Shown one piece after another: positions 1-64,000 of a DNA stretch of 64,000 bases; the stretch's first letter is position 1; every line of letters begins with the position of its first letter. The stretch lies in the NCBI RefSeq assembly GCF_913064665.1, contig NZ_CAJYBT010000016.1, positions 1-64,000 of the forward strand, in the 5' to 3' direction. A program made the translations under genes and the position numbers. Source of the stretch: an uncultured Thioclava sp. (lineage in GTDB: Bacteria; Pseudomonadota; Alphaproteobacteria; Rhodobacterales; Rhodobacteraceae). A model generated the notes under the pieces. That model was given only the letters and a program-made list of their open reading frames with translations, searched no databases and was not told the DNA's origin.

Positions 1-705
1 ATCAACCTCAGTTTCGGATTTCATCTGCAGGAAGCTGTTGCGACATTTGCCCTGACCGAGCGCGATTTTTCGCCCGCCGATCTGGCGATGGAATTGCTCT
101 ATCTGCAAGAGGCGAAATCGCTGGTGATGCAAGAGTTGCGCGCGCTTACAGAGCGTCTCGATGCAGCGCGCAAACAGGCGGAAACGCAGGCCTTGACCGA
201 TCCGCTCACACGTCTGGCCAACCGACGCGCGATGGAGGCCGCTTTGGCGCAAGCGATTGCCGGGGCGGCACAAGGCGGCGCGCCGTTCACGTTAATCCAG
301 ATTGATCTCGACTATTTCAAATCGGTCAATGACACGCTGGGCCATGCTGCGGGCGACTACGTGTTGCTCGCGGTTGCGCGGATATTGCACGAGGAGATGC
401 GCGCAGGCGATTTGGCTGGCCGGATGGGTGGCGATGAATTTTTGCTGCTTTTGCGCGGCGTGATGACGCCAGAACAGGTCAAACACTTGGCGGCACGGAT
501 CATAGATCGTCTGCAAGAGCCGAAATGGCACGAAGGGCGCGAGTGTCTGATTTCAGGTTCGCTTGGTGTGGTTATGTCGCTCGATTATTCTCCGCCCGAG
601 ATGGAGCGTATGCTTGTCGACGCAGATACTGCGACCTATGCCGCCAAAGAGGCTGGGCGAGGGTGTTGTTTGATGTATCGGGAGTTAGACGGGGTCGAAA
701 CTTAG
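1..705 (+). CDS. GGDEF diguanylate cyclase, 5' end outside window
   Basis: The reading frame is open from base 1, so the N terminus lies outside the window. About 50 visible residues, probably helical, precede a complete GGDEF domain. The signature GGDEF is intact near base 428, and an RxxD inhibitory-site motif (RAGD) sits exactly five residues before it, as in product-inhibited cyclases such as PleD. The family makes cyclic di-GMP from two GTP. What the upstream sensory part detects cannot be seen. No EAL domain follows. nadD begins 79 bp downstream on the same strand, so co-transcription is possible but functionally unremarkable. Identification of the catalytic domain is firm; the signal input is unknown. 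Confidence 0.93.
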   Translation: MNLSFGFHLQEAVATFALTERDFSPADLAMELLYLQEAKSLVMQELRALTERLDAARKQAETQALTDPLTRLANRRAMEAALAQAIAGAAQGGAPFTLIQIDLDYFKSVNDTLGHAAGDYVLLAVARILHEEMRAGDLAGRMGGDEFLLLLRGVMTPEQVKHLAARIIDRLQEPKWHEGRECLISGSLGVVMSLDYSPPEMERMLVDADTATYAAKEAGRGCCLMYRELDGVET

Positions 706-784
706 GCGCCAAGCGGATCGCTCCCGCAGCGCGAAACGCAGATTTCTCTTTCGTTTGCCCGTCTTGTTCGGCTAAGGGCAGCCT

Positions 785-1390
785 ATGAGACAAGGGTTTC
801 CCATCGCACGGCCGGGGATGCGCATTGGCATTCTGGGCGGGTCGTTTGACCCCGCCCATAGCGGCCATGCGCTGATCACCCGCGAGGCGTTGCGACGCTT
901 TAGCCTGGATCAGGTGTGGTGGATGATCAGCCCCGGCAATCCGCTTAAGCGCGCCGGGCCAGCGCCGATGGCGCAACGCATCGCTCAGGCCGCGCAGGTC
1001 ATACAGGACCCGCGCGTCGTGATTACTGATATTGAGGCGCGTCTTGGCACGCGCTTTACCGCCGACACGCTGGCGCATCTGCAAGCTATCTATCCGGGTG
1101 TGCGCTTTGTCTGGCTGATGGGCGCGGATAATTTGGTGCAGTTTGATCAATGGGATCATTGGCGCGACATCATGGATCGGGTTCCGGTGGGAATTCTGGC
1201 GCGCCCGGGTTGGCGGATGCGTGGACGCACCGCGCGTGCGGCGCGCATTTATGCGCAGTTCGAACTGCCCGCCCGCGCCGCCCATGCGCTTGGCGATATG
1301 CAGACCCCGGCGTGGTCTTTTGTGAACATACCGATGTCGCCGCTGTCCTCCAGCGCGATCCGGGCGCAGGGCATTTGGCCGCGCAGATAA
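785..1390 (+). CDS. nadD: Nicotinate-nucleotide adenylyltransferase
   Basis: Makes nicotinate adenine dinucleotide from nicotinate mononucleotide and ATP in NAD biosynthesis (cytoplasm). The nucleotidyltransferase signature [11 protein letters not shown] follows a short N-terminal extension (residues 1-11). A C-terminal SSSAIR segment matches the ISSTxIR motif of the family. At 201 residues the length is normal. An internal ATG at 818 would remove the extension, but an extension of this kind is usual in relatives, so I kept 785. AAGGGC lies upstream as a weak ribosome site. The reaction assignment is secure. Confidence 0.95.
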
Positions 1391-1462
1391 GCGCCATGCC
1401 CGCTTGAAGCTGCGCTTGGCCCTGCGCTAGGGTTTCGCAGGTGCGCGCATGGGAATCAAAAC

Positions 1463-2905
1463 ATGATTAAGCTGTCACGGCGAAGAGTAATCAGAGGCCT
1501 TTTCGCGGGAACGGCGGTGATGGCGCTGCCATCGGGTCTGCGCGCACAAACCGCGATGGCGTCCAGTGCAGCCCTGATCCGGGGCGCGGGGCTGAGCGGC
1601 GATGTGGCGTTTGTTCTGGCGGATCTGCGCACGGGGCAGGTGCTTGAAAGCCGTGGTGCGAACAAGGCCATGCCGCCCGCATCGGCGCTCAAGACGATCA
1701 CCTCGCTTTATGCGCTAGAGACCCTTGGGTCGCAGTTTCGATTTGGCACGCATGTGATTGCAACCGGTCCGATTGTGGGTGGGATCATTCAGGGCGATTT
1801 GATCTTGGCAGGGGGCGGTGATCCGACTCTGAGCACCGATGATCTGGCCGCGATGGCCCAGCAACTGGCTGCGAAGGGCGTGCGCGGTGTGACAGGGCGG
1901 TATTTGACGTGGTCGGGAGCCTTGCCGTACACGCGCGAGATTGCCGATGATCAGCCGATTTATGCGGGGTATAATCCGGCGCTTTCGGGGCTGATGCTGA
2001 ACTACAACCGGGTGCATTTTCAGTGGAAACGCGCGGGCAATGGTTGGGCGCTGAGCATGGATGCGCGCGGCAAGACCGCCCAGCCGCCCGCCTACACGGC
2101 CAAGGCAGCGATCGTTGATCGGGCCAAGCCGCTGTTTACCTATTCCGACCGCGGCGGGATTGAGCAATGGACCGTTGCCTCGAAGGCGCTTGGGCGGGGC
2201 GGCAGTCGCTGGTTGCCCGTGCGTGACCCGGCTGCTTATACGGGAGATGTGTTTCAGACGCTTGCGCGTGCCCAAGGGGTGCCGCTGCCCCAAGCGCAAA
2301 GTATTTCGCGTATGCCCGGCGGGGATGTGTTGGTGACGCAGGCGAGCGACGCGCTGTCGCCACTGCTGCGCGCAATGATGAAATATTCAACCAATCTGAC
2401 GGCCGAGGCCGTGGGTTTGACAGCGAGTGCGCGACAGGGTGCGGGAGGCTCGCTTGCGGCGTCGGGCAAGGCGATGGCAAATTGGTTGAGCGCGCGCACG
2501 GGCACCCGCTCGGCGCGGTTCACGGATCATTCGGGGCTGCGGGCCGACGCGAAAATTGCGCCCGGTGATATGGTCACGGCGCTGCGGGTGTTGGGCGCGC
2601 CAATGGGGCTGCGGGTTTTGATGAAGCCTTTCAAGCTGCGCGATGCGAGCGGCAAACCGATGAAAACGCAGCCGTTTGCGGTGGATGCCAAGACCGGTAC
2701 GCTGGATTTCGTTTCGACTTTGGCGGGCTATATGACGGCGCCAGACGGGACAGAGTTGGTCTTTGCGATTTTCACCGCCGATCTGGCGCAACGTCGGCGC
2801 ACTCTGGGGCAAGAGCGCCCGCCCGGTCAGCGCGACTGGGTCAGACGCTCCAAGATATTGCAAAGTCAACTTTTGCAGCGCTGGGCGGCGGTTTACGGTG
2901 CTTGA
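1463..2905 (+). CDS. dacB: D-alanyl-D-alanine carboxypeptidase/endopeptidase (PBP4 type)
   Basis: Periplasmic penicillin-binding protein that trims or cleaves peptidoglycan cross-links. An N-terminal SRRRVIRG stretch followed by a hydrophobic segment looks like a Tat-type signal peptide. The three serine-peptidase motifs are present in order: SxxK (SALK), SxN (STN in KYSTNL) and KTG (DAKTGTLD). At 480 residues it has the length of the DacB/PBP4 family. Its stop codon directly abuts the stop of the convergent gene on the other strand, with no intergenic base. Assignment to class C low-molecular-mass PBPs is firm; carboxypeptidase versus endopeptidase preference cannot be read from sequence. 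Confidence 0.93.
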   Translation: MIKLSRRRVIRGLFAGTAVMALPSGLRAQTAMASSAALIRGAGLSGDVAFVLADLRTGQVLESRGANKAMPPASALKTITSLYALETLGSQFRFGTHVIATGPIVGGIIQGDLILAGGGDPTLSTDDLAAMAQQLAAKGVRGVTGRYLTWSGALPYTREIADDQPIYAGYNPALSGLMLNYNRVHFQWKRAGNGWALSMDARGKTAQPPAYTAKAAIVDRAKPLFTYSDRGGIEQWTVASKALGRGGSRWLPVRDPAAYTGDVFQTLARAQGVPLPQAQSISRMPGGDVLVTQASDALSPLLRAMMKYSTNLTAEAVGLTASARQGAGGSLAASGKAMANWLSARTGTRSARFTDHSGLRADAKIAPGDMVTALRVLGAPMGLRVLMKPFKLRDASGKPMKTQPFAVDAKTGTLDFVSTLAGYMTAPDGTELVFAIFTADLAQRRRTLGQERPPGQRDWVRRSKILQSQLLQRWAAVYGA

Positions 2906-3790
2906 TCAGCCATTCACATAGGCCCACACGACCTCTTCAAGGCGGGGCAGCAGGTCTTCGTAGAGATGCGCAACGTCGAAAAGTGCTGTGTTTGACAGCG
3001 AGGTGTCCGCGGCTGCGGGCTCCAGCAGATAAATCAGATCGCTCCAGGCGTAATGTGCCTGCACCAAAGCCTCGAACGTGTCGGGCGCGGGCGGATCGGG
3101 CGTGTCTGCGGCAATTCCTCTGCGCAGGGCATATCCGGTTTTCTCAAACAAGTCGGTTTTCGTCCGAATTTGGCTGATATGTGCCTCGGCGCTGCCATTT
3201 GCGCCATGAGTCGCGGCGAGTAGGCAGATGTCCTTGATGATGGCCTGCGACAGCATGCGTTGCCGCCCGGCAAGTTTGATTTCCACAAGATGTGCACCTG
3301 ATTGAGGCGCTCTTGCGCGTTCAAGCGCGCCCACCACCGATTGCGAGGTGGCAAGCAAGATCGGTTCGAGCCGGACAAGTCGGCCAAGCAGGGTCTGCGC
3401 GTCTGTTTTGTCAGCGCTACGCTGGTCCCGGATCTGGGTCGCCAGATTGCGATAGGGACCCCAGATCATCCGGCTTTCATGCAGCGCGATGCGTGCGAAC
3501 ACCCCATCGATCGGGGGCAATCCCATCGACGGGGCGCCCGTTTCCAGATGGTCCAGAGAGACACGAAACAGATCGAGCGATTGCGTGAGAATTTGGATCT
3601 GTCTTTCGCGGTCGATGCCGAGGGTGAGGAAGCAGGCCGCTGCGGTCATTCGCTGGCTCAGCAGCCGTTGGCGCCCCGCGATATCCATGCGTAGCTTGTC
3701 GATCTCATCTGCGCTGCGCTGTTGCGCGACGACGGGCAGGGAAAGGCCGAGCGCAAACAGGCAAGTGAAAAACAAGCGGAGAAGGCGCAT
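2906..3790 (-). CDS. Secreted PilJ-N (type IV pili MCP N-terminal) domain protein
   Basis: A 294-residue exported protein with a clear signal peptide (MRLLRLFFTCLFALGLSLPV, cleaved near VVAQ). It holds two copies of the helical PilJ N-terminal motif, visible as AGRQRLLSQRM near residue 40 and AGRQRMLSQAI near residue 170. That motif occurs in sensory domains of NarX-like kinases and PilJ-type chemoreceptors, but no transmembrane or signalling domain follows, so this is a periplasmic module of unknown ligand. The longest frame starts at a TTG at 3808. The ATG at 3790 is preferred because it follows an AGAGG ribosome site and begins the signal peptide. That site and start lie in a perfect inverted repeat (3790-3826). 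Confidence 0.8.
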   Translation of the reverse strand: MRLLRLFFTCLFALGLSLPVVAQQRSADEIDKLRMDIAGRQRLLSQRMTAAACFLTLGIDRERQIQILTQSLDLFRVSLDHLETGAPSMGLPPIDGVFARIALHESRMIWGPYRNLATQIRDQRSADKTDAQTLLGRLVRLEPILLATSQSVVGALERARAPQSGAHLVEIKLAGRQRMLSQAIIKDICLLAATHGANGSAEAHISQIRTKTDLFEKTGYALRRGIAADTPDPPAPDTFEALVQAHYAWSDLIYLLEPAAADTSLSNTALFDVAHLYEDLLPRLEEVVWAYVNG

Positions 3791-3826
3791 AGAAACCTCT
3801 GAAAACAAGTGTTGCAGAGGTTTCTA
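3790..3826 (-). promoter_or_regulatory. Perfect 12-bp inverted repeat covering the ribosome site of the PilJ-N gene
   Basis: Bases 3790-3801 (TAGAAACCTCTG) and 3815-3826 (CAGAGGTTTCTA) are perfect reverse complements separated by 13 bases. On the minus strand the second arm reads CAGAGGTTTCTA and runs straight into TG, so it contains the AGAGG ribosome site and the first base of the ATG. In RNA the stem would hide both; in DNA it could equally be an operator. Which applies is unknown. Confidence 0.7.
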
Positions 3827-3859
3827 GCATAGCCCGGTTTCGACGCGGTTAACGCTGCC

Positions 3860-4282
3860 TCAAAGAGTCATATGTCGCGCCCGCGCCCCGCGTTCGATAG
3901 CCACCGCATGCAGTCGGTCGATGGCCAATTCACTGCGGATTTCCTCGAGCATGCGCAGCTCGGTCTGGCGGATCGTGCCATCGGCGGCGGCCACATCGCA
4001 AGCCAGCGCATAGGCGGTTTCATACAGACGTTCGGGCAAGGCCGCGCGGATCAGGCCAAACAGCGCCTCCAGCCCGTCTTCTTCTTCAAATAACGCATAG
4101 ACCGATTTCGACACGCGCGCGGCGCGGTCGATGTCGTAGCTGGCAAAGATCGGCATGTGGTCGATGATGCGGTTGATTGCGATGAGTTCGGAGGTGGGCA
4201 CATGCTCATCTGCGGCGGAAATGGCGACCATTACCGCGATCAGGGCGTCTTGGGACGAGAGCGAGGACAAAATATCGGGCAA
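3860..4282 (-). CDS. TerB-like (tellurite-resistance domain) protein
   Basis: A 140-residue all-helical protein with the TerB-type arrangement: two acidic helix pairs, [14 protein letters not shown] near residue 22 and [16 protein letters not shown] near residue 97. Acidic residues repeated in this way form the metal-binding surface in TerB-fold proteins. It has no signal peptide, so it is probably cytoplasmic. It stands alone, not in a ter operon, so resistance to tellurite should not be inferred. Its cellular role is unknown. Confidence 0.78.
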
Positions 4283-4390
4283 GGGGAGGCTCCTGCTAGG
4301 GGTTCAGGGTGCAAATTATTGACTGTGAGCGCGCGCCGCAATAGGTGGGGCGCGAGTGGGCGCGATGGGCGCGCCGCGATGAGGTGTGCT

Positions 4391-5992
4391 ATGACGAGCT
4401 TGCGTGACGCTGCGATGACTTCCAAGGCCTGGCCCTTTGAGGAGGCGCGTCGGCTGCTTAAACGCTACGAGAAGAAGGATCCCGAGAAGGGATACGTGCT
4501 GTTTGAGACGGGTTACGGGCCCTCGGGGCTGCCCCATATTGGCACGTTTGGCGAGGTTGCGCGCACCACGATGATCCGGCGCGCCTTCGAGGTGATCTCG
4601 GATATCCCTACGAAATTGCTGTGCTTTTCCGACGATATGGACGGGATGCGCAAAGTGCCGACGAACGTGCCCAATCAGGACATGCTGCGCAAGCACGAGC
4701 AAGAGCCGCTGACTTCGGTGCCCGACCCGTTCGGGGAATACCCGAGCTTTGGCGATCATAACAACGCGATGTTGCGCCGGTTCCTCGATACGTTCGGGTT
4801 CGAGTATGAATTCGCGAGCGCGACCGAGTATTACAAATCCGGCAAGTTCGACGACATGCTGATCCGTTCGGCGGAGCGCTATGATGACATCATGGCCATC
4901 ATGTTGAAAAGTTTGCGCGAAGAGCGTCAGCAGACCTATTCGTGTTTCCTGCCGATCCATCCCGAAACGGGGCGCGTTTTGTATGTGCCGATGAAAGAGG
5001 TCAACGCCAAGAACGGCACGGTGACCTTTGACGACGAGGACGGGCGCGAATGGACGCTGCCGGTCACGGGTGGCAATGTGAAGCTGCAATGGAAGCCCGA
5101 TTTCGGCATGCGTTGGGCGGCGCTCGATGTCGATTTCGAGATGTACGGCAAGGATCACTCGACGAACACGCCGATCTATGACGGGATTTGCCGGGTTCTG
5201 GGGGGACGTGCGCCCGAGCATTTCACCTATGAGCTGTTCCTGGATTCCAATGGTGAGAAGATTTCCAAATCGAAAGGCAACGGGCTGTCGATTGATGAAT
5301 GGCTGACCTATGCCTCGACCGAATCCCTGAGCTATTTCATGTATCTCAAGCCAAAGACCGCCAAGCGGATGCATTTCGATGTGATCCCGAAAGCGGTGGA
5401 TGAATACCACCAGCAGCTGCGCGCCTTTCCCGATCAGGATGCTGAAAAGCAAGCCAATAATCCGGTCTGGCACATTCATGGTGGCCAACCGCCTGAAAGC
5501 CACATGGTTGTGCCGTTCTCGATGCTGCTGAACCTCGCAAGCGTTGCCGGGTCGAGCGACAAGGAGGGGCTGTGGGGGTTCATCAAGCGTTATGCGCCCG
5601 ATGCCACGCCCGAAACCCATCCCGATCTGGATCAGGCGGCGGGCTTCGCAGTGCGCTACTTTACCGATTTTGTCGCCCCCGAGCGCCAGTTCCGCCTACC
5701 CAGCGATCTTGAGCGCGCGGCAATCGAAGATCTGCGCAATCAATTGGCTGCACTGCCGAAAACAGATCTGCATGTGCAGTTTGAAGACCCCGCAGATGCG
5801 TTGCAAACGATCGTTTTCGCAGTGGGCAAGGAGCATGGGTTTGAGCCACTGCGCGATTGGTTCAAGGCGCTTTACGAGGTGCTATTGGGTGCCTCGCAAG
5901 GCCCGCGTTTTGGCGGGTTCATCGCACTATACGGTGTTGATGAAACGATCGCGCTGATCGACCGGGCCTTGGCAGGTGAACTGGTCGCTTAA
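4391..5992 (+). CDS. lysK: Lysyl-tRNA synthetase, class I
   Basis: Charges tRNA-Lys with lysine. This is the archaeal-type class I enzyme, which replaces the class II LysRS in most alphaproteobacteria. The HIGH signature appears as HIGT in [10 protein letters not shown], and the KMSKS loop as KISKSKG. Length is 533 residues with the start at 4391. The open frame extends upstream to 4157, but that part overlaps the divergent TerB gene and is poorly conserved in character, while GAGGTG sits just before ATG 4391. ATG 4415 is the alternative. A hairpin terminator follows at 6015. Confidence 0.95.
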
Positions 5993-6014
5993 CGCACAGC
6001 GAGACCACGATCAG

Positions 6015-6050
6015 AACCGCCCGTGCAGATCGCGCGGGCGGTTTGCGTTT
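6015..6050 (+). terminator. Hairpin terminator after lysK
   Basis: AACCGCCCG (6015-6023) pairs perfectly with CGGGCGGTT (6035-6043) around an 11-base loop, followed by TTTGCGTTT. It lies 23 bp after the lysK stop. The T tract is interrupted, so efficiency is uncertain. The rest of 5993-6259 shows no other recognisable feature. Confidence 0.75.
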
Positions 6051-6259
6051 GTGCGGCTCCCAAGGGACGGCGCACGGTGCTCTCAGCACTTCTTTAACCT
6101 TCTCCTCTAGCTCTTGTTGGGCCGAGGCGCGCGCTTCGGTCGATCCCCAGCACGAGTATCCCCAGGCCATGGCAGCCAGAGTGGAGCGATCCACGCGCCT
6201 GGGCCTTTGGGCCGATGCGCCGTGCCGGGTGGGCGGGAACAGGAACAAGAGGATTGCTG

Positions 6260-8551
6260 ATGAACGTGGCGATTACCGATGGGCTGGTGTTGACCCCGCC
6301 CGCTTTCGATGAAGGGCTGGATCAATGGTCGAGCGAGAACGGCACGCCGGGCTCAACCACCTATGAGGATGCAGCGAATGCGGCCTTTGTGCCAGCGGAT
6401 GCGGATTTTTCCGGCTGTCTGGAGCTGCTCAAAACACAGAGCACGCAAAAGCTGCGCGCAATGGTCAAAACGCCGATCCTGCCGGGGACCTACCTGAAAA
6501 TCTCGGCGCGGGTGAAAGCGATGAGTGGCAACCTGCCTTCGGTGCGGATTGCGGGTTATGCGGTCAGTGCAAGCGGTGCGCATATCAGCGGGCTGAACGA
6601 GGTTGGACCTAGCGTTGCGCTGCTCAGCTATGGCGAGATTGTCGAGGTCTCTGCGATTGTTGGCACTGGCAACCGGGCGGGTGTCGATATGGTCTGGGGA
6701 ATGCAGCCCCATGACGGCTATTTCGGGCTGGATATGACCGGGGCCAATGGCGGTGTCGTGCGCATTGATGACATCCAGATCGAGGATGTGACTGACGCCT
6801 TCCTGCGCGACATGATGGATTGGGTCGATGTGCGCGATTACGGCGCGGTTGGTGACGGGACGACCGATGACTCGGCCGCTTTCGTGGCCGCGGATCAGGC
6901 CGCAGCGGGCCGTGAGATCGTGGTGCCGGAGGGCAGCTATTTCCTTGGCTCCACGATTTCGATCAAGGCGCCGATCAAGTTCGTGGGCACTTTGGTGATG
7001 CCGGTCGCCGCCAAGTTGGCGCTGCTGTCTTCATTTGATTTCCCGACCTATGCCGAGGCTTTTGGCGACGAAGAGGCTGGGTTCAAGAAGGCGTTGCAGG
7101 CGCTGTTTGGCTATACCGATCACAATGTGCTGGACCTGAAGGGGCGGCGCGTCGAGATTTCCGCACCGATCCGGATTGATGAGATTGCCCCGGACCTGTC
7201 GAGCTTTTCGAACCGGCGGATTCTGCAGAACGGTCAGTTCAACGTGATTGAGGGGCCCGTTTGGAATGATCAGGTTGTGACCTCGCAGGCGACCTATTCC
7301 AGCGCGCAATCCATGCAGCTGACCAATGTCGCCAATATCGCCAATATCCCGGTGGGCGCGCATATCACGGGCAGCGGTGTGGGCCGCGAGGTCTATGTGA
7401 AATCGGTCAATATCGGCGCGGGGACGTTGTATCTCTCGCAGCCGCTTTATGGCGGGTCGGGCACGCGCAATTACACCTTCACGCGCTATCAATATGTGCT
7501 GGATTTCTCGGGTATGGATAAGTTGGACCGGTTCAACATCGCCAATGTCGAATTCCTATGCAATGGCGCGGCAAGCTGTCTGATGCTGGCGCCGGATGGG
7601 CAGATGACGCAGATCCGCGATTCATATGTGGTGCGGCCCAAGGATCGCGGGATCACTTCGATTGGGCGGGGCTGTCAGGATTTGCTGGTCGATGGTTGCC
7701 AGTTCCTGTCAGACGAAATGCTGACGCCGGCGCAAGATCGCAAATCGGTCGTGCTCAACGTCAATGCCAATGACAGCAAGATCCGGGATTCGCGTTTCGT
7801 GCGGTTCGGGACGACCTTCGTTCTGAATGGCTCAGGTCATCTGATTGTCGGCAATCACTGGTTTCAGGGCGATGAAGAAACTGCGGGTGTGCGGGTCGCC
7901 GGGTTGGTGTTCACCCAGACCAATGTGCAGGCAGCGGTGACGGGCAATTACATCGACAACTCGGTGATCGAGTGGACCAATGAACACGACGCCGATCCCG
8001 GTTTCGCCAATGAATACAGCTTTGGCGGGCTGACGCTGACGGGCAATACCTGTGTGTGCATCAATGTCGCGCCGTGGTTTACCTGGCTGTCCATCAAGCC
8101 CTATGGGGCGGGGCATTTCGTGCAGGGTTTGAGCGTGGCGAACAATGTGTTCAAATCGCTCAATGGCAATGTCGACCGGATCGAGCGGATCGATACGACA
8201 TTTGCCGATCTGGATCGCTCGCGGATGCGCAATATCACCTTTGAAGGCAATATGTTTAACGCTATCAATAGCATAACGCAAAATCCGGTGGTCCTTGAGG
8301 TCAACCAATCCAGTGCGCAATCGGTCTGGACGGTCGATCCAAGCGACTATCTGCCCTTTGGCGGCTGGGCGCGCAATTGTCAGGGGCTCGTGGCCGAGGG
8401 GATGGTGCGCAACGCCTCGGGGACGCGGATCGAAGCGATGCCCTATGTGGCGGTCGAACAGGGGGCAAGCAAGACGCTTGCGACGATCAACTGGCCTGAG
8501 GCGACCAAAGGGCGAATGCAGATCGTGCTGCGGATGGACACTCCGATCTGA
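6260..8551 (+). CDS. Right-handed beta-helix protein, pectate-lyase-superfamily (GH28-like)
   Basis: A 763-residue protein. Residues about 1-180 look like a beta-sandwich carbohydrate-binding region (many G/S/T/V, ending IRIDDIQIEDV type sequence). Residues 188-204 carry WVDVRDYGAVGDGTTDD, the hallmark start of the Pectate_lyase_3/GH28-like beta-helix. Repeated short strands with N- and G-rich turns follow to the C terminus. No signal peptide is visible, which is odd for a polysaccharide-acting enzyme. Possible explanations are type I or other non-classical export, or a tailspike-like role. The start at 6260 follows an AGAGGA ribosome site. The substrate is unknown. It is flanked by terminators and forms a single-gene unit. 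Confidence 0.8.
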   Translation: MNVAITDGLVLTPPAFDEGLDQWSSENGTPGSTTYEDAANAAFVPADADFSGCLELLKTQSTQKLRAMVKTPILPGTYLKISARVKAMSGNLPSVRIAGYAVSASGAHISGLNEVGPSVALLSYGEIVEVSAIVGTGNRAGVDMVWGMQPHDGYFGLDMTGANGGVVRIDDIQIEDVTDAFLRDMMDWVDVRDYGAVGDGTTDDSAAFVAADQAAAGREIVVPEGSYFLGSTISIKAPIKFVGTLVMPVAAKLALLSSFDFPTYAEAFGDEEAGFKKALQALFGYTDHNVLDLKGRRVEISAPIRIDEIAPDLSSFSNRRILQNGQFNVIEGPVWNDQVVTSQATYSSAQSMQLTNVANIANIPVGAHITGSGVGREVYVKSVNIGAGTLYLSQPLYGGSGTRNYTFTRYQYVLDFSGMDKLDRFNIANVEFLCNGAASCLMLAPDGQMTQIRDSYVVRPKDRGITSIGRGCQDLLVDGCQFLSDEMLTPAQDRKSVVLNVNANDSKIRDSRFVRFGTTFVLNGSGHLIVGNHWFQGDEETAGVRVAGLVFTQTNVQAAVTGNYIDNSVIEWTNEHDADPGFANEYSFGGLTLTGNTCVCINVAPWFTWLSIKPYGAGHFVQGLSVANNVFKSLNGNVDRIERIDTTFADLDRSRMRNITFEGNMFNAINSITQNPVVLEVNQSSAQSVWTVDPSDYLPFGGWARNCQGLVAEGMVRNASGTRIEAMPYVAVEQGASKTLATINWPEATKGRMQIVLRMDTPI

Positions 8552-8592
8552 TTGCAAGCCGGGCTTCGGTGCGGCGATTGGGGTGAGGCGGT

Positions 8593-8626
8593 GGCGCGCG
8601 GGGGGGAACCCTCGCGCGCCTTTCGT
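8593..8626 (+). terminator. Hairpin terminator after the beta-helix gene
   Basis: GGCGCGCG (8593-8600) pairs with CGCGCGCC (8613-8620), with a further GGG/CCC inside the loop, followed by TTTCGTT. It also borders the 3' end of the convergent HugZ-type gene, so it may serve both strands. Confidence 0.7.
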
Positions 8627-9118
8627 TCAGCTGGTGGGTGCCAAATCATGCGCGCTGAGCTGCCAGGCGCGCCCAAAGCCGCCATTCAGTGCACCCGATT
8701 GCGGGCGCAGGACGAAGAAGGTGAAATCGGGCAGGTCGATATAAAGTTTCGATTTCGGATGGGTCGCCAGCCAATGCGCGTGCAGCGCCGCAAAACGCAC
8801 TTCATTGCGCCCGATCTGATCGGCCAAGATGCGCAGCGACAGACGCGGATGGGTCAGCGGGTCGCCCTTCTCCCCCGGCTCGCCCAGCAGCAGCCCGGCA
8901 CGCGGATCAGCCAGCAGCGCGCCCGTATGCGCCGCAAGCCCCGAGACCAGTGTCGCGATCTCTCCTCCGGGTGTTGTTCCAATCGCAACGCGGCTCACAG
9001 CGGGAAAGCCGCTATTGGCGTCATTTACCGCCAGCGCCCCGAATGTCGCCGCCGCGATCAGGTTTCGCGCCAGAGTGCACGCGTCGTCATCGGTGGGGCG
9101 GATCGGGGATTGGGGCAT
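8627..9118 (-). CDS. HugZ-type pyridoxamine 5'-phosphate-oxidase-like protein
   Basis: A 163-residue split-barrel flavin-binding-type protein. The core contains the strand pattern GALAVNDANSGFPAVSRVAI, then LVSGLAAHTGALLADPRAGLLL and DPLTHPRLSL, typical of the heme-utilisation (HugZ) and PNPOx-like group. It is shorter than classical HugZ (about 250 residues) because it lacks the C-terminal DUF2470 region, so heme binding should not be assumed. The start at 9118 follows GAGAG on the minus strand; the longer frame to 9247 would overlap the divergent transporter. The intergenic space of 78 bp should hold both promoters. Confidence 0.82.
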   Translation of the reverse strand: MPQSPIRPTDDDACTLARNLIAAATFGALAVNDANSGFPAVSRVAIGTTPGGEIATLVSGLAAHTGALLADPRAGLLLGEPGEKGDPLTHPRLSLRILADQIGRNEVRFAALHAHWLATHPKSKLYIDLPDFTFFVLRPQSGALNGGFGRAWQLSAHDLAPTS

Positions 9119-9196
9119 TTTCTCTCGGTGGTGCGCTTGACAAGCCCGAATGCGAGGCGTTTGTTGGCGCCACATAATCATAGTTAGCGTCCCATC

Positions 9197-10837
9197 ATGA
9201 GTGAAACAACCCAGGCCGGGAAGGCGGGTGTCTCTGGCATGCCGCATGTTCCTTTGCGTCCCAAATTATTAACCGCGTTGGCCGAAGGCTATGGGCTGCG
9301 CGATCTGCGTGCCGATCTGGTCGCGGGGCTGACGGTGGCCATCGTGGCGCTTCCGTTGTCGATGGCGATTGCGATTGCCTCGGGGGTGGGGCCCGAACGG
9401 GGGCTTGTCACCGCGATCGTGGGTGGCGCGCTGGTCTCGGCTTTTGGCGGATCACGGTTTCAGATTGGCGGGCCGGCAGGGGCGTTCATCGTGCTGGTCG
9501 CGGCGTGCGTGATGCAAACGGGCGTGTCTGGCTTGGTGCTGGCGACGCTGTTATCGGGTGTGATGCTTGCCCTGCTGGGCGTGTTGCGGCTGGGGGGCTA
9601 CATTCGGTTCATGCCCTATCCGGTGACCGTCGGGTTCACCACCGGGATCGGGGTGATCATCCTTGCCAGCCAGTTCAAAGACATGTTGGGCCTGTCCCTG
9701 CCGGGCGGTGAGCCAGGACCGATCTTGCCAAAAATCGCGGCACTTTGGGGTGCGCGAGGCACTGCCAGCCCGATGGCGATTGCTGTGGCGCTTGCAACGA
9801 TTGCGCTGATTGTCGGGCTCAAGCGGTTTGCGCCGCGCTTGCCCTCGCTGTTGATCGCGGTGGCTTTGGTCACGTTGATCACCGCGCTGGCGGGCCTGCC
9901 GGTGGAAACCATCGCCAGCAAATTCGGCGAATTGCCCCGTTTTCTCCCCGCCCCCGCACTCCCCGATCTGAGCTGGGACAAGGTCAGCACGGCACTGCCT
10001 TGGGCACTGTCTTTCACGCTGTTGGGCGCGATTGAATCGCTGCTATCGGCGATGGTGGCTGACGGGATGAGCGGCGGGCAGCATCGCTCGGATATGGAGT
10101 TGGTGGCACAGGGCATCGCCAATATCGGATCGGCGCTGTTTGGCGGCATCTGCGTGACCGGCACGATTGCGCGCACCGCAACCAATGTGCGGGCTGGCGC
10201 GCGCTCGCCCATCGCGGGGATTGCGCATTCGGTGATCTTGCTGGCGACGATGATGGTGGCCGCGCCCTTGGCGGGAAGCATTCCGCTGGCCGCCTTGGCG
10301 GGGCTGCTGGGGATCGTGGCGTGGAACATGATCGAGCGGCATGAATTTGCAGCGCTGACGCGGGCCTCGCGCGGCGATGCGCTGGTGTTGTGGGTGACGT
10401 TCCTTGTCGTGACCTTCCGCGATCTGGCCGAGGGAATCGTGCTGGGCTTTGCACTGGGCGGGCTGGTGTTCATTCGCCATATGGCCGAGCTGGCGCAGCT
10501 GCGTGAAGGCAGCGCACCGGCGGCCGATAACCCCGAGGCGCAAGACCCCGACGTGCTGCGCTACCGGCTGCACGGGATGGTGTTTTTCGGTTCTGTCGCG
10601 CGTTTGGGCACGATCTTGACGCGGATCGCACAGCGCCCGCGCGTGGTCGAGATCGACGTGGCCGAGGTAAGTTTCATCGACTCCACGGGCGTGCAAATGA
10701 TTGCAACGCTTGCGAAGCAGTTGCAGCGCCGGGGTGGGGCGCTGGTGATCGTGAATGCCCGCCCCGATATCGTGCAGGCGCTGAACGCCTATGGGCTGGC
10801 GCAGGCGGGTGTGGATATCCTCCCCGCCCCGCTCTGA
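9197..10837 (+). CDS. SulP-family anion transporter with STAS domain
   Basis: A 546-residue inner-membrane permease of the SLC26/SulP family. About ten to twelve hydrophobic segments fill residues 30-420. A cytoplasmic STAS domain follows, with the nucleotide/phospho-site-like sequence FIDSTGVQ near residue 492. Members carry sulfate, bicarbonate or other anions; no neighbour (cysteine or carbon-fixation gene) tells which. It is divergent from the HugZ-type gene. The start ATG 9197 is the first in the frame. The family is certain; the substrate is not. Confidence 0.92.
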   Translation: MSETTQAGKAGVSGMPHVPLRPKLLTALAEGYGLRDLRADLVAGLTVAIVALPLSMAIAIASGVGPERGLVTAIVGGALVSAFGGSRFQIGGPAGAFIVLVAACVMQTGVSGLVLATLLSGVMLALLGVLRLGGYIRFMPYPVTVGFTTGIGVIILASQFKDMLGLSLPGGEPGPILPKIAALWGARGTASPMAIAVALATIALIVGLKRFAPRLPSLLIAVALVTLITALAGLPVETIASKFGELPRFLPAPALPDLSWDKVSTALPWALSFTLLGAIESLLSAMVADGMSGGQHRSDMELVAQGIANIGSALFGGICVTGTIARTATNVRAGARSPIAGIAHSVILLATMMVAAPLAGSIPLAALAGLLGIVAWNMIERHEFAALTRASRGDALVLWVTFLVVTFRDLAEGIVLGFALGGLVFIRHMAELAQLREGSAPAADNPEAQDPDVLRYRLHGMVFFGSVARLGTILTRIAQRPRVVEIDVAEVSFIDSTGVQMIATLAKQLQRRGGALVIVNARPDIVQALNAYGLAQAGVDILPAPL

Positions 10838-11164
10838 GCTCGAATCACGCGCGCGTCATCTAACCGGGCCGATTTCGCGCGCCGCTAAAACCTTGACCTC
10901 CCGGTCAATTTGCAAACCCCACAGATTTTCTAAGCTCTCAACAGCCAAGCGATTGAAACGGCTTGCCTATTTTTTGACATAATTTGCTAACTTTACAAAG
11001 TTAGCGCAAACGCTGTCAAATAATTTACAGAAAAATCTAATACATAAAGGGGGTTACATGAAACTTAACGTATGGGTTACACTTAGCGGGGGTAAAGTGC
11101 CTGCGGCGGCGTCGCGGGCAGGAGGCGGCGCCGCGCCGCGACATGAAATTGTGGGAGGAAGCCA
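10838..11164 (+). other. Long acs leader/promoter region (327 bp)
   Basis: No gene is visible here. The first half is comparatively AT-rich and holds a -35-like TTGACA (10974-10979) and the nested dyad annotated separately. The second half (about 11095-11150) is very GC-rich with self-complementary GGCGGCGCCGCGCC-type sequence and could fold in the acs leader. The region ends with GGGAGGAAGCC, a strong ribosome site for acs. Confidence 0.6.
10973..11020. promoter_or_regulatory. Nested dyad-symmetric operator upstream of acs
   Basis: GCTAACTTT (10986-10994) and AAAGTTAGC (10997-11005) form a perfect 9-bp inverted repeat with a 2-bp centre. Around it, TTTGC (10983-10987) pairs with GCAAA (11006-11010), and TTTGACA (10973-10979) with TGTCAAA (11014-11020). 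The outer pairs are centred one base from the inner one. The element overlaps a TTGACA -35-like hexamer. Regulators of short-chain acyl-CoA genes (RamB/PccR group) recognise TTTGC/GCAAA-containing sites, so such a protein is a candidate; this is inference. Confidence 0.7.
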
Positions 11165-13132
11165 ATGGCTGCTCAGGAACAAGCGCATCAAATCCCGGAC
11201 CTAAAAGAAATTCCGCCGGGCTTTGAGAACGCACATGCGGATGCTGCGAAATATCGCGCGATGTATCAGGAATCGATCGATACGCCTGACAAGTTCTGGG
11301 CCCGCGAGGCGCAGCGCCTGGATTGGATCACCCCGTTCACCAAGGTGAAGAACACCGATTTCACCTACGGCAATGTCTCGATCAAATGGTTCGAGGATGG
11401 CGTGCTCAATGCTTCGGTGAACTGCGTTGATCGCCATTTGGCCACGCGCGGCTCTCAGACCGCTATCATCTTTGAGCCCGATGATCCCGAAACCCCGGCG
11501 CTGCATATCACCTATAGCGAGCTGTCCGAAAAGGTGAATCGCTTTGCCAACGTCCTGCTAAGCCAAGGCGTGATGCGTGGCGACCGTGTGGTGATCTATC
11601 TGCCGATGATCCCCGAGGCCGCTTATGCGATGCTGGCCTGTGCGCGCATCGGCGCGATCCATTCCATCGTGTTCGCTGGCTTCTCGCCCGATGCGCTGGC
11701 CAACCGGATCAACGATTGCGGCGCCAAGCTGGTGATCACCGCTGACAGTGCCCCGCGTGGCGGGCGTCGCACGCAGCTCAAGGCGAATGCCGATGCCGCA
11801 TTGCTGCATTGCTCGGACAAGGTGCGCTGCCTTGTGGTCAAGCATACCGGCGATCAGACGAGCTGGATTCAGGGCCGCGATGTCGATGTGAAGGCGCTGA
11901 TGGATAACGTCTCGCCCGAATGTCCGCCGCGCCCGATGAGCGCCGAAGACCCGCTGTTCATCCTCTATACCTCTGGCTCGACGGGCAAGCCCAAGGGCGT
12001 GGTGCACACGACGGGCGGCTATCTCGTCTATGCCTCGATGACGCATCAATACACGTTCGACTATCACGATGGCGACGTGTTCTGGTGCACCGCCGATGTC
12101 GGCTGGGTCACCGGCCACAGCTATATCGTCTATGGTCCGCTGGCCAATGGCGCGACCACGATCATGTTTGAAGGCGTGCCGACCTATCCCGATGCGGGCC
12201 GCTTCTGGGCCGTGTGCGAAAAGCACAAGGTCAGCCAGTTCTATACCGCCCCCACCGCGATCCGCTCGCTGATGGGGCAGGGCAAGGAATGGGTCGAGAA
12301 ATACGATCTGTCCTCGATCAAGGTGCTGGGCTCGGTCGGTGAACCGATCAACCCCGAGGCATGGGCTTGGTATGATCAGCATATCGGCAAGGGCAGATGC
12401 CCGATCGTCGATACGTTCTGGCAGACGGAAACGGGCGGCCACATGCTGACCCCGCTTCCCGGCGCGATTGCGACCAAACCGGGCTCGGCAACGCGCCCCT
12501 TCTTTGGCGTCAAACCGGTTATTCTGGATGCGCAAACCGCGCAGCGTCAGGATGAAACCGAGGCCGAGGGCGTGCTGTGTATCTCTGATAGCTGGCCGGG
12601 CCAGATGCGCACCCTTTGGGGCGATCACGAGCGCTTCCAAGAAGCCTATTTCAGCCAATATCGCGGCTATTACTTTACCGGTGATGGCTGTCGTCGCGAC
12701 AAGGATGGCTATTACTGGATCACCGGGCGCGTTGATGACGTGATCAACGTCTCGGGTCACCGGATGGGCACGGCCGAAGTCGAATCCGCGCTGGTCGCGC
12801 ACCAGGCTGTCGCCGAGGCCGCCGTCGTTGGCTATCCCCACGAGCTGAAAGGTCAGGGCATCTACGCCTATGTCACCTTGATGAACGATGTCGAACCCAC
12901 CGAAGAACTGCGCAAAGAGCTTGAAAAATGGGTCCGCACCGAGATCGGTCCGATTGCCAAACCCGACATCATCCAATGGGCTCCGGGCCTGCCGAAAACC
13001 CGCTCGGGCAAGATCATGCGCCGCATTCTGCGCAAGATCGCCGAGAATGATTTCGGCTCGTTGGGGGACATTTCGACACTGGCCGATCCGTCGGTGGTCG
13101 AGGAGTTGATCGAAAACCGCGGCGTCAAGTGA
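11165..13132 (+). CDS. acs: Acetyl-CoA synthetase (AMP-forming)
   Basis: Activates acetate with ATP and CoA to acetyl-CoA, AMP and pyrophosphate. The ANL-family loop [18 protein letters not shown] is present near residues 265-282, and the motif TFWQTETGG in the middle. The C-terminal [11 protein letters not shown] contains the catalytic Lys616, the usual target of reversible acetylation. At 655 residues it is full length. Start ATG 11165 follows GGGAGGAAGCC. An adenylate kinase gene begins 20 bp later and an acetate-type symporter follows, so this is the head of an acetate-use operon. Confidence 0.97.
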
Positions 13133-13152
13133 TGGCCAAGGGAGGAGAGGCG

Positions 13153-13827
13153 ATGACTGACGCAAAAAGCGCCGTTCTGATCCTGCTTGGCCCTCCGGGG
13201 GCAGGCAAGGGCACGCAGGCCCGCATGCTCGAGGAAAAGTTCGGCTTGGTGCAGTTGTCCACCGGTGACTTGCTGCGCGCAGCGGTCGCCGAGGGCACGC
13301 CCGCAGGCAAGGCTGCCAAGGCGGTGATGGAAGAGGGCGGTCTGGTCAGCGATGAGATCGTGCTGGCCATCCTGCGCGACCGTCTTGCCCAGCCCGATGT
13401 GGCGCGTGGGATCATCCTTGACGGGTTTCCGCGCACGGCGGGGCAGGCGGCGGATCTCGATAAGCTGCTGCACTACACCGGCCAAAATGTGAACGCCGCG
13501 ATCAGCCTTGAAGTTGATGACGAGGCGATGATCACGCGCGTTGCGGGCCGCTATACCTGCGCCAAATGCGGCGAAGGCTATCATGACGAATTCAAACAGC
13601 CCGCAGTTGCGGGCGTTTGTGACAAATGCGGCGGCACGGAATTCAAACGCCGGGCCGACGACAACGCCGAGACGGCGCGTGCCAGGCTAGAAGCCTATCA
13701 CGCGCAAACGGCGCCGCTGATCGCTCATTACCGGGCGCTCGGTGTTCTGCAAGAGATCGACGCGATGGGCTCCATTGACAAGATCGCTGCGGATTTGGGG
13801 TCGATCGTTGCGCGCGTCTCGACCTGA
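13153..13827 (+). CDS. adk: Adenylate kinase, long form with Cys4 zinc lid
   Basis: Interconverts ATP + AMP and 2 ADP. It shows the P-loop GPPGAGKGTQ at the N terminus, LDGFPRT in the middle, and a lid with two CxxC pairs (CAKC and CDKC) that should bind structural zinc. Length is 224 residues using ATG 13153, which follows a strong GGAGGAG. The open frame starts at GTG 13129 over the acs stop. Its place directly after acs is telling: Acs releases AMP, which only adenylate kinase can return to the ATP pool. It may be a second copy beside one in the ribosomal-protein operon, which is not in view. Confidence 0.96.
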   Translation: MTDAKSAVLILLGPPGAGKGTQARMLEEKFGLVQLSTGDLLRAAVAEGTPAGKAAKAVMEEGGLVSDEIVLAILRDRLAQPDVARGIILDGFPRTAGQAADLDKLLHYTGQNVNAAISLEVDDEAMITRVAGRYTCAKCGEGYHDEFKQPAVAGVCDKCGGTEFKRRADDNAETARARLEAYHAQTAPLIAHYRALGVLQEIDAMGSIDKIAADLGSIVARVST

Positions 13828-13887
13828 CTACGGGAGGGGCGGGCCCATGAGGGGCCCGTCTGGAGAAAACGAAAGGGAGTTACGCTC

Positions 13888-14145
13888 ATGGCGGACAAAT
13901 CCTCGTCCAACGCCTATTGGAAGGCGAATATCCGGACCATCCAGCTGTTTCTGGTGATCTGGTTTGTCGTTTCCTTCGGGTTTGGCATTTTGCTGCGTCC
14001 GATGCTTGCGGGCATCAAGATCGGCGGCACTGATCTGGGCTTCTGGTTCGCTCAGCAAGGTGCAGTGCTCGTGTTTCTGGTTCTCATCTTCACCTATGCG
14101 TGGCGGATGAACAAACTGGACCGCGAACACGGCGTCGAAGAATAA
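13888..14145 (+). CDS. DUF4212 small subunit of sodium:solute symporter
   Basis: An 85-residue membrane protein with two transmembrane helices (about residues 18-38 and 52-72). It matches the small subunit (YjcH/DUF4212 type) always encoded just before a VC_2705-type sodium:solute symporter. A cytoplasmic N-terminal YWKANIR precedes helix 1. The symporter gene starts 26 bp downstream. The small subunit probably aids folding or activity of the permease; no separate activity is known. A CGGGCCC/GGGCCCG hairpin lies in the gap after adk (13840-13858). Confidence 0.92.
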   Translation: MADKSSSNAYWKANIRTIQLFLVIWFVVSFGFGILLRPMLAGIKIGGTDLGFWFAQQGAVLVFLVLIFTYAWRMNKLDREHGVEE

Positions 14146-14171
14146 GAACATCTAGGGAGGACTAGAGGGAT

Positions 14172-15914
14172 ATGGATCAGTTTACTCTGAACCTGCTGGT
14201 GGTTGGCGCGACCTTCGTGCTTTACATCGGCATCGCAATTTGGGCCCGAGCGGGCTCGACTGCGGAATTTTACGCAGCAGGTCGCGGCGTGCATCCGGTG
14301 CTTAACGGGATGGCAACCGGCGCTGACTGGATGTCGGCGGCGTCGTTCATCTCGATGGCCGGTATCATCGCGTTTAGTGGCTATGACGCATCGACCTACC
14401 TGATGGGCTGGACTGGTGGCTATGTGCTGCTTGCGATGCTGCTCGCGCCTTACCTGCGCAAATTCGGCAAATTCACCGTGCCGGAATTCATCGGCGACCG
14501 TTTCTACAGCCAAACAGCGCGTACCGTGGCCGTGATCTGCCTGATCATCGCCTCGATCACCTATGTTATCGGTCAGATGACGGGTGTGGGCGTGGCGTTC
14601 TCGCGCTTCTTGGAGGTCGATAACACCACCGGCCTCTTTATCGGTGCGGCCATCGTGTTCTTGTATGCGGTTCTGGGCGGCATGAAAGGCATCACCTATA
14701 CGCAGGTGGCGCAATATGTCGTGCTGATCATCGCCTACACGATCCCGGCGATCTTCATCTCGCTGCAACTGACGGGCAATCCGATCCCGGCATTGGGCCT
14801 GTTCTCCAATGACGTGAACACCGGGATGCCGATCCTCTCGACCCTCAACGACACGGTCGAGGCGCTGGGCTTCAAATCCTATACCGGGATGCACGATACC
14901 ACCCTCAACATGTTCCTGTTCACCATGACGCTGATGATCGGCACCGCCGGTCTGCCCCACGTCATCGTGCGCTTCTTCACCGTGCCGACTGTCGCTGATG
15001 CGCGCAGCTCTGCTGGGTGGGCGCTGGTGTTCATCTCGCTGCTCTATCTCACCGCTCCGGCTGTGGGGGCGATGGCGCGTCTGAACCTGATCAACACCTT
15101 CTACCCCAATGGCGTCAGCCAGCCGGCGGTAGAGTTGAGCCAGATCCAAACCGCTCCGCAGGACCTTTGGGTTCGGAACTGGGAAAAAACCGGTCTGTTG
15201 AAAATCGAGGACAAGAACGGCGATGGCATGATCGAGTATAATGCCAATCCCGACACCAACGAGCTGGACGTGAACCGTGACATCATCACGCTTGCCAACC
15301 CCGAAATCGCCAACCTTCCGGGCTGGGTGATCGCGCTGGTGGCAGCAGGTGGTCTGGCGGCTGCTCTGTCCACGGCTGCGGGCTTGCTGATGGCAATTTC
15401 TTCGGCTGTCAGCCACGACTTGATCAAATCGCAGATCAACCCCGGCATCTCGGAAAAAGGTGAGCTACTGGCGGCGCGGATCTCGATGGGTGTGGCGATT
15501 GCGGTCGCGACCTATCTGGGTCTCAACCCTCCGGGCTTTGCAGCGCAGACGGTGGCCTTGGCCTTCGGTCTGGCGGCCAGCTCGATCTTCCCGGCTTTGA
15601 TGATGGGGATCTTCTCCAAGAAGATCAACAACTCGGGTGCCGTGGCAGGGATGCTGGTGGGTCTGACGACCACGCTGGTCTACATCTTCCTGCACAAGGG
15701 CTGGTTCTTCGTGGCCGATACCGCAAGCTTCTCGGATGCAAACCCGATGATCTTGTCGATCAAATCGACCTCGTTCGGTGTGATCGGTGCGGTTCTCAAC
15801 TTCGCGACTGCGTTCATCGTGTCGGGCATGACCAAAGAGACCCCGCAAGATATCCAGGAACTGGTGGAATCGATCCGTATCCCCAAAGGGGCCGGTGCGG
15901 CGACGGACCACTGA
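14172..15914 (+). CDS. Sodium:solute symporter, VC_2705/ActP-like
   Basis: A 580-residue SSS-family inner-membrane carrier, probably for acetate or related short monocarboxylates given its position behind acs. Thirteen or so hydrophobic segments are visible. Typical SSS sequence includes AAGRGVHPVLNGMATGADWMS early and FGLAASSIFPALMMGIF late. Between helices, a hydrophilic insertion (residues about 325-378) contains DKNGDGMIEY at 347-356, resembling a calcium-binding EF-hand/dockerin loop. No C-terminal histidine kinase is fused, unlike CrbS. Substrate assignment rests on context. Confidence 0.88.
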   Translation: MDQFTLNLLVVGATFVLYIGIAIWARAGSTAEFYAAGRGVHPVLNGMATGADWMSAASFISMAGIIAFSGYDASTYLMGWTGGYVLLAMLLAPYLRKFGKFTVPEFIGDRFYSQTARTVAVICLIIASITYVIGQMTGVGVAFSRFLEVDNTTGLFIGAAIVFLYAVLGGMKGITYTQVAQYVVLIIAYTIPAIFISLQLTGNPIPALGLFSNDVNTGMPILSTLNDTVEALGFKSYTGMHDTTLNMFLFTMTLMIGTAGLPHVIVRFFTVPTVADARSSAGWALVFISLLYLTAPAVGAMARLNLINTFYPNGVSQPAVELSQIQTAPQDLWVRNWEKTGLLKIEDKNGDGMIEYNANPDTNELDVNRDIITLANPEIANLPGWVIALVAAGGLAAALSTAAGLLMAISSAVSHDLIKSQINPGISEKGELLAARISMGVAIAVATYLGLNPPGFAAQTVALAFGLAASSIFPALMMGIFSKKINNSGAVAGMLVGLTTTLVYIFLHKGWFFVADTASFSDANPMILSIKSTSFGVIGAVLNFATAFIVSGMTKETPQDIQELVESIRIPKGAGAATDH

Positions 15915-15922
15915 GACTTTGG

Positions 15923-15992
15923 CTTGGGCAGGGTGTAAGCTTTGCCCAAGACTTGCGAACGACCGAGGGGCGCCCTGCAACGGGGCGCCTCT
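15923..15992 (+). promoter_or_regulatory. Two hairpins between symporter and DUF294 genes
   Basis: CTTGGGCA (15923-15930) pairs perfectly with TGCCCAAG (15943-15950). A second structure, based on GGCGCC copies, covers about 15965-15992 and ends just before the ribosome site of the next gene. Neither has a T run, so they look more like RNA-processing or attenuation elements that could lower expression of the downstream signalling genes than like intrinsic terminators. Confidence 0.45.
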
Positions 15993-16013
15993 TCCCCCAA
16001 AAGGACCAAGATC

Positions 16014-17843
16014 ATGAACGTCGATCTGACCCCGATCCTCGCATTTCTCGAAGGCGTTCACCCTTATGACAACCTGCCGCGCAATGAGCTGGAGCGTGTC
16101 GCCAGTTCTTTCCGCCGCATGGAATACGCCGAAGGCGATGTGATCTATTCCTATCACGCGCCGCTTGAGGGCCTGTATCTGATCAAACGCGGCGCAGTCG
16201 AAGTGACCGATCAGAACGGTGCGCTGGTCTCCATTCTGGGGCCGCGCAACAGCTTTGGTGAGCGGGGGCTGATGCGCGACGGGCTGGCTGCGACCACGGC
16301 CAAGGCCAGTGCGCAAACCGTGCTGCTAATGTTGCCCGCACAAGACTTTCGCGCCCTGTCAGAAGATACCCCGGCCTTCGCGCGCTTTTTTAACCGTTCG
16401 CGCGGCGGAGAGACCCGCACCCATTCCATCGCCACGCTCAAGGTCGCCGATCTGTTGGCGCGCGACCCGATTGCCTGCGCGCCCGAAACAACCGTGACCA
16501 AGGCGGCGCAGATGATGCGCGACCAGCATGTTTCCTCGCTTGGTGTGACCGGGCCAGAGGGGGCGCTGAAAGGGATCATCACGGTGCGCGATCTGTCCAA
16601 CAAAGTGCTGGCCGAGGGGCGCGCGCCCGACACGCCCGTCAGCGCCGTGATGACGCCCGATCCGGTGACGCTGACGCCCGAGGGGCTGGGTACGGATCTG
16701 CTGCATATCATGCTGGAACACCGCGTTGGCCATCTGCCGATCACCGATCACGGGCGCTTTGTGGGTATGGTCACCCAGACCGATCTGACGCGGTTTCAGG
16801 CGGTCTCGTCTGCGGTGCTGATCCGCGATGTGGCAGCGGCAAGCAACGTCGCCGAAATGGCCTTGGTGACGGCACAAATCCCGCAGCTTTTGGTGCAACT
16901 GGTGGGCGGGCATAACGCCCATGAGGTGGTGACGCGCCTGATCACCGATATCGCCGATGCGGTAACGCGCCGCTTGCTGGCATTGGCCGAGGCAGAGCTT
17001 GGCGCGCCGCCCGTGCCCTATCTGTGGCTGGCCTGTGGCAGTCAGGGACGGCAGGAACAGACCGGGGTGAGCGATCAGGACAATTGCCTCTTCCTTGATG
17101 ACGCTGTGACCGAGGCCGACATGGTGTATTTCCGCGCGCTCGCCAAGATCGTCTCGGACGGGCTGGATGCCTGCGGCTATGTCTATTGCCCCGGTGACAT
17201 GATGGCGACGAACCCGCGCTGGTGTCAGCCGGTCCGGGTCTGGCGGAGCTATTTCGACGGCTGGATTTCCAAGGCCAACCCCGAGGCGCAAATGCTGGCC
17301 TCGGTGATGTTTGATCTGCGCGCGATCGGGGGCAATGGCGCAAGCCTGTTCACCGAGCTGCAGGCCGAGACGCTGACGCGCGCCTCGAAGAACTCGATCT
17401 TCGTGGCCCATATGATCGCCAACAGCCTGAAACATGCGCCGCCCTTGGGGCTGCTGCGCGGCTTTGCCACGATCCGCTCAGGCGAGTATCGCAACCATAT
17501 CGACATGAAACACAACGGCGTGGTGCCGGTCACCGATCTGGCGCGCATCTATGCGCTGCAAGCCCGCCTGAGCGTTGTGAACACCCGCGCCCGGCTGGCA
17601 GAGGCCGAGGCGGCAGGCGTGCTGTCGCATTCGGGCGCGCGCGACCTGATCGAGGCCTATGATCTGATCGCCTCGATGCGGCTGGAAAATCAGGCGCATC
17701 TGGTACGTTCCGGGCGCAAGCCCGACAATTATCTCGCACCGTCCGACCTGTCGGATTTCGAACGCTCGCATTTGCGCGACGCCTTCGTTGTGGTGCGTAC
17801 AATGCAATCGGCTGCCGGGCATGGATTAGGCGCGGTCGGCTAG
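16014..17843 (+). CDS. cNMP-binding/CBS/DUF294 nucleotidyltransferase-like protein
   Basis: A 609-residue cytoplasmic protein with four parts: a cyclic-nucleotide-binding domain (about 10-130), a pair of CBS domains (145-265), a GlnD-like nucleotidyltransferase domain (DUF294) and its C-terminal helical partner (about 460-600). The transferase motif is intact: GSQGRQEQ at 342-349 and D354-Q-D356-N. This combination is repeatedly found next to acetate symporters (for example in Pseudomonas and Vibrio), where it is thought to respond to nucleotide or energy status. Start ATG 16014 opens the conserved part; the frame is open from 15942. Target of nucleotidylation is unknown. Confidence 0.88.
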   Translation: MNVDLTPILAFLEGVHPYDNLPRNELERVASSFRRMEYAEGDVIYSYHAPLEGLYLIKRGAVEVTDQNGALVSILGPRNSFGERGLMRDGLAATTAKASAQTVLLMLPAQDFRALSEDTPAFARFFNRSRGGETRTHSIATLKVADLLARDPIACAPETTVTKAAQMMRDQHVSSLGVTGPEGALKGIITVRDLSNKVLAEGRAPDTPVSAVMTPDPVTLTPEGLGTDLLHIMLEHRVGHLPITDHGRFVGMVTQTDLTRFQAVSSAVLIRDVAAASNVAEMALVTAQIPQLLVQLVGGHNAHEVVTRLITDIADAVTRRLLALAEAELGAPPVPYLWLACGSQGRQEQTGVSDQDNCLFLDDAVTEADMVYFRALAKIVSDGLDACGYVYCPGDMMATNPRWCQPVRVWRSYFDGWISKANPEAQMLASVMFDLRAIGGNGASLFTELQAETLTRASKNSIFVAHMIANSLKHAPPLGLLRGFATIRSGEYRNHIDMKHNGVVPVTDLARIYALQARLSVVNTRARLAEAEAAGVLSHSGARDLIEAYDLIASMRLENQAHLVRSGRKPDNYLAPSDLSDFERSHLRDAFVVVRTMQSAAGHGLGAVG

Positions 17844-17852
17844 GGAGGATCT

Positions 17853-18389
17853 ATGCTCAACGATTTCATATCGACTATCGCGGCGGCACTTTTTGTCGGG
17901 CTGATCGTGTTCTTGATCAGCCATCTCAGCAAGAAATACCGCGGCGTGCCCTTGGCGAAATGGGTGATGCCAGCGGCGGCGGGTGCGACGATCATCGTGT
18001 ACTCAATCTGGATCGAATACACTTGGTATTCGCATATGCGCGCCGGAATGCCCAAGTCGGTGGTCGTCTTGCAAGAGGTTGATGAAAGCGTGCCGTGGCG
18101 GCCCTGGAGCTATCTGTTCCCGATGGTTGTGCGGTTCATGGCGCTGGATAGCGACAAGGTCACCCACCCTATCGCGAGCGCGCCGCAACTGGCGCAAACG
18201 GATATGCTGCTGATCGGGCGCTGGCGCCGGATACAGACGGTGCCCACAGTCTATGATTGTGCCACCAACAGTCGCGCCGATCTGCTGGGGGGTGCCAAGC
18301 TTGCGCCCGATGGCACATTGTCGGGCGCGCAATGGTTGAAACTTCCGGCACAGGATCCGGGGCTAAGGGCGGTCTGCTCGAAAGGATGA
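17853..18389 (+). CDS. Unknown membrane protein in the acetate locus
   Basis: A 178-residue protein that I do not recognise. Two transmembrane helices lie at about residues 5-24 and 36-55, followed by a roughly 120-residue soluble domain with two cysteines (CATN near 137 and CSK at the end), presumably periplasmic. It sits 9 bp after the DUF294 gene and 4 bp before a receiver gene, so it belongs to the same transcript and may be an accessory to the downstream membrane pseudokinase. Confidence 0.75.
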   Translation: MLNDFISTIAAALFVGLIVFLISHLSKKYRGVPLAKWVMPAAAGATIIVYSIWIEYTWYSHMRAGMPKSVVVLQEVDESVPWRPWSYLFPMVVRFMALDSDKVTHPIASAPQLAQTDMLLIGRWRRIQTVPTVYDCATNSRADLLGGAKLAPDGTLSGAQWLKLPAQDPGLRAVCSKG

Positions 18390-18393
18390 GGAC

Positions 18394-18786
18394 ATGGCCG
18401 ATGGGGAGAGACAACAGCGCGTCCTGATCGTAGAGGATGAGGACAATATCGCCATCGCGCTCGACTATCTCATGAGCCGCGAGGGCTATGCGCATGAGCG
18501 CATCGCCACCGGGCGGGGGGCTTTGGAACTGATCCGCGAGTCGCGCCCCGATCTGGTGCTGCTTGATGTGATGCTGCCTGAGGTGTCGGGCTATGAAATC
18601 TGCCAGAAGGTGCGCGCTGACAAAGGCTTAGAGGATGTGCGCATCCTGATGATGACCGCGCGCGGCTCCGCGATGGAGCGGCGCAAGGGGCTGGCACTGG
18701 GCGCGGATGGCTTTATCGCCAAACCCTTTGAACTCAGCGAATTGCGCGCCGAGCTGCACCGTATTCTGGACGGGGAGACCACCTGA
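18394..18786 (+). CDS. Stand-alone response-regulator receiver
   Basis: A 130-residue CheY-like receiver with no output domain. Acidic pocket residues E15/D16, phospho-acceptor D58 (LLDVMLP), T88 and K110 are all present, so it should be phosphorylatable. It overlaps the start of the following pseudokinase-exonuclease gene by one base (TGATG), arguing for coupled translation and a shared pathway. Since that partner lacks the phosphorylatable histidine, the phosphate donor must be another kinase or a small phospho-donor such as acetyl phosphate; this is inference. Confidence 0.92.
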   Translation: MADGERQQRVLIVEDEDNIAIALDYLMSREGYAHERIATGRGALELIRESRPDLVLLDVMLPEVSGYEICQKVRADKGLEDVRILMMTARGSAMERRKGLALGADGFIAKPFELSELRAELHRILDGETT

Positions 18787-20879
18787 TGGACCTCACCCAG
18801 CTCAGCCTTCGGACACGGGTTTTCCTGTTCTTCGGGGCGCTGGCGCTGGGCAATCTGGGGGCGCTGATCGCGGGGCTTTGGTTTGGCTATACCCGCATTG
18901 CCGACCCACACTTGCTGAACGCGATGGTGATTGGTGGGGCGGTCGCGGGCTTTGCCATTCTGGGGTTGATTGCGTGGGTCTGGTTCCTGTTTGACGAAAA
19001 TGTCGCCAAACCTATCGAGCGGCTCTCGGGTTTGATGCGTGCGCGCAGTTCGGCCGATGTCAGTGTCGATTTCGACGACAAGATCGCGCGCTATCTGGGC
19101 GATCTCGCGCCCGCGGCGGCCTCGGTGACGCGCCATCTCGCAGAGACGCGAAATGCACTGAGCGAGGCGGTGCAGCGTGAAACCACCCGGCTTGCCAGCG
19201 AGAAAGAACGCCTTGAGGCCTTGCTGTCAGATGTGCCGGTCGGGGTGTTGCTGTGCACCGCCGATCACCAGCTTGCCTTTTACAACGGGCAGGCGGTTGA
19301 TCTGCTGGGCTCGGCCCATGCGCCGGGGCTGGATCGACGGGTGTTTGAATATCTCCACGCCGCCCCAATCGCGCATGCCTATGAACGGCTGATGGCCACG
19401 CAAGACCCAGATGCGGCCTCGGATTTGCTCTGTGCGACGGTCGATGATGGTAAGGTCTTGGCGGCGCGGATGCGGCTGCTCTCTGAGGGTATGGATCACC
19501 ACTTGGCCAAGCGGCCCGGCTATGTGCTGACGCTGCGCGATGTGTCGGGCGATATGGCCAGCCACGCCGCGCGCGAGCAATTGATGGATGAGCTGTTTGA
19601 CCGCATTCGCCGCCCCGCCGCTGCGCTGCAATCGCTGATCGGGGTGCTCACCGCCGAGGATGGGCCAACGGGGGCCGCGCGCGATCCGGTGCGCGCGGCT
19701 GCGCAATCCGAGGCTGCCGATCTGTCGGGGGCGATTCATGAATTCTTTGAGCGCCACGAGTCCAATCGCGCCGATTGGTGGCCGCTTGCGATGATCCGCG
19801 CCTCTGATCTGGGCCAAGCCGTTGCGGCGCGCGTCGAGGCCGAGGGCGGCACGATCTTGCCTGTCACCTCGGCGCTGATGCTGCGCTGCGAGGGCTTTGA
19901 GATGGTGGCGCTTTTGGCCATGCTCGTGCGCCAATTGCCGCCGCGCCAAGATCTGCGCCTTGAGATCACCCAAGAAGGGGCGGGCGCCTTGATCGCCTTG
20001 GAATGGGTCGGCGCGCCGGTCCCGATCTCTGATCTCGAAAGCTGGCTGGATATGGCGCTTGATGTTGGGCTTGAGGATGTGACGGGGCGGCGCGTGCTGG
20101 CCATTCATGCCGCTGAAATCTGGCCCGAGGAGATGTCGGAGGGGCGCGCCCGCCTGTGCCTGCCCCTGCGCGAGGCCCGCCTTGTCACCACGCGCCCCAA
20201 ACCGGTGCCGCGCGCGGTGGTCTATGACTTTGAGCTCCTCGATCGCGAGCGCGTGGCCGAGATTGCCAACAGCCCGCTTTCGGAGCTGACCTTCGTGGTC
20301 TTTGACACCGAAACGACGGGGCTTTTGCCCAGCGAAGGCGATGAGATCGTGCAGATCGCCGCGGTGCGCATCGTCAATGGGCGCCGTGTCGAGGGCGAGG
20401 TGTTTGACACGCTGGTTGATCCAGGCCGCTCGATCCCGGCGGTTTCGACTTCGGTGCACGGGATCTCAAACGCGATGGTGCAAGGCGCGCCCGATATCGC
20501 CGAAGTGGGGCGCAGGTTCCACACCTTCGCGCAAGGCGCTGTGTTGGTCGCCCATAACGCGCCTTTCGATATGGAGTTTTTGCACCGCAAAGAAGAGGTG
20601 ATCGGCGCACGTTTTGACAACCCGGTGCTCGACACCGTGCTGCTCTCGGCCGTCGTCTTTGGCCAGTCCGACACCCATACGCTGGATGCGCTGACTCACC
20701 GCCTTGGCATCACTATCCCCGAGGAGGCGCGCCACACGGCCATCGGTGACACGATCGCCACGGCGGATGCATTTCTGAAACTTCTGCCCGCGCTACATGG
20801 GCGCGGTTTGAGGACCTTCGGCGCGCTGGTGGAAGAGCTGCGCAAACATGGTCGCCTGCTCAAGGATCTCAACGGCTGA
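18786..20879 (+). CDS. Membrane PAS/pseudo-histidine-kinase fused to DEDDh exonuclease
   Basis: A 697-residue fusion. Two transmembrane helices (about 12-34 and 46-69) are followed by a HAMP-like/coiled-coil linker (70-145), a PAS-like domain (145-255) and a dimerisation-type region where the kinase histidine should be. There the sequence reads FDRIRRPAAALQSL, so D272 replaces His. A degenerate ATPase-like region follows (about 340-465) without the N-box asparagine. Residues 500-680 form a complete DnaQ-like 3'-5' exonuclease with D507/E509 (FDTETTG), D595 (HNAPFD), H650 and D655. DnaQ-type nucleases next to acetate symporter/DUF294 genes are known; the membrane pseudokinase part is the unusual addition. 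Nucleic-acid target unknown. Confidence 0.88.
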   Translation: MDLTQLSLRTRVFLFFGALALGNLGALIAGLWFGYTRIADPHLLNAMVIGGAVAGFAILGLIAWVWFLFDENVAKPIERLSGLMRARSSADVSVDFDDKIARYLGDLAPAAASVTRHLAETRNALSEAVQRETTRLASEKERLEALLSDVPVGVLLCTADHQLAFYNGQAVDLLGSAHAPGLDRRVFEYLHAAPIAHAYERLMATQDPDAASDLLCATVDDGKVLAARMRLLSEGMDHHLAKRPGYVLTLRDVSGDMASHAAREQLMDELFDRIRRPAAALQSLIGVLTAEDGPTGAARDPVRAAAQSEAADLSGAIHEFFERHESNRADWWPLAMIRASDLGQAVAARVEAEGGTILPVTSALMLRCEGFEMVALLAMLVRQLPPRQDLRLEITQEGAGALIALEWVGAPVPISDLESWLDMALDVGLEDVTGRRVLAIHAAEIWPEEMSEGRARLCLPLREARLVTTRPKPVPRAVVYDFELLDRERVAEIANSPLSELTFVVFDTETTGLLPSEGDEIVQIAAVRIVNGRRVEGEVFDTLVDPGRSIPAVSTSVHGISNAMVQGAPDIAEVGRRFHTFAQGAVLVAHNAPFDMEFLHRKEEVIGARFDNPVLDTVLLSAVVFGQSDTHTLDALTHRLGITIPEEARHTAIGDTIATADAFLKLLPALHGRGLRTFGALVEELRKHGRLLKDLNG

Positions 20880-20894
20880 ACGCGCAACCGCCGC

Positions 20895-21224
20895 TTACAC
20901 GATCTCCAGCACAGCTTCGGGCGGTCGCCCGATCCGCGCCGCGCTTTGGGTGATTGCCACCGGGCGCTCGATCAGTTTCGGGTTGGCGGCAAGCGCGGCA
21001 AGGATATCGCCCTCGCTGGAATCCTTGGCCAGATCGCTGTCTTTCCAGCGCATCAGCGCGCCCGCCGGTTGGCCCAGCTTGCGCAGCACGTCTTGTAGCT
21101 CGGCCAGGCTGGGGGGCGATTTTTGATAATCGCGCACCGTCACAGCCACGCCGCGTGCCTCTAGCAGCGCCAAAGTCTGACGCGATTTCGAACACCTTGG
21201 ATTATGCCAAAGCGTTACAGCCAT
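20895..21224 (-). CDS. arsC: ArsC-family (glutaredoxin-coupled) arsenate reductase-like protein
   Basis: A 109-residue thioredoxin-fold protein with [11 protein letters not shown] at the N terminus (catalytic C11), as in E. coli ArsC. The conserved arginines that bind arsenate are represented in the C-terminal half, and ERPVAIT matches the RPI motif. It overlaps the end of pyrD by 10 bp and is the last gene of a DUF952-pyrD-arsC unit. There is no arsB or arsR nearby, so a role in arsenate detoxification is likely but not proven; YffB-like functions are possible. Confidence 0.87.
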
Positions 21225-22276
21225 TTGTCACGCCCGCTGCCCACGGCATCCGCCACGCTGGCAAACCCGTCGCGTTCCAGCAATTCATCCAGCCCGCGCG
21301 CGATATCTGCGGCCAGCGAGAGGCCGGAAAACACCATCGCGGTGTAAAGCTGCACGGCACTCGCGCCGGCGCAAATCTTGTCATAGGCGTCCTGCGCCGA
21401 GCTGATCCCGCCCACGCCGATCAGCGGCAAGCGCCCCTCGGTCAGCTGGGACATCTGCGCCAAAATGCGGGTCGAGCGTTCAAACAAGGGCGCGCCCGAC
21501 AGCCCGCCCTGCGCGGGCGCTGTTGGGTCTTGCAGGCCATAGCGCGCCAGCGTGGTATTGGTCGCGATCACCCCGTCAATGCCCGAACTCAGCGCCACTT
21601 CGGCAATCTCAGCCAACTCATCCGCGTTCAGATCGGGCGCGATTTTCAGGAAAACCGGGATGCGCCGCGCCAGCCCGTCGCGGGTTTCAATCACCCCGGC
21701 AAGCAGCCCAGACAGCGCCGCCTTGCCCTGCAAATCCCGTAGCCGTTCGGTATTGGGCGACGAGACATTGACGGTCGCGAAATCAATATGCGGCCCGGCA
21801 TGGGCCAGAACGGTGGCGAAATCGGCGGCGCGATCCGAGGCGTCTTTATTGGCCCCCAAGTTCAGCCCGACGGGAATCCCCTCGGGGCGCTTGGCAAGGC
21901 GCGCGGTGATCGCCTCCATCCCCTGATTGTTGAAGCCAAAGCGATTGATCGCGGCGCGATCCGCACTCAGCCGCCATAGGCGCGGGCGCGGGTTGCCCTC
22001 TTGCGCGCGCGGTGTCGCGGCGCCCACTTCGAGAAAGCCGAACCCCGCCCGCATCAGCGGCGAAACCGCCTGCGCATTCTTGTCAAACCCGGCCGCAAGA
22101 CCCACCGGATTGAGCAGACCGATCCCTGCCAAGTCCGTTTTCAGCCGCGCCGAGGTGACCGGGCCGGGCAGCGGCAGCAAACCGCTGCGCAGCGCCTTGA
22201 TCGTCAGATCATGCGCGGTCTCAGGGTCCAGCCGATGCAGAACGGCAAGACCGGCACGTTCGATCACTCCACTCAT
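21215..22276 (-). CDS. pyrD: Dihydroorotate dehydrogenase (quinone), class 2
   Basis: Membrane-associated FMN enzyme oxidising dihydroorotate to orotate with quinone in pyrimidine synthesis. It carries an N-terminal helical extension typical of class 2, then [28 protein letters not shown] with the catalytic serine, and the FMN-phosphate site [12 protein letters not shown]. Length is 353 residues. The start ATG 22276 overlaps the stop of the upstream DUF952 gene as ATGA, which indicates coupled translation and fixes the start despite a longer open frame. Confidence 0.96.
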
Positions 22277-22617
22277 ACCAATCCTTCGGGGAAAATATGC
22301 CCAGCCGCCCCTAGAGGCAGCGCGTGATCCCAGATCACTTCGTTCAGTTGCAGCGGGCGATACAGATGGGGAAAGAGCTGATCGCCGCGCGAGGGCTCCC
22401 ATTTCAATTCGGGGCCCATCGCATCAGGGTTGAAGGCGACGATCACAAGATCGGAAATCTCGGCAAAATGCTTGGCCGCAGTTTCCACCACCTGCGCGGC
22501 GGTCGAGAAATGGATATAGCCATCGTTCAGGTCGATCGGCGCGCCCAAAGTGTGGCCCGCTTCGGCAAACGCATCCCATTCGGGGCGACGGAAGATCTTG
22601 TATATCAACATGGCCAT
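22273..22617 (-). CDS. DUF952 family protein
   Basis: A 114-residue cytoplasmic protein of the DUF952 (glutathione-S-transferase-like small) family: [13 protein letters not shown] at the start, then [12 protein letters not shown] in the middle. The family's function is unknown. ATG 22617 follows AAGAGA; the frame is open further upstream but runs into the divergent SRAP gene. It is translationally coupled to pyrD. Functional linkage with pyrimidine synthesis is not implied. Confidence 0.85.
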
Positions 22618-22688
22618 TCTCTTGGCCCAAAGGGGCGCTCTGGTCAAGCAGGGCTTGAGCCTGCGCGCGATCGCCCTAATCTGGAGGA

Positions 22689-23357
22689 ATGTGTGGACGC
22701 ATCGCAAATACGCTGCCGGTTGACGCGATGGCGCAACTGTTCTCGGCCACGCCGGGCAATGATCTGCCAAGCGGCGCGCGGCTGAACATCTGCCCGACTC
22801 AGCCGCTGGCGGTCTGCACGGCGCAGGATGGGGCGCGCCATTTGGAAACCATGCGCTGGGGGTTTTTGCCCCACTGGTATGACAGCCCGACGGCAGGGCC
22901 GCTTTTGATCAATGCGCGCGCCGAAACCGTGGCCGAAAAACCCGCCTTTCGCGCCGCGATCCGCACCCGGCGCTGTTTGATCCCTGCTGATGGGTTTTAC
23001 GAATGGCATCGCGCGGCCGGGGCAAAGCTACCCTATTATATCTCGCGCCGCGATGGGCAGCCGATGGTGTTTGGCGGGCTGTGGCAAGATTGGGAACATG
23101 ACGGGCAACGCCTGCGCAGCGTTGCGATGGTGACGGTCGCCGCGGGGCCGACGCTGGAACCGATCCATCACCGCGAGCCACTGATTCTCGAGCCTGAAGA
23201 CTGGTCGAAGTGGCTGGGAGAGGACGGGCGCGGCGCGGCGCTTTTGATGCATCCGTGCGCGCAAGGCGTGTTGCAGGCTTGGCGCGTGGACCCAAAGGTC
23301 AATTCTAATCGCGCCGAGGGTGAGGATTTGCGCGCGCCCCTTGCCGATCCGACTTGA
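22689..23357 (+). CDS. SOS-response-associated peptidase (SRAP/YedK/HMCES)
   Basis: Forms a covalent thiazolidine cross-link with abasic sites in single-stranded DNA to shield them. Catalytic Cys2 follows the initiator Met in MCGRIANT. The other conserved elements are present: MRWGFLPHWYD, NARAETVAEKPAFR and the DGFYEWHR segment with the active-site glutamate. The HHREPLIL segment near residue 158 carries the conserved histidine. At 222 residues it is full length. No LexA box was recognised upstream, so SOS control is not claimed. Confidence 0.93.
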   Translation: MCGRIANTLPVDAMAQLFSATPGNDLPSGARLNICPTQPLAVCTAQDGARHLETMRWGFLPHWYDSPTAGPLLINARAETVAEKPAFRAAIRTRRCLIPADGFYEWHRAAGAKLPYYISRRDGQPMVFGGLWQDWEHDGQRLRSVAMVTVAAGPTLEPIHHREPLILEPEDWSKWLGEDGRGAALLMHPCAQGVLQAWRVDPKVNSNRAEGEDLRAPLADPT

Positions 23358-23391
23358 AGGTGCGCGCGCAGGGCGCTAAAAGGGGCGCAGC

Positions 23392-23465
23392 GCGGGCGTT
23401 GTGTAATGGTAAGACCCTAGCCTTCCAAGCTAGAGACGCGGGTTCGATTCCCGCCGCCCGCTCCA
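23392..23465 (+). tRNA. tRNA-Gly (anticodon TCC)
   Basis: The acceptor stem GCGGGCG pairs with CGCCCGC, the anticodon stem CTAGC (23417-23421) pairs with GCTAG around loop CTTCCAA, giving anticodon TCC at 23424-23426. A T-loop GGTTCGATTCC is present and CCA is encoded at the 3' end. It stands alone between the SRAP gene and the convergent hemP. Confidence 0.97.
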
Positions 23466-23491
23466 TCTCTCCTGCCTTGCTGCGATCGTGG

Positions 23492-23641
23492 TCACTTCGT
23501 CAAAATCAGTTTGCCGGCCTTGGTGATGCGCAGCGTATAGACCTGATCGTTCAAGACGATATGGGCCAGTCCGTCATGACCCGTCAGTCGCGTGGCATCA
23601 TGCACGGGCAGGGCGGTGTCGAAGGCTTCCTTGATGCTCAC
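23492..23641 (-). CDS. hemP: Hemin uptake protein HemP
   Basis: A 49-residue protein ending YTLRITKAGKLILTK, the diagnostic C-terminal signature of the HemP family. HemP is a small protein or regulator tied to heme uptake. The GTG start at 23641 overlaps the stop of the preceding small gene as GTGA, so translation is probably coupled. No heme receptor is in view. The gene converges on tRNA-Gly with a 26-bp gap. It is easily missed because it is so short and has a GTG start. Confidence 0.85.
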   Translation of the reverse strand: MSIKEAFDTALPVHDATRLTGHDGLAHIVLNDQVYTLRITKAGKLILTK

Positions 23642-23799
23642 CGACGCGTCCCCTCAATCCGGTCCAACACATTTTCCAAGGTGCTGGTATCTGGGCTGAA
23701 CCCCGCGCAAAGCGCATCGACGATGTCGCGCAGGCTCAGAGGCGGTTCGCTATTGGATTGGGCCCCGAAACGGGGGCCGGGGAAAGATGCGCGTTTCAT
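23638..23799 (-). CDS. Small unknown protein coupled to hemP
   Basis: A 53-residue ORF starting ATG 23799, with AAGGAG eight bases before the start. It ends GTGA, overlapping the hemP start. The sequence has a basic N terminus (MKRASFPGPRFG) and a helical C-terminal half (LRDIVDALCAGFSPDTSTLE) with one cysteine. I do not recognise a family. The strong ribosome site and overlap argue that it is real and translated with hemP. Confidence 0.65.
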   Translation of the reverse strand: MKRASFPGPRFGAQSNSEPPLSLRDIVDALCAGFSPDTSTLENVLDRIEGTRR

Positions 23800-23864
23800 C
23801 TTCCGGACTCCTTGATTTTGGCGGGCTTGTCGGGGATCGACTGGCTGGTCCCATTAACCTGACC

Positions 23865-23896
23865 AAAAGAGTCTGGATTGTAAAGCTGATTCTTTT
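23865..23896. promoter_or_regulatory. Inverted repeat upstream of the hemP unit
   Basis: AAAAGAGTC (23865-23873) and GATTCTTTT (23888-23896) are inverted with one mismatch and a 14-bp spacer, in the AT-rich stretch about 70-100 bp upstream of the coupled small ORF. It could be an operator for an iron regulator of hemP, but it does not match a Fur, Irr or RirA consensus I can name. Confidence 0.4.
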
Positions 23897-23959
23897 ACTA
23901 GGGTATGGCGCGACCCCGTCCCGAAACCGCTCGGGGCTGTGCCAGAAATTATCGCGGCA

Positions 23960-24844
23960 TCAAAACCACTGACCGGGTTCCATCAGTCCCAAATCCATCA
24001 ATTGCTGGCTGGACCAATCAAACCGCGTCGAGTTCGACCATGCGAACCGGTCGATATCATAGGTCGAACCGGGGTTGAATTTCAGCGCCTTGGCAACGCG
24101 GAACGAAGCGATTGCGCAGGTCAGATTGTGATGCCACGGGCAGGAATAGGTGTTGTATTCCTCGTCGTTGAACGTGTGATTGGCACGCAGCTTCAGCCCC
24201 GGCTTGGCGCGAAACAGGGCGATGCGATCAATCCTGCGGCGCGCTTTCGGGATATGTTCCTCAAAGCGCCACCGCAGCCCGCCGAAGAAATCCAACTGGC
24301 GTTCCTTGGGATGATTGTGATTGTCGGGATCGGGGCGCGCCAAGGCGTAATAGCCCGAGCGATCAAACAGCGCCCCGTCTTTGTCGACGCCATTTCTGTG
24401 CAGCTGCAGGTCTTGGGCATACAGGTCGATGACATAGCTCAGCATGGCCGATCGCCGCTCTTCGCCGTGGAAATTCAAAATCTCTGTGATCGAGCGGGTC
24501 TCGCAAAACGGGTAGAACAGATACTCGCCATTAAAGCAGTAATACCCCCAAACCCCTGTCGCCATCGCCTCTAGGATCGGATTGATCGCGCTGGTCAGCG
24601 CCTCGGGGCGATGGAGATCAAAGTCGATGCGGTGGATCTTCACCTTTGCATCGCCTGCCAGATCATCGGGCAAATCCAGCGCCGCCGATCCCAGTACCAA
24701 AAGCACCGGAAACCCCAAGCCGATATGGTGGCGCAGCGTGCTTTCAAGTTCGACACCATCCTCCGCCAGAATGATCCCGACCGGCCCCTTCGCCAAGGCT
24801 GAACGCTGCGTGCTTAGAAAACCCGCCAGAGAATTGTGTTTCAT
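23960..24844 (-). CDS. Glycosyltransferase-like (GT2-type) protein, unknown
   Basis: A 294-residue protein with no signal peptide. An N-terminal alpha/beta segment (GPVGIILAEDGVELESTLRH, then FPVLLVLGSA) resembles the nucleotide-binding start of GT2-like glycosyltransferases found in this family of bacteria. Later sequence is rich in H, W and Y (ANHTFNDEEYNTYSCPWHHN). The DXD motif is not clear, so activity is uncertain. It is a single gene divergent from miaB with a 145-bp gap that shows nothing else. Confidence 0.6.
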   Translation of the reverse strand: MKHNSLAGFLSTQRSALAKGPVGIILAEDGVELESTLRHHIGLGFPVLLVLGSAALDLPDDLAGDAKVKIHRIDFDLHRPEALTSAINPILEAMATGVWGYYCFNGEYLFYPFCETRSITEILNFHGEERRSAMLSYVIDLYAQDLQLHRNGVDKDGALFDRSGYYALARPDPDNHNHPKERQLDFFGGLRWRFEEHIPKARRRIDRIALFRAKPGLKLRANHTFNDEEYNTYSCPWHHNLTCAIASFRVAKALKFNPGSTYDIDRFAWSNSTRFDWSSQQLMDLGLMEPGQWF

Positions 24845-24989
24845 GCCTGTTTCCTGCCATCTGCGGGCGGTTCGCCCTCAAGATCGGTCAAGCCGCGCAC
24901 GATTGCAAGTCTTGCGCAGCCCCTGCGCCCTTGCGCCAAAGGGGTGCTTCGCGTTATCAGCGCGGCTTGAATAAGCGCGCGAGGATGTC

Positions 24990-26312
24990 ATGGCTGAGAC
25001 GACCAAGAAGCTGCATATCAAGACCTATGGCTGTCAGATGAATGTCTATGACAGCGAGCGCATGGCCGAGACGATGGTCGCGCAGGGTTATGAGCTGACC
25101 GATGATGTCGGGGCGGCCGATATGGTGTTGCTCAACACGTGCCACATTCGCGAAAAAGCCGCCGAAAAGATGTATTCCGATCTGGGCCGTCTGCGCCCCT
25201 TCAAAGAGGCCAAGCCCGATCTGAAAATCGGCGTTGCGGGCTGTGTGGCCCAGGCCGAGGGCGACGAGATTTTGCGCCGCTCCGATCTGGTCAATCTGGT
25301 CGTGGGCAGCCAAAGCTATCACAAGCTGCCCGAGCTGGTTGCGCGCACCGATAATGGCGCGCGCCCCGTCGAGACCGAGTTCCCGCTTGAGGACAAGTTC
25401 GACCATCTGCCCGCGCGCCCACGTCAGGCCCGCCCAACCGCGTTCCTGACGGTGCAAGAGGGCTGCGACAAGTTCTGCGCCTTCTGCGTCGTGCCCTACA
25501 CCCGTGGCTCCGAGGTCTCGCGCCCGGCCGACAAAATCCTGAGCGAAGCCCGCGATCTGGTCGAAAAGGGCGTGCGCGAAATCACCTTGCTGGGCCAAAA
25601 CGTCAATGCCTATCACGGGCAAGGGACGGGCGGCGATTGGGGGCTGGCGCGGCTGACGCGTGCATTGGCGAAAATTGACGGGCTGGAGCGCATCCGCTAC
25701 ACCACCTCGCACCCCAATGACATGGAAGACGACCTGATCGCGGCGCATGGCGATGAGCCCAAGCTGATGCCCTATCTGCACCTGCCAGTGCAATCGGGCA
25801 GCGATCGTATCCTCAAGGCGATGAACCGCAAACACACTGCCGAGCAATATATCCGCCTGATCGAGCGCATCCGCGCCGCGCGCCCCGATCTGGTGCTCTC
25901 AGGGGATTTCATCGTCGGCTTCCCCGGCGAAACCGATCAGGATTTTGAAGCCACGATGGCGCTGATCCGTGAGGTCAATTACGGCATGGCCTATTCGTTC
26001 AAATACTCGCCGCGTCCGGGCACGCCCGCGATGGGCCGAGACGGTGCGATCCCCGAGGAGGTCGCCAATGCGCGCTTGCAGGAATTGCAGGCACTTCTGG
26101 GGGATCAGCAACGGGCTTGTCAGCGCTCGATGGTGGGGCGCGAGGTAAGCGTATTGTTTGAAAAGAAGGGCCGGATGGAGGGGCAGTGGGTCGGCAAATC
26201 CGACTATCTGCAAGCCGTCCATGTGCGCGGCGAGGGTCTGGCGCCCGGCGTTCTGGCGCGCGTGCGCATCACCGAGGCCGCGCCCAATTCACTGGCGGGC
26301 GAGCTTATCTAA
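24990..26312 (+). CDS. miaB: tRNA-2-methylthio-N6-dimethylallyladenosine synthase
   Basis: Adds the methylthio group to i6A37 of tRNAs using two iron-sulfur clusters. N-terminal cluster cysteines occur in [17 protein letters not shown] and AGCVAQ. The radical SAM motif is CDKFCAFC (CxxxCxxC). A TRAM domain fills the last 65 residues. At 440 residues it is full length; ATG 24990 has GAGG upstream. In many relatives miaB is followed closely by phoH and ybeY; here three small genes intervene before phoH. Confidence 0.97.
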
Positions 26313-26336
26313 GCCCGCCCCACCAAGGGTCTTGTC

Positions 26337-26699
26337 TTATTTCGGTCCGGGCGGATCGGCAGCGATTGCGCGCAGCAACTCGGCACGCAGCCCGTCGGGA
26401 TCGCCCACGAGGCTCTCTTTTTTGCAGATCTCGGTCGCCAGCCCGTTGGCATCGCCGTAGTCGTAGCCATATTTCACGAGGTCATCGACAAAGCTGCCCT
26501 GCGGGTGATCCCAGATCGTTGCACGCCATGGGCCGCGATAACAATCGATATGGATTGCCTGCTTGATGACGGGGCCGCAGCTCGTCTTGTTCGCGGCATG
26601 GATGCGCCCGGTCGGCCCGGTATAGCAGGCAGTTCCGGCCGAAGCGGCGCCGGCTCCAAGGGTGCCTGCAAGAATTATGGCGATAGCAATAGGTTTCAT
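26337..26699 (-). CDS. Small secreted protein, unknown
   Basis: A 120-residue protein with a clear signal peptide (MKPIAIAIILAGTLGAGAAS, cleavage near ASAG). The mature part has four cysteines (ACYTGP, TSCGP, DCYRGPW, EICKK), which suggests two disulfides in the periplasm, and a proline-rich tail. No family is recognised. It is convergent with miaB, 24 bp from its stop. The 266 bp beyond its start (26700-26965) hold a perfect 8-bp inverted repeat at 26855-26881 but no gene that I can support. Confidence 0.7.
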   Translation of the reverse strand: MKPIAIAIILAGTLGAGAASAGTACYTGPTGRIHAANKTSCGPVIKQAIHIDCYRGPWRATIWDHPQGSFVDDLVKYGYDYGDANGLATEICKKESLVGDPDGLRAELLRAIAADPPGPK

Positions 26700-26965
26700 C
26701 AGATTTTGGTCTCCTGATCGGCAGCGAAGGGCTTGGTCCGGTTGCGCAATCAGCAGAAAGCCGCACGGACATAACTACGTTCTATACGCCTGATTCGGGA
26801 GATTTAAGAAGGATTCTCTATGTTTATGGGGGGATATCGAACAATATTAAGGAATCGACGGCTTGGTTTCCCTGCCGTCGACAATTCCCGCGTAAAATCG
26901 CCCGATCGGGACTGCTGATCCGACTCGGGGGCCGCAAAGGATGTACGTTCATTTCCTATGTCAGG

Positions 26966-27376
26966 ATGGCTTCAAATTGCGGTGAAATTTGGGCGGACAT
27001 GTTTCCATGTCGGCATCTCGCCACCACTTTAGGGGCGTCTTTGTCTATTGAGCCACAATATATAGAGGGAATCGGGGCCCGATCCCAAGATTTCCGTTAT
27101 CTCAAATCAAATTGTCGGCAGTATCTGCAAAACTTCTTTCGCACCGCGCAGGCCCGCCAGTTCATCATCACCGGGCACACCGATGGCCGCGCCTCGGATG
27201 AATACAACATGCGCCTGTCCAAGCGACGCGCCGAAGCCGTGGCGAAAGTCGCGCAATCGGTTGGTGCGCCTGTGCTGGCAGTGAACTGGTATGGCGAGCG
27301 GATGCCGCGCGCGACCAACAAGACGGCAGCAGGCATGGCGGAAAACCGTCGCGTCGAAATCATCTGCGTGAAGTGA
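26966..27376 (+). CDS. OmpA-C-like domain protein, possibly 5'-decayed
   Basis: Residues about 65-136 form a good OmpA-type peptidoglycan-binding domain: ITGHTDGRASDEYNMRLSKRRAEAV, with the Asp and Arg that hold diaminopimelate, and ENRRVEI at the end. The first about 55 residues look unlike any exported protein, have no signal peptide, and are encoded by more AT-rich DNA than the rest. No alternative start gives a leader peptide. A full OmpA-family protein should be exported, so the gene may have lost its 5' end. The lipoprotein gene 10 bp downstream is a usual partner. Confidence 0.6.
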   Translation: MASNCGEIWADMFPCRHLATTLGASLSIEPQYIEGIGARSQDFRYLKSNCRQYLQNFFRTAQARQFIITGHTDGRASDEYNMRLSKRRAEAVAKVAQSVGAPVLAVNWYGERMPRATNKTAAGMAENRRVEIICVK

Positions 27377-27386
27377 GGGCAGGGAC

Positions 27387-27704
27387 ATGGGAGTGACGAG
27401 ACTTCTTTCGATCGGTGCGGCCGCAGTGTCGTTGGCAGCATGTGAGGGCGGCGAAGGGGCCCGCCAGATCGGACCCGGCAAATCCATCGACGGCGGTATC
27501 GACGCCAAGCATCTCAGCCAGCTCAAGGCCGGTGTCTGGATTGACCCCGACGGCTGCGATCACTGGATCATTGATGATGGTGTCGAGGGCTATCTGACTG
27601 CGCGTGTGGACGATTACGGCAAGCCGATCTGTTCGGGTGCCGGTCCACGCAATACTGCGGTTGGCCCGTTCAAATCAGGCTCGCCGATTGGCGACTCTCT
27701 CTAG
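27387..27704 (+). CDS. Small lipoprotein, unknown
   Basis: A 105-residue protein with a lipobox LAAC (lipidated C19) after a short hydrophobic leader (MGVTRLLSIGAAAVSLAAC). The mature part has GVWIDPDGCDHWIIDDGVEGYL, a sequence I associate with small lipoproteins next to OmpA-domain genes in this bacterial family. It follows the OmpA-like gene by 10 bp. TTTGCC/GGCAAA (27716-27736) forms a hairpin just after its stop, without a T run. Confidence 0.75.
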   Translation: MGVTRLLSIGAAAVSLAACEGGEGARQIGPGKSIDGGIDAKHLSQLKAGVWIDPDGCDHWIIDDGVEGYLTARVDDYGKPICSGAGPRNTAVGPFKSGSPIGDSL

Positions 27705-27884
27705 GCGAGATAGATTTTGCCCAAAATTTAGGCAAACGGCTTGTGCGGAACTTTGCGCGGTTTTTTTCGTTACCGTTTTATGAAATCTCGCCCGCCGCGG
27801 GGGCCTTCGCAAAACCAGTGCTTGCGTGAAGCCCCATCGACAGGCACCATATATCTACAACATCAGCTTAGGGAGACTCTCTTT

Positions 27885-28892
27885 TTGGGCTTTAGCGCAA
27901 TCACACCCCCGCCTCGCTCTCAGGACGTTCATGAAACGCTTCTTGAGTTCCCCGACAACCGGCTTTTGATTGATTTGTGCGGCGAATTCGACCGCAACCT
28001 CGCCCAAATAGAGCATAAACTGCAGGTGCATATCCTGCGACGCGGCAACCAACTGGCCGTCGTTGGCAGCGCCGAAGCACAGCTTCAGGCCGCCGCCGTT
28101 TTGCACCATCTCTACCAGCGCCTTGAGCAAGGCAAGCCAATCGACGCCGAAGAGGTCGACGCCGCCCTGCGCATGGTCGATCTGGGGGGCGCGGGCACCT
28201 CGATGGACGAACAGCTTGAGATGTTCGCCGCCGGGAAATACGAGATTCGCACCCGCAAGAAACAGGTCGAGCCGCGCACCGAGGCGCAGAAGGCCTATGT
28301 CAAACATCTGTTCGAACACGAGCTGGCCTTTGGCATCGGACCTGCGGGCACCGGCAAAACCTATCTCGCGGTGGCCGTGGGCGTGACCATGTTGATTGGT
28401 GGTCATGTCGACAAGATCATCCTGTCGCGTCCCGCTGTCGAGGCGGGCGAGCGTCTGGGCTTTCTGCCCGGTGATATGAAGGACAAGGTCGATCCCTACA
28501 TGCAGCCGCTTTATGACGCGCTGAATGACTTTCTGCCCGCCAAACAGCTTGCCAAGCTGACCGAGGAAAAGCGCATCGAGATCGCGCCGCTTGCCTTCAT
28601 GCGCGGGCGCACCTTGTCCAACGCGTTTGTGGTGCTGGATGAGGCGCAGAACGCGACCACGATGCAGATGAAGATGTTCCTTACCCGTCTGGGGCAGGGC
28701 TCTCGCATGGTGATCACGGGGGATCGGTCACAGGTCGACCTGCCGCGCGGCATGCCGTCGGGTTTGGCGGATGCGGAACGTATTCTGGACGGTGTCGAGG
28801 GCGTCTCGTTCAACTACTTCACCTCGAAAGACGTTGTGCGCCACCCGATGGTTGCCAAGATCATCGAGGCCTACGAAAGCGCCGAGCTGTAA
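27885..28892 (+). CDS. phoH: PhoH-like ATPase (YbeZ)
   Basis: A 335-residue P-loop ATPase/helicase-like protein linked to rRNA and RNA metabolism with YbeY. An N-terminal KH-like region (ETLLEFPDNRLLIDLCGEFDRNL) precedes Walker A GPAGTGKTY and Walker B VVLDEAQN. The frame is open from 27741, but those residues are not family-like. TTG 27885 is preferred: it follows AGGGAG at nine bases and gives the usual family length. The expected partner ybeY is not downstream; the next gene is on the other strand. Confidence 0.88.
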   Translation: MGFSAITPPPRSQDVHETLLEFPDNRLLIDLCGEFDRNLAQIEHKLQVHILRRGNQLAVVGSAEAQLQAAAVLHHLYQRLEQGKPIDAEEVDAALRMVDLGGAGTSMDEQLEMFAAGKYEIRTRKKQVEPRTEAQKAYVKHLFEHELAFGIGPAGTGKTYLAVAVGVTMLIGGHVDKIILSRPAVEAGERLGFLPGDMKDKVDPYMQPLYDALNDFLPAKQLAKLTEEKRIEIAPLAFMRGRTLSNAFVVLDEAQNATTMQMKMFLTRLGQGSRMVITGDRSQVDLPRGMPSGLADAERILDGVEGVSFNYFTSKDVVRHPMVAKIIEAYESAEL

Positions 28893-28913
28893 GCCTCAGC
28901 CCAGCAAATCACC

Positions 28914-29618
28914 TTACGCGTCCGCCTTTGGGTGGGCGCGTTTGTGTATCGCCGCCGTATAGTCGCGCAGCATCGGTACGCGGCGGGGGCGGAAACTGTC
29001 ACTGAGCACCTCGATGGCACGCATTCTGGCGATCACGAACATCCGGTAATCCGCGCGCAGGCTGCACCAGGCCAGCAGCATCTGCTCGCGATCCAGATAG
29101 ACCAACCCGAGCGGCCAGATCACCCGATCACTTTCAACCCCGTCACGGTCGCAATAATGCAGCCGCATCATCCGCTCGTCCCAAGCGGCTTGACGGATCA
29201 GCGACAGATCGACCGGCGGGGCGGGGCGCTTGTGCATCCGATACGAGGCCAGCACCGCATGGGCAGCTTGATGGGCGCGGCTTTCCGGCAGGGTCGCGGT
29301 GATCTTGGCCAGCGCCATTTCGCCCGCCCGCGCCAGATCTGTGTCGCCCAGATGGCGCAGCTCGGCCAGCCCCAGAACCAGCGCCTCCAGCTCCAGCCGC
29401 GACAGGTTTTGCGGCGGCAGCGCGGGGTCTTCGGTCAGCGTGTAGCCATAGCCTGCCGCCCCGTCGATCAGCGCGCCACCTGCACGCAACGCCTCGATGT
29501 CGCGGTAAAGCGTGCGCTCGGACACCTCTGTTTCTGCCGCCAGCTGTGCGGCGGTCACAGGCGCAGGCAGGCGGCGCAGCGCATCAAGCAGGCGAAACAA
29601 GCGATCAGCGCGGGGCAT
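28914..29618 (-). CDS. YafY-type HTH/WYL transcriptional regulator
   Basis: A 234-residue regulator: a winged HTH at the N terminus (residues 6-60, VTAAQLAAETEVSERTLYRD) and a WYL ligand-sensing domain (about 140-220, WDERMMRLHYCDRDG then GLVYLDREQMLLAW). It diverges from a glutathione-transferase-like gene, and a perfect inverted repeat lies just before its start, so control of that gene and of itself is likely. ATG 29618 begins the conserved HTH; the longer frame to 29948 overlaps the neighbour. Confidence 0.88.
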   Translation of the reverse strand: MPRADRLFRLLDALRRLPAPVTAAQLAAETEVSERTLYRDIEALRAGGALIDGAAGYGYTLTEDPALPPQNLSRLELEALVLGLAELRHLGDTDLARAGEMALAKITATLPESRAHQAAHAVLASYRMHKRPAPPVDLSLIRQAAWDERMMRLHYCDRDGVESDRVIWPLGLVYLDREQMLLAWCSLRADYRMFVIARMRAIEVLSDSFRPRRVPMLRDYTAAIHKRAHPKADA

Positions 29619-29623
29619 GGCGG

Positions 29624-29646
29624 CTCCTGTCGGTTTTTGACAGGAG
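29624..29646. promoter_or_regulatory. Operator-like inverted repeat between the YafY and GST genes
   Basis: CTCCTGTC (29624-29631) and GACAGGAG (29639-29646) are perfect inverted copies with a 7-bp spacer (GGTTTTT). The right arm overlaps a TTGACA hexamer (29637-29642) reading toward the GST gene, and the left arm covers the ribosome site of the regulator. This placement suits a repressor acting on both genes. Confidence 0.65.
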
Positions 29647-29690
29647 GAGCGTGGCATAGTCATCCTGCCAAGAAAAGTCAGGAGACTGTC

Positions 29691-30302
29691 ATGATTCTCT
29701 ATCATTCCCCGCGCACCCGTTCGAGTTCGACGATTGCGCTCTTGCACGAGCTGGGGCTTTTCGATGCGGTTGAGATTCGCGTCGTGACTGTGCGGCGTGG
29801 CGATGGCTCGGGGCACGCCGACCCGGCCAACGCCCATCCCGAAGGCAAGGTGCCCTATCTGGTCGATGGCGACGAACATATCCGCGAACGCGGCGCGATC
29901 TTTACCTATCTGTGCGAAAAGACACCCCAGGCCGGGTTCGCCCCGCAACCGGGCGCGCCGGGGCGGGGCGCTTTCCTAAGCTGGATGGCCTATTATCAGG
30001 GCGTGATGGAGCCGGTGATGGTCGCCACGATTCTGGGCCTCGCCACTGACGGGTTCGCCAGTACCTTCCGCGGCCGCGATGAGATCACCGCCGAACTGCG
30101 CCGGGCGCTTGATCGCGGCGATTATTTGCTGGGCGATCGCTACTCGGCGGCCGATCTGCTGGTGGCCTCGCCCTATCTCTGGTTGCCAGATTTCGTGCCC
30201 GATGATGGAGTCATCAAAGCTTGGCTTGAACGCTGCGCCGCACGCGAGAGCCCTGCGCAGACAGCTGCATATGACAGCACGTTGATAGCTGACATGACAT
30301 GA
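29691..30302 (+). CDS. Glutathione S-transferase family protein
   Basis: A 203-residue GST-fold protein. The N-terminal thioredoxin-like domain begins MILYHSPRTRSSSTIALLHE, has EGKVPYLVDG, and the C-terminal helical domain includes GDRYSAADLLVASPYLW. The pairing with a divergent YafY-type regulator is common in proteobacteria and suggests induction by an unknown small molecule. Substrate unknown. ATG 29691 follows CAGGAG and opens the conserved fold. Confidence 0.88.
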   Translation: MILYHSPRTRSSSTIALLHELGLFDAVEIRVVTVRRGDGSGHADPANAHPEGKVPYLVDGDEHIRERGAIFTYLCEKTPQAGFAPQPGAPGRGAFLSWMAYYQGVMEPVMVATILGLATDGFASTFRGRDEITAELRRALDRGDYLLGDRYSAADLLVASPYLWLPDFVPDDGVIKAWLERCAARESPAQTAAYDSTLIADMT

Positions 30303-30389
30303 CGTGACGTTGCGCCGCCTTGCAGGGGCTGAACCAGAGCGGCTATGCTGGACCCACACACCGGACGTGTCCGGGACTGGGGAGAGTTG

Positions 30390-31013
30390 ATGGCGCAGGC
30401 AACAGAAATTCATCGCGGGCGCAAGTTCGATCAGGTGCTGAACGGCGCGCGCGAAGTGTTTTTGCGTGACGGGTTCGAAGGGGCCTCGGTCGATGACATC
30501 GCAAAGGAAGCGGGCGTGTCCAAAGCCACGCTTTACAGCTACTTCCCCGACAAGCGGCTGATGTTTCTCGAAGTTACCAAGACCGAATGCCAGCGACAGG
30601 CCGATCAGGCGCTGGCGCAGATCAATTTTGACCAACCCCCCGAGGTGGTGCTGTCGATTGCGGGGCGCCAGATCATCGACTTTATGGCCTCGGAGCTGGG
30701 CCAAGGCATTTACCGGCTTTGCGTCGCCGAGGGAGAGCGCTTTCCCGAATTGGGCCGCGCCTTTTACGCGTCGGGCCCCGAATTGGTGCATCGCACCTTG
30801 CTGGACTATCTGAAACAGGCGGTCGCGCGGGGCGAGTTGGCAATCGACGACCTTGATCTGGCCGCACATCTGTTTGCCGAGATGTGCAAGGCAGACCTGC
30901 ATGCCAAGTTGGTCTTTGGCGTTGGGTGCTGCCCTGCGGCAAGCGACAAGGACCGGGTCATCCGGGGCGCGGTGGCGATGTTCATGGCGCGCTATGGCAC
31001 GAAGTCGGACTGA
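30390..31013 (+). CDS. TetR/AcrR-family transcriptional regulator
   Basis: A 207-residue repressor-type protein. The DNA-binding HTH is near residues 30-55 (ASVDDIAKEAGVSKATLYSYF), and the C-terminal part is helical as in AefR-like regulators. ATG 30390 follows GGGAGAG; the frame is open from 30345. Its targets are not evident: it follows the GST gene by 87 bp and is convergent with the NYN nuclease gene. The ligand is unknown. Confidence 0.92.
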   Translation: MAQATEIHRGRKFDQVLNGAREVFLRDGFEGASVDDIAKEAGVSKATLYSYFPDKRLMFLEVTKTECQRQADQALAQINFDQPPEVVLSIAGRQIIDFMASELGQGIYRLCVAEGERFPELGRAFYASGPELVHRTLLDYLKQAVARGELAIDDLDLAAHLFAEMCKADLHAKLVFGVGCCPAASDKDRVIRGAVAMFMARYGTKSD

Positions 31014-31019
31014 TCCCGC

Positions 31020-31814
31020 TTAGGCGAGATCGCGCACCATCCATTGATTTCCCTCACCGCGCTGCAACTGGAAACGCCCTGATTTCAGCAGCAAATCCGA
31101 CAGTTTGGCGCTGCCATAGGTGCGGGTGTCAAAATCGGGGTTGGCTTGGGTGATGAACTGGCCAAGCTGGCCCAGCGAATACCATTCCTCTTCCAGCCCA
31201 ATCGCCTTCATCGCATTCACGATCACCGGAATCGCGGCGGTCGGGGGCTGCTTGCCGCCACTGGTCGCTTTTGGGGAGGCGTCTTTTTCGGTGTCGCGCC
31301 CGGTGCCTTTGCCTGTGGGTTTGGCGGGGGCGCTGGTCTCGGCCGTTCCAAGGTTCTCGACATAGATGAACCGTTTGCAGGCCTTGCGAAAGGCTTCGGG
31401 GGTTTTCTGCTCACCGATGCCATAGACATCAAGCCCCTGTTCGCGGATGCGCGCTGCAAGCCGGGTGAAATCGCTATCCGACGAGACCAGCACGAACCCG
31501 TCGAACAGGTCGGAATGCAGGAAATCCATCGCCGCAATCACAAGCCCGATGTCAGAGGCATTCTTGCCCTTGGTATTGGAGAACTGCTGATCGGCGACCA
31601 GACCCAATTCGGCCACGCGCTTGGCCCAACCCGCCAACCGCTGCGCCGACCAATCGCCATAGATCCGGCGCACCGAGGCCTCGCCCAGCGATGCGATCTC
31701 TTCAAAGATCGCCTCGGCATAAGAGGCGGGCACATTATCGGCGTCGATCAACACACACAGACGGGGCGCGCGATGGGCGGGAGTGGCGTGGGGGAATTCG
31801 GACAGAATGGGCAT
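31020..31814 (-). CDS. NYN-domain (LabA/DUF88) ribonuclease-like protein with OST-HTH
   Basis: A 264-residue protein. Residues 18-150 form an NYN/PIN-like nuclease domain with acidic residues D24 and D26 (VLIDADN), D88 (ASDIGLVIAAMD) and D113/D115 (VSSDSDF). A low-complexity linker (K/T/P/G-rich, 160-190) leads to a C-terminal OST-HTH/LOTUS-like RNA-binding domain (195-264). Such proteins are thought to act in RNA turnover; targets are unknown. GAGGAG lies seven bases before ATG 31814. Confidence 0.87.
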   Translation of the reverse strand: MPILSEFPHATPAHRAPRLCVLIDADNVPASYAEAIFEEIASLGEASVRRIYGDWSAQRLAGWAKRVAELGLVADQQFSNTKGKNASDIGLVIAAMDFLHSDLFDGFVLVSSDSDFTRLAARIREQGLDVYGIGEQKTPEAFRKACKRFIYVENLGTAETSAPAKPTGKGTGRDTEKDASPKATSGGKQPPTAAIPVIVNAMKAIGLEEEWYSLGQLGQFITQANPDFDTRTYGSAKLSDLLLKSGRFQLQRGEGNQWMVRDLA

Positions 31815-31900
31815 TGTTTCTCCTCGTGGGTATGCGGTGCGAGGTAGCGCGCGCCAGCACTCTGACAACCGTTGCTTGGGCCTGCGCAATGGTCAAATGG

Positions 31901-31930
31901 AAAACGCCCCCTCGGGATGGAGGGGGCGTT
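31901..31930 (-). terminator. Terminator after petC
   Basis: AACGCCCCCT (31903-31912) pairs with AGGGGGCGTT (31921-31930) around an 8-base loop. On the minus strand the stem is followed by TTTTCC, and it lies about 20 bp after the petC stop, closing the petABC operon. Confidence 0.85.
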
Positions 31931-31951
31931 CTGGCTTTGGTTTAGCTGCGA

Positions 31952-32758
31952 TCAAAGATCGACATGTTTGCCCTTATGCGGCGCCCACAGCTTTTTGTTG
32001 GTCAGATAAAGCAGCGAGCTCAGCACGAGAAGCAACAGCACCGCCACAAAGCCCCAGCGCTTGCGCGCCATCAGCTTGGGTTCTGCCGACCACATCAGGA
32101 AGGCAGAGGCGTCTTCGGCCATCTGATGCACCGTTGCGGGGGTGCCGTCTTCGTATTCGATCAACTCATCGGACAGCGGCGGAGGCATCGCGATCCAGCC
32201 ACCTGCGAAGGTGTGGTTGCCATAGAAATACGACCCGGCCTCTTCCTTTTCTTCGCCGTTATAGCCCGTCAGCACGGAATAGATGTATTCCGGCCCGCCC
32301 ATGCCTTTGAGGAATTGGTTGATGCCCAGACCGTAGGGGCCGTGAAAGCCCGCGCGGGCCTTGGCCATCATCGACAGATCCGGGCCCATGCCCTCGCCCG
32401 TCACGGTCGGGAAATGGTCGGTTTCCTTGGCGGGGCGCTCCTCGCCGGTTTCTTTGTCGATTACAGTATGCTCGGCGGCATAGGCGCGCACCCAAGCGGG
32501 GTTCATGCCCAAGCCATCGGCATCCGCCAACGTGCGGTAGGCGACGTATTTCAGCCCGTGACAGGCCGAGCAGACCTCACGGTAAACCTGAAACCCGCGG
32601 CGTAGCTGCTGCTGGTCATAGGTCCCAAACGGGCCCTCAAACGAGAAGGCTACGTTTTCGACATGGCTGCCACCCTCGGCAGCCAGCGCCGGAGCGGCGA
32701 CAAGACCCGCCGCGCCGATCGATAGGGCTGAGATTGCAGAGATCAGAAAGTTTTTCAT
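31952..32758 (-). CDS. petC: Cytochrome c1 of the bc1 complex
   Basis: Heme subunit of ubiquinol:cytochrome c oxidoreductase. A signal peptide (residues 1-27, ending ALAA) leads to a periplasmic domain with the heme-attachment motif C63-SA-C66-H67. A methionine in [11 protein letters not shown] is the likely axial ligand. A single C-terminal transmembrane anchor covers about 242-258 ([18 protein letters not shown]). Length is 268 residues using ATG 32758; the frame opens at 32782. Last gene of petABC. Confidence 0.97.
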
Positions 32759-32778
32759 GTTGCGTCCCTCTTCCTGAC

Positions 32779-34101
32779 TCACTCAGCCGGAGTTTGTTTG
32801 ATGCCGTAGTGATGATTGAAATCGTCTTCAATCGTCGCGGGCATTGCGGTCGGCTTTTCGATCAGGCCCAACAGCGGCAGGATGATCAGGAAATACACGA
32901 ACCAATAGGTCGCCCCGATCAGCGAGATATAGGGGTAGATCCCGTCGGTCGGCATCGCGCCCACCCACATCAGCACGACGAAGTCGATTGCCAGCAGCCA
33001 GAACCACCATTTGAACATCGGACGATAGCTGCCCGAGCGCATCTTTGAGGTGTCCAGCCACGGTGCCAGCGCCATCACGATGATCGCGCCAAACATCGCC
33101 AGCACCCCAAAGAACTTGGCGTCCACGATCCCGAAGGTGATCCAATGCACGAACATCACCGCCCACACATCCGAGGTGAACGCGCGCAAGATCGCGTAGA
33201 ACGGCAGGAAATACCATTCCGGCACGATATGGACCGGCGTGACCAACGGGTTGGCCTCGGTGTAGTTGTCAGGGTGGCCAAGGAAGTTCGGCATAAAGCC
33301 CACGACCGCCGCAAAGATCATCAAGATCACCGCCAAGGCGAAAAGGTCTTTGATGACGAAATAGGGCCAGAAGGGCAGGGTGTCTTTCTCGGCCTCGGCC
33401 TTCGAGGTTTTGCGCACATCCACGCCGGTCGGGTTGTTGTTGCCCGTGGTGTGGAAGGCCCAGATATGCACGATCACCAGCGCCGCGATCACGAAGGGCA
33501 GCAGGTAGTGCAACGAGAAGAAACGGTTGAGCGTCGCGTTATCAACCGCCGGTCCGCCCAGCAGCCAAGCCTGAATGCTTGGCCCGATACCGGGAATGGC
33601 GCCAAACAGGCCGGTGATCACGGTCGCGCCCCAGAACGACATCTGCCCCCAAGGCAGCACATAGCCCATGAACGCGGTGCCCATCATGCACAGGTAGATG
33701 ATCATGCCGACGATCCATGTGATCTCACGCGGGGCTTTGTAGGACCCGTAATAGAGACCACGGAAGATGTGGATATAAACGGCAAAGAAGAACAGCGAGG
33801 CGCCGTTGGCGTGAATGTAGCGCAGCATGTAGCCGCCATTCACGTCGCGCATAATATGCTCGACGCTGGCGAAGGCCAGATCGACATGGGGCGTGTAATG
33901 CATCGCCAGAACGATGCCGGTGATGATCTGCAGCACAAGGCAGAATGCCAGGACGATGCCCCAGATCCACCACCAGTTCAGGTTTTTCGGCGTGGGGATC
34001 ATGATCGTGTCATAAATCAACCCGACAATGGGAAGGCGCGAATGCACCCATTTTTCGATGCCCGTCTTGGGCTCGTAATGGTCGTGGGGAATGCCCGACA
34101 T
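32779..34101 (-). CDS. petB: Cytochrome b of the bc1 complex
   Basis: 440-residue eight-helix membrane subunit that holds hemes bL and bH and both quinone sites. The Qo-site motif PEWY appears in [15 protein letters not shown], and heme-binding histidines lie in the helices around [22 protein letters not shown] and [15 protein letters not shown]. The sequence starts [18 protein letters not shown], as in Rhodobacter cytochrome b. It lies 11 bp after petA and 20 bp before petC. Confidence 0.98.
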
Positions 34102-34112
34102 TTTAGGTCTCC

Positions 34113-34673
34113 TCAGCCCAACAGGATCGTGGTGTCATCGGTGAACTGAGCCACCGGGATATCAAGGTTGCGCGGTGCGGGGCCTTTGCGGATGCGCCCG
34201 GCCGAGTCGTAATGCGACCCGTGACAGGGGCAGAACCAGCCGCCGAAATCGCCCGACATGTTACCGATCGGAACGCAGCCGAGATGGGTGCAAACGCCGA
34301 TCATCACCAACCATTCGCCCGCCTCGTCCAGCGTGCGGTTTTCATCGGTCGCCTCTGCGCCCGGCTTGTTGGCGTTCTCAGCCGAAATGTCGACCAGCTC
34401 GTCCAGCGGCACGGCGCGCGCCATGTCGATCTCTTCCTGGCTGCGGCGGCGCACGAAGACCGGCTTGCCGCGCCATTTCACTGTCAGCTGCGTGCCCGTC
34501 TCGACACCCGAGACGTCGACATAGATCGACGACATCGCTTTGACGTCCGCCGAGGCGTTCATCTGATTGACCAGCGGCCAGACGGCGGCGCCAGTGACGA
34601 CTGCGCCAGTGCCGGCGGTCGCGTAATAGAGGAAATCCCTCCGGGTGCCTGCGTGATTTTCTGGGTTGGACAC
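34113..34673 (-). CDS. petA: Rieske iron-sulfur subunit of the bc1 complex
   Basis: 186-residue subunit. A Tat-like anchor ([19 protein letters not shown]) is followed by a periplasmic Rieske domain with C128-T-H130-LGC133 and C148-P-C150-H151, which bind the 2Fe-2S cluster. GTG 34673 is the start: AAGGAGAG lies just upstream and the sequence [14 protein letters not shown] is typical. The longer open frame to 34907 would run into the promoter region. First gene of petABC. Confidence 0.96.
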
Positions 34674-34982
34674 GTTGTCTCTCCTTCCGGGGCCCGCGGT
34701 GTCGGACCGATAGTGACGTGCCGGGGCACACAGTGTTGTGTGCCCAAACATGCTTGCTCTCATATCAATCACGGAATCGTCAGTCCAGAACGCATTCACC
34801 CCGAGGGGGTGCGAATTGCGGCTAAGCAGCCTTTCACGCAGGGTTAATCCAGTCTGGACGGGAAAAAGTGATCGGCGTGCCCGCCCACGCACCCAAGCTT
34901 GGGCCACAGATCAAACCCTTAGCGTGTTCAGAGCGAATCAATAATCGTGAGCCTGCGTGAGTGCGCGTGATCTGTGGATAAC
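34674..34982 (-). other. petABC upstream region (309 bp)
   Basis: No gene is seen between petR and petA. The region should hold the petABC promoter. A perfect 12-bp palindrome CCCAAGCTTGGG lies at 34892-34903, about 220 bp before petA, and is a possible regulator site. No clear terminator for petR was found, so read-through from petPR into petABC is possible, as described for R. capsulatus. Confidence 0.5.
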
Positions 34983-35693
34983 TCAATCCGGTGCCAGCAT
35001 GTAGCCAAGTCCGCGCACTGTTTGCAGATAGCGTGGCTCGCGCGGGTCGCGTTCGATCTTGCGGCGCAGGCGGGTGATTTGGACATCCACCGCGCGGTCG
35101 CCGCCACCCTCGTCATGCGCGGTGCGGTCGCGGCCCAGCTCTTCGATCAGGGCGCTACGCGAGATTACCTCGCCCGCATGGGTGGCGAAGATCTTCATCA
35201 GTTGCACTTCGGTCGCGGTCAGGCGCACCGGGGCCTCGCCATCCCACAGCTCGCCCCGGTCGTGGTCGTATTTCAGCGCCCCGAGCGACAGGAATTTCGG
35301 CCCGGTTTCCGCCTCTTGGGGAACCCGGCGCAGGATCGCATTGATGCGCAACAGCAGTTCCTTGGGCTCAAACGGCTTGGCGAGATAGTCATCGGCCCCC
35401 GCCTCAAGGCCCTCGATGCGCTCGCGCGTGTCGCCCCGCGCTGTCAGCAGCAAGATCGGCGTCGAAATCGACTTGCGCAAATCGCGCGTCAGGCTCAGCC
35501 CATCTTCGCCCGGCATCATCACATCCATCACGATCAGGTTGAAATCGAGCCCCGCCAACAGCCGCCGCGCATGGGCCGCATCGCGCGCTGCCGTCACCAG
35601 AAATCCGTTGCGCTGCAAAAAGCTCTTCAGCAATAATCGGATGCGTTCATCATCGTCGATGATCAACAGATGCGGGTCGGCCTGATAGGGCAT
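34983..35693 (-). CDS. petR: OmpR-family response regulator PetR
   Basis: 236-residue regulator: receiver domain with phospho-acceptor D57 (LIVMDVMMPGEDG) and a C-terminal winged helix (TEVQLMKIFATHAGEVISR, then RLRRKIERDPREPRYLQTVRG). Located just upstream of petABC and coupled to a MarR-type gene, it matches petR of Rhodobacter capsulatus, which is needed for bc1-dependent growth there. ATG 35693 overlaps the petP stop as TGATG; GTG 35696 is an equally coupled alternative. No cognate kinase is nearby. Confidence 0.88.
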   Translation of the reverse strand: MPYQADPHLLIIDDDERIRLLLKSFLQRNGFLVTAARDAAHARRLLAGLDFNLIVMDVMMPGEDGLSLTRDLRKSISTPILLLTARGDTRERIEGLEAGADDYLAKPFEPKELLLRINAILRRVPQEAETGPKFLSLGALKYDHDRGELWDGEAPVRLTATEVQLMKIFATHAGEVISRSALIEELGRDRTAHDEGGGDRAVDVQITRLRRKIERDPREPRYLQTVRGLGYMLAPD

Positions 35694-36190
35694 CACTCTT
35701 CCTTCATCTGTTGGTAGAGGCGCTGCAGATCAGACCCCATCATCGCCTCAAGAACCTGTCGAAACCCCGCCACTGCCTGCGGCCCTGCCATGCGATAGGC
35801 GCTGCGCATCCGGCCGCGCTGTGCCTCAGAGAGGGCCCGTTCCAATGTGTGACCAGCCTCGGTTAAATATAACTGGCGCTCGCGCTTGTCGCGCCGCCCC
35901 ACCCGGCTTTCCACCAGACCATCCTCGATCAACGTGCGCAACACCCGGTTCAGCGACTGCTTGGTCACGCCCAGCACCGCCAGCAGAGTGGTCACTGTCA
36001 GCCCCGATTGTCGATTGATGAAATGCAGCGCGCGGTGATGGGCGCGGCCATAGCCATGCTCTTCGAGCAGACGATCAGGATCGGCGGTAAAGGCGCGATA
36101 GGCAAAAAACATCGCCTCGGTCCCGCGCCGCAACTGCTCGTCGGTGAGAAACAGGAGCGTCTCGCCCCCAGGGCTTCCACTATCGGCCAT
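35693..36190 (-). CDS. petP: MarR-family regulator PetP
   Basis: 165-residue winged-helix regulator (HTH around LTVTTLLAVLGVTKQSLNRVLRTL; wing VGRRDKRERQLYLT). Its position as the first gene of petP-petR upstream of petABC matches Rhodobacter capsulatus. The space to the divergent ilvE contains short dyads that could be its operator. The effector is unknown. Confidence 0.85.
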   Translation of the reverse strand: MADSGSPGGETLLFLTDEQLRRGTEAMFFAYRAFTADPDRLLEEHGYGRAHHRALHFINRQSGLTVTTLLAVLGVTKQSLNRVLRTLIEDGLVESRVGRRDKRERQLYLTEAGHTLERALSEAQRGRMRSAYRMAGPQAVAGFRQVLEAMMGSDLQRLYQQMKEE

Positions 36191-36212
36191 CTATCCCTCT
36201 ACTCTTTTTCGT

Positions 36213-36236
36213 GACTTTAAGTCAGTCTTGTTGACT
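36213..36236. promoter_or_regulatory. Dyads between petP and ilvE
   Basis: GACTTTAAGTC (36213-36223) is a perfect odd palindrome. AGTCA (36220-36224) and TGACT (36232-36236) form a second, overlapping dyad, with a -35-like TTGACT at 36231-36236 reading toward ilvE. The position, 23 bp before petP, suits autoregulation by the MarR-type protein, but this is inference. Confidence 0.45.
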
Positions 36237-36344
36237 ATCCAAGACTCAACTGCTAGCGAACGACAGTTTCTGCGCAAGAAAATGCCCATATCGGACCTAA
36301 CTTGCGCAACATTCGTAAATCGGTGTAACGCCAAGGAGGGTGAA

Positions 36345-37214
36345 ATGGCCGGGGCCTATGATGATCGCGACGGCAAGATCTGGATGGACGGGAAGATGGT
36401 GGAGTGGCGTGACGCCAATGTCCATATTCTGACCCACGCGCTGCATTACGCGTCCTCGGTATTCGAAGGCGAGCGCTGTTACAACGGCACGATCTTCAAA
36501 TCGCGTCTGCATTCCGAGCGTCTGCTCAAGTCGGGTCAACTGCTGGACATGACGATCCCCTATTCGGTCGATGAGATCGAAGAGGCGAAATACGCGATGC
36601 TCAAGGCCAATGGCTGGACCGATGCCTATGTGCGTGTCGTGGCATGGCGGGGCGCGGGCGATGACATGGGTGTCTCGGCGCGACGCAACCCGGTGCGGAT
36701 GGCCGTGGCTGGTTGGGAATGGGGCAACTATTACGGAGATGCCAAAACCAAGGGCGCCAAGCTGGACATCGCGAAATGGCGTCGCCCCGATCCGCGCACC
36801 ATCCCGGTCGAAGCCAAGGCGGCGGGTCTTTACATGATCTGCACCATGTCCAAGCATATCGCCGAGGATAAGGGCTGCTCGGACGCGCTGTTCATGGATT
36901 ATCGCGGCTATGTGGCCGAGGCGACGGGGGCCAATATCTTCTTCGTCAAGGATGGCGAGGTTCACACGCCACTGGCCGATTGCTTCCTCAACGGGATCAC
37001 CCGGCAGACCGTGATCGGCCTGCTCAAGGATAAGGGCATCACCGTGCATGAGCGCCGCATCGAGCCGTCCGAACTGGCCGGGTTCGAGCAGTGCTGGCTC
37101 ACCGGCACCGCCGCCGAGGTGACGCCCGTGGGTCAGATCGGGGACTTCCACTTTGAGGTGGGCGCGTTGACGCGCGACATTTCCGAAACCTACGAGAAAC
37201 TCGTGCGCAGCTGA
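36345..37214 (+). CDS. ilvE: Branched-chain amino-acid aminotransferase
   Basis: PLP-dependent class IV aminotransferase for the last step of leucine, isoleucine and valine synthesis. Family features: HALHYASSVFEGERCY, the lysine-bearing VEAKAAGLYM segment, and EATGANIFFV. Length is 289 residues from ATG 36345, which follows AAGGAGGG; the open frame from 36144 overlaps petP and is not used. A strong terminator follows. Confidence 0.95.
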   Translation: MAGAYDDRDGKIWMDGKMVEWRDANVHILTHALHYASSVFEGERCYNGTIFKSRLHSERLLKSGQLLDMTIPYSVDEIEEAKYAMLKANGWTDAYVRVVAWRGAGDDMGVSARRNPVRMAVAGWEWGNYYGDAKTKGAKLDIAKWRRPDPRTIPVEAKAAGLYMICTMSKHIAEDKGCSDALFMDYRGYVAEATGANIFFVKDGEVHTPLADCFLNGITRQTVIGLLKDKGITVHERRIEPSELAGFEQCWLTGTAAEVTPVGQIGDFHFEVGALTRDISETYEKLVRS

Positions 37215-37235
37215 TGTCTGTGCACCTGAAATGAC

Positions 37236-37264
37236 AAAGGGCGCGCCATTAGGTGCGCCCTTTT
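37236..37264 (+). terminator. Terminator after ilvE
   Basis: AAAGGGCGC (37236-37244) pairs perfectly with GCGCCCTTT (37255-37263), extended inward to a 12-bp stem with loop ATTA, and ends in TTTT. On the other strand the stem also starts with AAAA, so it can work for both directions. Confidence 0.9.
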
Positions 37265-37286
37265 GATATTCAAATCATAGATCGGC

Positions 37287-37472
37287 CTAGACCTCTTCGT
37301 GCCGCTCGATGCGCAGAAATTGCGTAACGCGCGCACCCGATTCCCCATGCGAGCGCTTGGACAAATCTTGCACGGCGGGATGGACGCCTTCCTTGCGCTG
37401 CAAAGTGAGAAAACGCTGTAAACGGGCGCTCTCCGAGGCCGGTTTTGCGTGGTCAATAACGTGACGCGACAT
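37287..37472 (-). CDS. Small basic/acidic unknown protein
   Basis: A 61-residue protein, charged and without hydrophobic helices (it starts MSRHVIDHAKPASESARLQR and ends RIERHEEV). It is not recognised. AGAGGAG lies before ATG 37472, and a perfect TATAAT on the minus strand (37507-37512) lies 35 bp upstream, though no good -35 is seen at the right distance. Its own terminator may be the shared hairpin at 37236. A real but uncharacterised gene is likely. Confidence 0.55.
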   Translation of the reverse strand: MSRHVIDHAKPASESARLQRFLTLQRKEGVHPAVQDLSKRSHGESGARVTQFLRIERHEEV

Positions 37473-37566
37473 CGCTTTGGCTCCTCTAATCATTGCTGGA
37501 AGCCTCATTATAACAGACTTTGACCGAGTCGGCATGCGTTAGATCAAGACGCTCACATCTGCGCCC

Positions 37567-38508
37567 TCAGGCTTGCGGCGTGCCCGCCTTGCGCGCGCGC
37601 CGCCGCTCCAGCCCCAATTGCCGCTCGCGCCAGATAATCAAAATGCCCGCGCTGATCACCAGTCCGGCGCCGCTTAGGGTCCACGCAGTCGGTACCTCGT
37701 TGAAAATCGCATAGCCAATCGCCAGCGCAAACAACATCGAGGCGTAATCGAACGGCGCAATCAGCGACGCATCGGCAAAGCGGTAGGCCGAGGTCAGCAT
37801 GATCTGCCCCGTGCCGCCGATCAGCCCCGCCACGATCAACAAGATCGCCTCGCGCGGGGTCGGCAACACCCAGCCAAACGGGATCGAGGCAAGCGATAAC
37901 AGGGTGGCGGTGATCGAGAACCAAAACACGATGGCCGAGGTGCGTTCGGTTCCCACCATCCGGCGAATCTGGATTTGTGCCAGCGCGGCACAGGTGGCCC
38001 CCGCTAGCGCAAGTGCTGCGCCAAATGCCTCGACCCCTTGGGCCGGACCCGATCCGCCCAGCCGCGGCCACAGCACGACCAACACCCCCGCAAGCCCCAA
38101 ACCCACGGCAGAAAACCGAAACAGCCGCACCGTTTCGCGCAAGAACAGCGCGGCAAACACCACTGTCAACAAGGGCGCGGCATAGCCCAAAGCCGTGGCT
38201 TCGGGCAGCGGCAGATAGGCGAGAGAGGCGAAACTCAGCGCCATTGCCGTGGTGCCAATCACCCCGCGCATCACATGATTGATCGGTTTTCTCACGCGCA
38301 GACCACCGCGCAATTCATGCCGCCACGCCAGCCAGACAAGCAGCGGCACCATCCCGAAGGCCGAGCGGAAAAACACCGCTTCACCGGGCGGGATCGTGTC
38401 TGAGACCGCCTTGATGATCGCCTGCATGATGACAAACGCGATCACTGTTCCCAGTTTCAAGGTGATGCCCAAGAACGGTGACGGTGTGGAAATGGCGGGG
38501 CTGCTCAT
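37567..38508 (-). CDS. DMT-family (EamA) transporter
   Basis: 313-residue inner-membrane protein with ten hydrophobic helices in two EamA repeats (repeat 1 about 15-145, repeat 2 about 160-295). The C-terminal tail is strongly basic (ERRRARKAG). Members export or import small metabolites; the substrate is unknown. ATG 38508 gives the usual family length. It is followed 94 bp upstream of its stop side by the small unknown gene and lies 50 bp after queG, probably co-transcribed. Confidence 0.9.
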   Translation of the reverse strand: MSSPAISTPSPFLGITLKLGTVIAFVIMQAIIKAVSDTIPPGEAVFFRSAFGMVPLLVWLAWRHELRGGLRVRKPINHVMRGVIGTTAMALSFASLAYLPLPEATALGYAAPLLTVVFAALFLRETVRLFRFSAVGLGLAGVLVVLWPRLGGSGPAQGVEAFGAALALAGATCAALAQIQIRRMVGTERTSAIVFWFSITATLLSLASIPFGWVLPTPREAILLIVAGLIGGTGQIMLTSAYRFADASLIAPFDYASMLFALAIGYAIFNEVPTAWTLSGAGLVISAGILIIWRERQLGLERRRARKAGTPQA

Positions 38509-38558
38509 ATCTGCTGCCTTATCAGATGCGCCCGCCAATGCCAGAGCCCGCGCGCAAT

Positions 38559-39587
38559 TTAGTCCCCAAGCTGGGACAGCGCCCAAGACGCGGCCTCGGC
38601 CACAGTGGGATTGGTGTCACTGAGATGCGCGCGCGCGGCACCAGCCAAGGTGCGATCGTGAGAATTTCCAATCGCATATAGCACATTGCGTAAGAACCGA
38701 TCGCGCCCGATTCGCTTGATCGGCGAGCCGGAAAACCGCGCGCGAAAGGCGGCGTCATCCAGCGCCGCCAATTCGGCCAAGGGAGGCGCGCCGACCCCGC
38801 CATGATAGCGCGCCTCACGCGCGGTGGCCGCGAACTTGTTCCACGGGCAGGCGGCAAGACAATCGTCGCAGCCATAAATCCGGTTGCCCATCTTGGCGCG
38901 CAATTCCAGATCAATCGGCCCGCTATGTTCAATCGTGAGATAGGAAATGCAGCGCCGCGCATCGAGCTGGAAGGGCGCGGGAAAGGCTTGCGTCGGGCAG
39001 ATATCCAGACAGGCGGTGCAATTGCCGCAATGCTCGATCTCGGGCGCATCAGGTGCCAACGCCAGTGTGGTGAAAATCGCGCCGAGGAAAAACCAGTTGC
39101 CCAGATCGCGCGCCAACAGATTGGTGTGCTTGCCCTGCCAACCCAATCCCGCCGCCTGCGCCAGCGGTTTCTCCATCACCGGCGCGGTATCGACGAACAC
39201 CTTGATCTCCCCCTCGGGCGCTTGTTCGAGCAACCAGCGCCCGACCCGTTTCAGCCGCTTCTTCACCAGATCATGATAATCGCGCCCCTGCGCATAGGCG
39301 GAAATTACGCCCTGATCGCGCCGCTTTAACAGCGCCAGCGGGTCATAGTCAGGCGTATAGCTCTCGGCCAACATCAGAACCGAGCGCGCCTGCGGCCACA
39401 GCGCCGCCGGATCGCCCCGCCACGCGCGCCGTTCCTCCATCCAGCCCATCTGGCCGTGCATCCCTGCGCCGACAAACGCCTCAAGCCGCGCCGCCGCCTG
39501 CGGGATCGCATCGGGCCGCGTCACGCGCGCCTTGGAAAACCCTTCCTCAAGCGCTTTGGCCACCAGCCGTGATTTCAAATCCTCCAC
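38559..39587 (-). CDS. queG: Epoxyqueuosine reductase
   Basis: Cobalamin-dependent last step of queuosine synthesis in tRNA. It has two 4Fe-4S ferredoxin motifs, [12 protein letters not shown] (187-198) and [10 protein letters not shown], the likely proton donor D133 in [11 protein letters not shown], and a C-terminal HEAT-like repeat ([13 protein letters not shown]). 342 residues with a GTG start at 39587. The gene lies between a GST and a DMT transporter gene with no other queuosine gene nearby. Confidence 0.95.
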
Positions 39588-39604
39588 GGCCTCTTCCTCT
39601 TGAT

Positions 39605-39640
39605 GAAAATATCCCGGGGGTCTGGGGGCAGCGCCCCCAG
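39605..39640. repeat. Rhodobacteraceae-type intergenic palindromic repeat
   Basis: CTGGGGGC (39622-39629) pairs with GCCCCCAG (39633-39640) around AGC, preceded by GATGAAAATATCCCGGGGG. I recognise this combination as a common dispersed intergenic element of Rhodobacteraceae. It lies in the 63-bp gap between the GST gene and queG and may also act as a transcription-modulating hairpin. Confidence 0.65.
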
Positions 39641-39650
39641 CCTGAGCGTC

Positions 39651-40316
39651 TTAGAAATCCAGCTCGCCATATTGCGGCGCGGGCGGCATGCCCGACAGTT
39701 GATCGGCCAGAAGCGAGCGGAAGGCCGGGCGCGATTTGATCTTCGCGTACCAATCCTTCACCGCCTCGGATCGGTTCCAGTCCACATCCGAGATGTAATC
39801 GAGACAGCTCAGATGCGCGGCGGCGGCGAAATCGGCCAGCGTCATCACATCGCCCGCGAGCCAGCGGCGCTGATCGAGCAGCCAGCCCATGTAATCGAGG
39901 TGAAATTTGATCGCCGAGAGGCCAGATTTCACAGCCTTACTGTCGGGATAGCCCTCTTTGCGGACCTTTTTCCAGACCCGTTCGCCCATCACCTTGCTGG
40001 TCACTTCGGCGTTGAATTTATCGTCAAACCACGCGCACAGACGGCGCACCTCGTAGCGCCCGGTCGCATCGCGCGGCATTAAAGGGGCCTCGGGGTAGCG
40101 CTCGTCGATATATTCGCAGATCGCCTGACTTTCGGCCATCACCATGCCGTCCATCTTGAGCACCGGCACTTTGCCCGCCGGGTTGCGGCGCAGGAAATCG
40201 GCCTGCTGCTCCCAATAGCGTTCTTCGACCAGTTCGACCTCAAGCTTCTTTTCAGCCAGCGTCAGGCGAACCTTGCGGCAATAGGGGGATAGCGCAACAT
40301 GATAGAGGCGGATCAT
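39651..40316 (-). CDS. Glutathione S-transferase family protein
   Basis: 221-residue GST-fold protein. N-terminal thioredoxin-like domain: MIRLYHVALSPYCRKVRLTL with the SPYCRKVR motif, then PAGKVPVLKMDG and ESQAICEYIDERYP; C-terminal helical domain with LAGDVMTLADFAAAAHLSCL. The cysteine in SPYC is at the usual catalytic position of omega- or beta-like classes. Substrate unknown. ATG 40316 opens the fold; the longer frame begins in the upstream gap. Confidence 0.9.
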   Translation of the reverse strand: MIRLYHVALSPYCRKVRLTLAEKKLEVELVEERYWEQQADFLRRNPAGKVPVLKMDGMVMAESQAICEYIDERYPEAPLMPRDATGRYEVRRLCAWFDDKFNAEVTSKVMGERVWKKVRKEGYPDSKAVKSGLSAIKFHLDYMGWLLDQRRWLAGDVMTLADFAAAAHLSCLDYISDVDWNRSEAVKDWYAKIKSRPAFRSLLADQLSGMPPAPQYGELDF

Positions 40317-40420
40317 CGGTGGCGGTCTCGCATCTCGTTTCGGGATGCCTCCCTGATAGCGAGGCCCGCGCGCAGGTTCAATGGGGCGGAGCATCACACG
40401 GGCGCGCTCGCGCTTGGCAG

Positions 40421-40462
40421 GCGGGGCCTCCGGCGGGAGTATTTAGGGCTAGATGAAAGGGG
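40421..40462. repeat. Second Rhodobacteraceae-type intergenic repeat
   Basis: GCCTCCGGCGGGAGTATTT followed by a short AT stretch and GATGAAAG is another short element I recognise from many intergenic regions of this family. CCTCCGGCGGGAG contains a small stem. It lies between recR and the GST gene, just after the recR stop side on the minus strand. Confidence 0.6.
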
Positions 40463-40466
40463 GCGA

Positions 40467-41066
40467 TCAGAACGCTTTGCGGGCGCGCAATGCGGCCTGA
40501 ATCGTGCCATCGTCAAGGTAGTCCAGCTCGCCCCCGATGGGCACGCCTTGCGCGAGGCTGGTGACGGCCACCCCCATCGGTTCGAGCGCCTCGGCGATGT
40601 AATGGGCGGTGGTTTGACCCTCGACAGTGGCGTTGAGTGCAAGGATGACTTCGCGGATTCCCTCGAATTGAATGCGCGCGATCAGGTCGGGGATGCGTAG
40701 CTCTTCGGGGCCGATGGCATCGAGCGCAGACAGGGTGCCGCCCAGCACATGGTAGCGTCCCTTGAAGGCGTGGCCGCGCTCCATTGCCCAGAGATCAGCA
40801 ACATCCTCGATCACGCAAAGTTCGCCGATGGCGCGGCGCTCGTCCTCGCAGATCGCGCAGACCGGTTGGCCCGAAATATTGCCGCAGCGCGCACATTCGC
40901 GGGCGTTGCGTGCGACATCGGCCATCACTTCGGCCAGCGGGGCCATCAGTTGCGCGCGCTTGGAGATCAGGTGCAGCACCGCGCGGCGTGCCGAGCGCGG
41001 CCCAAGGCCGGGCAGCCGCGCCATCAGCGCGATCAGCCCCTCGATGTCGTCGCGCCCTTGGGTCAT
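40467..41066 (-). CDS. recR: Recombination protein RecR
   Basis: 199-residue protein for gap repair with RecF/RecO. HhH region [16 protein letters not shown], zinc finger [16 protein letters not shown], then a Toprim domain with [15 protein letters not shown] and [24 protein letters not shown] 41066 is the start of the conserved part. It lies 16 bp after ybaB in the classical dnaX-ybaB-recR operon. Confidence 0.97.
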
Positions 41067-41082
41067 GGGGTGCGCCGTCCGA

Positions 41083-41427
41083 TCAACCGGGAAGTTCCAT
41101 ATTTTCGGGCAGGCCCATCTCGCGCAGCAGGCGGCGTTGCTCTTCGCTCTCGCGCTCTTTGGCCTTGGCTTGGGTGTCTTTGATCGCCGCAAGGATCAGG
41201 TCTTCGACGACTTCCTTTTCCGAAGCTTGCAGGATCGAGGGATCGATCGACAGCCCCGTCAGCTCGCCCTTGGCGGTGGCGCGTGCCTGCACCAGACCGG
41301 CACCGGCCTCGCCGATAACGACGATGGAATTCAGCTCGGATTGCAGCTGCGCCATCTTTTCCTGCATTTCCTTGGCGGCCTTCATCATTTTGGCCATATC
41401 GCCCATCGCGCCCAGTCCCTTGAACAT
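41083..41427 (-). CDS. ybaB: YbaB/EbfC nucleoid-associated protein
   Basis: 114-residue DNA-binding protein of the YbaB/EbfC family: N-terminal helix with [20 protein letters not shown], central strands ([21 protein letters not shown]) and a helical C terminus. Conserved position between dnaX and recR supports the call. It forms tweezer-like dimers on DNA in other bacteria. Confidence 0.95.
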
Positions 41428-41497
41428 CGCTGTCTCCTGTTAGATCGTTTTGTCTCAGATACGCATGGGCAGGGCTGTGAACAAGGTCTCGCCGGGC

Positions 41498-43231
41498 TTA
41501 GCTATCTTCGAACGGGTCCCATTCGTCATCAACCTCGGGCAGGGCCTCGGTGGCGATTTCGGCGTTGAGGGCTGCGGCATCGGTGATCTCGTCAAATTTG
41601 GCCTGCGGGAAAACCTCAAAGATCGCGGCGACCAGCGGGTTATGCATCGCCTCGGCCTTGGCCTGATCCATCTGCGCGGTTTTCACCTCGGCGATGGTAT
41701 CCGCCCCCCCCTCAGACACCACCGAGACGCCCCAGCGTTCGCCCGTCCAACCTTGAAGCCGTGCGGCCAAGGTCGCGGCGAGATCGCGTGAGGCGCGCTC
41801 GGTCGGTTGAAACTCGATCCGGCCGGGGCGGTACTGCACGAGGCGCAGGTTGCTTTCGACTTCGAGCAGCAGCGTCATGTCGCGCATCCGCGCGATCAAA
41901 TCGACCACATCGTCAAAGCTGGCAAAGCGCGCCAGCGCGTCGGGGGCCTCAGCCGGGCTTGCCTGCGCCACAGCTACTGCCCCACCGCCCGCGCGCCGGG
42001 CCCGCAGGGTTGCGCCATGCACCGGGCTGGTCGAGGGCGCAGCCCCGCGCCCGGCGGCTTGGGTGTTCGCCCCGGGGCCTTGCTGGATCTTGCGGATCAG
42101 CGTGTCGGGATCGGGCAGATCGGAGACATGCGTCATGCGGATCAGTGCCATCTCGGTTGCCATCATCGTGTTGGGCGCGCCCGCGACTTCCTCGATGGAT
42201 TTCAGCAACATCTGCCATAGCCGCGTCAGCACCCGCATCGGGATTGCGCCGGCCATTTCCTGCCCGCGCTTGCGCTCGTCCGGGGGCACGGTCGGGTCTT
42301 CGGCGGCTTCGGGCGTGACCTTGATCACCGACACCCAATGGGTGATTTCGGCCAAGTCGCGCAGGATCGCCATCGGGTCAGCGCCATCGGCATATTGCGC
42401 GGATAGTTCGGTCAGCGCCTCGGCAGCTTGACCGTGCAAGATCATGTCAAACAGATCGAGCACCCGGCCGCGATCGGCCAGCCCCAGCATCGCGCGCACC
42501 TGCTCGGCGGTGGTCTCGCCCGCGCCATGCGCAATCGCCTGATCGAGCAGCGACATCGCATCGCGCACCGACCCTTCGGCCGCGCGCGTAATCAACGCCA
42601 ATGCGTCTTGCGCGATCTGCGCGCTTTCAAGCTCGGCGATTTTGCGCAGGTGATCCATCATCACCTCGGGCTCGATCCGGCGCAAATCAAAGCGCTGGCA
42701 GCGTGACAGAACCGTCACGGGCACCTTGCGAATTTCGGTCGTGGCAAAGATGAATTTCACATGCGCGGGCGGTTCTTCGAGCGTCTTCAAAAGCGCGTTG
42801 AAGGCGCTTGTCGACAGCATGTGCACTTCGTCGATGATATAGACTTTGTAGCGCGCCGAGGCTGCCCGGTAATGCACCGACTCGATGATTTCACGAATAT
42901 CGCCAACCCCGGTGCGCGAGGCGGCGTCCATCTCCATCACATCGACATGACGCCCCTCGGCGATGGCAATGCAATTCTCGCATTGATCGCAGGGCTCGGT
43001 CGTCGGGGTGCCCTTGCCATCCGGGCCGATGCAGTTCAGCCCCTTGGCGATGATGCGCGCGGTGGTGGTTTTGCCGGTGCCGCGAATGCCCGTCATGATA
43101 AAGGCCTGCGCGATGCGATCCGCAGCAAACGCGTTTTTCAGCGTGCGCACCATCGGTTCCTGACCGATCAGATCGGCAAAGGTCGCGGGGCGGTATTTGC
43201 GCGCGAGGACCTGGTATTGAGTTTCGCTCAT
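41498..43231 (-). CDS. dnaX: DNA polymerase III subunits gamma/tau
   Basis: Clamp-loader ATPase, 577 residues. Walker A GIRGTGKTTTARIIAKGL, a zinc module with cysteines in CIGPDG, CDQC and ENC, Walker B DEVHMLSTSAFNALLKTLEEPP and sensor-1 sequence ILSRCQRFDLRR (here VLSRCQRF). A proline/alanine-rich region (about 385-440) leads to the tau-type C-terminal domain. I noticed no A AAA AAG slippery heptamer of the E. coli kind. ATG 43231 begins the conserved MSETQYQVLARKYRP. Confidence 0.97.
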   Translation of the reverse strand: MSETQYQVLARKYRPATFADLIGQEPMVRTLKNAFAADRIAQAFIMTGIRGTGKTTTARIIAKGLNCIGPDGKGTPTTEPCDQCENCIAIAEGRHVDVMEMDAASRTGVGDIREIIESVHYRAASARYKVYIIDEVHMLSTSAFNALLKTLEEPPAHVKFIFATTEIRKVPVTVLSRCQRFDLRRIEPEVMMDHLRKIAELESAQIAQDALALITRAAEGSVRDAMSLLDQAIAHGAGETTAEQVRAMLGLADRGRVLDLFDMILHGQAAEALTELSAQYADGADPMAILRDLAEITHWVSVIKVTPEAAEDPTVPPDERKRGQEMAGAIPMRVLTRLWQMLLKSIEEVAGAPNTMMATEMALIRMTHVSDLPDPDTLIRKIQQGPGANTQAAGRGAAPSTSPVHGATLRARRAGGGAVAVAQASPAEAPDALARFASFDDVVDLIARMRDMTLLLEVESNLRLVQYRPGRIEFQPTERASRDLAATLAARLQGWTGERWGVSVVSEGGADTIAEVKTAQMDQAKAEAMHNPLVAAIFEVFPQAKFDEITDAAALNAEIATEALPEVDDEWDPFEDS

Positions 43232-43294
43232 CGGGGCTCCGGCCTGTGGTTTGGGCGTTAGACTATGCGCCACCGCGTGTGAGGTCCAGCCGGG

Positions 43295-44206
43295 TCATTC
43301 CCATTCCATCTGCGAAAACACGGCCTGCGCGTTGCGTTTGGCCAGCATGTCGAAATCTTGCAGATAGCTGAACGCGGATTGATCCACCTCGACCGAGCCG
43401 ATGATCTCGCCGCCGCCCTCGATATAGCTGGCCATCTCGGTGCGCAGGTTGGTTAGGTAATCGTAGGTATCATGGCGCGCGGTGGCCAGTTCGGTGGCGG
43501 GGCCGTGACCGGGCACGACCACCTTGGGGTTATGGGCGGCCATGTCATCAAAGGCCGCAACCCAGCCCTTTGACGATGACATGTCCAACACGCCCAGAAT
43601 GCGCCCGACAAAAACAATATCGCCGGTGAACATCACAGATTGCGCGGGTAGCCAGACATAGCTGTCGCCCGGGGTGTGAGCGGGGCCGGGGTGGGTGATC
43701 TCGATCTCGCGCCCGCCAAGGGTCAAGCTGTGGTGTTCGCCAAAGCTGATATCGGCATAGGCGGGCGTGGTTCCCGCCAGCGCCGCCTTGCCCATCAGCG
43801 CGTCAAGCACCGTCAATTCCATTGAGCCGCGCGCCTTCTGATCGGCCACCGCATCATCCGAGGCGATCACCTGCGCGCCCTGCGCCTGCCAATAGCTATT
43901 GCCCAGCCAGCGATGATCCTGCCCGCCGGTATTGATGACATATGTCACCGGCTGATCGGTCAGCGTTTTGATGACCTCATCCAGCGCCTGCGCCCCTTTG
44001 AACGAGGCCCCCGCATCCACCAGCACCGCGCCGGCATCGGTCACGATCAACCCAAACGTCGCGTTATTACCAAGGTTCTCGGCGTCACGCTGCCCGAACG
44101 GGCCCTGAATGGCGTAAGTGCCGGGGGCTACTTCGGTGCTGTGCAGGGTTTGCGCCGCCAGCGGCAGCGGCAGCAGGGCCAGCAAGGCCAGAACGAAACG
44201 CTTCAT
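43295..44206 (-). CDS. Secreted MBL-fold protein with degenerate first metal motif
   Basis: 303-residue periplasmic protein with signal peptide (MKRFVLALLALLPLPLAAQ). The metallo-beta-lactamase fold is clear: LIVTDAGAVLVDAGAS, HPGPAHTPGDSYVWLP, FTGDIVFVGRI and VVPGHGPAT. But the HxHxDH motif is replaced by TGGQDH at 93-98, so two histidines of the first zinc site are missing while D97/H98 remain. It resembles SoxH/quinoprotein-associated hydrolases. Enzymatic activity is uncertain. It lies 63 bp upstream of dnaX on the same strand. Confidence 0.82.
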   Translation of the reverse strand: MKRFVLALLALLPLPLAAQTLHSTEVAPGTYAIQGPFGQRDAENLGNNATFGLIVTDAGAVLVDAGASFKGAQALDEVIKTLTDQPVTYVINTGGQDHRWLGNSYWQAQGAQVIASDDAVADQKARGSMELTVLDALMGKAALAGTTPAYADISFGEHHSLTLGGREIEITHPGPAHTPGDSYVWLPAQSVMFTGDIVFVGRILGVLDMSSSKGWVAAFDDMAAHNPKVVVPGHGPATELATARHDTYDYLTNLRTEMASYIEGGGEIIGSVEVDQSAFSYLQDFDMLAKRNAQAVFSQMEWE

Positions 44207-44278
44207 ATGTCTCTCCCTTTGGCGCGAAACTATCCGCGCGCTGCCTTGGCTCGCAAGTGTCATGATGAAGCAGGGAAA

Positions 44279-44381
44279 GGGTGAGAGGCTGGACAGCGAC
44301 CCAAGCGGGGCTCGTTGCGGCTGCTTCCTTCCGGATCTGACCGGGTTGGCGAGGCGCTCGCCCGCGCCAACCTCTCACGGG
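44279..44381 (-). ncRNA. ffs: Signal recognition particle RNA (4.5S/ffs)
   Basis: On the minus strand the conserved SRP domain-IV hairpin reads GGTCAGATCCGGAAGG followed by AAGCAGCC (44319-44342). The ends pair: GTGAGAGGTTGG at the 5' side (to 44378) with CCAGCCTCTCAC at the 3' side (from 44281). About 100 nt, the usual bacterial short form; exact ends are estimated. It binds Ffh and targets nascent membrane proteins. Confidence 0.93.
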
Positions 44382-44497
44382 GGGATATAGGGGTAGGCGC
44401 GCGGATTCGCAACCCGTTTGAGCAGCGCGAAATTTGGTGCCTTGGGGTGGTTCACGGCGCTGCGCGCCCCCATCTCTTTATACTCAGGAGGTGCCAT

Positions 44498-45580
44498 ATG
44501 CGAACTTGTTTGACCGCCGTAATCCTTGCTCTTGGGCTTGGCCAGCCGCTACTCGCGCAGAATGTGGGCGAAAAACCCGCCAGCCGCGATGCTCCCTTTG
44601 CGCTGCAAGCGGTCGCGCGCCTGCAAAACCCGTGGGCGATTGCGCCGCTGCCGGGGGGCGATGTGCTGGTGAGCGGCAAAGCGGGCCGGATGTGGCGTGT
44701 AGGCCAAGGTGGCATGAGCGAACTTAAAGGGCTGCCGAAGGTGCAGTATAGCGGCCAGAACGGGATGCTCGATGTCGCCATCGCACCCGATTTCGCGCAA
44801 ACGCAGGCGGTCTATTTCACCTATGTCTCACTGCAAAACGCGCTGGTTCTGGCGCGCGGCACGCTGCGCGCGGATCGGCTGGAGGGGATCAAGACGCTTT
44901 GGCAGCAGCCCCCCGGCGGGCGCGGTCAGCCCGGCGGGATCATCGCCTTTGGGCCTGATGGAATGCTCTATCTCAGCGTCGGAGACCGGATGCAGCCCGA
45001 CACCGCGCAAGACCCCGAAAATCCGCGCGGCAAAATTCTGCGCCTCACCCGCGAGGGCAAAGCCGCCCCCGGCAATCCGCAGTATGATGCGGGCGGTGTG
45101 CGCGCGCAGACGTGGTCCGAGGGCCATCGCAATGCCTACGGCCTCGCCTTCAGCCCCGACGGTACGCTGTGGGAGCACGAGATGGGCCCGCGCGGTGGCG
45201 ATGAGTTGAACGAGATCAAACCGGGTCTCAACTATGGCTGGCCGCTGGTGTCAAACGGGCGGCATTATTCCGGCCTGCCAATCCCCGATCACGATACGCG
45301 CCCCGATCTGGCTGCGCCGAAACTCTGGTGGTCGCCTGTGATCGCACCGGCGGGTCTGGCGATTTACGAGGGACAAGATTTTCCGCCATGGGATGGCGAT
45401 ATGCTGATCGGCGGTCTGGCGGGGCAGGGGCTTGCGCTGGTGGCGGGCGATGGGTCGGATCAACTGGTGCGCTGGGATCTGGGGATGCGGGTGCGCGACG
45501 TGGCGGTCGGTGCCCAAGGGCAGGTCTGGATCATTGAGGATAGTGATGACGGGCAGCTTTATCGGCTGGTCCCGAAATAA
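44498..45580 (+). CDS. PQQ-dependent soluble aldose sugar dehydrogenase-like protein
   Basis: 360-residue secreted beta-propeller. Signal peptide MRTCLTAVILALGLGQPLLA, then GSDH-type sequences: NPWAIAPLPGGDVLVS, YSGQNGMLDVAIAPDF, GMLYLSVGDRM, GHRNAYGLAFSPDGTLWEHEMGPRGGDELN with the catalytic-histidine-type GHRN and the calcium/PQQ-site GPRGGDE. Oxidises sugars in the periplasm if PQQ is available. ATG 44498 follows CAGGAGG; the frame opens earlier through ffs. Confidence 0.88.
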   Translation: MRTCLTAVILALGLGQPLLAQNVGEKPASRDAPFALQAVARLQNPWAIAPLPGGDVLVSGKAGRMWRVGQGGMSELKGLPKVQYSGQNGMLDVAIAPDFAQTQAVYFTYVSLQNALVLARGTLRADRLEGIKTLWQQPPGGRGQPGGIIAFGPDGMLYLSVGDRMQPDTAQDPENPRGKILRLTREGKAAPGNPQYDAGGVRAQTWSEGHRNAYGLAFSPDGTLWEHEMGPRGGDELNEIKPGLNYGWPLVSNGRHYSGLPIPDHDTRPDLAAPKLWWSPVIAPAGLAIYEGQDFPPWDGDMLIGGLAGQGLALVAGDGSDQLVRWDLGMRVRDVAVGAQGQVWIIEDSDDGQLYRLVPK

Positions 45581-45624
45581 GCCCTGCTTATTTGCGCATC
45601 GCGTAGGGCCCGTGCCTATCGCGC

Positions 45625-45647
45625 GAAAGGGGCTGCAATGCGGCCCC
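45625..45647 (-). terminator. Weak hairpin terminator after the hut/ABC operon
   Basis: GGGGC (45629-45633) and GCCCC (45643-45647) pair around a 9-base loop; on the minus strand the stem is followed by TTTCG. It lies 29 bp after the last gene (ATPase) of the leftward operon. Confidence 0.45.
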
Positions 45648-45675
45648 CCGTCACATGAAATCGACGAAGCCCTTC

Positions 45676-46470
45676 TTAGAAATCAAGCGAATTGCGTTCG
45701 CGATAGCCTTGCAGAAAGCTTGCGAGACGCGGGTCGGAGGGGGCATCGAACACGTCACGCGGCGAGCCAACGGCGACGATCTCACCGCGTTCCATGAACA
45801 CGACTCGGTCCGCGACATGGGCGGCAAACCCCATCTCATGGGTGACCACGACCATCGTCATGCCTTCGGCGGCAAGCTGTTTCATCACGCCCAGAACCTC
45901 ACCCACGAGTTCGGGGTCAAGTGCGCTTGTCGGCTCGTCAAACAGCATGATGCGCGGCTCCATCGCGATGGCGCGTGCGATGGCCACACGCTGTTGCTGC
46001 CCGCCCGACAGGTGGCTGGGATGGTTGCCTTCCTTGTCGCCCAGCCCGACCTTGGCAAGCGCCTCGCGCGCGCGTGTTTCGGCTTGCGCGCGCGACAGAC
46101 CGCGCACGCGCTCCAGCCCTTCGGCGACGTTCTGTAACGCGGTCATATGGGGCCAGAGGTTGAACTGCTGAAACACCATCCCGATCTCGCGGCGCATTTC
46201 GCGCAGGCGGCGCGGCGCCATACGTTTGCCACCGGGCGTCTCATAGCCGATCAACTGATCATCGATGCGCACCTCGCCGCTGTCATAGTCCTCAAGCACA
46301 TTGATACAGCGCAAAAGCGTGGATTTACCCGACCCGGATGGGCCGATCAGACAGGTCACCTTGCCCGGTGGGATGTCGAGCGAAACGTCTTTGAGGGCCT
46401 GAAACGGGCCGTAGAATTTGTTGACGTTACGCAGATAGGCGGCTGCGGGTGCCGCTGGCTGATGGGTCAT
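45676..46470 (-). CDS. Polar amino-acid ABC transporter, ATP-binding protein
   Basis: 264-residue ATPase of the HisP/GlnQ group. Walker [11 protein letters not shown]-loop [16 protein letters not shown], signature [15 protein letters not shown], Walker [15 protein letters not shown] and H-loop VTHEMGFAA. It is last in the leftward hut operon, 3 bp after a permease gene. Position suggests histidine or urocanate-related uptake. Confidence 0.93.
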
Positions 46471-46473
46471 CTT

Positions 46474-47133
46474 TCAGCTCCGATCAATTAGGTAATGGGT
46501 GAAACGGCGTTCAAGACGACGTCCGATCCGCGAGATCGCCTCGACGAAGCCCCAGAAGAACAGCGCAAGGATCAGGATCGGGGTGACGAAGGCGAAGGTT
46601 TCGCTCATCATCGTCTGGGTCTGGAACATGATCTCGGGGACGGTGATCATCGACAGGATGACGGTTTCCTTGGTCAGGATGATCGCGAAATTTACCAGCG
46701 CCGGAAGGGCCGAGACCATCATCACCGGCACCATTATGCGCGAAACGATGGTGGAGTTGCGAAAGCCAATCGCGCGCGCGGCCTCGATCTGGCCCAGTGG
46801 CACCGCATCAAAGCCCGCGCGCAGGATCTCGGTGAAATAGGCGCTGCCGTAGATCGTCAATCCAAGGATGCCCGCAGGCAGCGCATCCAGCCGCAGCCCG
46901 ATCAGCGGCCCGCCGTAATAAAGCACGAACAACTGAACTAGAAAGGGCGTGCCGCGAATGAACTCCACATAGGCGCGGATCGGATAGCCAAGCGCGCGGG
47001 GGCCAAACCGGCGTGCGATTTCGATCAAAAAGCCCAGCACAAAACCGAAAGCCGTGCCCAGCAGCCAACTGAAAATGGTCAATCCGAACCCGGTCAGCAA
47101 ATCAGGGCCGTAGCGGTGCAGCGTCTCCAGCAT
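46474..47133 (-). CDS. Polar amino-acid ABC transporter permease (second)
   Basis: 219-residue membrane protein of the HisM/GlnP family with about five helices and the EAA loop (LGQIEAARAIGFRNSTIVSRIMVP) that contacts the ATPase. Its start overlaps the first permease gene as TGATG. Part of the histidine-locus transporter. Confidence 0.92.
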   Translation of the reverse strand: MLETLHRYGPDLLTGFGLTIFSWLLGTAFGFVLGFLIEIARRFGPRALGYPIRAYVEFIRGTPFLVQLFVLYYGGPLIGLRLDALPAGILGLTIYGSAYFTEILRAGFDAVPLGQIEAARAIGFRNSTIVSRIMVPVMMVSALPALVNFAIILTKETVILSMITVPEIMFQTQTMMSETFAFVTPILILALFFWGFVEAISRIGRRLERRFTHYLIDRS

Positions 47134-47780
47134 CAGACGGCGAGCCTCCGTTCAAGAACGCGCCCGACCTGCGCGATGACAAGGTTGATCGCGAGGTAGA
47201 TGAACGCAGCCGCGAGGTAGATTTCGAGGGGGCGAAAGGTTGCAGCGGCGATGGATTGGCTCATCCGCGTGATCTCGACAATGCCGACCACGGTGACCAG
47301 CGAGCTGGCCTTCACCAGCAAGATCAGCTCATTGACGATGGCGGGTAAGCCGATCTTGAGCGCCTGTGGTAGCAGAATCCGCACCCAGACATCCAGCGGC
47401 ACCATTCCGATCGCGGCGGCGGCTTCGGCCTGACCTTTGGGAATTGCGTTGAGCGAGCCGCGCAGCACTTCTGACAGATAGGCCGCGGCACAAAATCCCA
47501 CGGTCAGGACCGCCGCGACAAGGGCCGGCACATTCAGCCCGATCACCGGCAGCAGGTAGTAGGCTACAAGCAGCTGGATCAGCAGCGGCACGCCGCGAAA
47601 GAAGCTGACATAAAGTGCTGCGGCCCGGCGCAGCCATATTTTATGCGAGAGGGCTGCGGCACAGATAACGGCCCCAAGGATGAGCCCTTCAAGACAGCCA
47701 AGCACCGAGATCAGCAGCGTATAGCGCGCCGAGCCGATCAACACTGGCAAATTGTCTATGATCGTCTGGAATGAGAACAT
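47133..47780 (-). CDS. Polar amino-acid ABC transporter permease (first)
   Basis: 215-residue HisQ/GlnP-type permease with the EAA loop (KGQAEAAAAIGMVPLDVWVRILLPQ). ATG 47780 is chosen with AGGG upstream; GTG 47786, two codons earlier, is the alternative. It follows the substrate-binding gene by 67 bp. Together the two permeases form a heterodimer. Confidence 0.92.
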   Translation of the reverse strand: MFSFQTIIDNLPVLIGSARYTLLISVLGCLEGLILGAVICAAALSHKIWLRRAAALYVSFFRGVPLLIQLLVAYYLLPVIGLNVPALVAAVLTVGFCAAAYLSEVLRGSLNAIPKGQAEAAAAIGMVPLDVWVRILLPQALKIGLPAIVNELILLVKASSLVTVVGIVEITRMSQSIAAATFRPLEIYLAAAFIYLAINLVIAQVGRVLERRLAV

Positions 47781-47847
47781 GGCCACACCCTGATTGTGGA
47801 CGAGAAAATGGCGCGGGCCGGAATGGCTTCGGCCCGCGCAAGCTGTC

Positions 47848-48660
47848 TTAGAGTTTGGGCATCATCTGGGGCAAAGCGGTTGCCGCACCGAACCATTTCT
47901 CTTGCAGGGTCTTCATCCGGCCATCCGCCTCGATCTTCTTGAGGGCGTCATTCACCGCCGCGACCAATGTGTCACCCTCACCCTTGCGGGCGACATAGCC
48001 GAAATAGGTCGGCGTGCCGAAGGGCGGGTTCACGACGGCGAAATCGTCGGGGCGCTTCTTGGCAAGGTAGTTGAGTAGCGGCGCAGAGCCTGCAACCGCG
48101 TCAAGCCGTCCGGTCATCAGATCGGCATAGGCCTCGTCATTGGTGCCGTATTCCTTGATGGTGAAGCCGCCGATCTTGGCGCTGTAGGCATCAAGCTGCT
48201 TTTGCTGGGCCGTGCCTTTTTGCACGCCAACGGTCAGGCCCTTGGCATCCTCGGGCTTTGTCATCTTGCCACCCTTGCGCTGCACGAAAGTCACGGTCGC
48301 ATCCGCGATCGGCAGGGTAAAGCTGTAGCGATCGGCGCGTTCGGCCGTCATCGTCACCGGGGCGAGCACGAAGTCGAATTTCTTCACTTCAAGACCGGGC
48401 AGAATCGAGGTCCAGGGCAGGTCTTCATAGACCGGGGCGACGCCCATTTCCTTGGCGATCTCATCAAACAGATCCCGGTCAAAGCCAACGTAATTGCCGT
48501 TCTCGAGCATGTCGAAAGGCGCGTAATGCATCTCGGTCGCAGCGACGATCTTGCCAGCGGCCTTGATGTCGGCCAGGTCATCGGCCAGCGCACCCGACGC
48601 GGTGATGGCCAGCGCGCCCAGACCGAAAAGGGCGGATTTCAGTGTCGTGGAAAACATCAT
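47848..48660 (-). CDS. Polar amino-acid ABC transporter, substrate-binding protein
   Basis: 270-residue periplasmic binding protein, family 3. Signal peptide MMFSTTLKSALFGLGALAITASGALA; the mature part begins DDLADIKAAGKIVAATEMHYAPFDM, with YVGFDRDLFDEIAKEMGV and the amidophosphate-like RADRYSFTLPI of SBP_bac_3. ATG 48660 follows CAGGAGAG. Embedded behind hutD, it probably captures histidine or a related imidazole compound; ligand not provable from sequence. Confidence 0.9.
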   Translation of the reverse strand: MMFSTTLKSALFGLGALAITASGALADDLADIKAAGKIVAATEMHYAPFDMLENGNYVGFDRDLFDEIAKEMGVAPVYEDLPWTSILPGLEVKKFDFVLAPVTMTAERADRYSFTLPIADATVTFVQRKGGKMTKPEDAKGLTVGVQKGTAQQKQLDAYSAKIGGFTIKEYGTNDEAYADLMTGRLDAVAGSAPLLNYLAKKRPDDFAVVNPPFGTPTYFGYVARKGEGDTLVAAVNDALKKIEADGRMKTLQEKWFGAATALPQMMPKL

Positions 48661-48759
48661 GTCTTCTCTCCTGTTGGTGGGGCTTTGGGGCTCCGGCGCT
48701 GCGCCCCGATGGGCACCGGATAGTTGAACTGGCACCGGGTGACCGGGCACCAGAAAAGT

Positions 48760-49314
48760 TCATGTCAGGGCCCTCACACTCACGGAAATCATCGGGCCAT
48801 CGGCACGAAGGTTACCTGTCAGATCGTCTTGCGGATCAGGCAGTAAAACCTCGTCCGGGTGCAATATGAAATCTCCGATCTTGACGGGATGCGTGCGTGT
48901 CACAAGGGCAATGGTGTCGCTGGGCACGGCTTGGCCAGCGGCCAGCATCTCGACCCGGTGCACGCAGGCGCCGCGCCGGGTCATAATGTTGAAATCCAGT
49001 ATCGGCCCGTCGGTCAGACGCGCATTGAGGGCCGCCTCGCCCGGAAAGGACAGGGGCGGTGCGCTGGCATCAAGTGTCACCGATCCGCCCTGCGCGAAGC
49101 TCAGCGTCATCCCAGCCCCCGACAGAACCGTCAACGTGCGATCAATGCCCGCAAATTCCGAGAACGCGCCGTCGCTTGCGACCTCGGCCATGCTCAGCCG
49201 CCACACTATATCGTCAAAGCCCGCCCCTTCGGGAAAGGCGGCGATCTCCCAAGTCAGACCGCCCCCGTTCTTCCAGGGCGTGGCCGTCAGATCGCTGCGG
49301 CGGAGTTTCTTCAT
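48760..49314 (-). CDS. hutD: HutD family protein
   Basis: 184-residue bicupin. Starts [23 protein letters not shown], with the WKNGGG signature, and [21 protein letters not shown], both typical for HutD. In pseudomonads HutD acts as a modulator of hut expression, thought to respond to urocanate or formylglutamate. Start ATG 49314 overlaps the hutU stop as ATGA. Confidence 0.92.
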
Positions 49315-51005
49315 TTCAGGATGCCCGGCAGATCGAGACCATGTTCGATTGCGCAATCGCGCGCGATCTCATAGCCCGCATCGGCATGGCGCATCACGCC
49401 GGTGGCCGGGTCGTTCCACAGCACCCGCTTGAGGCGACGGTCGGCATCTTCGGTGCCATCGCAACAGATCACCATGCCCGAATGCTGCGAGAATCCCATC
49501 CCGACGCCGCCGCCGTGATGCAGCGACACCCAAGTTGCGCCCGAAGCGGTATTGAGCAGCGCGTTCAGCAAGGGCCAGTCCGACACCGCCCCCGGGCCGC
49601 ACGTCACGCCCGCGGTCTCACGGTGGGGAGGGGCAACCGAGCCGCTAGCAAGGTGATCGCGCCCGATCACGACGGGGGCTTTCAGCTCGCCATTGCGCAC
49701 CATCTCGTTGATTGCCAGACCCGCCTTGTGGCGCTCGCCAAGCCCGATCCACATGATCCGAGCGGGCAGCCCCTGAAAGGCGATGCGCTCGCGTGCCATG
49801 TCAAGCCAACGATGCAATTGCACGTTCTCGGGGAAGATTTCCTTCATCCGCTGGTCGGTCTTGTAGATGTCTTCGGGATCGCCCGACAGCGCCGCCCAGC
49901 GGAACGGGCCAACGCCGCGGCAGAACAGTGGGCGGATATAGGCGGGCACGAAACCGGGGAAAGCAAACGCGTTTTCCAACCCCTCTTCCTGCGCCATCTG
50001 GCGGATGTTGTTGCCATAATCGAGCGTGGGCACGCCCGCATTCCAAAAGCCCACCATCGCCTCAACATGATCGCGCATCGAGGCGCGGGCGGCGGCAGCG
50101 ACCCCGGCGGAGTTGCTCTCTTGCTCGGCGCGCCATTGCGCAACGGTCCAGCCCTTGGGCAGATAGCCATGGAAGGGATCATGCGCCGAGGTCTGGTCGG
50201 TCACCATGTCGGGGCGCCCATTGGGCAGCGCTTCGCCCGCCTGCATCCGGCGCAGGATTTCGGGGAAGATGTCGGCGGCATTGCCGATCAGCGCGACCGA
50301 TTTTGCCTCGCCCGCCGCCGTCCAACGCCCGATCATCGCCAGCGCCTCGTCCAGAGAATGAGTTTTTTCATCGCAATAGCGCGTGCGGATACGGAAATCG
50401 GCGCGGGTTTCGTCGCATTCCACAGCCAGACAGCATGCGCCCGCCATCACCGCGGCCAGCGGCTGCGCACCGCCCATGCCGCCAAGCCCCCCGGTCAGAA
50501 TCCAGCGCCCTGTCAGATCGCCCTCGTAATGCTGACGCCCGGCTTCGGCGAAGGTTTCATAGGTGCCCTGAACGATGCCCTGCGCGCCGATATAAATCCA
50601 CGAGCCCGCGGTCATCTGGCCATACATCGCCAGACCCTTCTTATCGAGCTCGTTGAAATGGTCCCAAGTCGCCCAATGCGGCACGAGGTTGGAATTGGCG
50701 ATCAGCACACGCGGCGCATCCGCGTGGGTCTGGAAAATACCCACTGGCTTGCCCGATTGCACCAGCAGCGTCTGGTCGGATTCAAGCTTGCGCAGCGAGT
50801 CACAGATCAGGTCGAAATCTTCCCAAGTGCGCGCCGCGCGTCCGATGCCGCCATAGACCACCAGCTCATGCGGGTTCTCGGCCACATCGGGGTGGAGGTT
50901 GTTCATCAACATGCGCAGCGGCGCTTCGGTCAGCCAGCTTTTGGCGGTGATCTCGGTGCCGGTCGCGGGGTAGATGTCGCGGGTATTGTGACGCGGGTTG
51001 GTCAT
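49311..51005 (-). CDS. hutU: Urocanate hydratase (urocanase)
   Basis: Second step of histidine breakdown: urocanate + water to imidazolone propionate with a tightly bound NAD+. 564 residues, full length. Urocanase signatures include [19 protein letters not shown] and the motif around [13 protein letters not shown] with the active-site cysteine. ATG 51005 follows AAAGGA; a TTG one codon earlier is also open. It lies 21 bp after the acyl-CoA dehydrogenase gene. Confidence 0.97.
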
Positions 51006-51026
51006 CAAATCGGTCCTTTCAGCATG

Positions 51027-52169
51027 TCAGGCGAGCAGGCGGCCCGCGATGATGTTGCGTTGAATTTCAGAGGAGCCCTCGTAGATGCGCATGATGCGCA
51101 GATCGCGAAGGTGACGTTCCAGCGGGAAGTCCTGCGTAAAGCCGTAGCCGCCATGGATTTGCAGCGCGTTATCGGCGATGCGCCCGGCAGCTTCGGAGGC
51201 AAACAGCTTGGCTTTCGAGGCGGCGGTGGTGAAACGCTGCCCGGCTTGGCGCTGGCGCGCGGCTTCATGGCCGAGCAGTTCAGCGGCGGACAGTTCGGTT
51301 GCCATATCCGCCAGCATCCACTGGATGCCCTGACGGTTGGACAACGGTTCGCCGCCGATGATGCGCGACTTGGCCCAGGCGCGCGCGGCGCTTAGCGCGG
51401 CGCGGGCAATCCCCACGGCCATTGCGGCCACTTCGGTGCGCCCGTTATCGAGCACCTTCATCGCGGTGCGAAACCCGGAGCCCTGCGCGCCGACACGGTT
51501 TGCATCGGGCACCACGACGTCGATATCAAGCTCCCAGACATGGCCGCCGCGCAGCCCCATCGTCTGCTCGACCCGCCCCGGCACAAGGCCCGGCGTGCCT
51601 TTTTCGATCACGAAAGCCGAGATGCCGCGATGGCCTGCCTCTGGGTCGGTGACGCAGTAAGTCACGATGAAATCGGCCACGCCGCCATTCGAGATGAAAC
51701 ACTTCTTGCCCTTGATGCGCCAATCCGCACCTTCGCGCGTGGCCTTGGTGCGCATGTCGGCGGGGTCCGAGCCCGCATTGGGCTCGGTCAACCCGAACGC
51801 GCCCAGCATCCGGCCCTCGGCAGCAGCAGGCAGAAACCGTTCGCGCAAGTCATCATCGGCCCCGATCAGCAGGCTATCGGTCGCCAAGTAATGCGCCGTC
51901 AGCGCCGAGACGGTCGAGCCGCAGCCCCCCGCGACGCACGCCACCGCCTCAAACAGCGCATGGGCGGAAATATCGGCCCCGCCCCAACGCTCGGGCAGGT
52001 TGGCCCCCATCATACCCGTCTCGGCCAGCGCGGCGAGTTGGGCATGCACGAAGGCGCCGGACGCATCGGTGGCGGCGGCCTGCGGGACAAGCACGTCGGC
52101 GCTAAAGCGGTCGAGCATATCAAGGAACTGGCGCTCTTCGGGGCTGAGAAGATGATCGAAATCGCTCAT
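51027..52169 (-). CDS. Acyl-CoA dehydrogenase inside the hut operon
   Basis: 380-residue FAD enzyme with the complete family architecture: N-terminal helices, GAFGLTEPNAGSDPADM flavin/substrate motif in the middle, and the C-terminal catalytic-base segment IYEGSSEIQRN with E364. Start ATG 52169 overlaps the CoA-transferase stop as ATGA, and hutU follows after 21 bp, so it is firmly embedded between hutG and hutU. No acyl-CoA step exists in the known hut pathways. A plausible substrate is imidazolepropionyl-CoA (see findings); leucine- or glutaryl-type activities cannot be excluded. Confidence 0.9.
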   Translation of the reverse strand: MSDFDHLLSPEERQFLDMLDRFSADVLVPQAAATDASGAFVHAQLAALAETGMMGANLPERWGGADISAHALFEAVACVAGGCGSTVSALTAHYLATDSLLIGADDDLRERFLPAAAEGRMLGAFGLTEPNAGSDPADMRTKATREGADWRIKGKKCFISNGGVADFIVTYCVTDPEAGHRGISAFVIEKGTPGLVPGRVEQTMGLRGGHVWELDIDVVVPDANRVGAQGSGFRTAMKVLDNGRTEVAAMAVGIARAALSAARAWAKSRIIGGEPLSNRQGIQWMLADMATELSAAELLGHEAARQRQAGQRFTTAASKAKLFASEAAGRIADNALQIHGGYGFTQDFPLERHLRDLRIMRIYEGSSEIQRNIIAGRLLA

Positions 52170-53359
52170 GGCGTGGGGTCCTTGATAACGCCGGCTGCGA
52201 TGAGCTGCGTGATTTGCGCGCCGCTTAACCCGGCCTCTTGCAGGATGTCGCGGGTCGCGCCGCCAAGCGCGGGGGCGCCGGTCTCTGCCAGCAGCGCCTT
52301 GCCATCAAAGCGGATGGGCTGACCGACGACCGGGGATTTCCCCAGCCGGTGATGGGGCAGATCGCTAACCAGCGCGCGGGCGGCGGCGTGATCGGAGGCG
52401 AGTTGCTGGGCGAGGGTCAGGATTGGCGCGGTCGGCACGCGGGCCTCTGCGAGCGCGGCCACGACGGCTTGCGTCGGCTGCGTCCTGCTCCAGCCCTCGA
52501 TCAGCGTGCGCAGCGCAGGTTCGTTTTGCGTGCGACACTCGTCACTGGCAAAGCGCGGATCGTCCGCAGCGTCGGGCGCACCGATCACATGGCACAAGGC
52601 CGCGAACTGGCGCGCGCCCAGCACGGCGATGATCGCGTGACCATCGGCGGTGCGAAAGGCCCCGAACGGCGTGGACAGCGGATGGCGATTGCCGACACGC
52701 GCCACGGGACTGTCGGAATAAAGGTGGATCGCGTGGCTGGTGGGCAGCATCGCCACAAGGCAGTCAAGCATCGCGACATCCAGTGCCGCCCCTTGCCCGG
52801 TTTTCCCGCGTCCGACCAGAGCCGCCAGAATCGCGATCACGGCATAAAGCCCCGCCGCGACATCGCCCAAGGCTTCGCCAACTTTCAGCGGCCCGCCGCC
52901 GTCTTCGCCCGTCGCATCCATCCAACCCGACATCGCTTGGGCGACAAGATCATAGGCGGGTAGTTGCGCGGCCGGGCCCTCTTGGCCAAAGCCAGAGATC
53001 GCGCAATAGACAAGGCCCGGATTGTCAGCGCGCAAGGCGTCTGCGCCAAGACCCAGCCGGGCCGCCACGCCGGGGCGGAAATTCTCGACCACGACATCGC
53101 ATTGGCCAGCGAGTTGACGCGCAAGCGCCTGACCCTCTGCGGATTTAAGGTCGATCACGATCGAGCTTTTGCCGCGATTGGTCAGCGTAAATAGCGCCGA
53201 TTCCCCGTCTCGAAACGGGCCGATATGGCGGTAATCATCCCCTTGGGGCGGTTCGAGTTTGATGATCTTCGCCCCCAGATCGGCCAGCAACGCGGTGGCG
53301 AACGGCCCCGACAGTACGCGGGTCAGATCAAGAATGCGCAGACCTTCGAGCGGCCTCAT
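52166..53359 (-). CDS. CaiB/BaiF-type (class III) CoA transferase inside the hut operon
   Basis: 397-residue enzyme that moves CoA between carboxylic acids. Typical start PLEGLRILDLTRVLSGPF and the catalytic aspartate D137 in PAYDLVAQAMSG. Its stop overlaps the acyl-CoA dehydrogenase start, and its start ATG 53359 overlaps the hutG stop as ATGA, a double coupling that argues for one pathway. Class III transferases usually pair with an acyl-CoA dehydrogenase in carnitine and bile-acid metabolism. The acceptor acid here is unknown; an imidazole acid is suggested by context. Confidence 0.9.
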   Translation of the reverse strand: MRPLEGLRILDLTRVLSGPFATALLADLGAKIIKLEPPQGDDYRHIGPFRDGESALFTLTNRGKSSIVIDLKSAEGQALARQLAGQCDVVVENFRPGVAARLGLGADALRADNPGLVYCAISGFGQEGPAAQLPAYDLVAQAMSGWMDATGEDGGGPLKVGEALGDVAAGLYAVIAILAALVGRGKTGQGAALDVAMLDCLVAMLPTSHAIHLYSDSPVARVGNRHPLSTPFGAFRTADGHAIIAVLGARQFAALCHVIGAPDAADDPRFASDECRTQNEPALRTLIEGWSRTQPTQAVVAALAEARVPTAPILTLAQQLASDHAAARALVSDLPHHRLGKSPVVGQPIRFDGKALLAETGAPALGGATRDILQEAGLSGAQITQLIAAGVIKDPTP

Positions 53360-54161
53360 GCGCGCAGCTCCGGGGCGAGGCTTTCCAGCGCGCGCAGGAT
53401 TTCGCCCAGATGCGGGCGCAGGCGTGCGGCCTTGTCGGCGTTGATCTCCCAAGGCGGGGCTTCAACGGTAAGATGGGTCGATTGCGCCAGCTCCATCTGG
53501 ATCGCATGCACGCCTTCGTTGGGCTGGCCGTAATGGCGCGTGGTCCAGCCGCCTTTGAACCGCCCGTTCACGACATGATCGAACCCTTGCGCGCGCGCGC
53601 AGATCGCGGCGGTCGTGGTCTCGATCTGGGGGGCGCAACTGGTGCCATTCGCCGTGCCGATATTGAAATCGGGCAGCTTGCCGTCGAACAGGAAGGGAAT
53701 ATGCGAGCGGATCGAGTGACAATCATAGAGGATCGCCACGCCGTGACGCGCCCGCACCCGCGCGATTTCGGCGCGCAGAGCGGCGTGATAGGGCGCGTGG
53801 AACTGCGCGAGGCGCATCTCGATCTCGGCGGCGTCGGGTTCGGCGCGCCAGATCGGCGTGCCGTCGAAGTCGGTCAGCGGCACCAGCCCCGTCGTGTTCT
53901 GACCGGGATAGAGGCTGTCATTTTCAGGGCCGCGATTGGCGTCGATCACATAGCGATGAAACGTGGCGCGCACGGTGGTCGCGCCCGGCAGCAGGCCCGC
54001 GTAAAGGTGGTGAATATTCCAATCGGTATCGGCCAGCTCGCGACCGCGATCATTGAGGTCATTGCGCACGCTTTCCGGCAACCAAGTGCCGGTATGGGGC
54101 AGGCCCAGAATGATCGGGCTGTCGCCTTGTTCGATCTCGACGGGGGCAGGGGCGTTTTGGC

Positions 54162-54165
<4 letters not shown>
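53356..54165 (-). CDS. hutG: N-formylglutamate deformylase
   Basis: 269-residue metal-dependent amidohydrolase of the FGase family that releases formate and glutamate from N-formylglutamate. Conserved pieces: [38 protein letters not shown] with the metal-binding histidine, and [16 protein letters not shown]. Coupled to hutH by ATGA and to the CoA-transferase gene. Works with HutF in the five-enzyme hut route. Confidence 0.95.
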
Positions 54166-55675
<1,510 letters not shown>

Positions 55676-55682
<7 letters not shown>

Positions 55683-56854
55683 TTGCGGCCTCCGAAATAG
55701 CGGCTGTGAAGAGGGTTGAAGCCGATGCGATAGGTCAGCTCGGCAGGGTCAGTGGCGTCCCACACCGCCAGATCGGCGCGCATCCCCGGGGCAAGGCGGC
55801 CGCAATCGGTCAGCCCCAGCGCCTGTGCGGCATTGCAGGTTACACCGCGCAGACACTCGGTTGGCGTCAGGCGAAACAGGGTCGCGCCCATATTCATCGT
55901 CAGCAGTAGCGAGGTGAGGGGCGAGGTGCCGGGATTGCAATCACTGGCCAGCGCCATCGTGCAGCCCGCCGCGCGAAACGCCGCAATCGGCGGCATCTGG
56001 GTTTCGCGCAAGGTGTAGAACGCCCCGGGCAGCAGCACCGCGACACTTCCCGCAGCCGCCAGCGCCTTGGCATCATCGGCGGTGGCATATTCGATGTGAT
56101 CGGCGGACAGGCCTTTGCGCGCGGCAACCAGTTGCGCGCCGCCCTGATGGGAAAGCTGTTCGGCATGCAACTTGACCGGCAGGCCCAGTTCTTGCGCGAC
56201 ATCAAAGATGCGCGCCATTTGAGCGGCGCTAAAGGCGATGTTCTCACAAAACCCGTCAACCGCATCCACGAGGCCCTGCGCATGGGCGGCGCGCAAGCCC
56301 GCGATCACGACCTCGTCGATATAGGCCTCGGCGCGCCCGACATATTCGGGGGGTAACGCATGCGCGGCCAGCCACGTCGTCACGACCCGCACCGGGCGCA
56401 TCTGCGCCAGCCGCCGCGCCGCGCGCAGCATCTTGAGTTCATCCTCCACCGTAAGCCCGTAGCCCGATTTGACCTCGACCACTGCCACGCCTTCTGCCAG
56501 CAGCGCATCAAGCCGGGGCAGGGCCAAGGCCACCAGCGCATCTTCACTTGCCGCGCGCGTGGCATTCACTGTTGAAAGGATGCCTCCGCCGCTTTGGGCG
56601 ATTTCTTCGTAGCTTGCGCCCTCCAGACGTTTCTCGAATTCGCGCGCCCGGCTGCCGCCATAGACCAGATGCGTATGGCAATCGATCAACGCCGGGGTGA
56701 TCAGCCGTCCGCCCATATCCTCACCCTCAGCCGCCCCTTCCCCAATTGCCGCGATGCGCCCGTTTTCGATGTGCAGCCACCCGTTGAAGGCGCGATTTTC
56801 GTTATCTGCGGTGCAGGGAACGAGGGCGGCATTGGTGAGGGTGATCTGGGTCAT
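55676..56854 (-). CDS. hutI: Imidazolonepropionase
   Basis: Third step: hydrolyses imidazolone propionate to N-formimidoyl-L-glutamate. 392-residue amidohydrolase with metal ligands in [10 protein letters not shown], the GGGILSTV substrate loop, [12 protein letters not shown] and SDCNPGTSP. The open frame runs on to 58306 opposite hutF but that is a shadow; ATG 56854 gives the family length. First gene of the leftward operon, opposite the HutC-type operator. Confidence 0.96.
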
Positions 56855-56884
56855 GGGCTCGATTCGCGCTTGATTTGAAATTAA

Positions 56885-56898
56885 TATGTATGCACATA
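56885..56898. promoter_or_regulatory. Probable HutC operator between hutI and hutF
   Basis: TATGT (56885-56889) and ACATA (56894-56898) are inverted around ATGC; with flanks, TTAATATGT and ACATAATAA match at 8 of 9 positions. The dyad is the centre of the 72-bp gap between hutI and hutF and overlaps CATAAT, a -10-like hexamer toward hutF. GntR/HutC proteins bind short dyads of this kind. Single site controlling both transcripts is inferred. Confidence 0.7.
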
Positions 56899-56926
56899 AT
56901 AAACCTGTCAACACGGAGGTTGGATC

Positions 56927-58297
56927 ATGCAAACGATCTGGGCGCGCAGGGCGCTGGTGATGAATTCCTGGGCAGAATCGGTAAGAATTGATCTGAATGA
57001 GAATGGCCGGATCGCCGCCGTGACCGCAGGCTCCGACTGCCCTGCGCATGCCAAACGCGTGCAAACGCTGCTGCCCGCGCCCGCCAATCTGCATAGCCAC
57101 GCCTTTCAACGCGCGATGGCAGGGCTGTCCGAGCGGCGCGGCAGGGATCCGCAAGACAGCTTCTGGACGTGGCGGCAATTGATGTATCGCTTTCTCGACC
57201 GTCTGACCCCCGACGACATTCAGGCGATTGCAGCCTTCGTGCAGATGGAGATGCTTGAGGCGGGCTATGCCACCAATGTCGAGTTCCACTACCTGCATCA
57301 CGCGCCCGACGGTCGCCCCTATGCCGATCTGGCCGAGATGGCCGGGCGGATCGTGGCGGCGGCGGCGCAAACCGGCATTGGGCTGACGCTGTTGCCCGTG
57401 CTTTACAGCTATGGCGGGCTGGATCGGCGCGCGCTTGTCGCGGGGCAGGATCGTTTCGGCAATGCTCCCGAGCGCTTTGCGCGCCTTGTCGAGGGCGCGC
57501 GCGCCCATGTCGCGGGGCTTGGGGCCGATAGCGGGCTGGGCATTGCACCCCATAGTTTGCGCGCGGTTGATGCGGCAGGGCTTCAGGCCGCGATCTCGCT
57601 TGCCGGGACCGCGCCGATCCACATTCACTTGGCCGAGCAGGCGGCCGAGGTTGATGAGGTGATGGCCGCCACTGGGCGTCGCCCCGTCGAATGGCTGCTT
57701 GAAAATGCCCCCGTCGATGCGCGCTGGTGTTTGATCCATGCCACCCAAATGCTGCCCGCCGAGACCGAGGCGCTTGCCGCCACGGGCGCGGTTGCCGGGT
57801 TGTGCCCGATCACGGAATCGAGCCTTGGCGACGGGATCTTTGACGGCGTGCGCTGGCGCGCGGCGGGGGGCGCGTTCGGGATTGGCTCGGATAGCAATAT
57901 CCGGATTTCGCTGAGTGAAGAACTGCGCACGCTCGAATATTCGCAACGCCTGCGCGATCACACGCGCGCCGCGCTGGCCGATACGGATCGCTCGACGGGG
58001 CGGGTGTTGTTTCAAGGCGCGGTCGAGGGCGGTGCGCAGGCGGCGGGCCGTGCCAGTGGTGCGATTGCCGAGGGGCTTTGGGCGGATTTGCTGGCGCTTG
58101 ACGATCTGGGGCCGGATGGGCAAGGGAAGGCCGGTGACACCCTGCTGGACACCTGGATTTTTGCGCGCGACGATCATTCGGTGCGCGATGTCTGGTCGGC
58201 GGGGCGTCATGTGGTGCAAGATGGACGCCATATTCAACGCGATGCGATCATGCCCGCCTATGCGCGGGTCATGCAACGACTGGGGCAAGAGGTGTGA
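56927..58297 (+). CDS. hutF: Formimidoylglutamate deiminase
   Basis: 456-residue amidohydrolase that converts N-formimidoyl-glutamate to N-formylglutamate and ammonia, feeding HutG. Metal ligands in [36 protein letters not shown]-type sequence ([13 protein letters not shown]) and [15 protein letters not shown] 56927 follows GGAGGT. Its stop overlaps the hutC start as GTGA. Confidence 0.96.
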
Positions 58298-59010
58298 ACG
58301 TGACAAAGGGGGATGGGCCCGTCAGTTCGGTCAGTTGGCAGTCGATCCGCGACACGATGATGACGCGGATCCGCGCGCATGATTACGCCCCCGGCGAGCT
58401 GATCCCGAACGAGGTCGATCTGGCCACGGAATTCGGCTGCGCGCGTGCCACCGTCAACCGGGCGTTGCGCGATCTGGCGACCTCGGGGTTTTTGGATCGA
58501 CGGCGCAAGGCGGGCACGCGGGTGCGCGAGGCGCCTCGGCGCAAGGCCACGCTCACCATCCCGCTGACCCGCGCCGAGGTCGAGGCCAGTGGCGCGCGCT
58601 ATGAATATCGCCTGCTGGAGCGAGGCGTCGAAGTGCCGCCGCCTGCGGTGCGCGGAAAGCTCAAACTTGCGGGCGACGAACGGTTGCTGCACGTCAAGAG
58701 CTTGCATCTGGCAGATGACGTGCCGCATATGTTTGAAGACCGTTGGATCGTTCTGGATACTGTGCCTGAAATCGAAGCCGTCGATCTGGCGAAAACCAGC
58801 CCCAACGTGTGGCTTGTGCGGCATGCCCCTTACACACATGGCACGATGGAATTCTTGGCCGAAACCGCGGGGGCGCGCGCAAAGCATTTGATTTGCGCCG
58901 CCGATGATCCAGTTTTGACGATGCTGCGGGTCACATGGCTTGATGCGTCCCCGATCACATTTGCCAGACAAACCTTTTCGCCGTCGCACCGGATGCGCCT
59001 TGAGTTATGA
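58294..59010 (+). CDS. hutC: Histidine-utilisation repressor (GntR/HutC)
   Basis: 238-residue repressor. N-terminal GntR winged helix ([20 protein letters not shown] then [18 protein letters not shown]) and C-terminal UTRA ligand domain (about 90-235). Family members release DNA when urocanate binds. GTG 58294 overlaps the hutF stop; GTG 58300 is an alternative. No terminator follows directly; one lies 170 bp on. Confidence 0.93.
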
Positions 59011-59182
59011 CGTCGCGGGGCAGCCTGACGAGATTGGCAGCGCGCGCGAGTTGCGCAACCAAGAGGGGCGTCGACTGGGTGGCGGCATGATGCCACCGCC
59101 GGATCGTCGCGCGTGCCAAGCTTCGATTGTCTGACGTCCGCGCCTACCTGGCGGGAACCCGCATCGTTTTGCCCGCACGTGC

Positions 59183-59213
59183 GCTTGAGGGGTTTGGAGC
59201 CCTCAGCTTTTTT
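59183..59213 (+). terminator. Terminator downstream of hutC
   Basis: TGAGGG (59186-59191) pairs with CCCTCA (59200-59205) around an 8-base loop, then GC and six Ts (59208-59213). It lies 173 bp after hutC. The rest of 59011-59304 contains no gene that I can support; a second hairpin CGGCCC/GGGCCG (59284-59298) lies by the maiA stop but lacks a T run. Confidence 0.75.
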
Positions 59214-59304
59214 GGCGAGGCGCAAATCGGCCCCCCATTTTCCGACGCCAGATTTTGCCTCTGATCCGATTTCTCAGGCATGCCGGCCCAACGGGCCGTT
59301 TGAC

Positions 59305-59922
59305 CTAATGGGGTGTCTTGTCGGGATGCGCTTCGGCAAAGGCTGGCAGGGTTTCAAGCTGGCCTGCGATACGGCGAAGTTTGGGCATCGCGCTAAGATC
59401 GACCTCCCAGCGCCGGGCATTGTAGATTTGCGGCAAGAGGCACAGATCGGGCAGGGTGACGCGTGCTCCCGCACAATAGGGGCCGTCTTCTACCATTGCC
59501 TCGACCGCTTCAAGGCCGGGTCCGATAAATGCCTGCATCCAGCCCTTCATCGTGATTGCGCCTTGAGACTGCTCAATAGCGTAATTCGCGACGCGCAGGT
59601 TGCAAATGGGGTGGATGTCGATTGCGATGGCCTGAGCGAGGGCACGCAGGCGGGCACGTTCTGACGCGGTGCCGGGCAATAGACCCAGCGCGCGCGTCTC
59701 ATCAAGATATTCAATGATCGCAAGCGATTGGGTGAAGATCTGACCGTCGATTTCAAGCGCAGGCACCAGTCCTTGCGGGTTTCGCGACAGATGCTCGGCG
59801 CTGCGTTGTTCGCCTTTGACAAGGTCGATCGACACGCTTTCCCATTGCAGCCCCGCCAACCCAAGCGCGATGCGCACACGGTAGCTCGCCGAGGAACGCC
59901 AGTAATCGAAGAGTTGGATCAT
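59305..59922 (-). CDS. maiA: Maleylacetoacetate isomerase (zeta GST)
   Basis: Converts maleylacetoacetate to fumarylacetoacetate in tyrosine breakdown using glutathione. 205 residues with the zeta-class SSASYRVRIALG motif at the N terminus and typical NPQGLVPALEIDG and LPDLCLLPQIYNAR segments. It is coupled to the MarR-type gene upstream (ATGA) and diverges, through it, from hmgA-fahA. Confidence 0.95.
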   Translation of the reverse strand: MIQLFDYWRSSASYRVRIALGLAGLQWESVSIDLVKGEQRSAEHLSRNPQGLVPALEIDGQIFTQSLAIIEYLDETRALGLLPGTASERARLRALAQAIAIDIHPICNLRVANYAIEQSQGAITMKGWMQAFIGPGLEAVEAMVEDGPYCAGARVTLPDLCLLPQIYNARRWEVDLSAMPKLRRIAGQLETLPAFAEAHPDKTPH

Positions 59923-60380
59923 GCGGTTTTCTCGCTGTTCAATAGCTGCGCCAGCGCGTGGCGAAACCCGTTCAGGTCGGCGCCTAGCAAGCCTTCAAGC
60001 TGGCGCTGATAGTCAAGCGCGCGGGGTAGCAATCGCGCCATCAGCGCACGACCTTGATCCGTCAGGCTAAGCGCCACAAGCCGCCCGTCCACCGGATCGG
60101 CGCGCTTTTCCACCAGCCCCGCCGCTTCAAGCCGTGCCGCCGCGCGACTGACCTTGGATTTCTCCATTGAAACGCGCCGTTCGATATCGCGCACCGAGAC
60201 CCGCCCGCTGTAAGAAAGATGCACCATGACGCGCCATTGCGGGGTGCTTAAACCGGAATCGCGATAGATATCCGCGAGGTCGCGACTGAGTTTCTGGGCC
60301 GCTTCTGCCAGCAAGTAGGGCAGGAAACCATCCAGTTCAAAATCTGGTAAAACAGGTTTTATTTCAATGTCTTGTTCCAT
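59919..60380 (-). CDS. MarR-family regulator of the homogentisate genes
   Basis: 153-residue winged-helix regulator (HTH around VSVRDIERRVSMEKSKVSRAAARLEAAGLV; wing DPVDGRLVALSLT). It diverges from hmgA with two matching dyads between, so it probably represses hmgA-fahA and itself-maiA. Homogentisate or another pathway acid is the likely effector. HmgR/HpaR-like naming would be by analogy only. Confidence 0.88.
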   Translation of the reverse strand: MEQDIEIKPVLPDFELDGFLPYLLAEAAQKLSRDLADIYRDSGLSTPQWRVMVHLSYSGRVSVRDIERRVSMEKSKVSRAAARLEAAGLVEKRADPVDGRLVALSLTDQGRALMARLLPRALDYQRQLEGLLGADLNGFRHALAQLLNSEKTA

Positions 60381-60431
60381 GAATCCTGCATCATTTCATG
60401 CTATCTGTTGACGTCAGTTGAATATCAAACC

Positions 60432-60476
60432 TGTTGCAAATGCAACAAATTTCTTGACATCGTTGCGCATGCAACG
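60432..60476. promoter_or_regulatory. Tandem operators around the hmgA -35 region
   Basis: TGTTGCAAATGCAACA (60432-60447, arms TGTTGCA/TGCAACA) and CGTTGCGCATGCAACG (60461-60476, arms CGTTGC/GCAACG) share the pattern GTTGC-N4-GCAAC. Their centres are 29 bp apart and they flank a TTGACA hexamer (60454-60459) reading toward hmgA. This is a strong candidate for the MarR-type regulator's binding sites. Confidence 0.8.
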
Positions 60477-60532
60477 AAAGATCGCCTCAAGCATCCCGAG
60501 GGGAGTCGGGACGATGAGACGGAGGAGTTCAG

Positions 60533-61894
60533 ATGAGTGATCAATCTTTGCCCCAAGGCATGACGCGCGCCAGCGGCGGCACTGGGCCTCATGCTGGCTA
60601 CATGCCCGGTTTTGGCAATGACTTTGAGACCGAGGCGCTGCCGGGCGCGTTGCCGCAAGGCCAGAACAGCCCGCAGAAATGCGAATACGGGCTTTATGCC
60701 GAGCAGCTTTCGGGTACGGCCTTTACCGCGCCGCGCGGGCAGAATGAACGCACGTGGTGCTACCGCATCCGGCCTTCGGTGAAGCATACCGGGCGCTTTG
60801 CAAAGATCGACGTGCCCTATTGGAAATCCGCACCCAACGTGGATCCCGACGTGATCAGTCTTGGCCAATATCGCTGGGACCCGGTGCCCCATACCGAAGC
60901 CGATTTGACGTGGCTGACGGGGATGCGCACGGTCACCACGGCGGGGGATGTGAACACGCAAGTCGGCATGGCCAGCCATATCTATCTGGTCACGCAATCG
61001 ATGCAGGACGAGTATTTCTTCTCCGCCGATAGCGAGCTGTTGGTTGTGCCGCAAGAAGGCCGGCTACGGTTTTGCACCGAGCTGGGCATCATTGACCTTG
61101 AGCCCAAGGAAATCGCAATTATCCCGCGCGGGCTGGTCTATCGCGTCGAGGTGCTTGAAGGGCCCGCGCGCGGCTTTGTCTGCGAAAACTACGGGCAGAA
61201 ATTTGATCTGCCGGGTCGTGGCCCGATTGGCGCGAACTGCTTGGCCAACCCGCGCGACTTCAAATGTCCGGTCGCGGCCTTTGAAGATCGCGATGCGCCT
61301 AGTCGTGTCGTCATCAAATGGTGCGGTCAGTTCCACGAGACCTTCATCGACCACAGCCCGCTTGATGTGGTGGCGTGGCATGGCAATTACTGCGCCTATA
61401 AATACGACCTGCGCACCTATAGCCCGGTCGGTGCGATCTTGTTTGACCATCCCGATCCCTCGATCTTCACCGTGCTGACCGCGCCGTCAGGGCAAGAGGG
61501 CACCGCCAATATCGACTTCGTGCTGTTCCGTGAGCGCTGGATGGTGGCCGAGCACACCTTCCGCCCGCCGTGGTATCACAAGAACATCATGTCCGAGATG
61601 ATGGGCAATATTTACGGCATTTATGACGCCAAGCCGCAGGGCTTCGTGCCCGGCGGCATGAGCCTGCACAACATGATGCTGCCCCACGGGCCCGATCGCG
61701 CTGCGTTCGAACATGCCAGCAACGAGCCGATGAAGCCGGTGCTGCAAGATAACACGATGCAATTCATGTTCGAGACACGTTTCCCCCAGCATCTGACGGC
61801 TTTCGCCGCGACAGAAGCGCCCTTGCAGGACGACTACATCGATTGCTGGGACAGCATTGAAAAGAAATTCGACGGAAAACCGGGGACCAAATGA
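60533..61894 (+). CDS. hmgA: Homogentisate 1,2-dioxygenase
   Basis: Opens the ring of homogentisate to maleylacetoacetate with a non-heme Fe(II). 453 residues, full length. Conserved pieces: [19 protein letters not shown] at the N terminus, [19 protein letters not shown], and [20 protein letters not shown] with iron ligands (histidines and glutamate). Its stop overlaps the fahA start as ATGA. Confidence 0.97.
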
Positions 61895-63126
61895 CGGATG
61901 TGAAAAGCTGGGTGGCGTCTGCGAATGGCGACACGGACTTCCCAATTCAGAACCTGCCTTATGGCGTGTTTGACGATGGGCGCGGCGCGCGCATGGGTGT
62001 GGCGATCGGCGATCAGATTCTTGATCTTGGCGCGGTGGATCACGGTCTGGATGCGGCGCTGTTTGTCGAGCCTGCCTGGAACCGCGTCATGGAGGCCGGG
62101 CCGCAGCTTTGGGCCGATTTGCGCGCGCGCTTGATCGCGTTGCTGTCAGACGAGGCGCATCGCGCAGCCGTCGAGCCGCATCTGGTTGCGCAATCGCAGG
62201 CCAAGATGCTGATGCCGTTTCGCGTCATGGAATATACCGATTTCTATGCGGGCAAGTACCATGCGATGAATGTTGGCACGATCTTTCGCGGGGCGGAAAA
62301 TGCGCTGCCCGCGAACTGGCTGTCGATCCCGATTGGCTATAACGGGCGGGCCTCGTCGGTGGTGGTGTCTGGCACGCCGGTCACGCGGCCTTGGGGGCAG
62401 GTGAAGGGGCCAAATGACGATCTGCCGCGCTTTGCGCCTTCGGCCCGCTTTGACATCGAACTGGAATTTGGCGCGATTGTCGGACAGCCCTCGCAAGGGA
62501 TGATCTCGGTGGCGCAGGCCGATGAGATGATCTTTGGCTATGTGCTGCTCAATGACTGGTCGGCGCGAGATATCCAGGCTTGGGAATATGTCCCGCTTGG
62601 GCCGTTTCAGGGCAAGGCGACGGCCACCACGATCTCGCCTTGGATTGTGACCCGCGCCGCGCTGGCACCGTTCCGCATTGCAACGCCTGAGCGTGAGCGC
62701 CCGCTGCTGCCTTATTTGTCCGAGCCGGGGCCGATGAATTACGACATCGCGCTTGAGGTTGCCCTACAACCCGAAAACGGGGCCGAGACGGTGATTTCGC
62801 AGACCAATACGCGCGAACTCTATTACTCGGCCGCGCAACAGTTGGCCCATCACACCAGCTCTGGCTGTGCGATGCGGGTGGGCGATCTGCTGGGATCGGG
62901 CACGATTTCGGGCGTGACGCCGGATAGTCGCGGCTCGCTGCTGGAAATGTCTTGGTCGGGCAAGGAACCGCTGGAATTGCCGGACGGCACGACGCGCAGC
63001 TTCATCGAGGATGGCGACACGCTGACCCTGCGCGGGGCGGCGCAAGGCAATGGATACCGCATCGGGTTTGGCGATTGCGCGGGGCAGATCCTGCCCGCCG
63101 CCGATCTGCCCGATTGGGCGAAATAA
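61891..63126 (+). CDS. fahA: Fumarylacetoacetase
   Basis: Last step: cleaves fumarylacetoacetate to fumarate and acetoacetate. 411 residues with an SH3-like N-terminal part and the FAH fold; metal-site region [17 protein letters not shown] with D and E ligands in [11 protein letters not shown] and [13 protein letters not shown]. Coupled to hmgA. Downstream gene follows at 18 bp. Confidence 0.96.
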
Positions 63127-63144
63127 GTCAGAAGGAACAGGCAC

Positions 63145-64000
63145 ATGGCCAAGGCATTCGCATCGCAAGGCGATATGGAAGACAAAAAGATCAGCTTCAC
63201 TGAGGTTGGCGAGGGGCTTTATGCCTTTACCGCCGAGGGCGATCCCAATACGGGCGTCATCATTGGCGATGAAAGCGTGATGATCGTCGAGGCACAGGCC
63301 ACACCGCGGCTTGCCCGCAAGGTGATTGAATGCGTGCGCTCGGTCACCGACAAGCCGATCAGCCATCTCGTGCTGACCCATTATCATGCGGTGCGGGTGC
63401 TGGGGGCCTCGGCCTATGGCGCGCGTGAAATCATCATGTCGGATGTGGCGGGCGCGATGGTCGAAGAGCGCGGCCAAGAAGATTGGGACAGCGAATTCGG
63501 CCGCTTCCCGCGCCTGTTTCAGGGCCATGAGGAAATCCCTGGCCTGACGCGCCCCACCACCACCTTCTCTGAAATGATGACCGTCTATCTCGGCAAACGC
63601 CGGGTGGATATCATGAAGCTCGGGCGCGCCCATACGGCGGGCGACGCCGTGATCTGGGTGCCCGATCAAGAGGTGATGTTCACTGGCGATATCGTTGAAT
63701 ATCACTCGGCCTGCTATTGCGGCGACGGGCATTATAACGACTGGGCAGAGACGCTGGAAAATATCGCCGCGTTTGAGCCCAAAGCGATTGCACCGGGTCG
63801 CGGTGATGCGCTTGTCGGCGAGGAAAAAGTGGCGCAGGCGCTGGAAAACACCGCCGATTTCGTTCGCTCGACCTACAAGCCGGTGGAAAAGGTCGTGGCA
63901 CGTGGCGGCTCGCTGAAAGAGGCGTGGGATGCGGTGCGTGCAGCCTGCGACCCGAAATTCGCCGATTACGCGATCTACGAGCATTGCCTGCCGTTCAACG
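63145..64000 (+). CDS. MBL-fold protein after fahA, 3' end outside window
   Basis: 285 codons are visible and the frame is open at the window end. Metallo-beta-lactamase fold: VIIGDESVMIVEAQ, FTGDIVEYHSACYCGDGHY, KLGRAHTAGDAVIWVP. The zinc motif is incomplete: H79-Y-H81 is kept, but the following D and H are V83 and R84, and the usual PGHG is PGRG (IAPGRGDA). So hydrolase activity is doubtful. ATG 63145 follows AAGGA. It belongs to the hmgA-fahA transcript; its role in tyrosine breakdown is unknown. Confidence 0.85.
   Translation, partial: MAKAFASQGDMEDKKISFTEVGEGLYAFTAEGDPNTGVIIGDESVMIVEAQATPRLARKVIECVRSVTDKPISHLVLTHYHAVRVLGASAYGAREIIMSDVAGAMVEERGQEDWDSEFGRFPRLFQGHEEIPGLTRPTTTFSEMMTVYLGKRRVDIMKLGRAHTAGDAVIWVPDQEVMFTGDIVEYHSACYCGDGHYNDWAETLENIAAFEPKAIAPGRGDALVGEEKVAQALENTADFVRSTYKPVEKVVARGGSLKEAWDAVRAACDPKFADYAIYEHCLPFN

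Follow-up and report, generated by a model that had tools for sequence, protein, structure and literature searches.

A CoA transferase and an acyl-CoA dehydrogenase encoded within the hut operon of a Thioclava sp.: a probable route from imidazolepropionate to urocanate

What do a class III CoA transferase (CoAT) and an acyl-CoA dehydrogenase (ACAD) do in the middle of a hut operon? This question was raised by a contig of an uncultured Thioclava sp., of which we analyzed a stretch of 64,000 nucleotides (referred to as the window). The window contains a complete hut locus, with hutI, hutH, hutG, CoAT, ACAD, hutU, and hutD following one another on the minus strand. The first gene of the operon, hutI (imidazolonepropionase; 55676..56854, scanned as 55676-56875), is followed by hutH (histidine ammonia-lyase; 54162..55682) and hutG (N-formylglutamate deformylase; 53356..54165), and their products scored above the cut-offs of TIGR01224, TIGR01225, and TIGR02017, respectively. 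Next come CoAT (52166..53359; 397 aa), ACAD (51027..52169; 380 aa), and hutU (urocanate hydratase; 49311..51005), which reached 892 bits with TIGR01228 (cut-off 375; scanned 49311-50978), and then hutD (48760..49314; PF05962), which overlaps the hutU stop. The divergent plus-strand genes are hutF (formimidoylglutamate deiminase; 56927..58297; above the TIGR02022 cut-off) and hutC (GntR-family hut repressor; 58294..59010; TIGR02018, 237.4 bits, cut-off 220). All six of hutH, hutU, hutI, hutG, hutF, and hutC were thus assigned by curated models, and the open reading frames together with these models confirmed the original prediction that the pair is seated between hutG and hutU. Behind the hut genes, the open reading frames indicate an amino-acid ABC transporter on the minus strand (binding protein, two permeases, and ATPase; 45676..48660); its homologues, annotated as an amino acid ABC transporter, come after hutU in loci L034 and L035. 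Judging from sequence, this transporter may import histidine or related imidazole acids.

The ATGA overlaps claimed earlier for the hutG/CoAT and CoAT/ACAD junctions were found in the sequence, and the hutH/hutG junction has one as well. The hutU start is listed at a TTG (51008) among the open reading frames; the ATG at 51005 is likelier, and lies 21 nt from the ACAD stop, leaving little room for a separate promoter. Because of these overlaps and this short gap, CoAT and ACAD are most likely cotranscribed with the hut genes. The same genes are carried by a Thioclava nitratireducens plasmid.

CoAT matched PF02515 (CoA_transf_3) over residues 4-367 of 397 with 410.9 bits (cut-off 23.3, E=6.6e-123), and this near full-length domain places it in class III (CaiB/BaiF, Frc). 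Its Asp137 aligned with the YD of four solved class III members and thus lies in the (Y/F)D motif, where we take it to be the catalytic residue. ACAD contains the N-terminal, middle, and C-terminal Pfam domains of its family and the catalytic Glu364 within the (Y/F)EG(S/T) motif. As predicted, both residues are intact, and each was kept in 50/50 aligned rows of its set (CoAT and subfamily ACAD, respectively); both sets include the duplicate records L148 and L155, and fragments were excluded (L051; L064 and L157). The predicted structure of ACAD (pLDDT 92.8) showed a short-chain-type acyl-CoA dehydrogenase fold, with 4n5f (TM 0.95) and 4m9a, both about 40% identical, as the best Foldseek matches.

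The substrate was not indicated by any curated NCBIfam model listed. The best score of ACAD was 342.6 bits against a cut-off of 640 (acryloyl-CoA reductase), and the crotonobetainyl-CoA dehydrogenase (143.9 bits, cut-off 540) and glutaryl-CoA dehydrogenase (214.1 bits, cut-off 470) models scored lower still. For CoAT, the best model was succinate-glutarate CoA transferase (323.7 bits, cut-off 750), and the L-carnitine CoA transferase model gave 133.3 bits (cut-off 413). The known curated substrate families were rejected for the pair on these scores. In a tree of 50 subfamily and 8 generic rows, the ACAD subfamily was split off by a branch with 100/100 support. With its own clade and all NCBIfam scores below cut-off, ACAD could not be placed in a family of known unrelated substrate, such as glutaryl-CoA, a placement that would have spoken against the original prediction.

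The subfamily also has a residue signature, which we defined by comparing the 50 subfamily rows (again with the duplicates L148 and L155) with 60 generic relatives. A one-residue deletion after His93 occurred in 50/50 subfamily rows versus 3/60 generic rows. Position 246 was Glu or Asp and position 361 was Arg in every subfamily row (50/50 each), whereas the generic relatives mostly had Gly and Glu, respectively; at position 360, Met, Phe, or Leu replaced the generic Thr or Cys. These differences suggest a remodelled acyl pocket, as far as positions can be judged from an alignment. Glu246 and Arg361 could simply form a structural salt bridge, and nothing ties the signature to imidazole.

The fate of the dehydrogenase product was considered from the genes available for it. 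Twelve enoyl-CoA hydratase matches were found in the window genome, none of them on the window contig, and among the 58 subjects searched, a hydratase homologue appeared only in L163, where it is grouped with a different ACAD and CoAT some 2-3 kb away from the pair. Onward beta-oxidation of urocanoyl-CoA was therefore rejected; the enoyl-CoA is probably not oxidized further and must yield a free acid for HutU. If the product is taken as urocanate, carriers of the pair need a urocanase. This was found in 21/21 carrier genomes searched, 20 above cut-off and one as a sub-cut-off fragment in a 73%-complete genome, and the positive genomes included five in which the pair lies away from hut genes (G125, G153, G239, G390, and G695). 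In the family of the window, 178/345 genomes have urocanase, with 13/13 among carriers versus 165/332 among the others (p 1.5e-4). Thiourocanate metabolism was also considered and rejected: the hydratases of L065, L062, L164, and L161 passed the cut-off for ordinary urocanase but neither of the two thiourocanate-type cut-offs.

The pair probably serves the hut pathway as an entry module through which imidazolepropionate (dihydrourocanate), the presumed substrate, is salvaged to urocanate. CoAT would act as a urocanoyl-CoA:imidazolepropionate CoA transferase, shifting CoA from urocanoyl-CoA onto imidazolepropionate and freeing urocanate, and ACAD would oxidize imidazolepropionyl-CoA to urocanoyl-CoA. 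The electrons would pass to the general electron transfer flavoprotein (ETF), to ETF-quinone oxidoreductase (ETF-QO), and to the respiratory chain; the window genome has a single ETF alpha match, located on a different contig, and one ETF-QO match. The net result would be conversion of imidazolepropionate to urocanate for HutU with catalytic cycling of CoA, the first round being primed perhaps by another acyl-CoA, such as succinyl-CoA. This cycle is the simplest scheme, because HutU needs free urocanate and the hydratase matches lie off the window contig or in 1/58 subjects. The CaiB/CaiA carnitine system likewise pairs a class III CoA transferase with an acyl-CoA dehydrogenase, and there CoA cycles between the substrate and product acids. 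In contrast to that system, the pair scored far below the cut-offs of the carnitine models, and its operon is hut, not cai. The proposal that imidazolepropionate is turned via urocanoyl-CoA into urocanate is supported as the best explanation by the linkage to hut genes, the separate ACAD clade, and a likely operator, the first and last of which are described below.

In a rather unlikely variant, imidazolepropionate would still be the substrate, and CoA would come from succinyl-CoA or acetyl-CoA, with urocanoyl-CoA being cleaved by a thioesterase encoded elsewhere. The best-scoring curated model of CoAT is a succinyl-CoA enzyme by name, which is in line with such a donor; however, no thioesterase was named in the annotation tables of the plasmid loci looked through, and CaiB-type systems release their product through the transferase itself.

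We determined whether the pair recurs beside hut genes by collecting ACAD relatives from plasmids, named genomes, and whole genomes, giving 50 distinct loci including the window and excluding the duplicates L046, L048, L148, and L155. Among 60 plasmid records, 14 were listed at an identity of at least 57%, the next being at 43%, and 12 of the 14 were used, without H71 and H72 of Paracoccus yeei; among the best 80 matches in named genomes, the 20 listed at an identity of at least 49% were taken as the subfamily. CoAT adjoined ACAD in 49/50 loci, and the sole exception, L064, lies at a contig edge with only 28 bases upstream. Core hut genes (hutH, hutU, hutI, hutG, or hutF) were present within 10 kb of the pair in 30/50 loci; when hutC, hutD, and genes for histidine-type binding proteins were counted as well, 35/50 loci had at least one such neighbour. 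In the remaining 15, none of these was found in the stretch examined. Loci without a histidine-related neighbour were mostly LysR-CoAT-ACAD cassettes, some with short flanks; the cassettes of Leisingera, Tritonibacter, Pseudosulfitobacter, and P. yeei had full 10-kb flanks and no hut-related neighbour, and that of P. yeei shared its stretch with tricarballylate and oxalomesaconate-type genes. L040 (Gemmobacter fulvus) is one of these 15 loci, yet it has imidazolelactate-type genes and a promoter box (see below). The LysR-CoAT-ACAD cassettes without hut neighbours may act on another substrate, for example another arylpropionate.

Hut linkage was absent from all 60 generic ACAD loci, a weak control because most of those loci belong to other phyla, and from all 19 regions around other ACADs of the same genomes (20 regions were taken; L170, which lacks its ACAD, was excluded, and L172 spans only 6.1 kb). 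Fisher's test of 30/50 subfamily loci versus 0/19 paralogue regions gave p 1.5e-6, which is a guide only because the loci are related. A search of 399 genomes from the family of the L165 genome with the L165 ACAD revealed nine carriers, one of which (G571) had already been counted. Seven of the eight further loci had hutC, hutH, and hutU, whole or in part, near the pair, and in the eighth none of the three was present in an 11.8-kb stretch near a contig end; these loci are not an independent draw, because the L165 query comes from a hut-linked locus and one of the hits, L196, shares 99% identity with L165; without L196 the count is 6/7. The pair is rare, occurring in 13/345 genomes of the window family, 9/398 of a phylum sample, and 1/390 of the order of G443 (G443 only). 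Chance insertion of the pair was rejected on the basis of both controls (0/60 and 0/19), and the co-occurrence with hut for which the original prediction had called for a survey is not a matter of chance.

Different ARRANGEMENTS of the pair and the hut genes were found among the loci. In many Rhodobacterales, the pair lies between hutG or hutH and hutU, whereas L062 (Alcaligenaceae) has the order ABC-2-hydroxyacid dehydrogenase-CoAT-ACAD-hutU-hutH, L065 (a Rhodospirillales MAG) has CoAT-hutU-ACAD, and L164 has hutC..hutU-CoAT-ACAD. A LysR/CoAT-ACAD unit adjoins a full hut operon in L156, L159, and L162, is sandwiched by hutH and hutD-U-G-I in L161, and in L066, L165, and the eight further loci is associated with an ABC ATPase, hutC, hutH, and hutU on one side. 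Hut-linked pairs occur in Alpha- and Betaproteobacteria, including Paracoccaceae/Rhodobacteraceae, L065, L062, L066 (Comamonadaceae), and other families (L161, L164, and L165). With several families and varied gene orders, the pair is not limited to the hut loci of close relatives, as the original prediction required. In the ACAD tree, core-hut-linked loci fell in about seven separate places among unlinked loci. The link to hut either arose repeatedly, or is ancient and has outlasted many rearrangements; neither would be expected of a passive neighbour.

The promoter region between hutI and hutF in the window contains the palindrome TATGTGCATACATA (56885..56898), which is likely to be the HutC operator. 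The box TATGTNNNNACATA, of the form TATGT-N4-ACATA, was present in 10/17 hutI/hutF promoter regions examined, and the exact palindrome was missing from the other 7/17. Upstream of CoAT, the palindrome was found with at most one mismatch in 4/18 loci, all without core hut genes: L039 (Mesorhizobium) had no mismatch, and L040 (G. fulvus) and the two Sinorhizobium loci L041 and L044 had one each. Only 1/900 single-base shuffles did as well. In the other 14/18 loci, no match within one mismatch was detected upstream of the pair, and the LysR-type loci lacked the palindrome. The box of L041, L044, and L039 may serve divergent genes too, because it stands in the gap that separates CoAT from a hutC or transporter gene running the other way; only L040 gives the box to the pair alone, in the gap before CoAT. 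The motif shared by hut and pair promoters suggests that the pair may be under HutC control.

Some loci point to a wider metabolism of imidazole acids. L039, L040, L058, and L068 contain, near the pair, a GlcD/D-2-hydroxyglutarate-type 2-hydroxyacid dehydrogenase together with a HisC-like aminotransferase; L058 also has an FMN-dependent type, and L062 has a 2-hydroxyacid dehydrogenase without the aminotransferase. By their families, these enzymes could turn imidazolelactate via imidazolepyruvate into histidine. L039 and L040 additionally encode a Rieske oxygenase and reductase, and L161 encodes Rieske oxygenases. It is conceivable, but improbable, that the pair itself acts on another imidazole acid entering at urocanate or histidine, such as an N-methylated imidazolepropionate, from which the Rieske oxygenases of L039, L040, and L161 could strip a methyl group. 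However, neither the Rieske oxygenase nor the reductase reference matched anything in the window, and among the loci compared, those three were the only ones with a hit to the oxygenase reference. Moreover, as the dehydrogenase and aminotransferase of L039, L040, L058, and L068 could already handle imidazolelactate, the pair is left for the saturated side chain.

It is very improbable that the pair is an ordinary module for short-chain or dicarboxylic acyl-CoA (as for butyrate, glutarate, or carnitine) that came into the operon by drift. CoAT and ACAD both come from large families, and the best CoAT model, although below its cut-off, was the succinate-glutarate enzyme; on the other hand, no listed NCBIfam score reached its cut-off, and drift would not be expected to produce linkage time and again, nor a promoter motif in common. 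The pocket arginine of glutaryl-CoA dehydrogenase, at its presumed position, also seems to be absent from ACAD.

Caffeate respiration is among the closest known systems. The caffeyl-CoA reductase CarC matched ACAD in sequence (6fah, E=1.9e-64), and both the caffeate CarA/CarC system and the arylpropionate system FldA/AcdA combine CoA transfer between arylacrylate and arylpropionate with an ACAD-type enzyme. Those systems are reductive and anaerobic and have a dedicated ETF, whereas the present pair is probably oxidative and uses the general ETF. Least likely of all, and scarcely credible, is that the pair runs backwards as an electron sink, with urocanate taking up CoA and then being reduced to imidazolepropionate, as in caffeate respiration: although the chemistry is reversible in principle, CarC is a relative of ACAD, and in L063 (Crenobacter) ACAD is followed by an ETF alpha gene (57% to that of the window genome), L063 was the only one of 58 subjects with an ETF alpha match, the single match of the window genome lies on another contig, ETF-QO is present in that genome, the operon also encodes urocanate-consuming enzymes, and the carriers are largely from groups known as aerobic.

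If it oxidizes imidazolepropionate, the pair would add a CoA-dependent side route into a pathway whose known reactions do without CoA. The urocanate reductase UrdA is described as connecting urocanate and imidazolepropionate. UrdA is a single flavoprotein that works in the reductive direction without a CoA step. The production of imidazolepropionate by urocanate reductase has been studied, whereas genes that destroy it were not found in the open-licence literature: no open-licence PMC paper was found that ties these genes, or any genes, to imidazolepropionate degradation, although such work may be in print elsewhere, and the terms urocanoyl-CoA, urocanyl-CoA, imidazolepropionyl-CoA, and imidazole propionyl-CoA occurred in no open-licence PMC paper searched. 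Passages of PMC13320830 deal with the production of imidazole propionate and with histidine use, not with degradation. Imidazole propionate is described as being raised in type 2 diabetes and as impairing glucose tolerance in mice (PMC7921117, PMC7676231). If our reading is correct, carrier cells could eat this diabetes-linked microbial metabolite, and the pair would provide a marker for imidazolepropionate-consuming bacteria and a candidate enzyme set to remove or measure the compound.

We also lean, with slightly better than even confidence, towards a broader proposal: the CoA-cycling imidazolepropionate module, distributed over the Pseudomonadota and integrated into the hut regulon, would be the genetic basis that imidazolepropionate degradation has so far lacked, and in some genomes would form part of a wider salvage of imidazolelactate, and perhaps N-methylated relatives, into histidine and urocanate. 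Such a module would make accessible to genetics a degradation on record since 1973, when Coote and Hassall are said to have described the breakdown of imidazolylpropionate, along with histidine and imidazolyl-L-lactate, by Pseudomonas testosteroni, now Comamonas testosteroni. The imidazolelactate-type genes beside the pair recall that paper, whose title names both imidazolyl-L-lactate and imidazolylpropionate. C. testosteroni sits in the Comamonadaceae, to which the Rhodoferax and Polaromonas carriers also belong.

The genes encoding the class III CoA transferase (CoAT) and the acyl-CoA dehydrogenase (ACAD) were borne together by 12 plasmids or megaplasmids (records L034-L045), several of which also carried the hut operon. 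This mode of carriage may account for the patchy spread of the pair. On the Thioclava nitratireducens plasmid NZ_CP019438.1 (L042, 10028-14853), hutU was split over two overlapping frames, whereas the CoAT and ACAD reading frames were open; hutU and hutG were both missing from the PLSDB gene table, which leaves out pseudogenes.

Near the pair in Mesorhizobium (L039, 11200-17134) and Gemmobacter fulvus (L040, 2842-8542), we found genes for a VanA/DdmC-type Rieske oxygenase and reductase, together with a HisC-like aminotransferase and a GlcD-like 2-hydroxyacid dehydrogenase. In L161, where the pair and its LysR regulator gene lie between hutH and hutD-U-G-I, hutH was flanked on both sides by Rieske oxygenases (2728-7643). 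These additional genes may serve to recover imidazolelactate and methylated compounds related to histidine.

Six loci with a LysR regulator gene (L036, L037, L045, L156, L160, and L161) shared a 14-mer approximately 40-80 nt upstream of CoAT, which began with TATTT, ended mostly with TATA, and is perhaps the LysR box. At the Crenobacter locus (L063), ACAD was followed by an electron-transfer flavoprotein (ETF) alpha gene (11885-12817), matching that of the window's own genome at 57%.

Next to hutC in the window, the ORF list, read by eye, contained ORFs resembling maleylacetoacetate isomerase, a MarR regulator, homogentisate dioxygenase, and fumarylacetoacetase; this region (59305-63126) is a putative tyrosine-degradation cluster.
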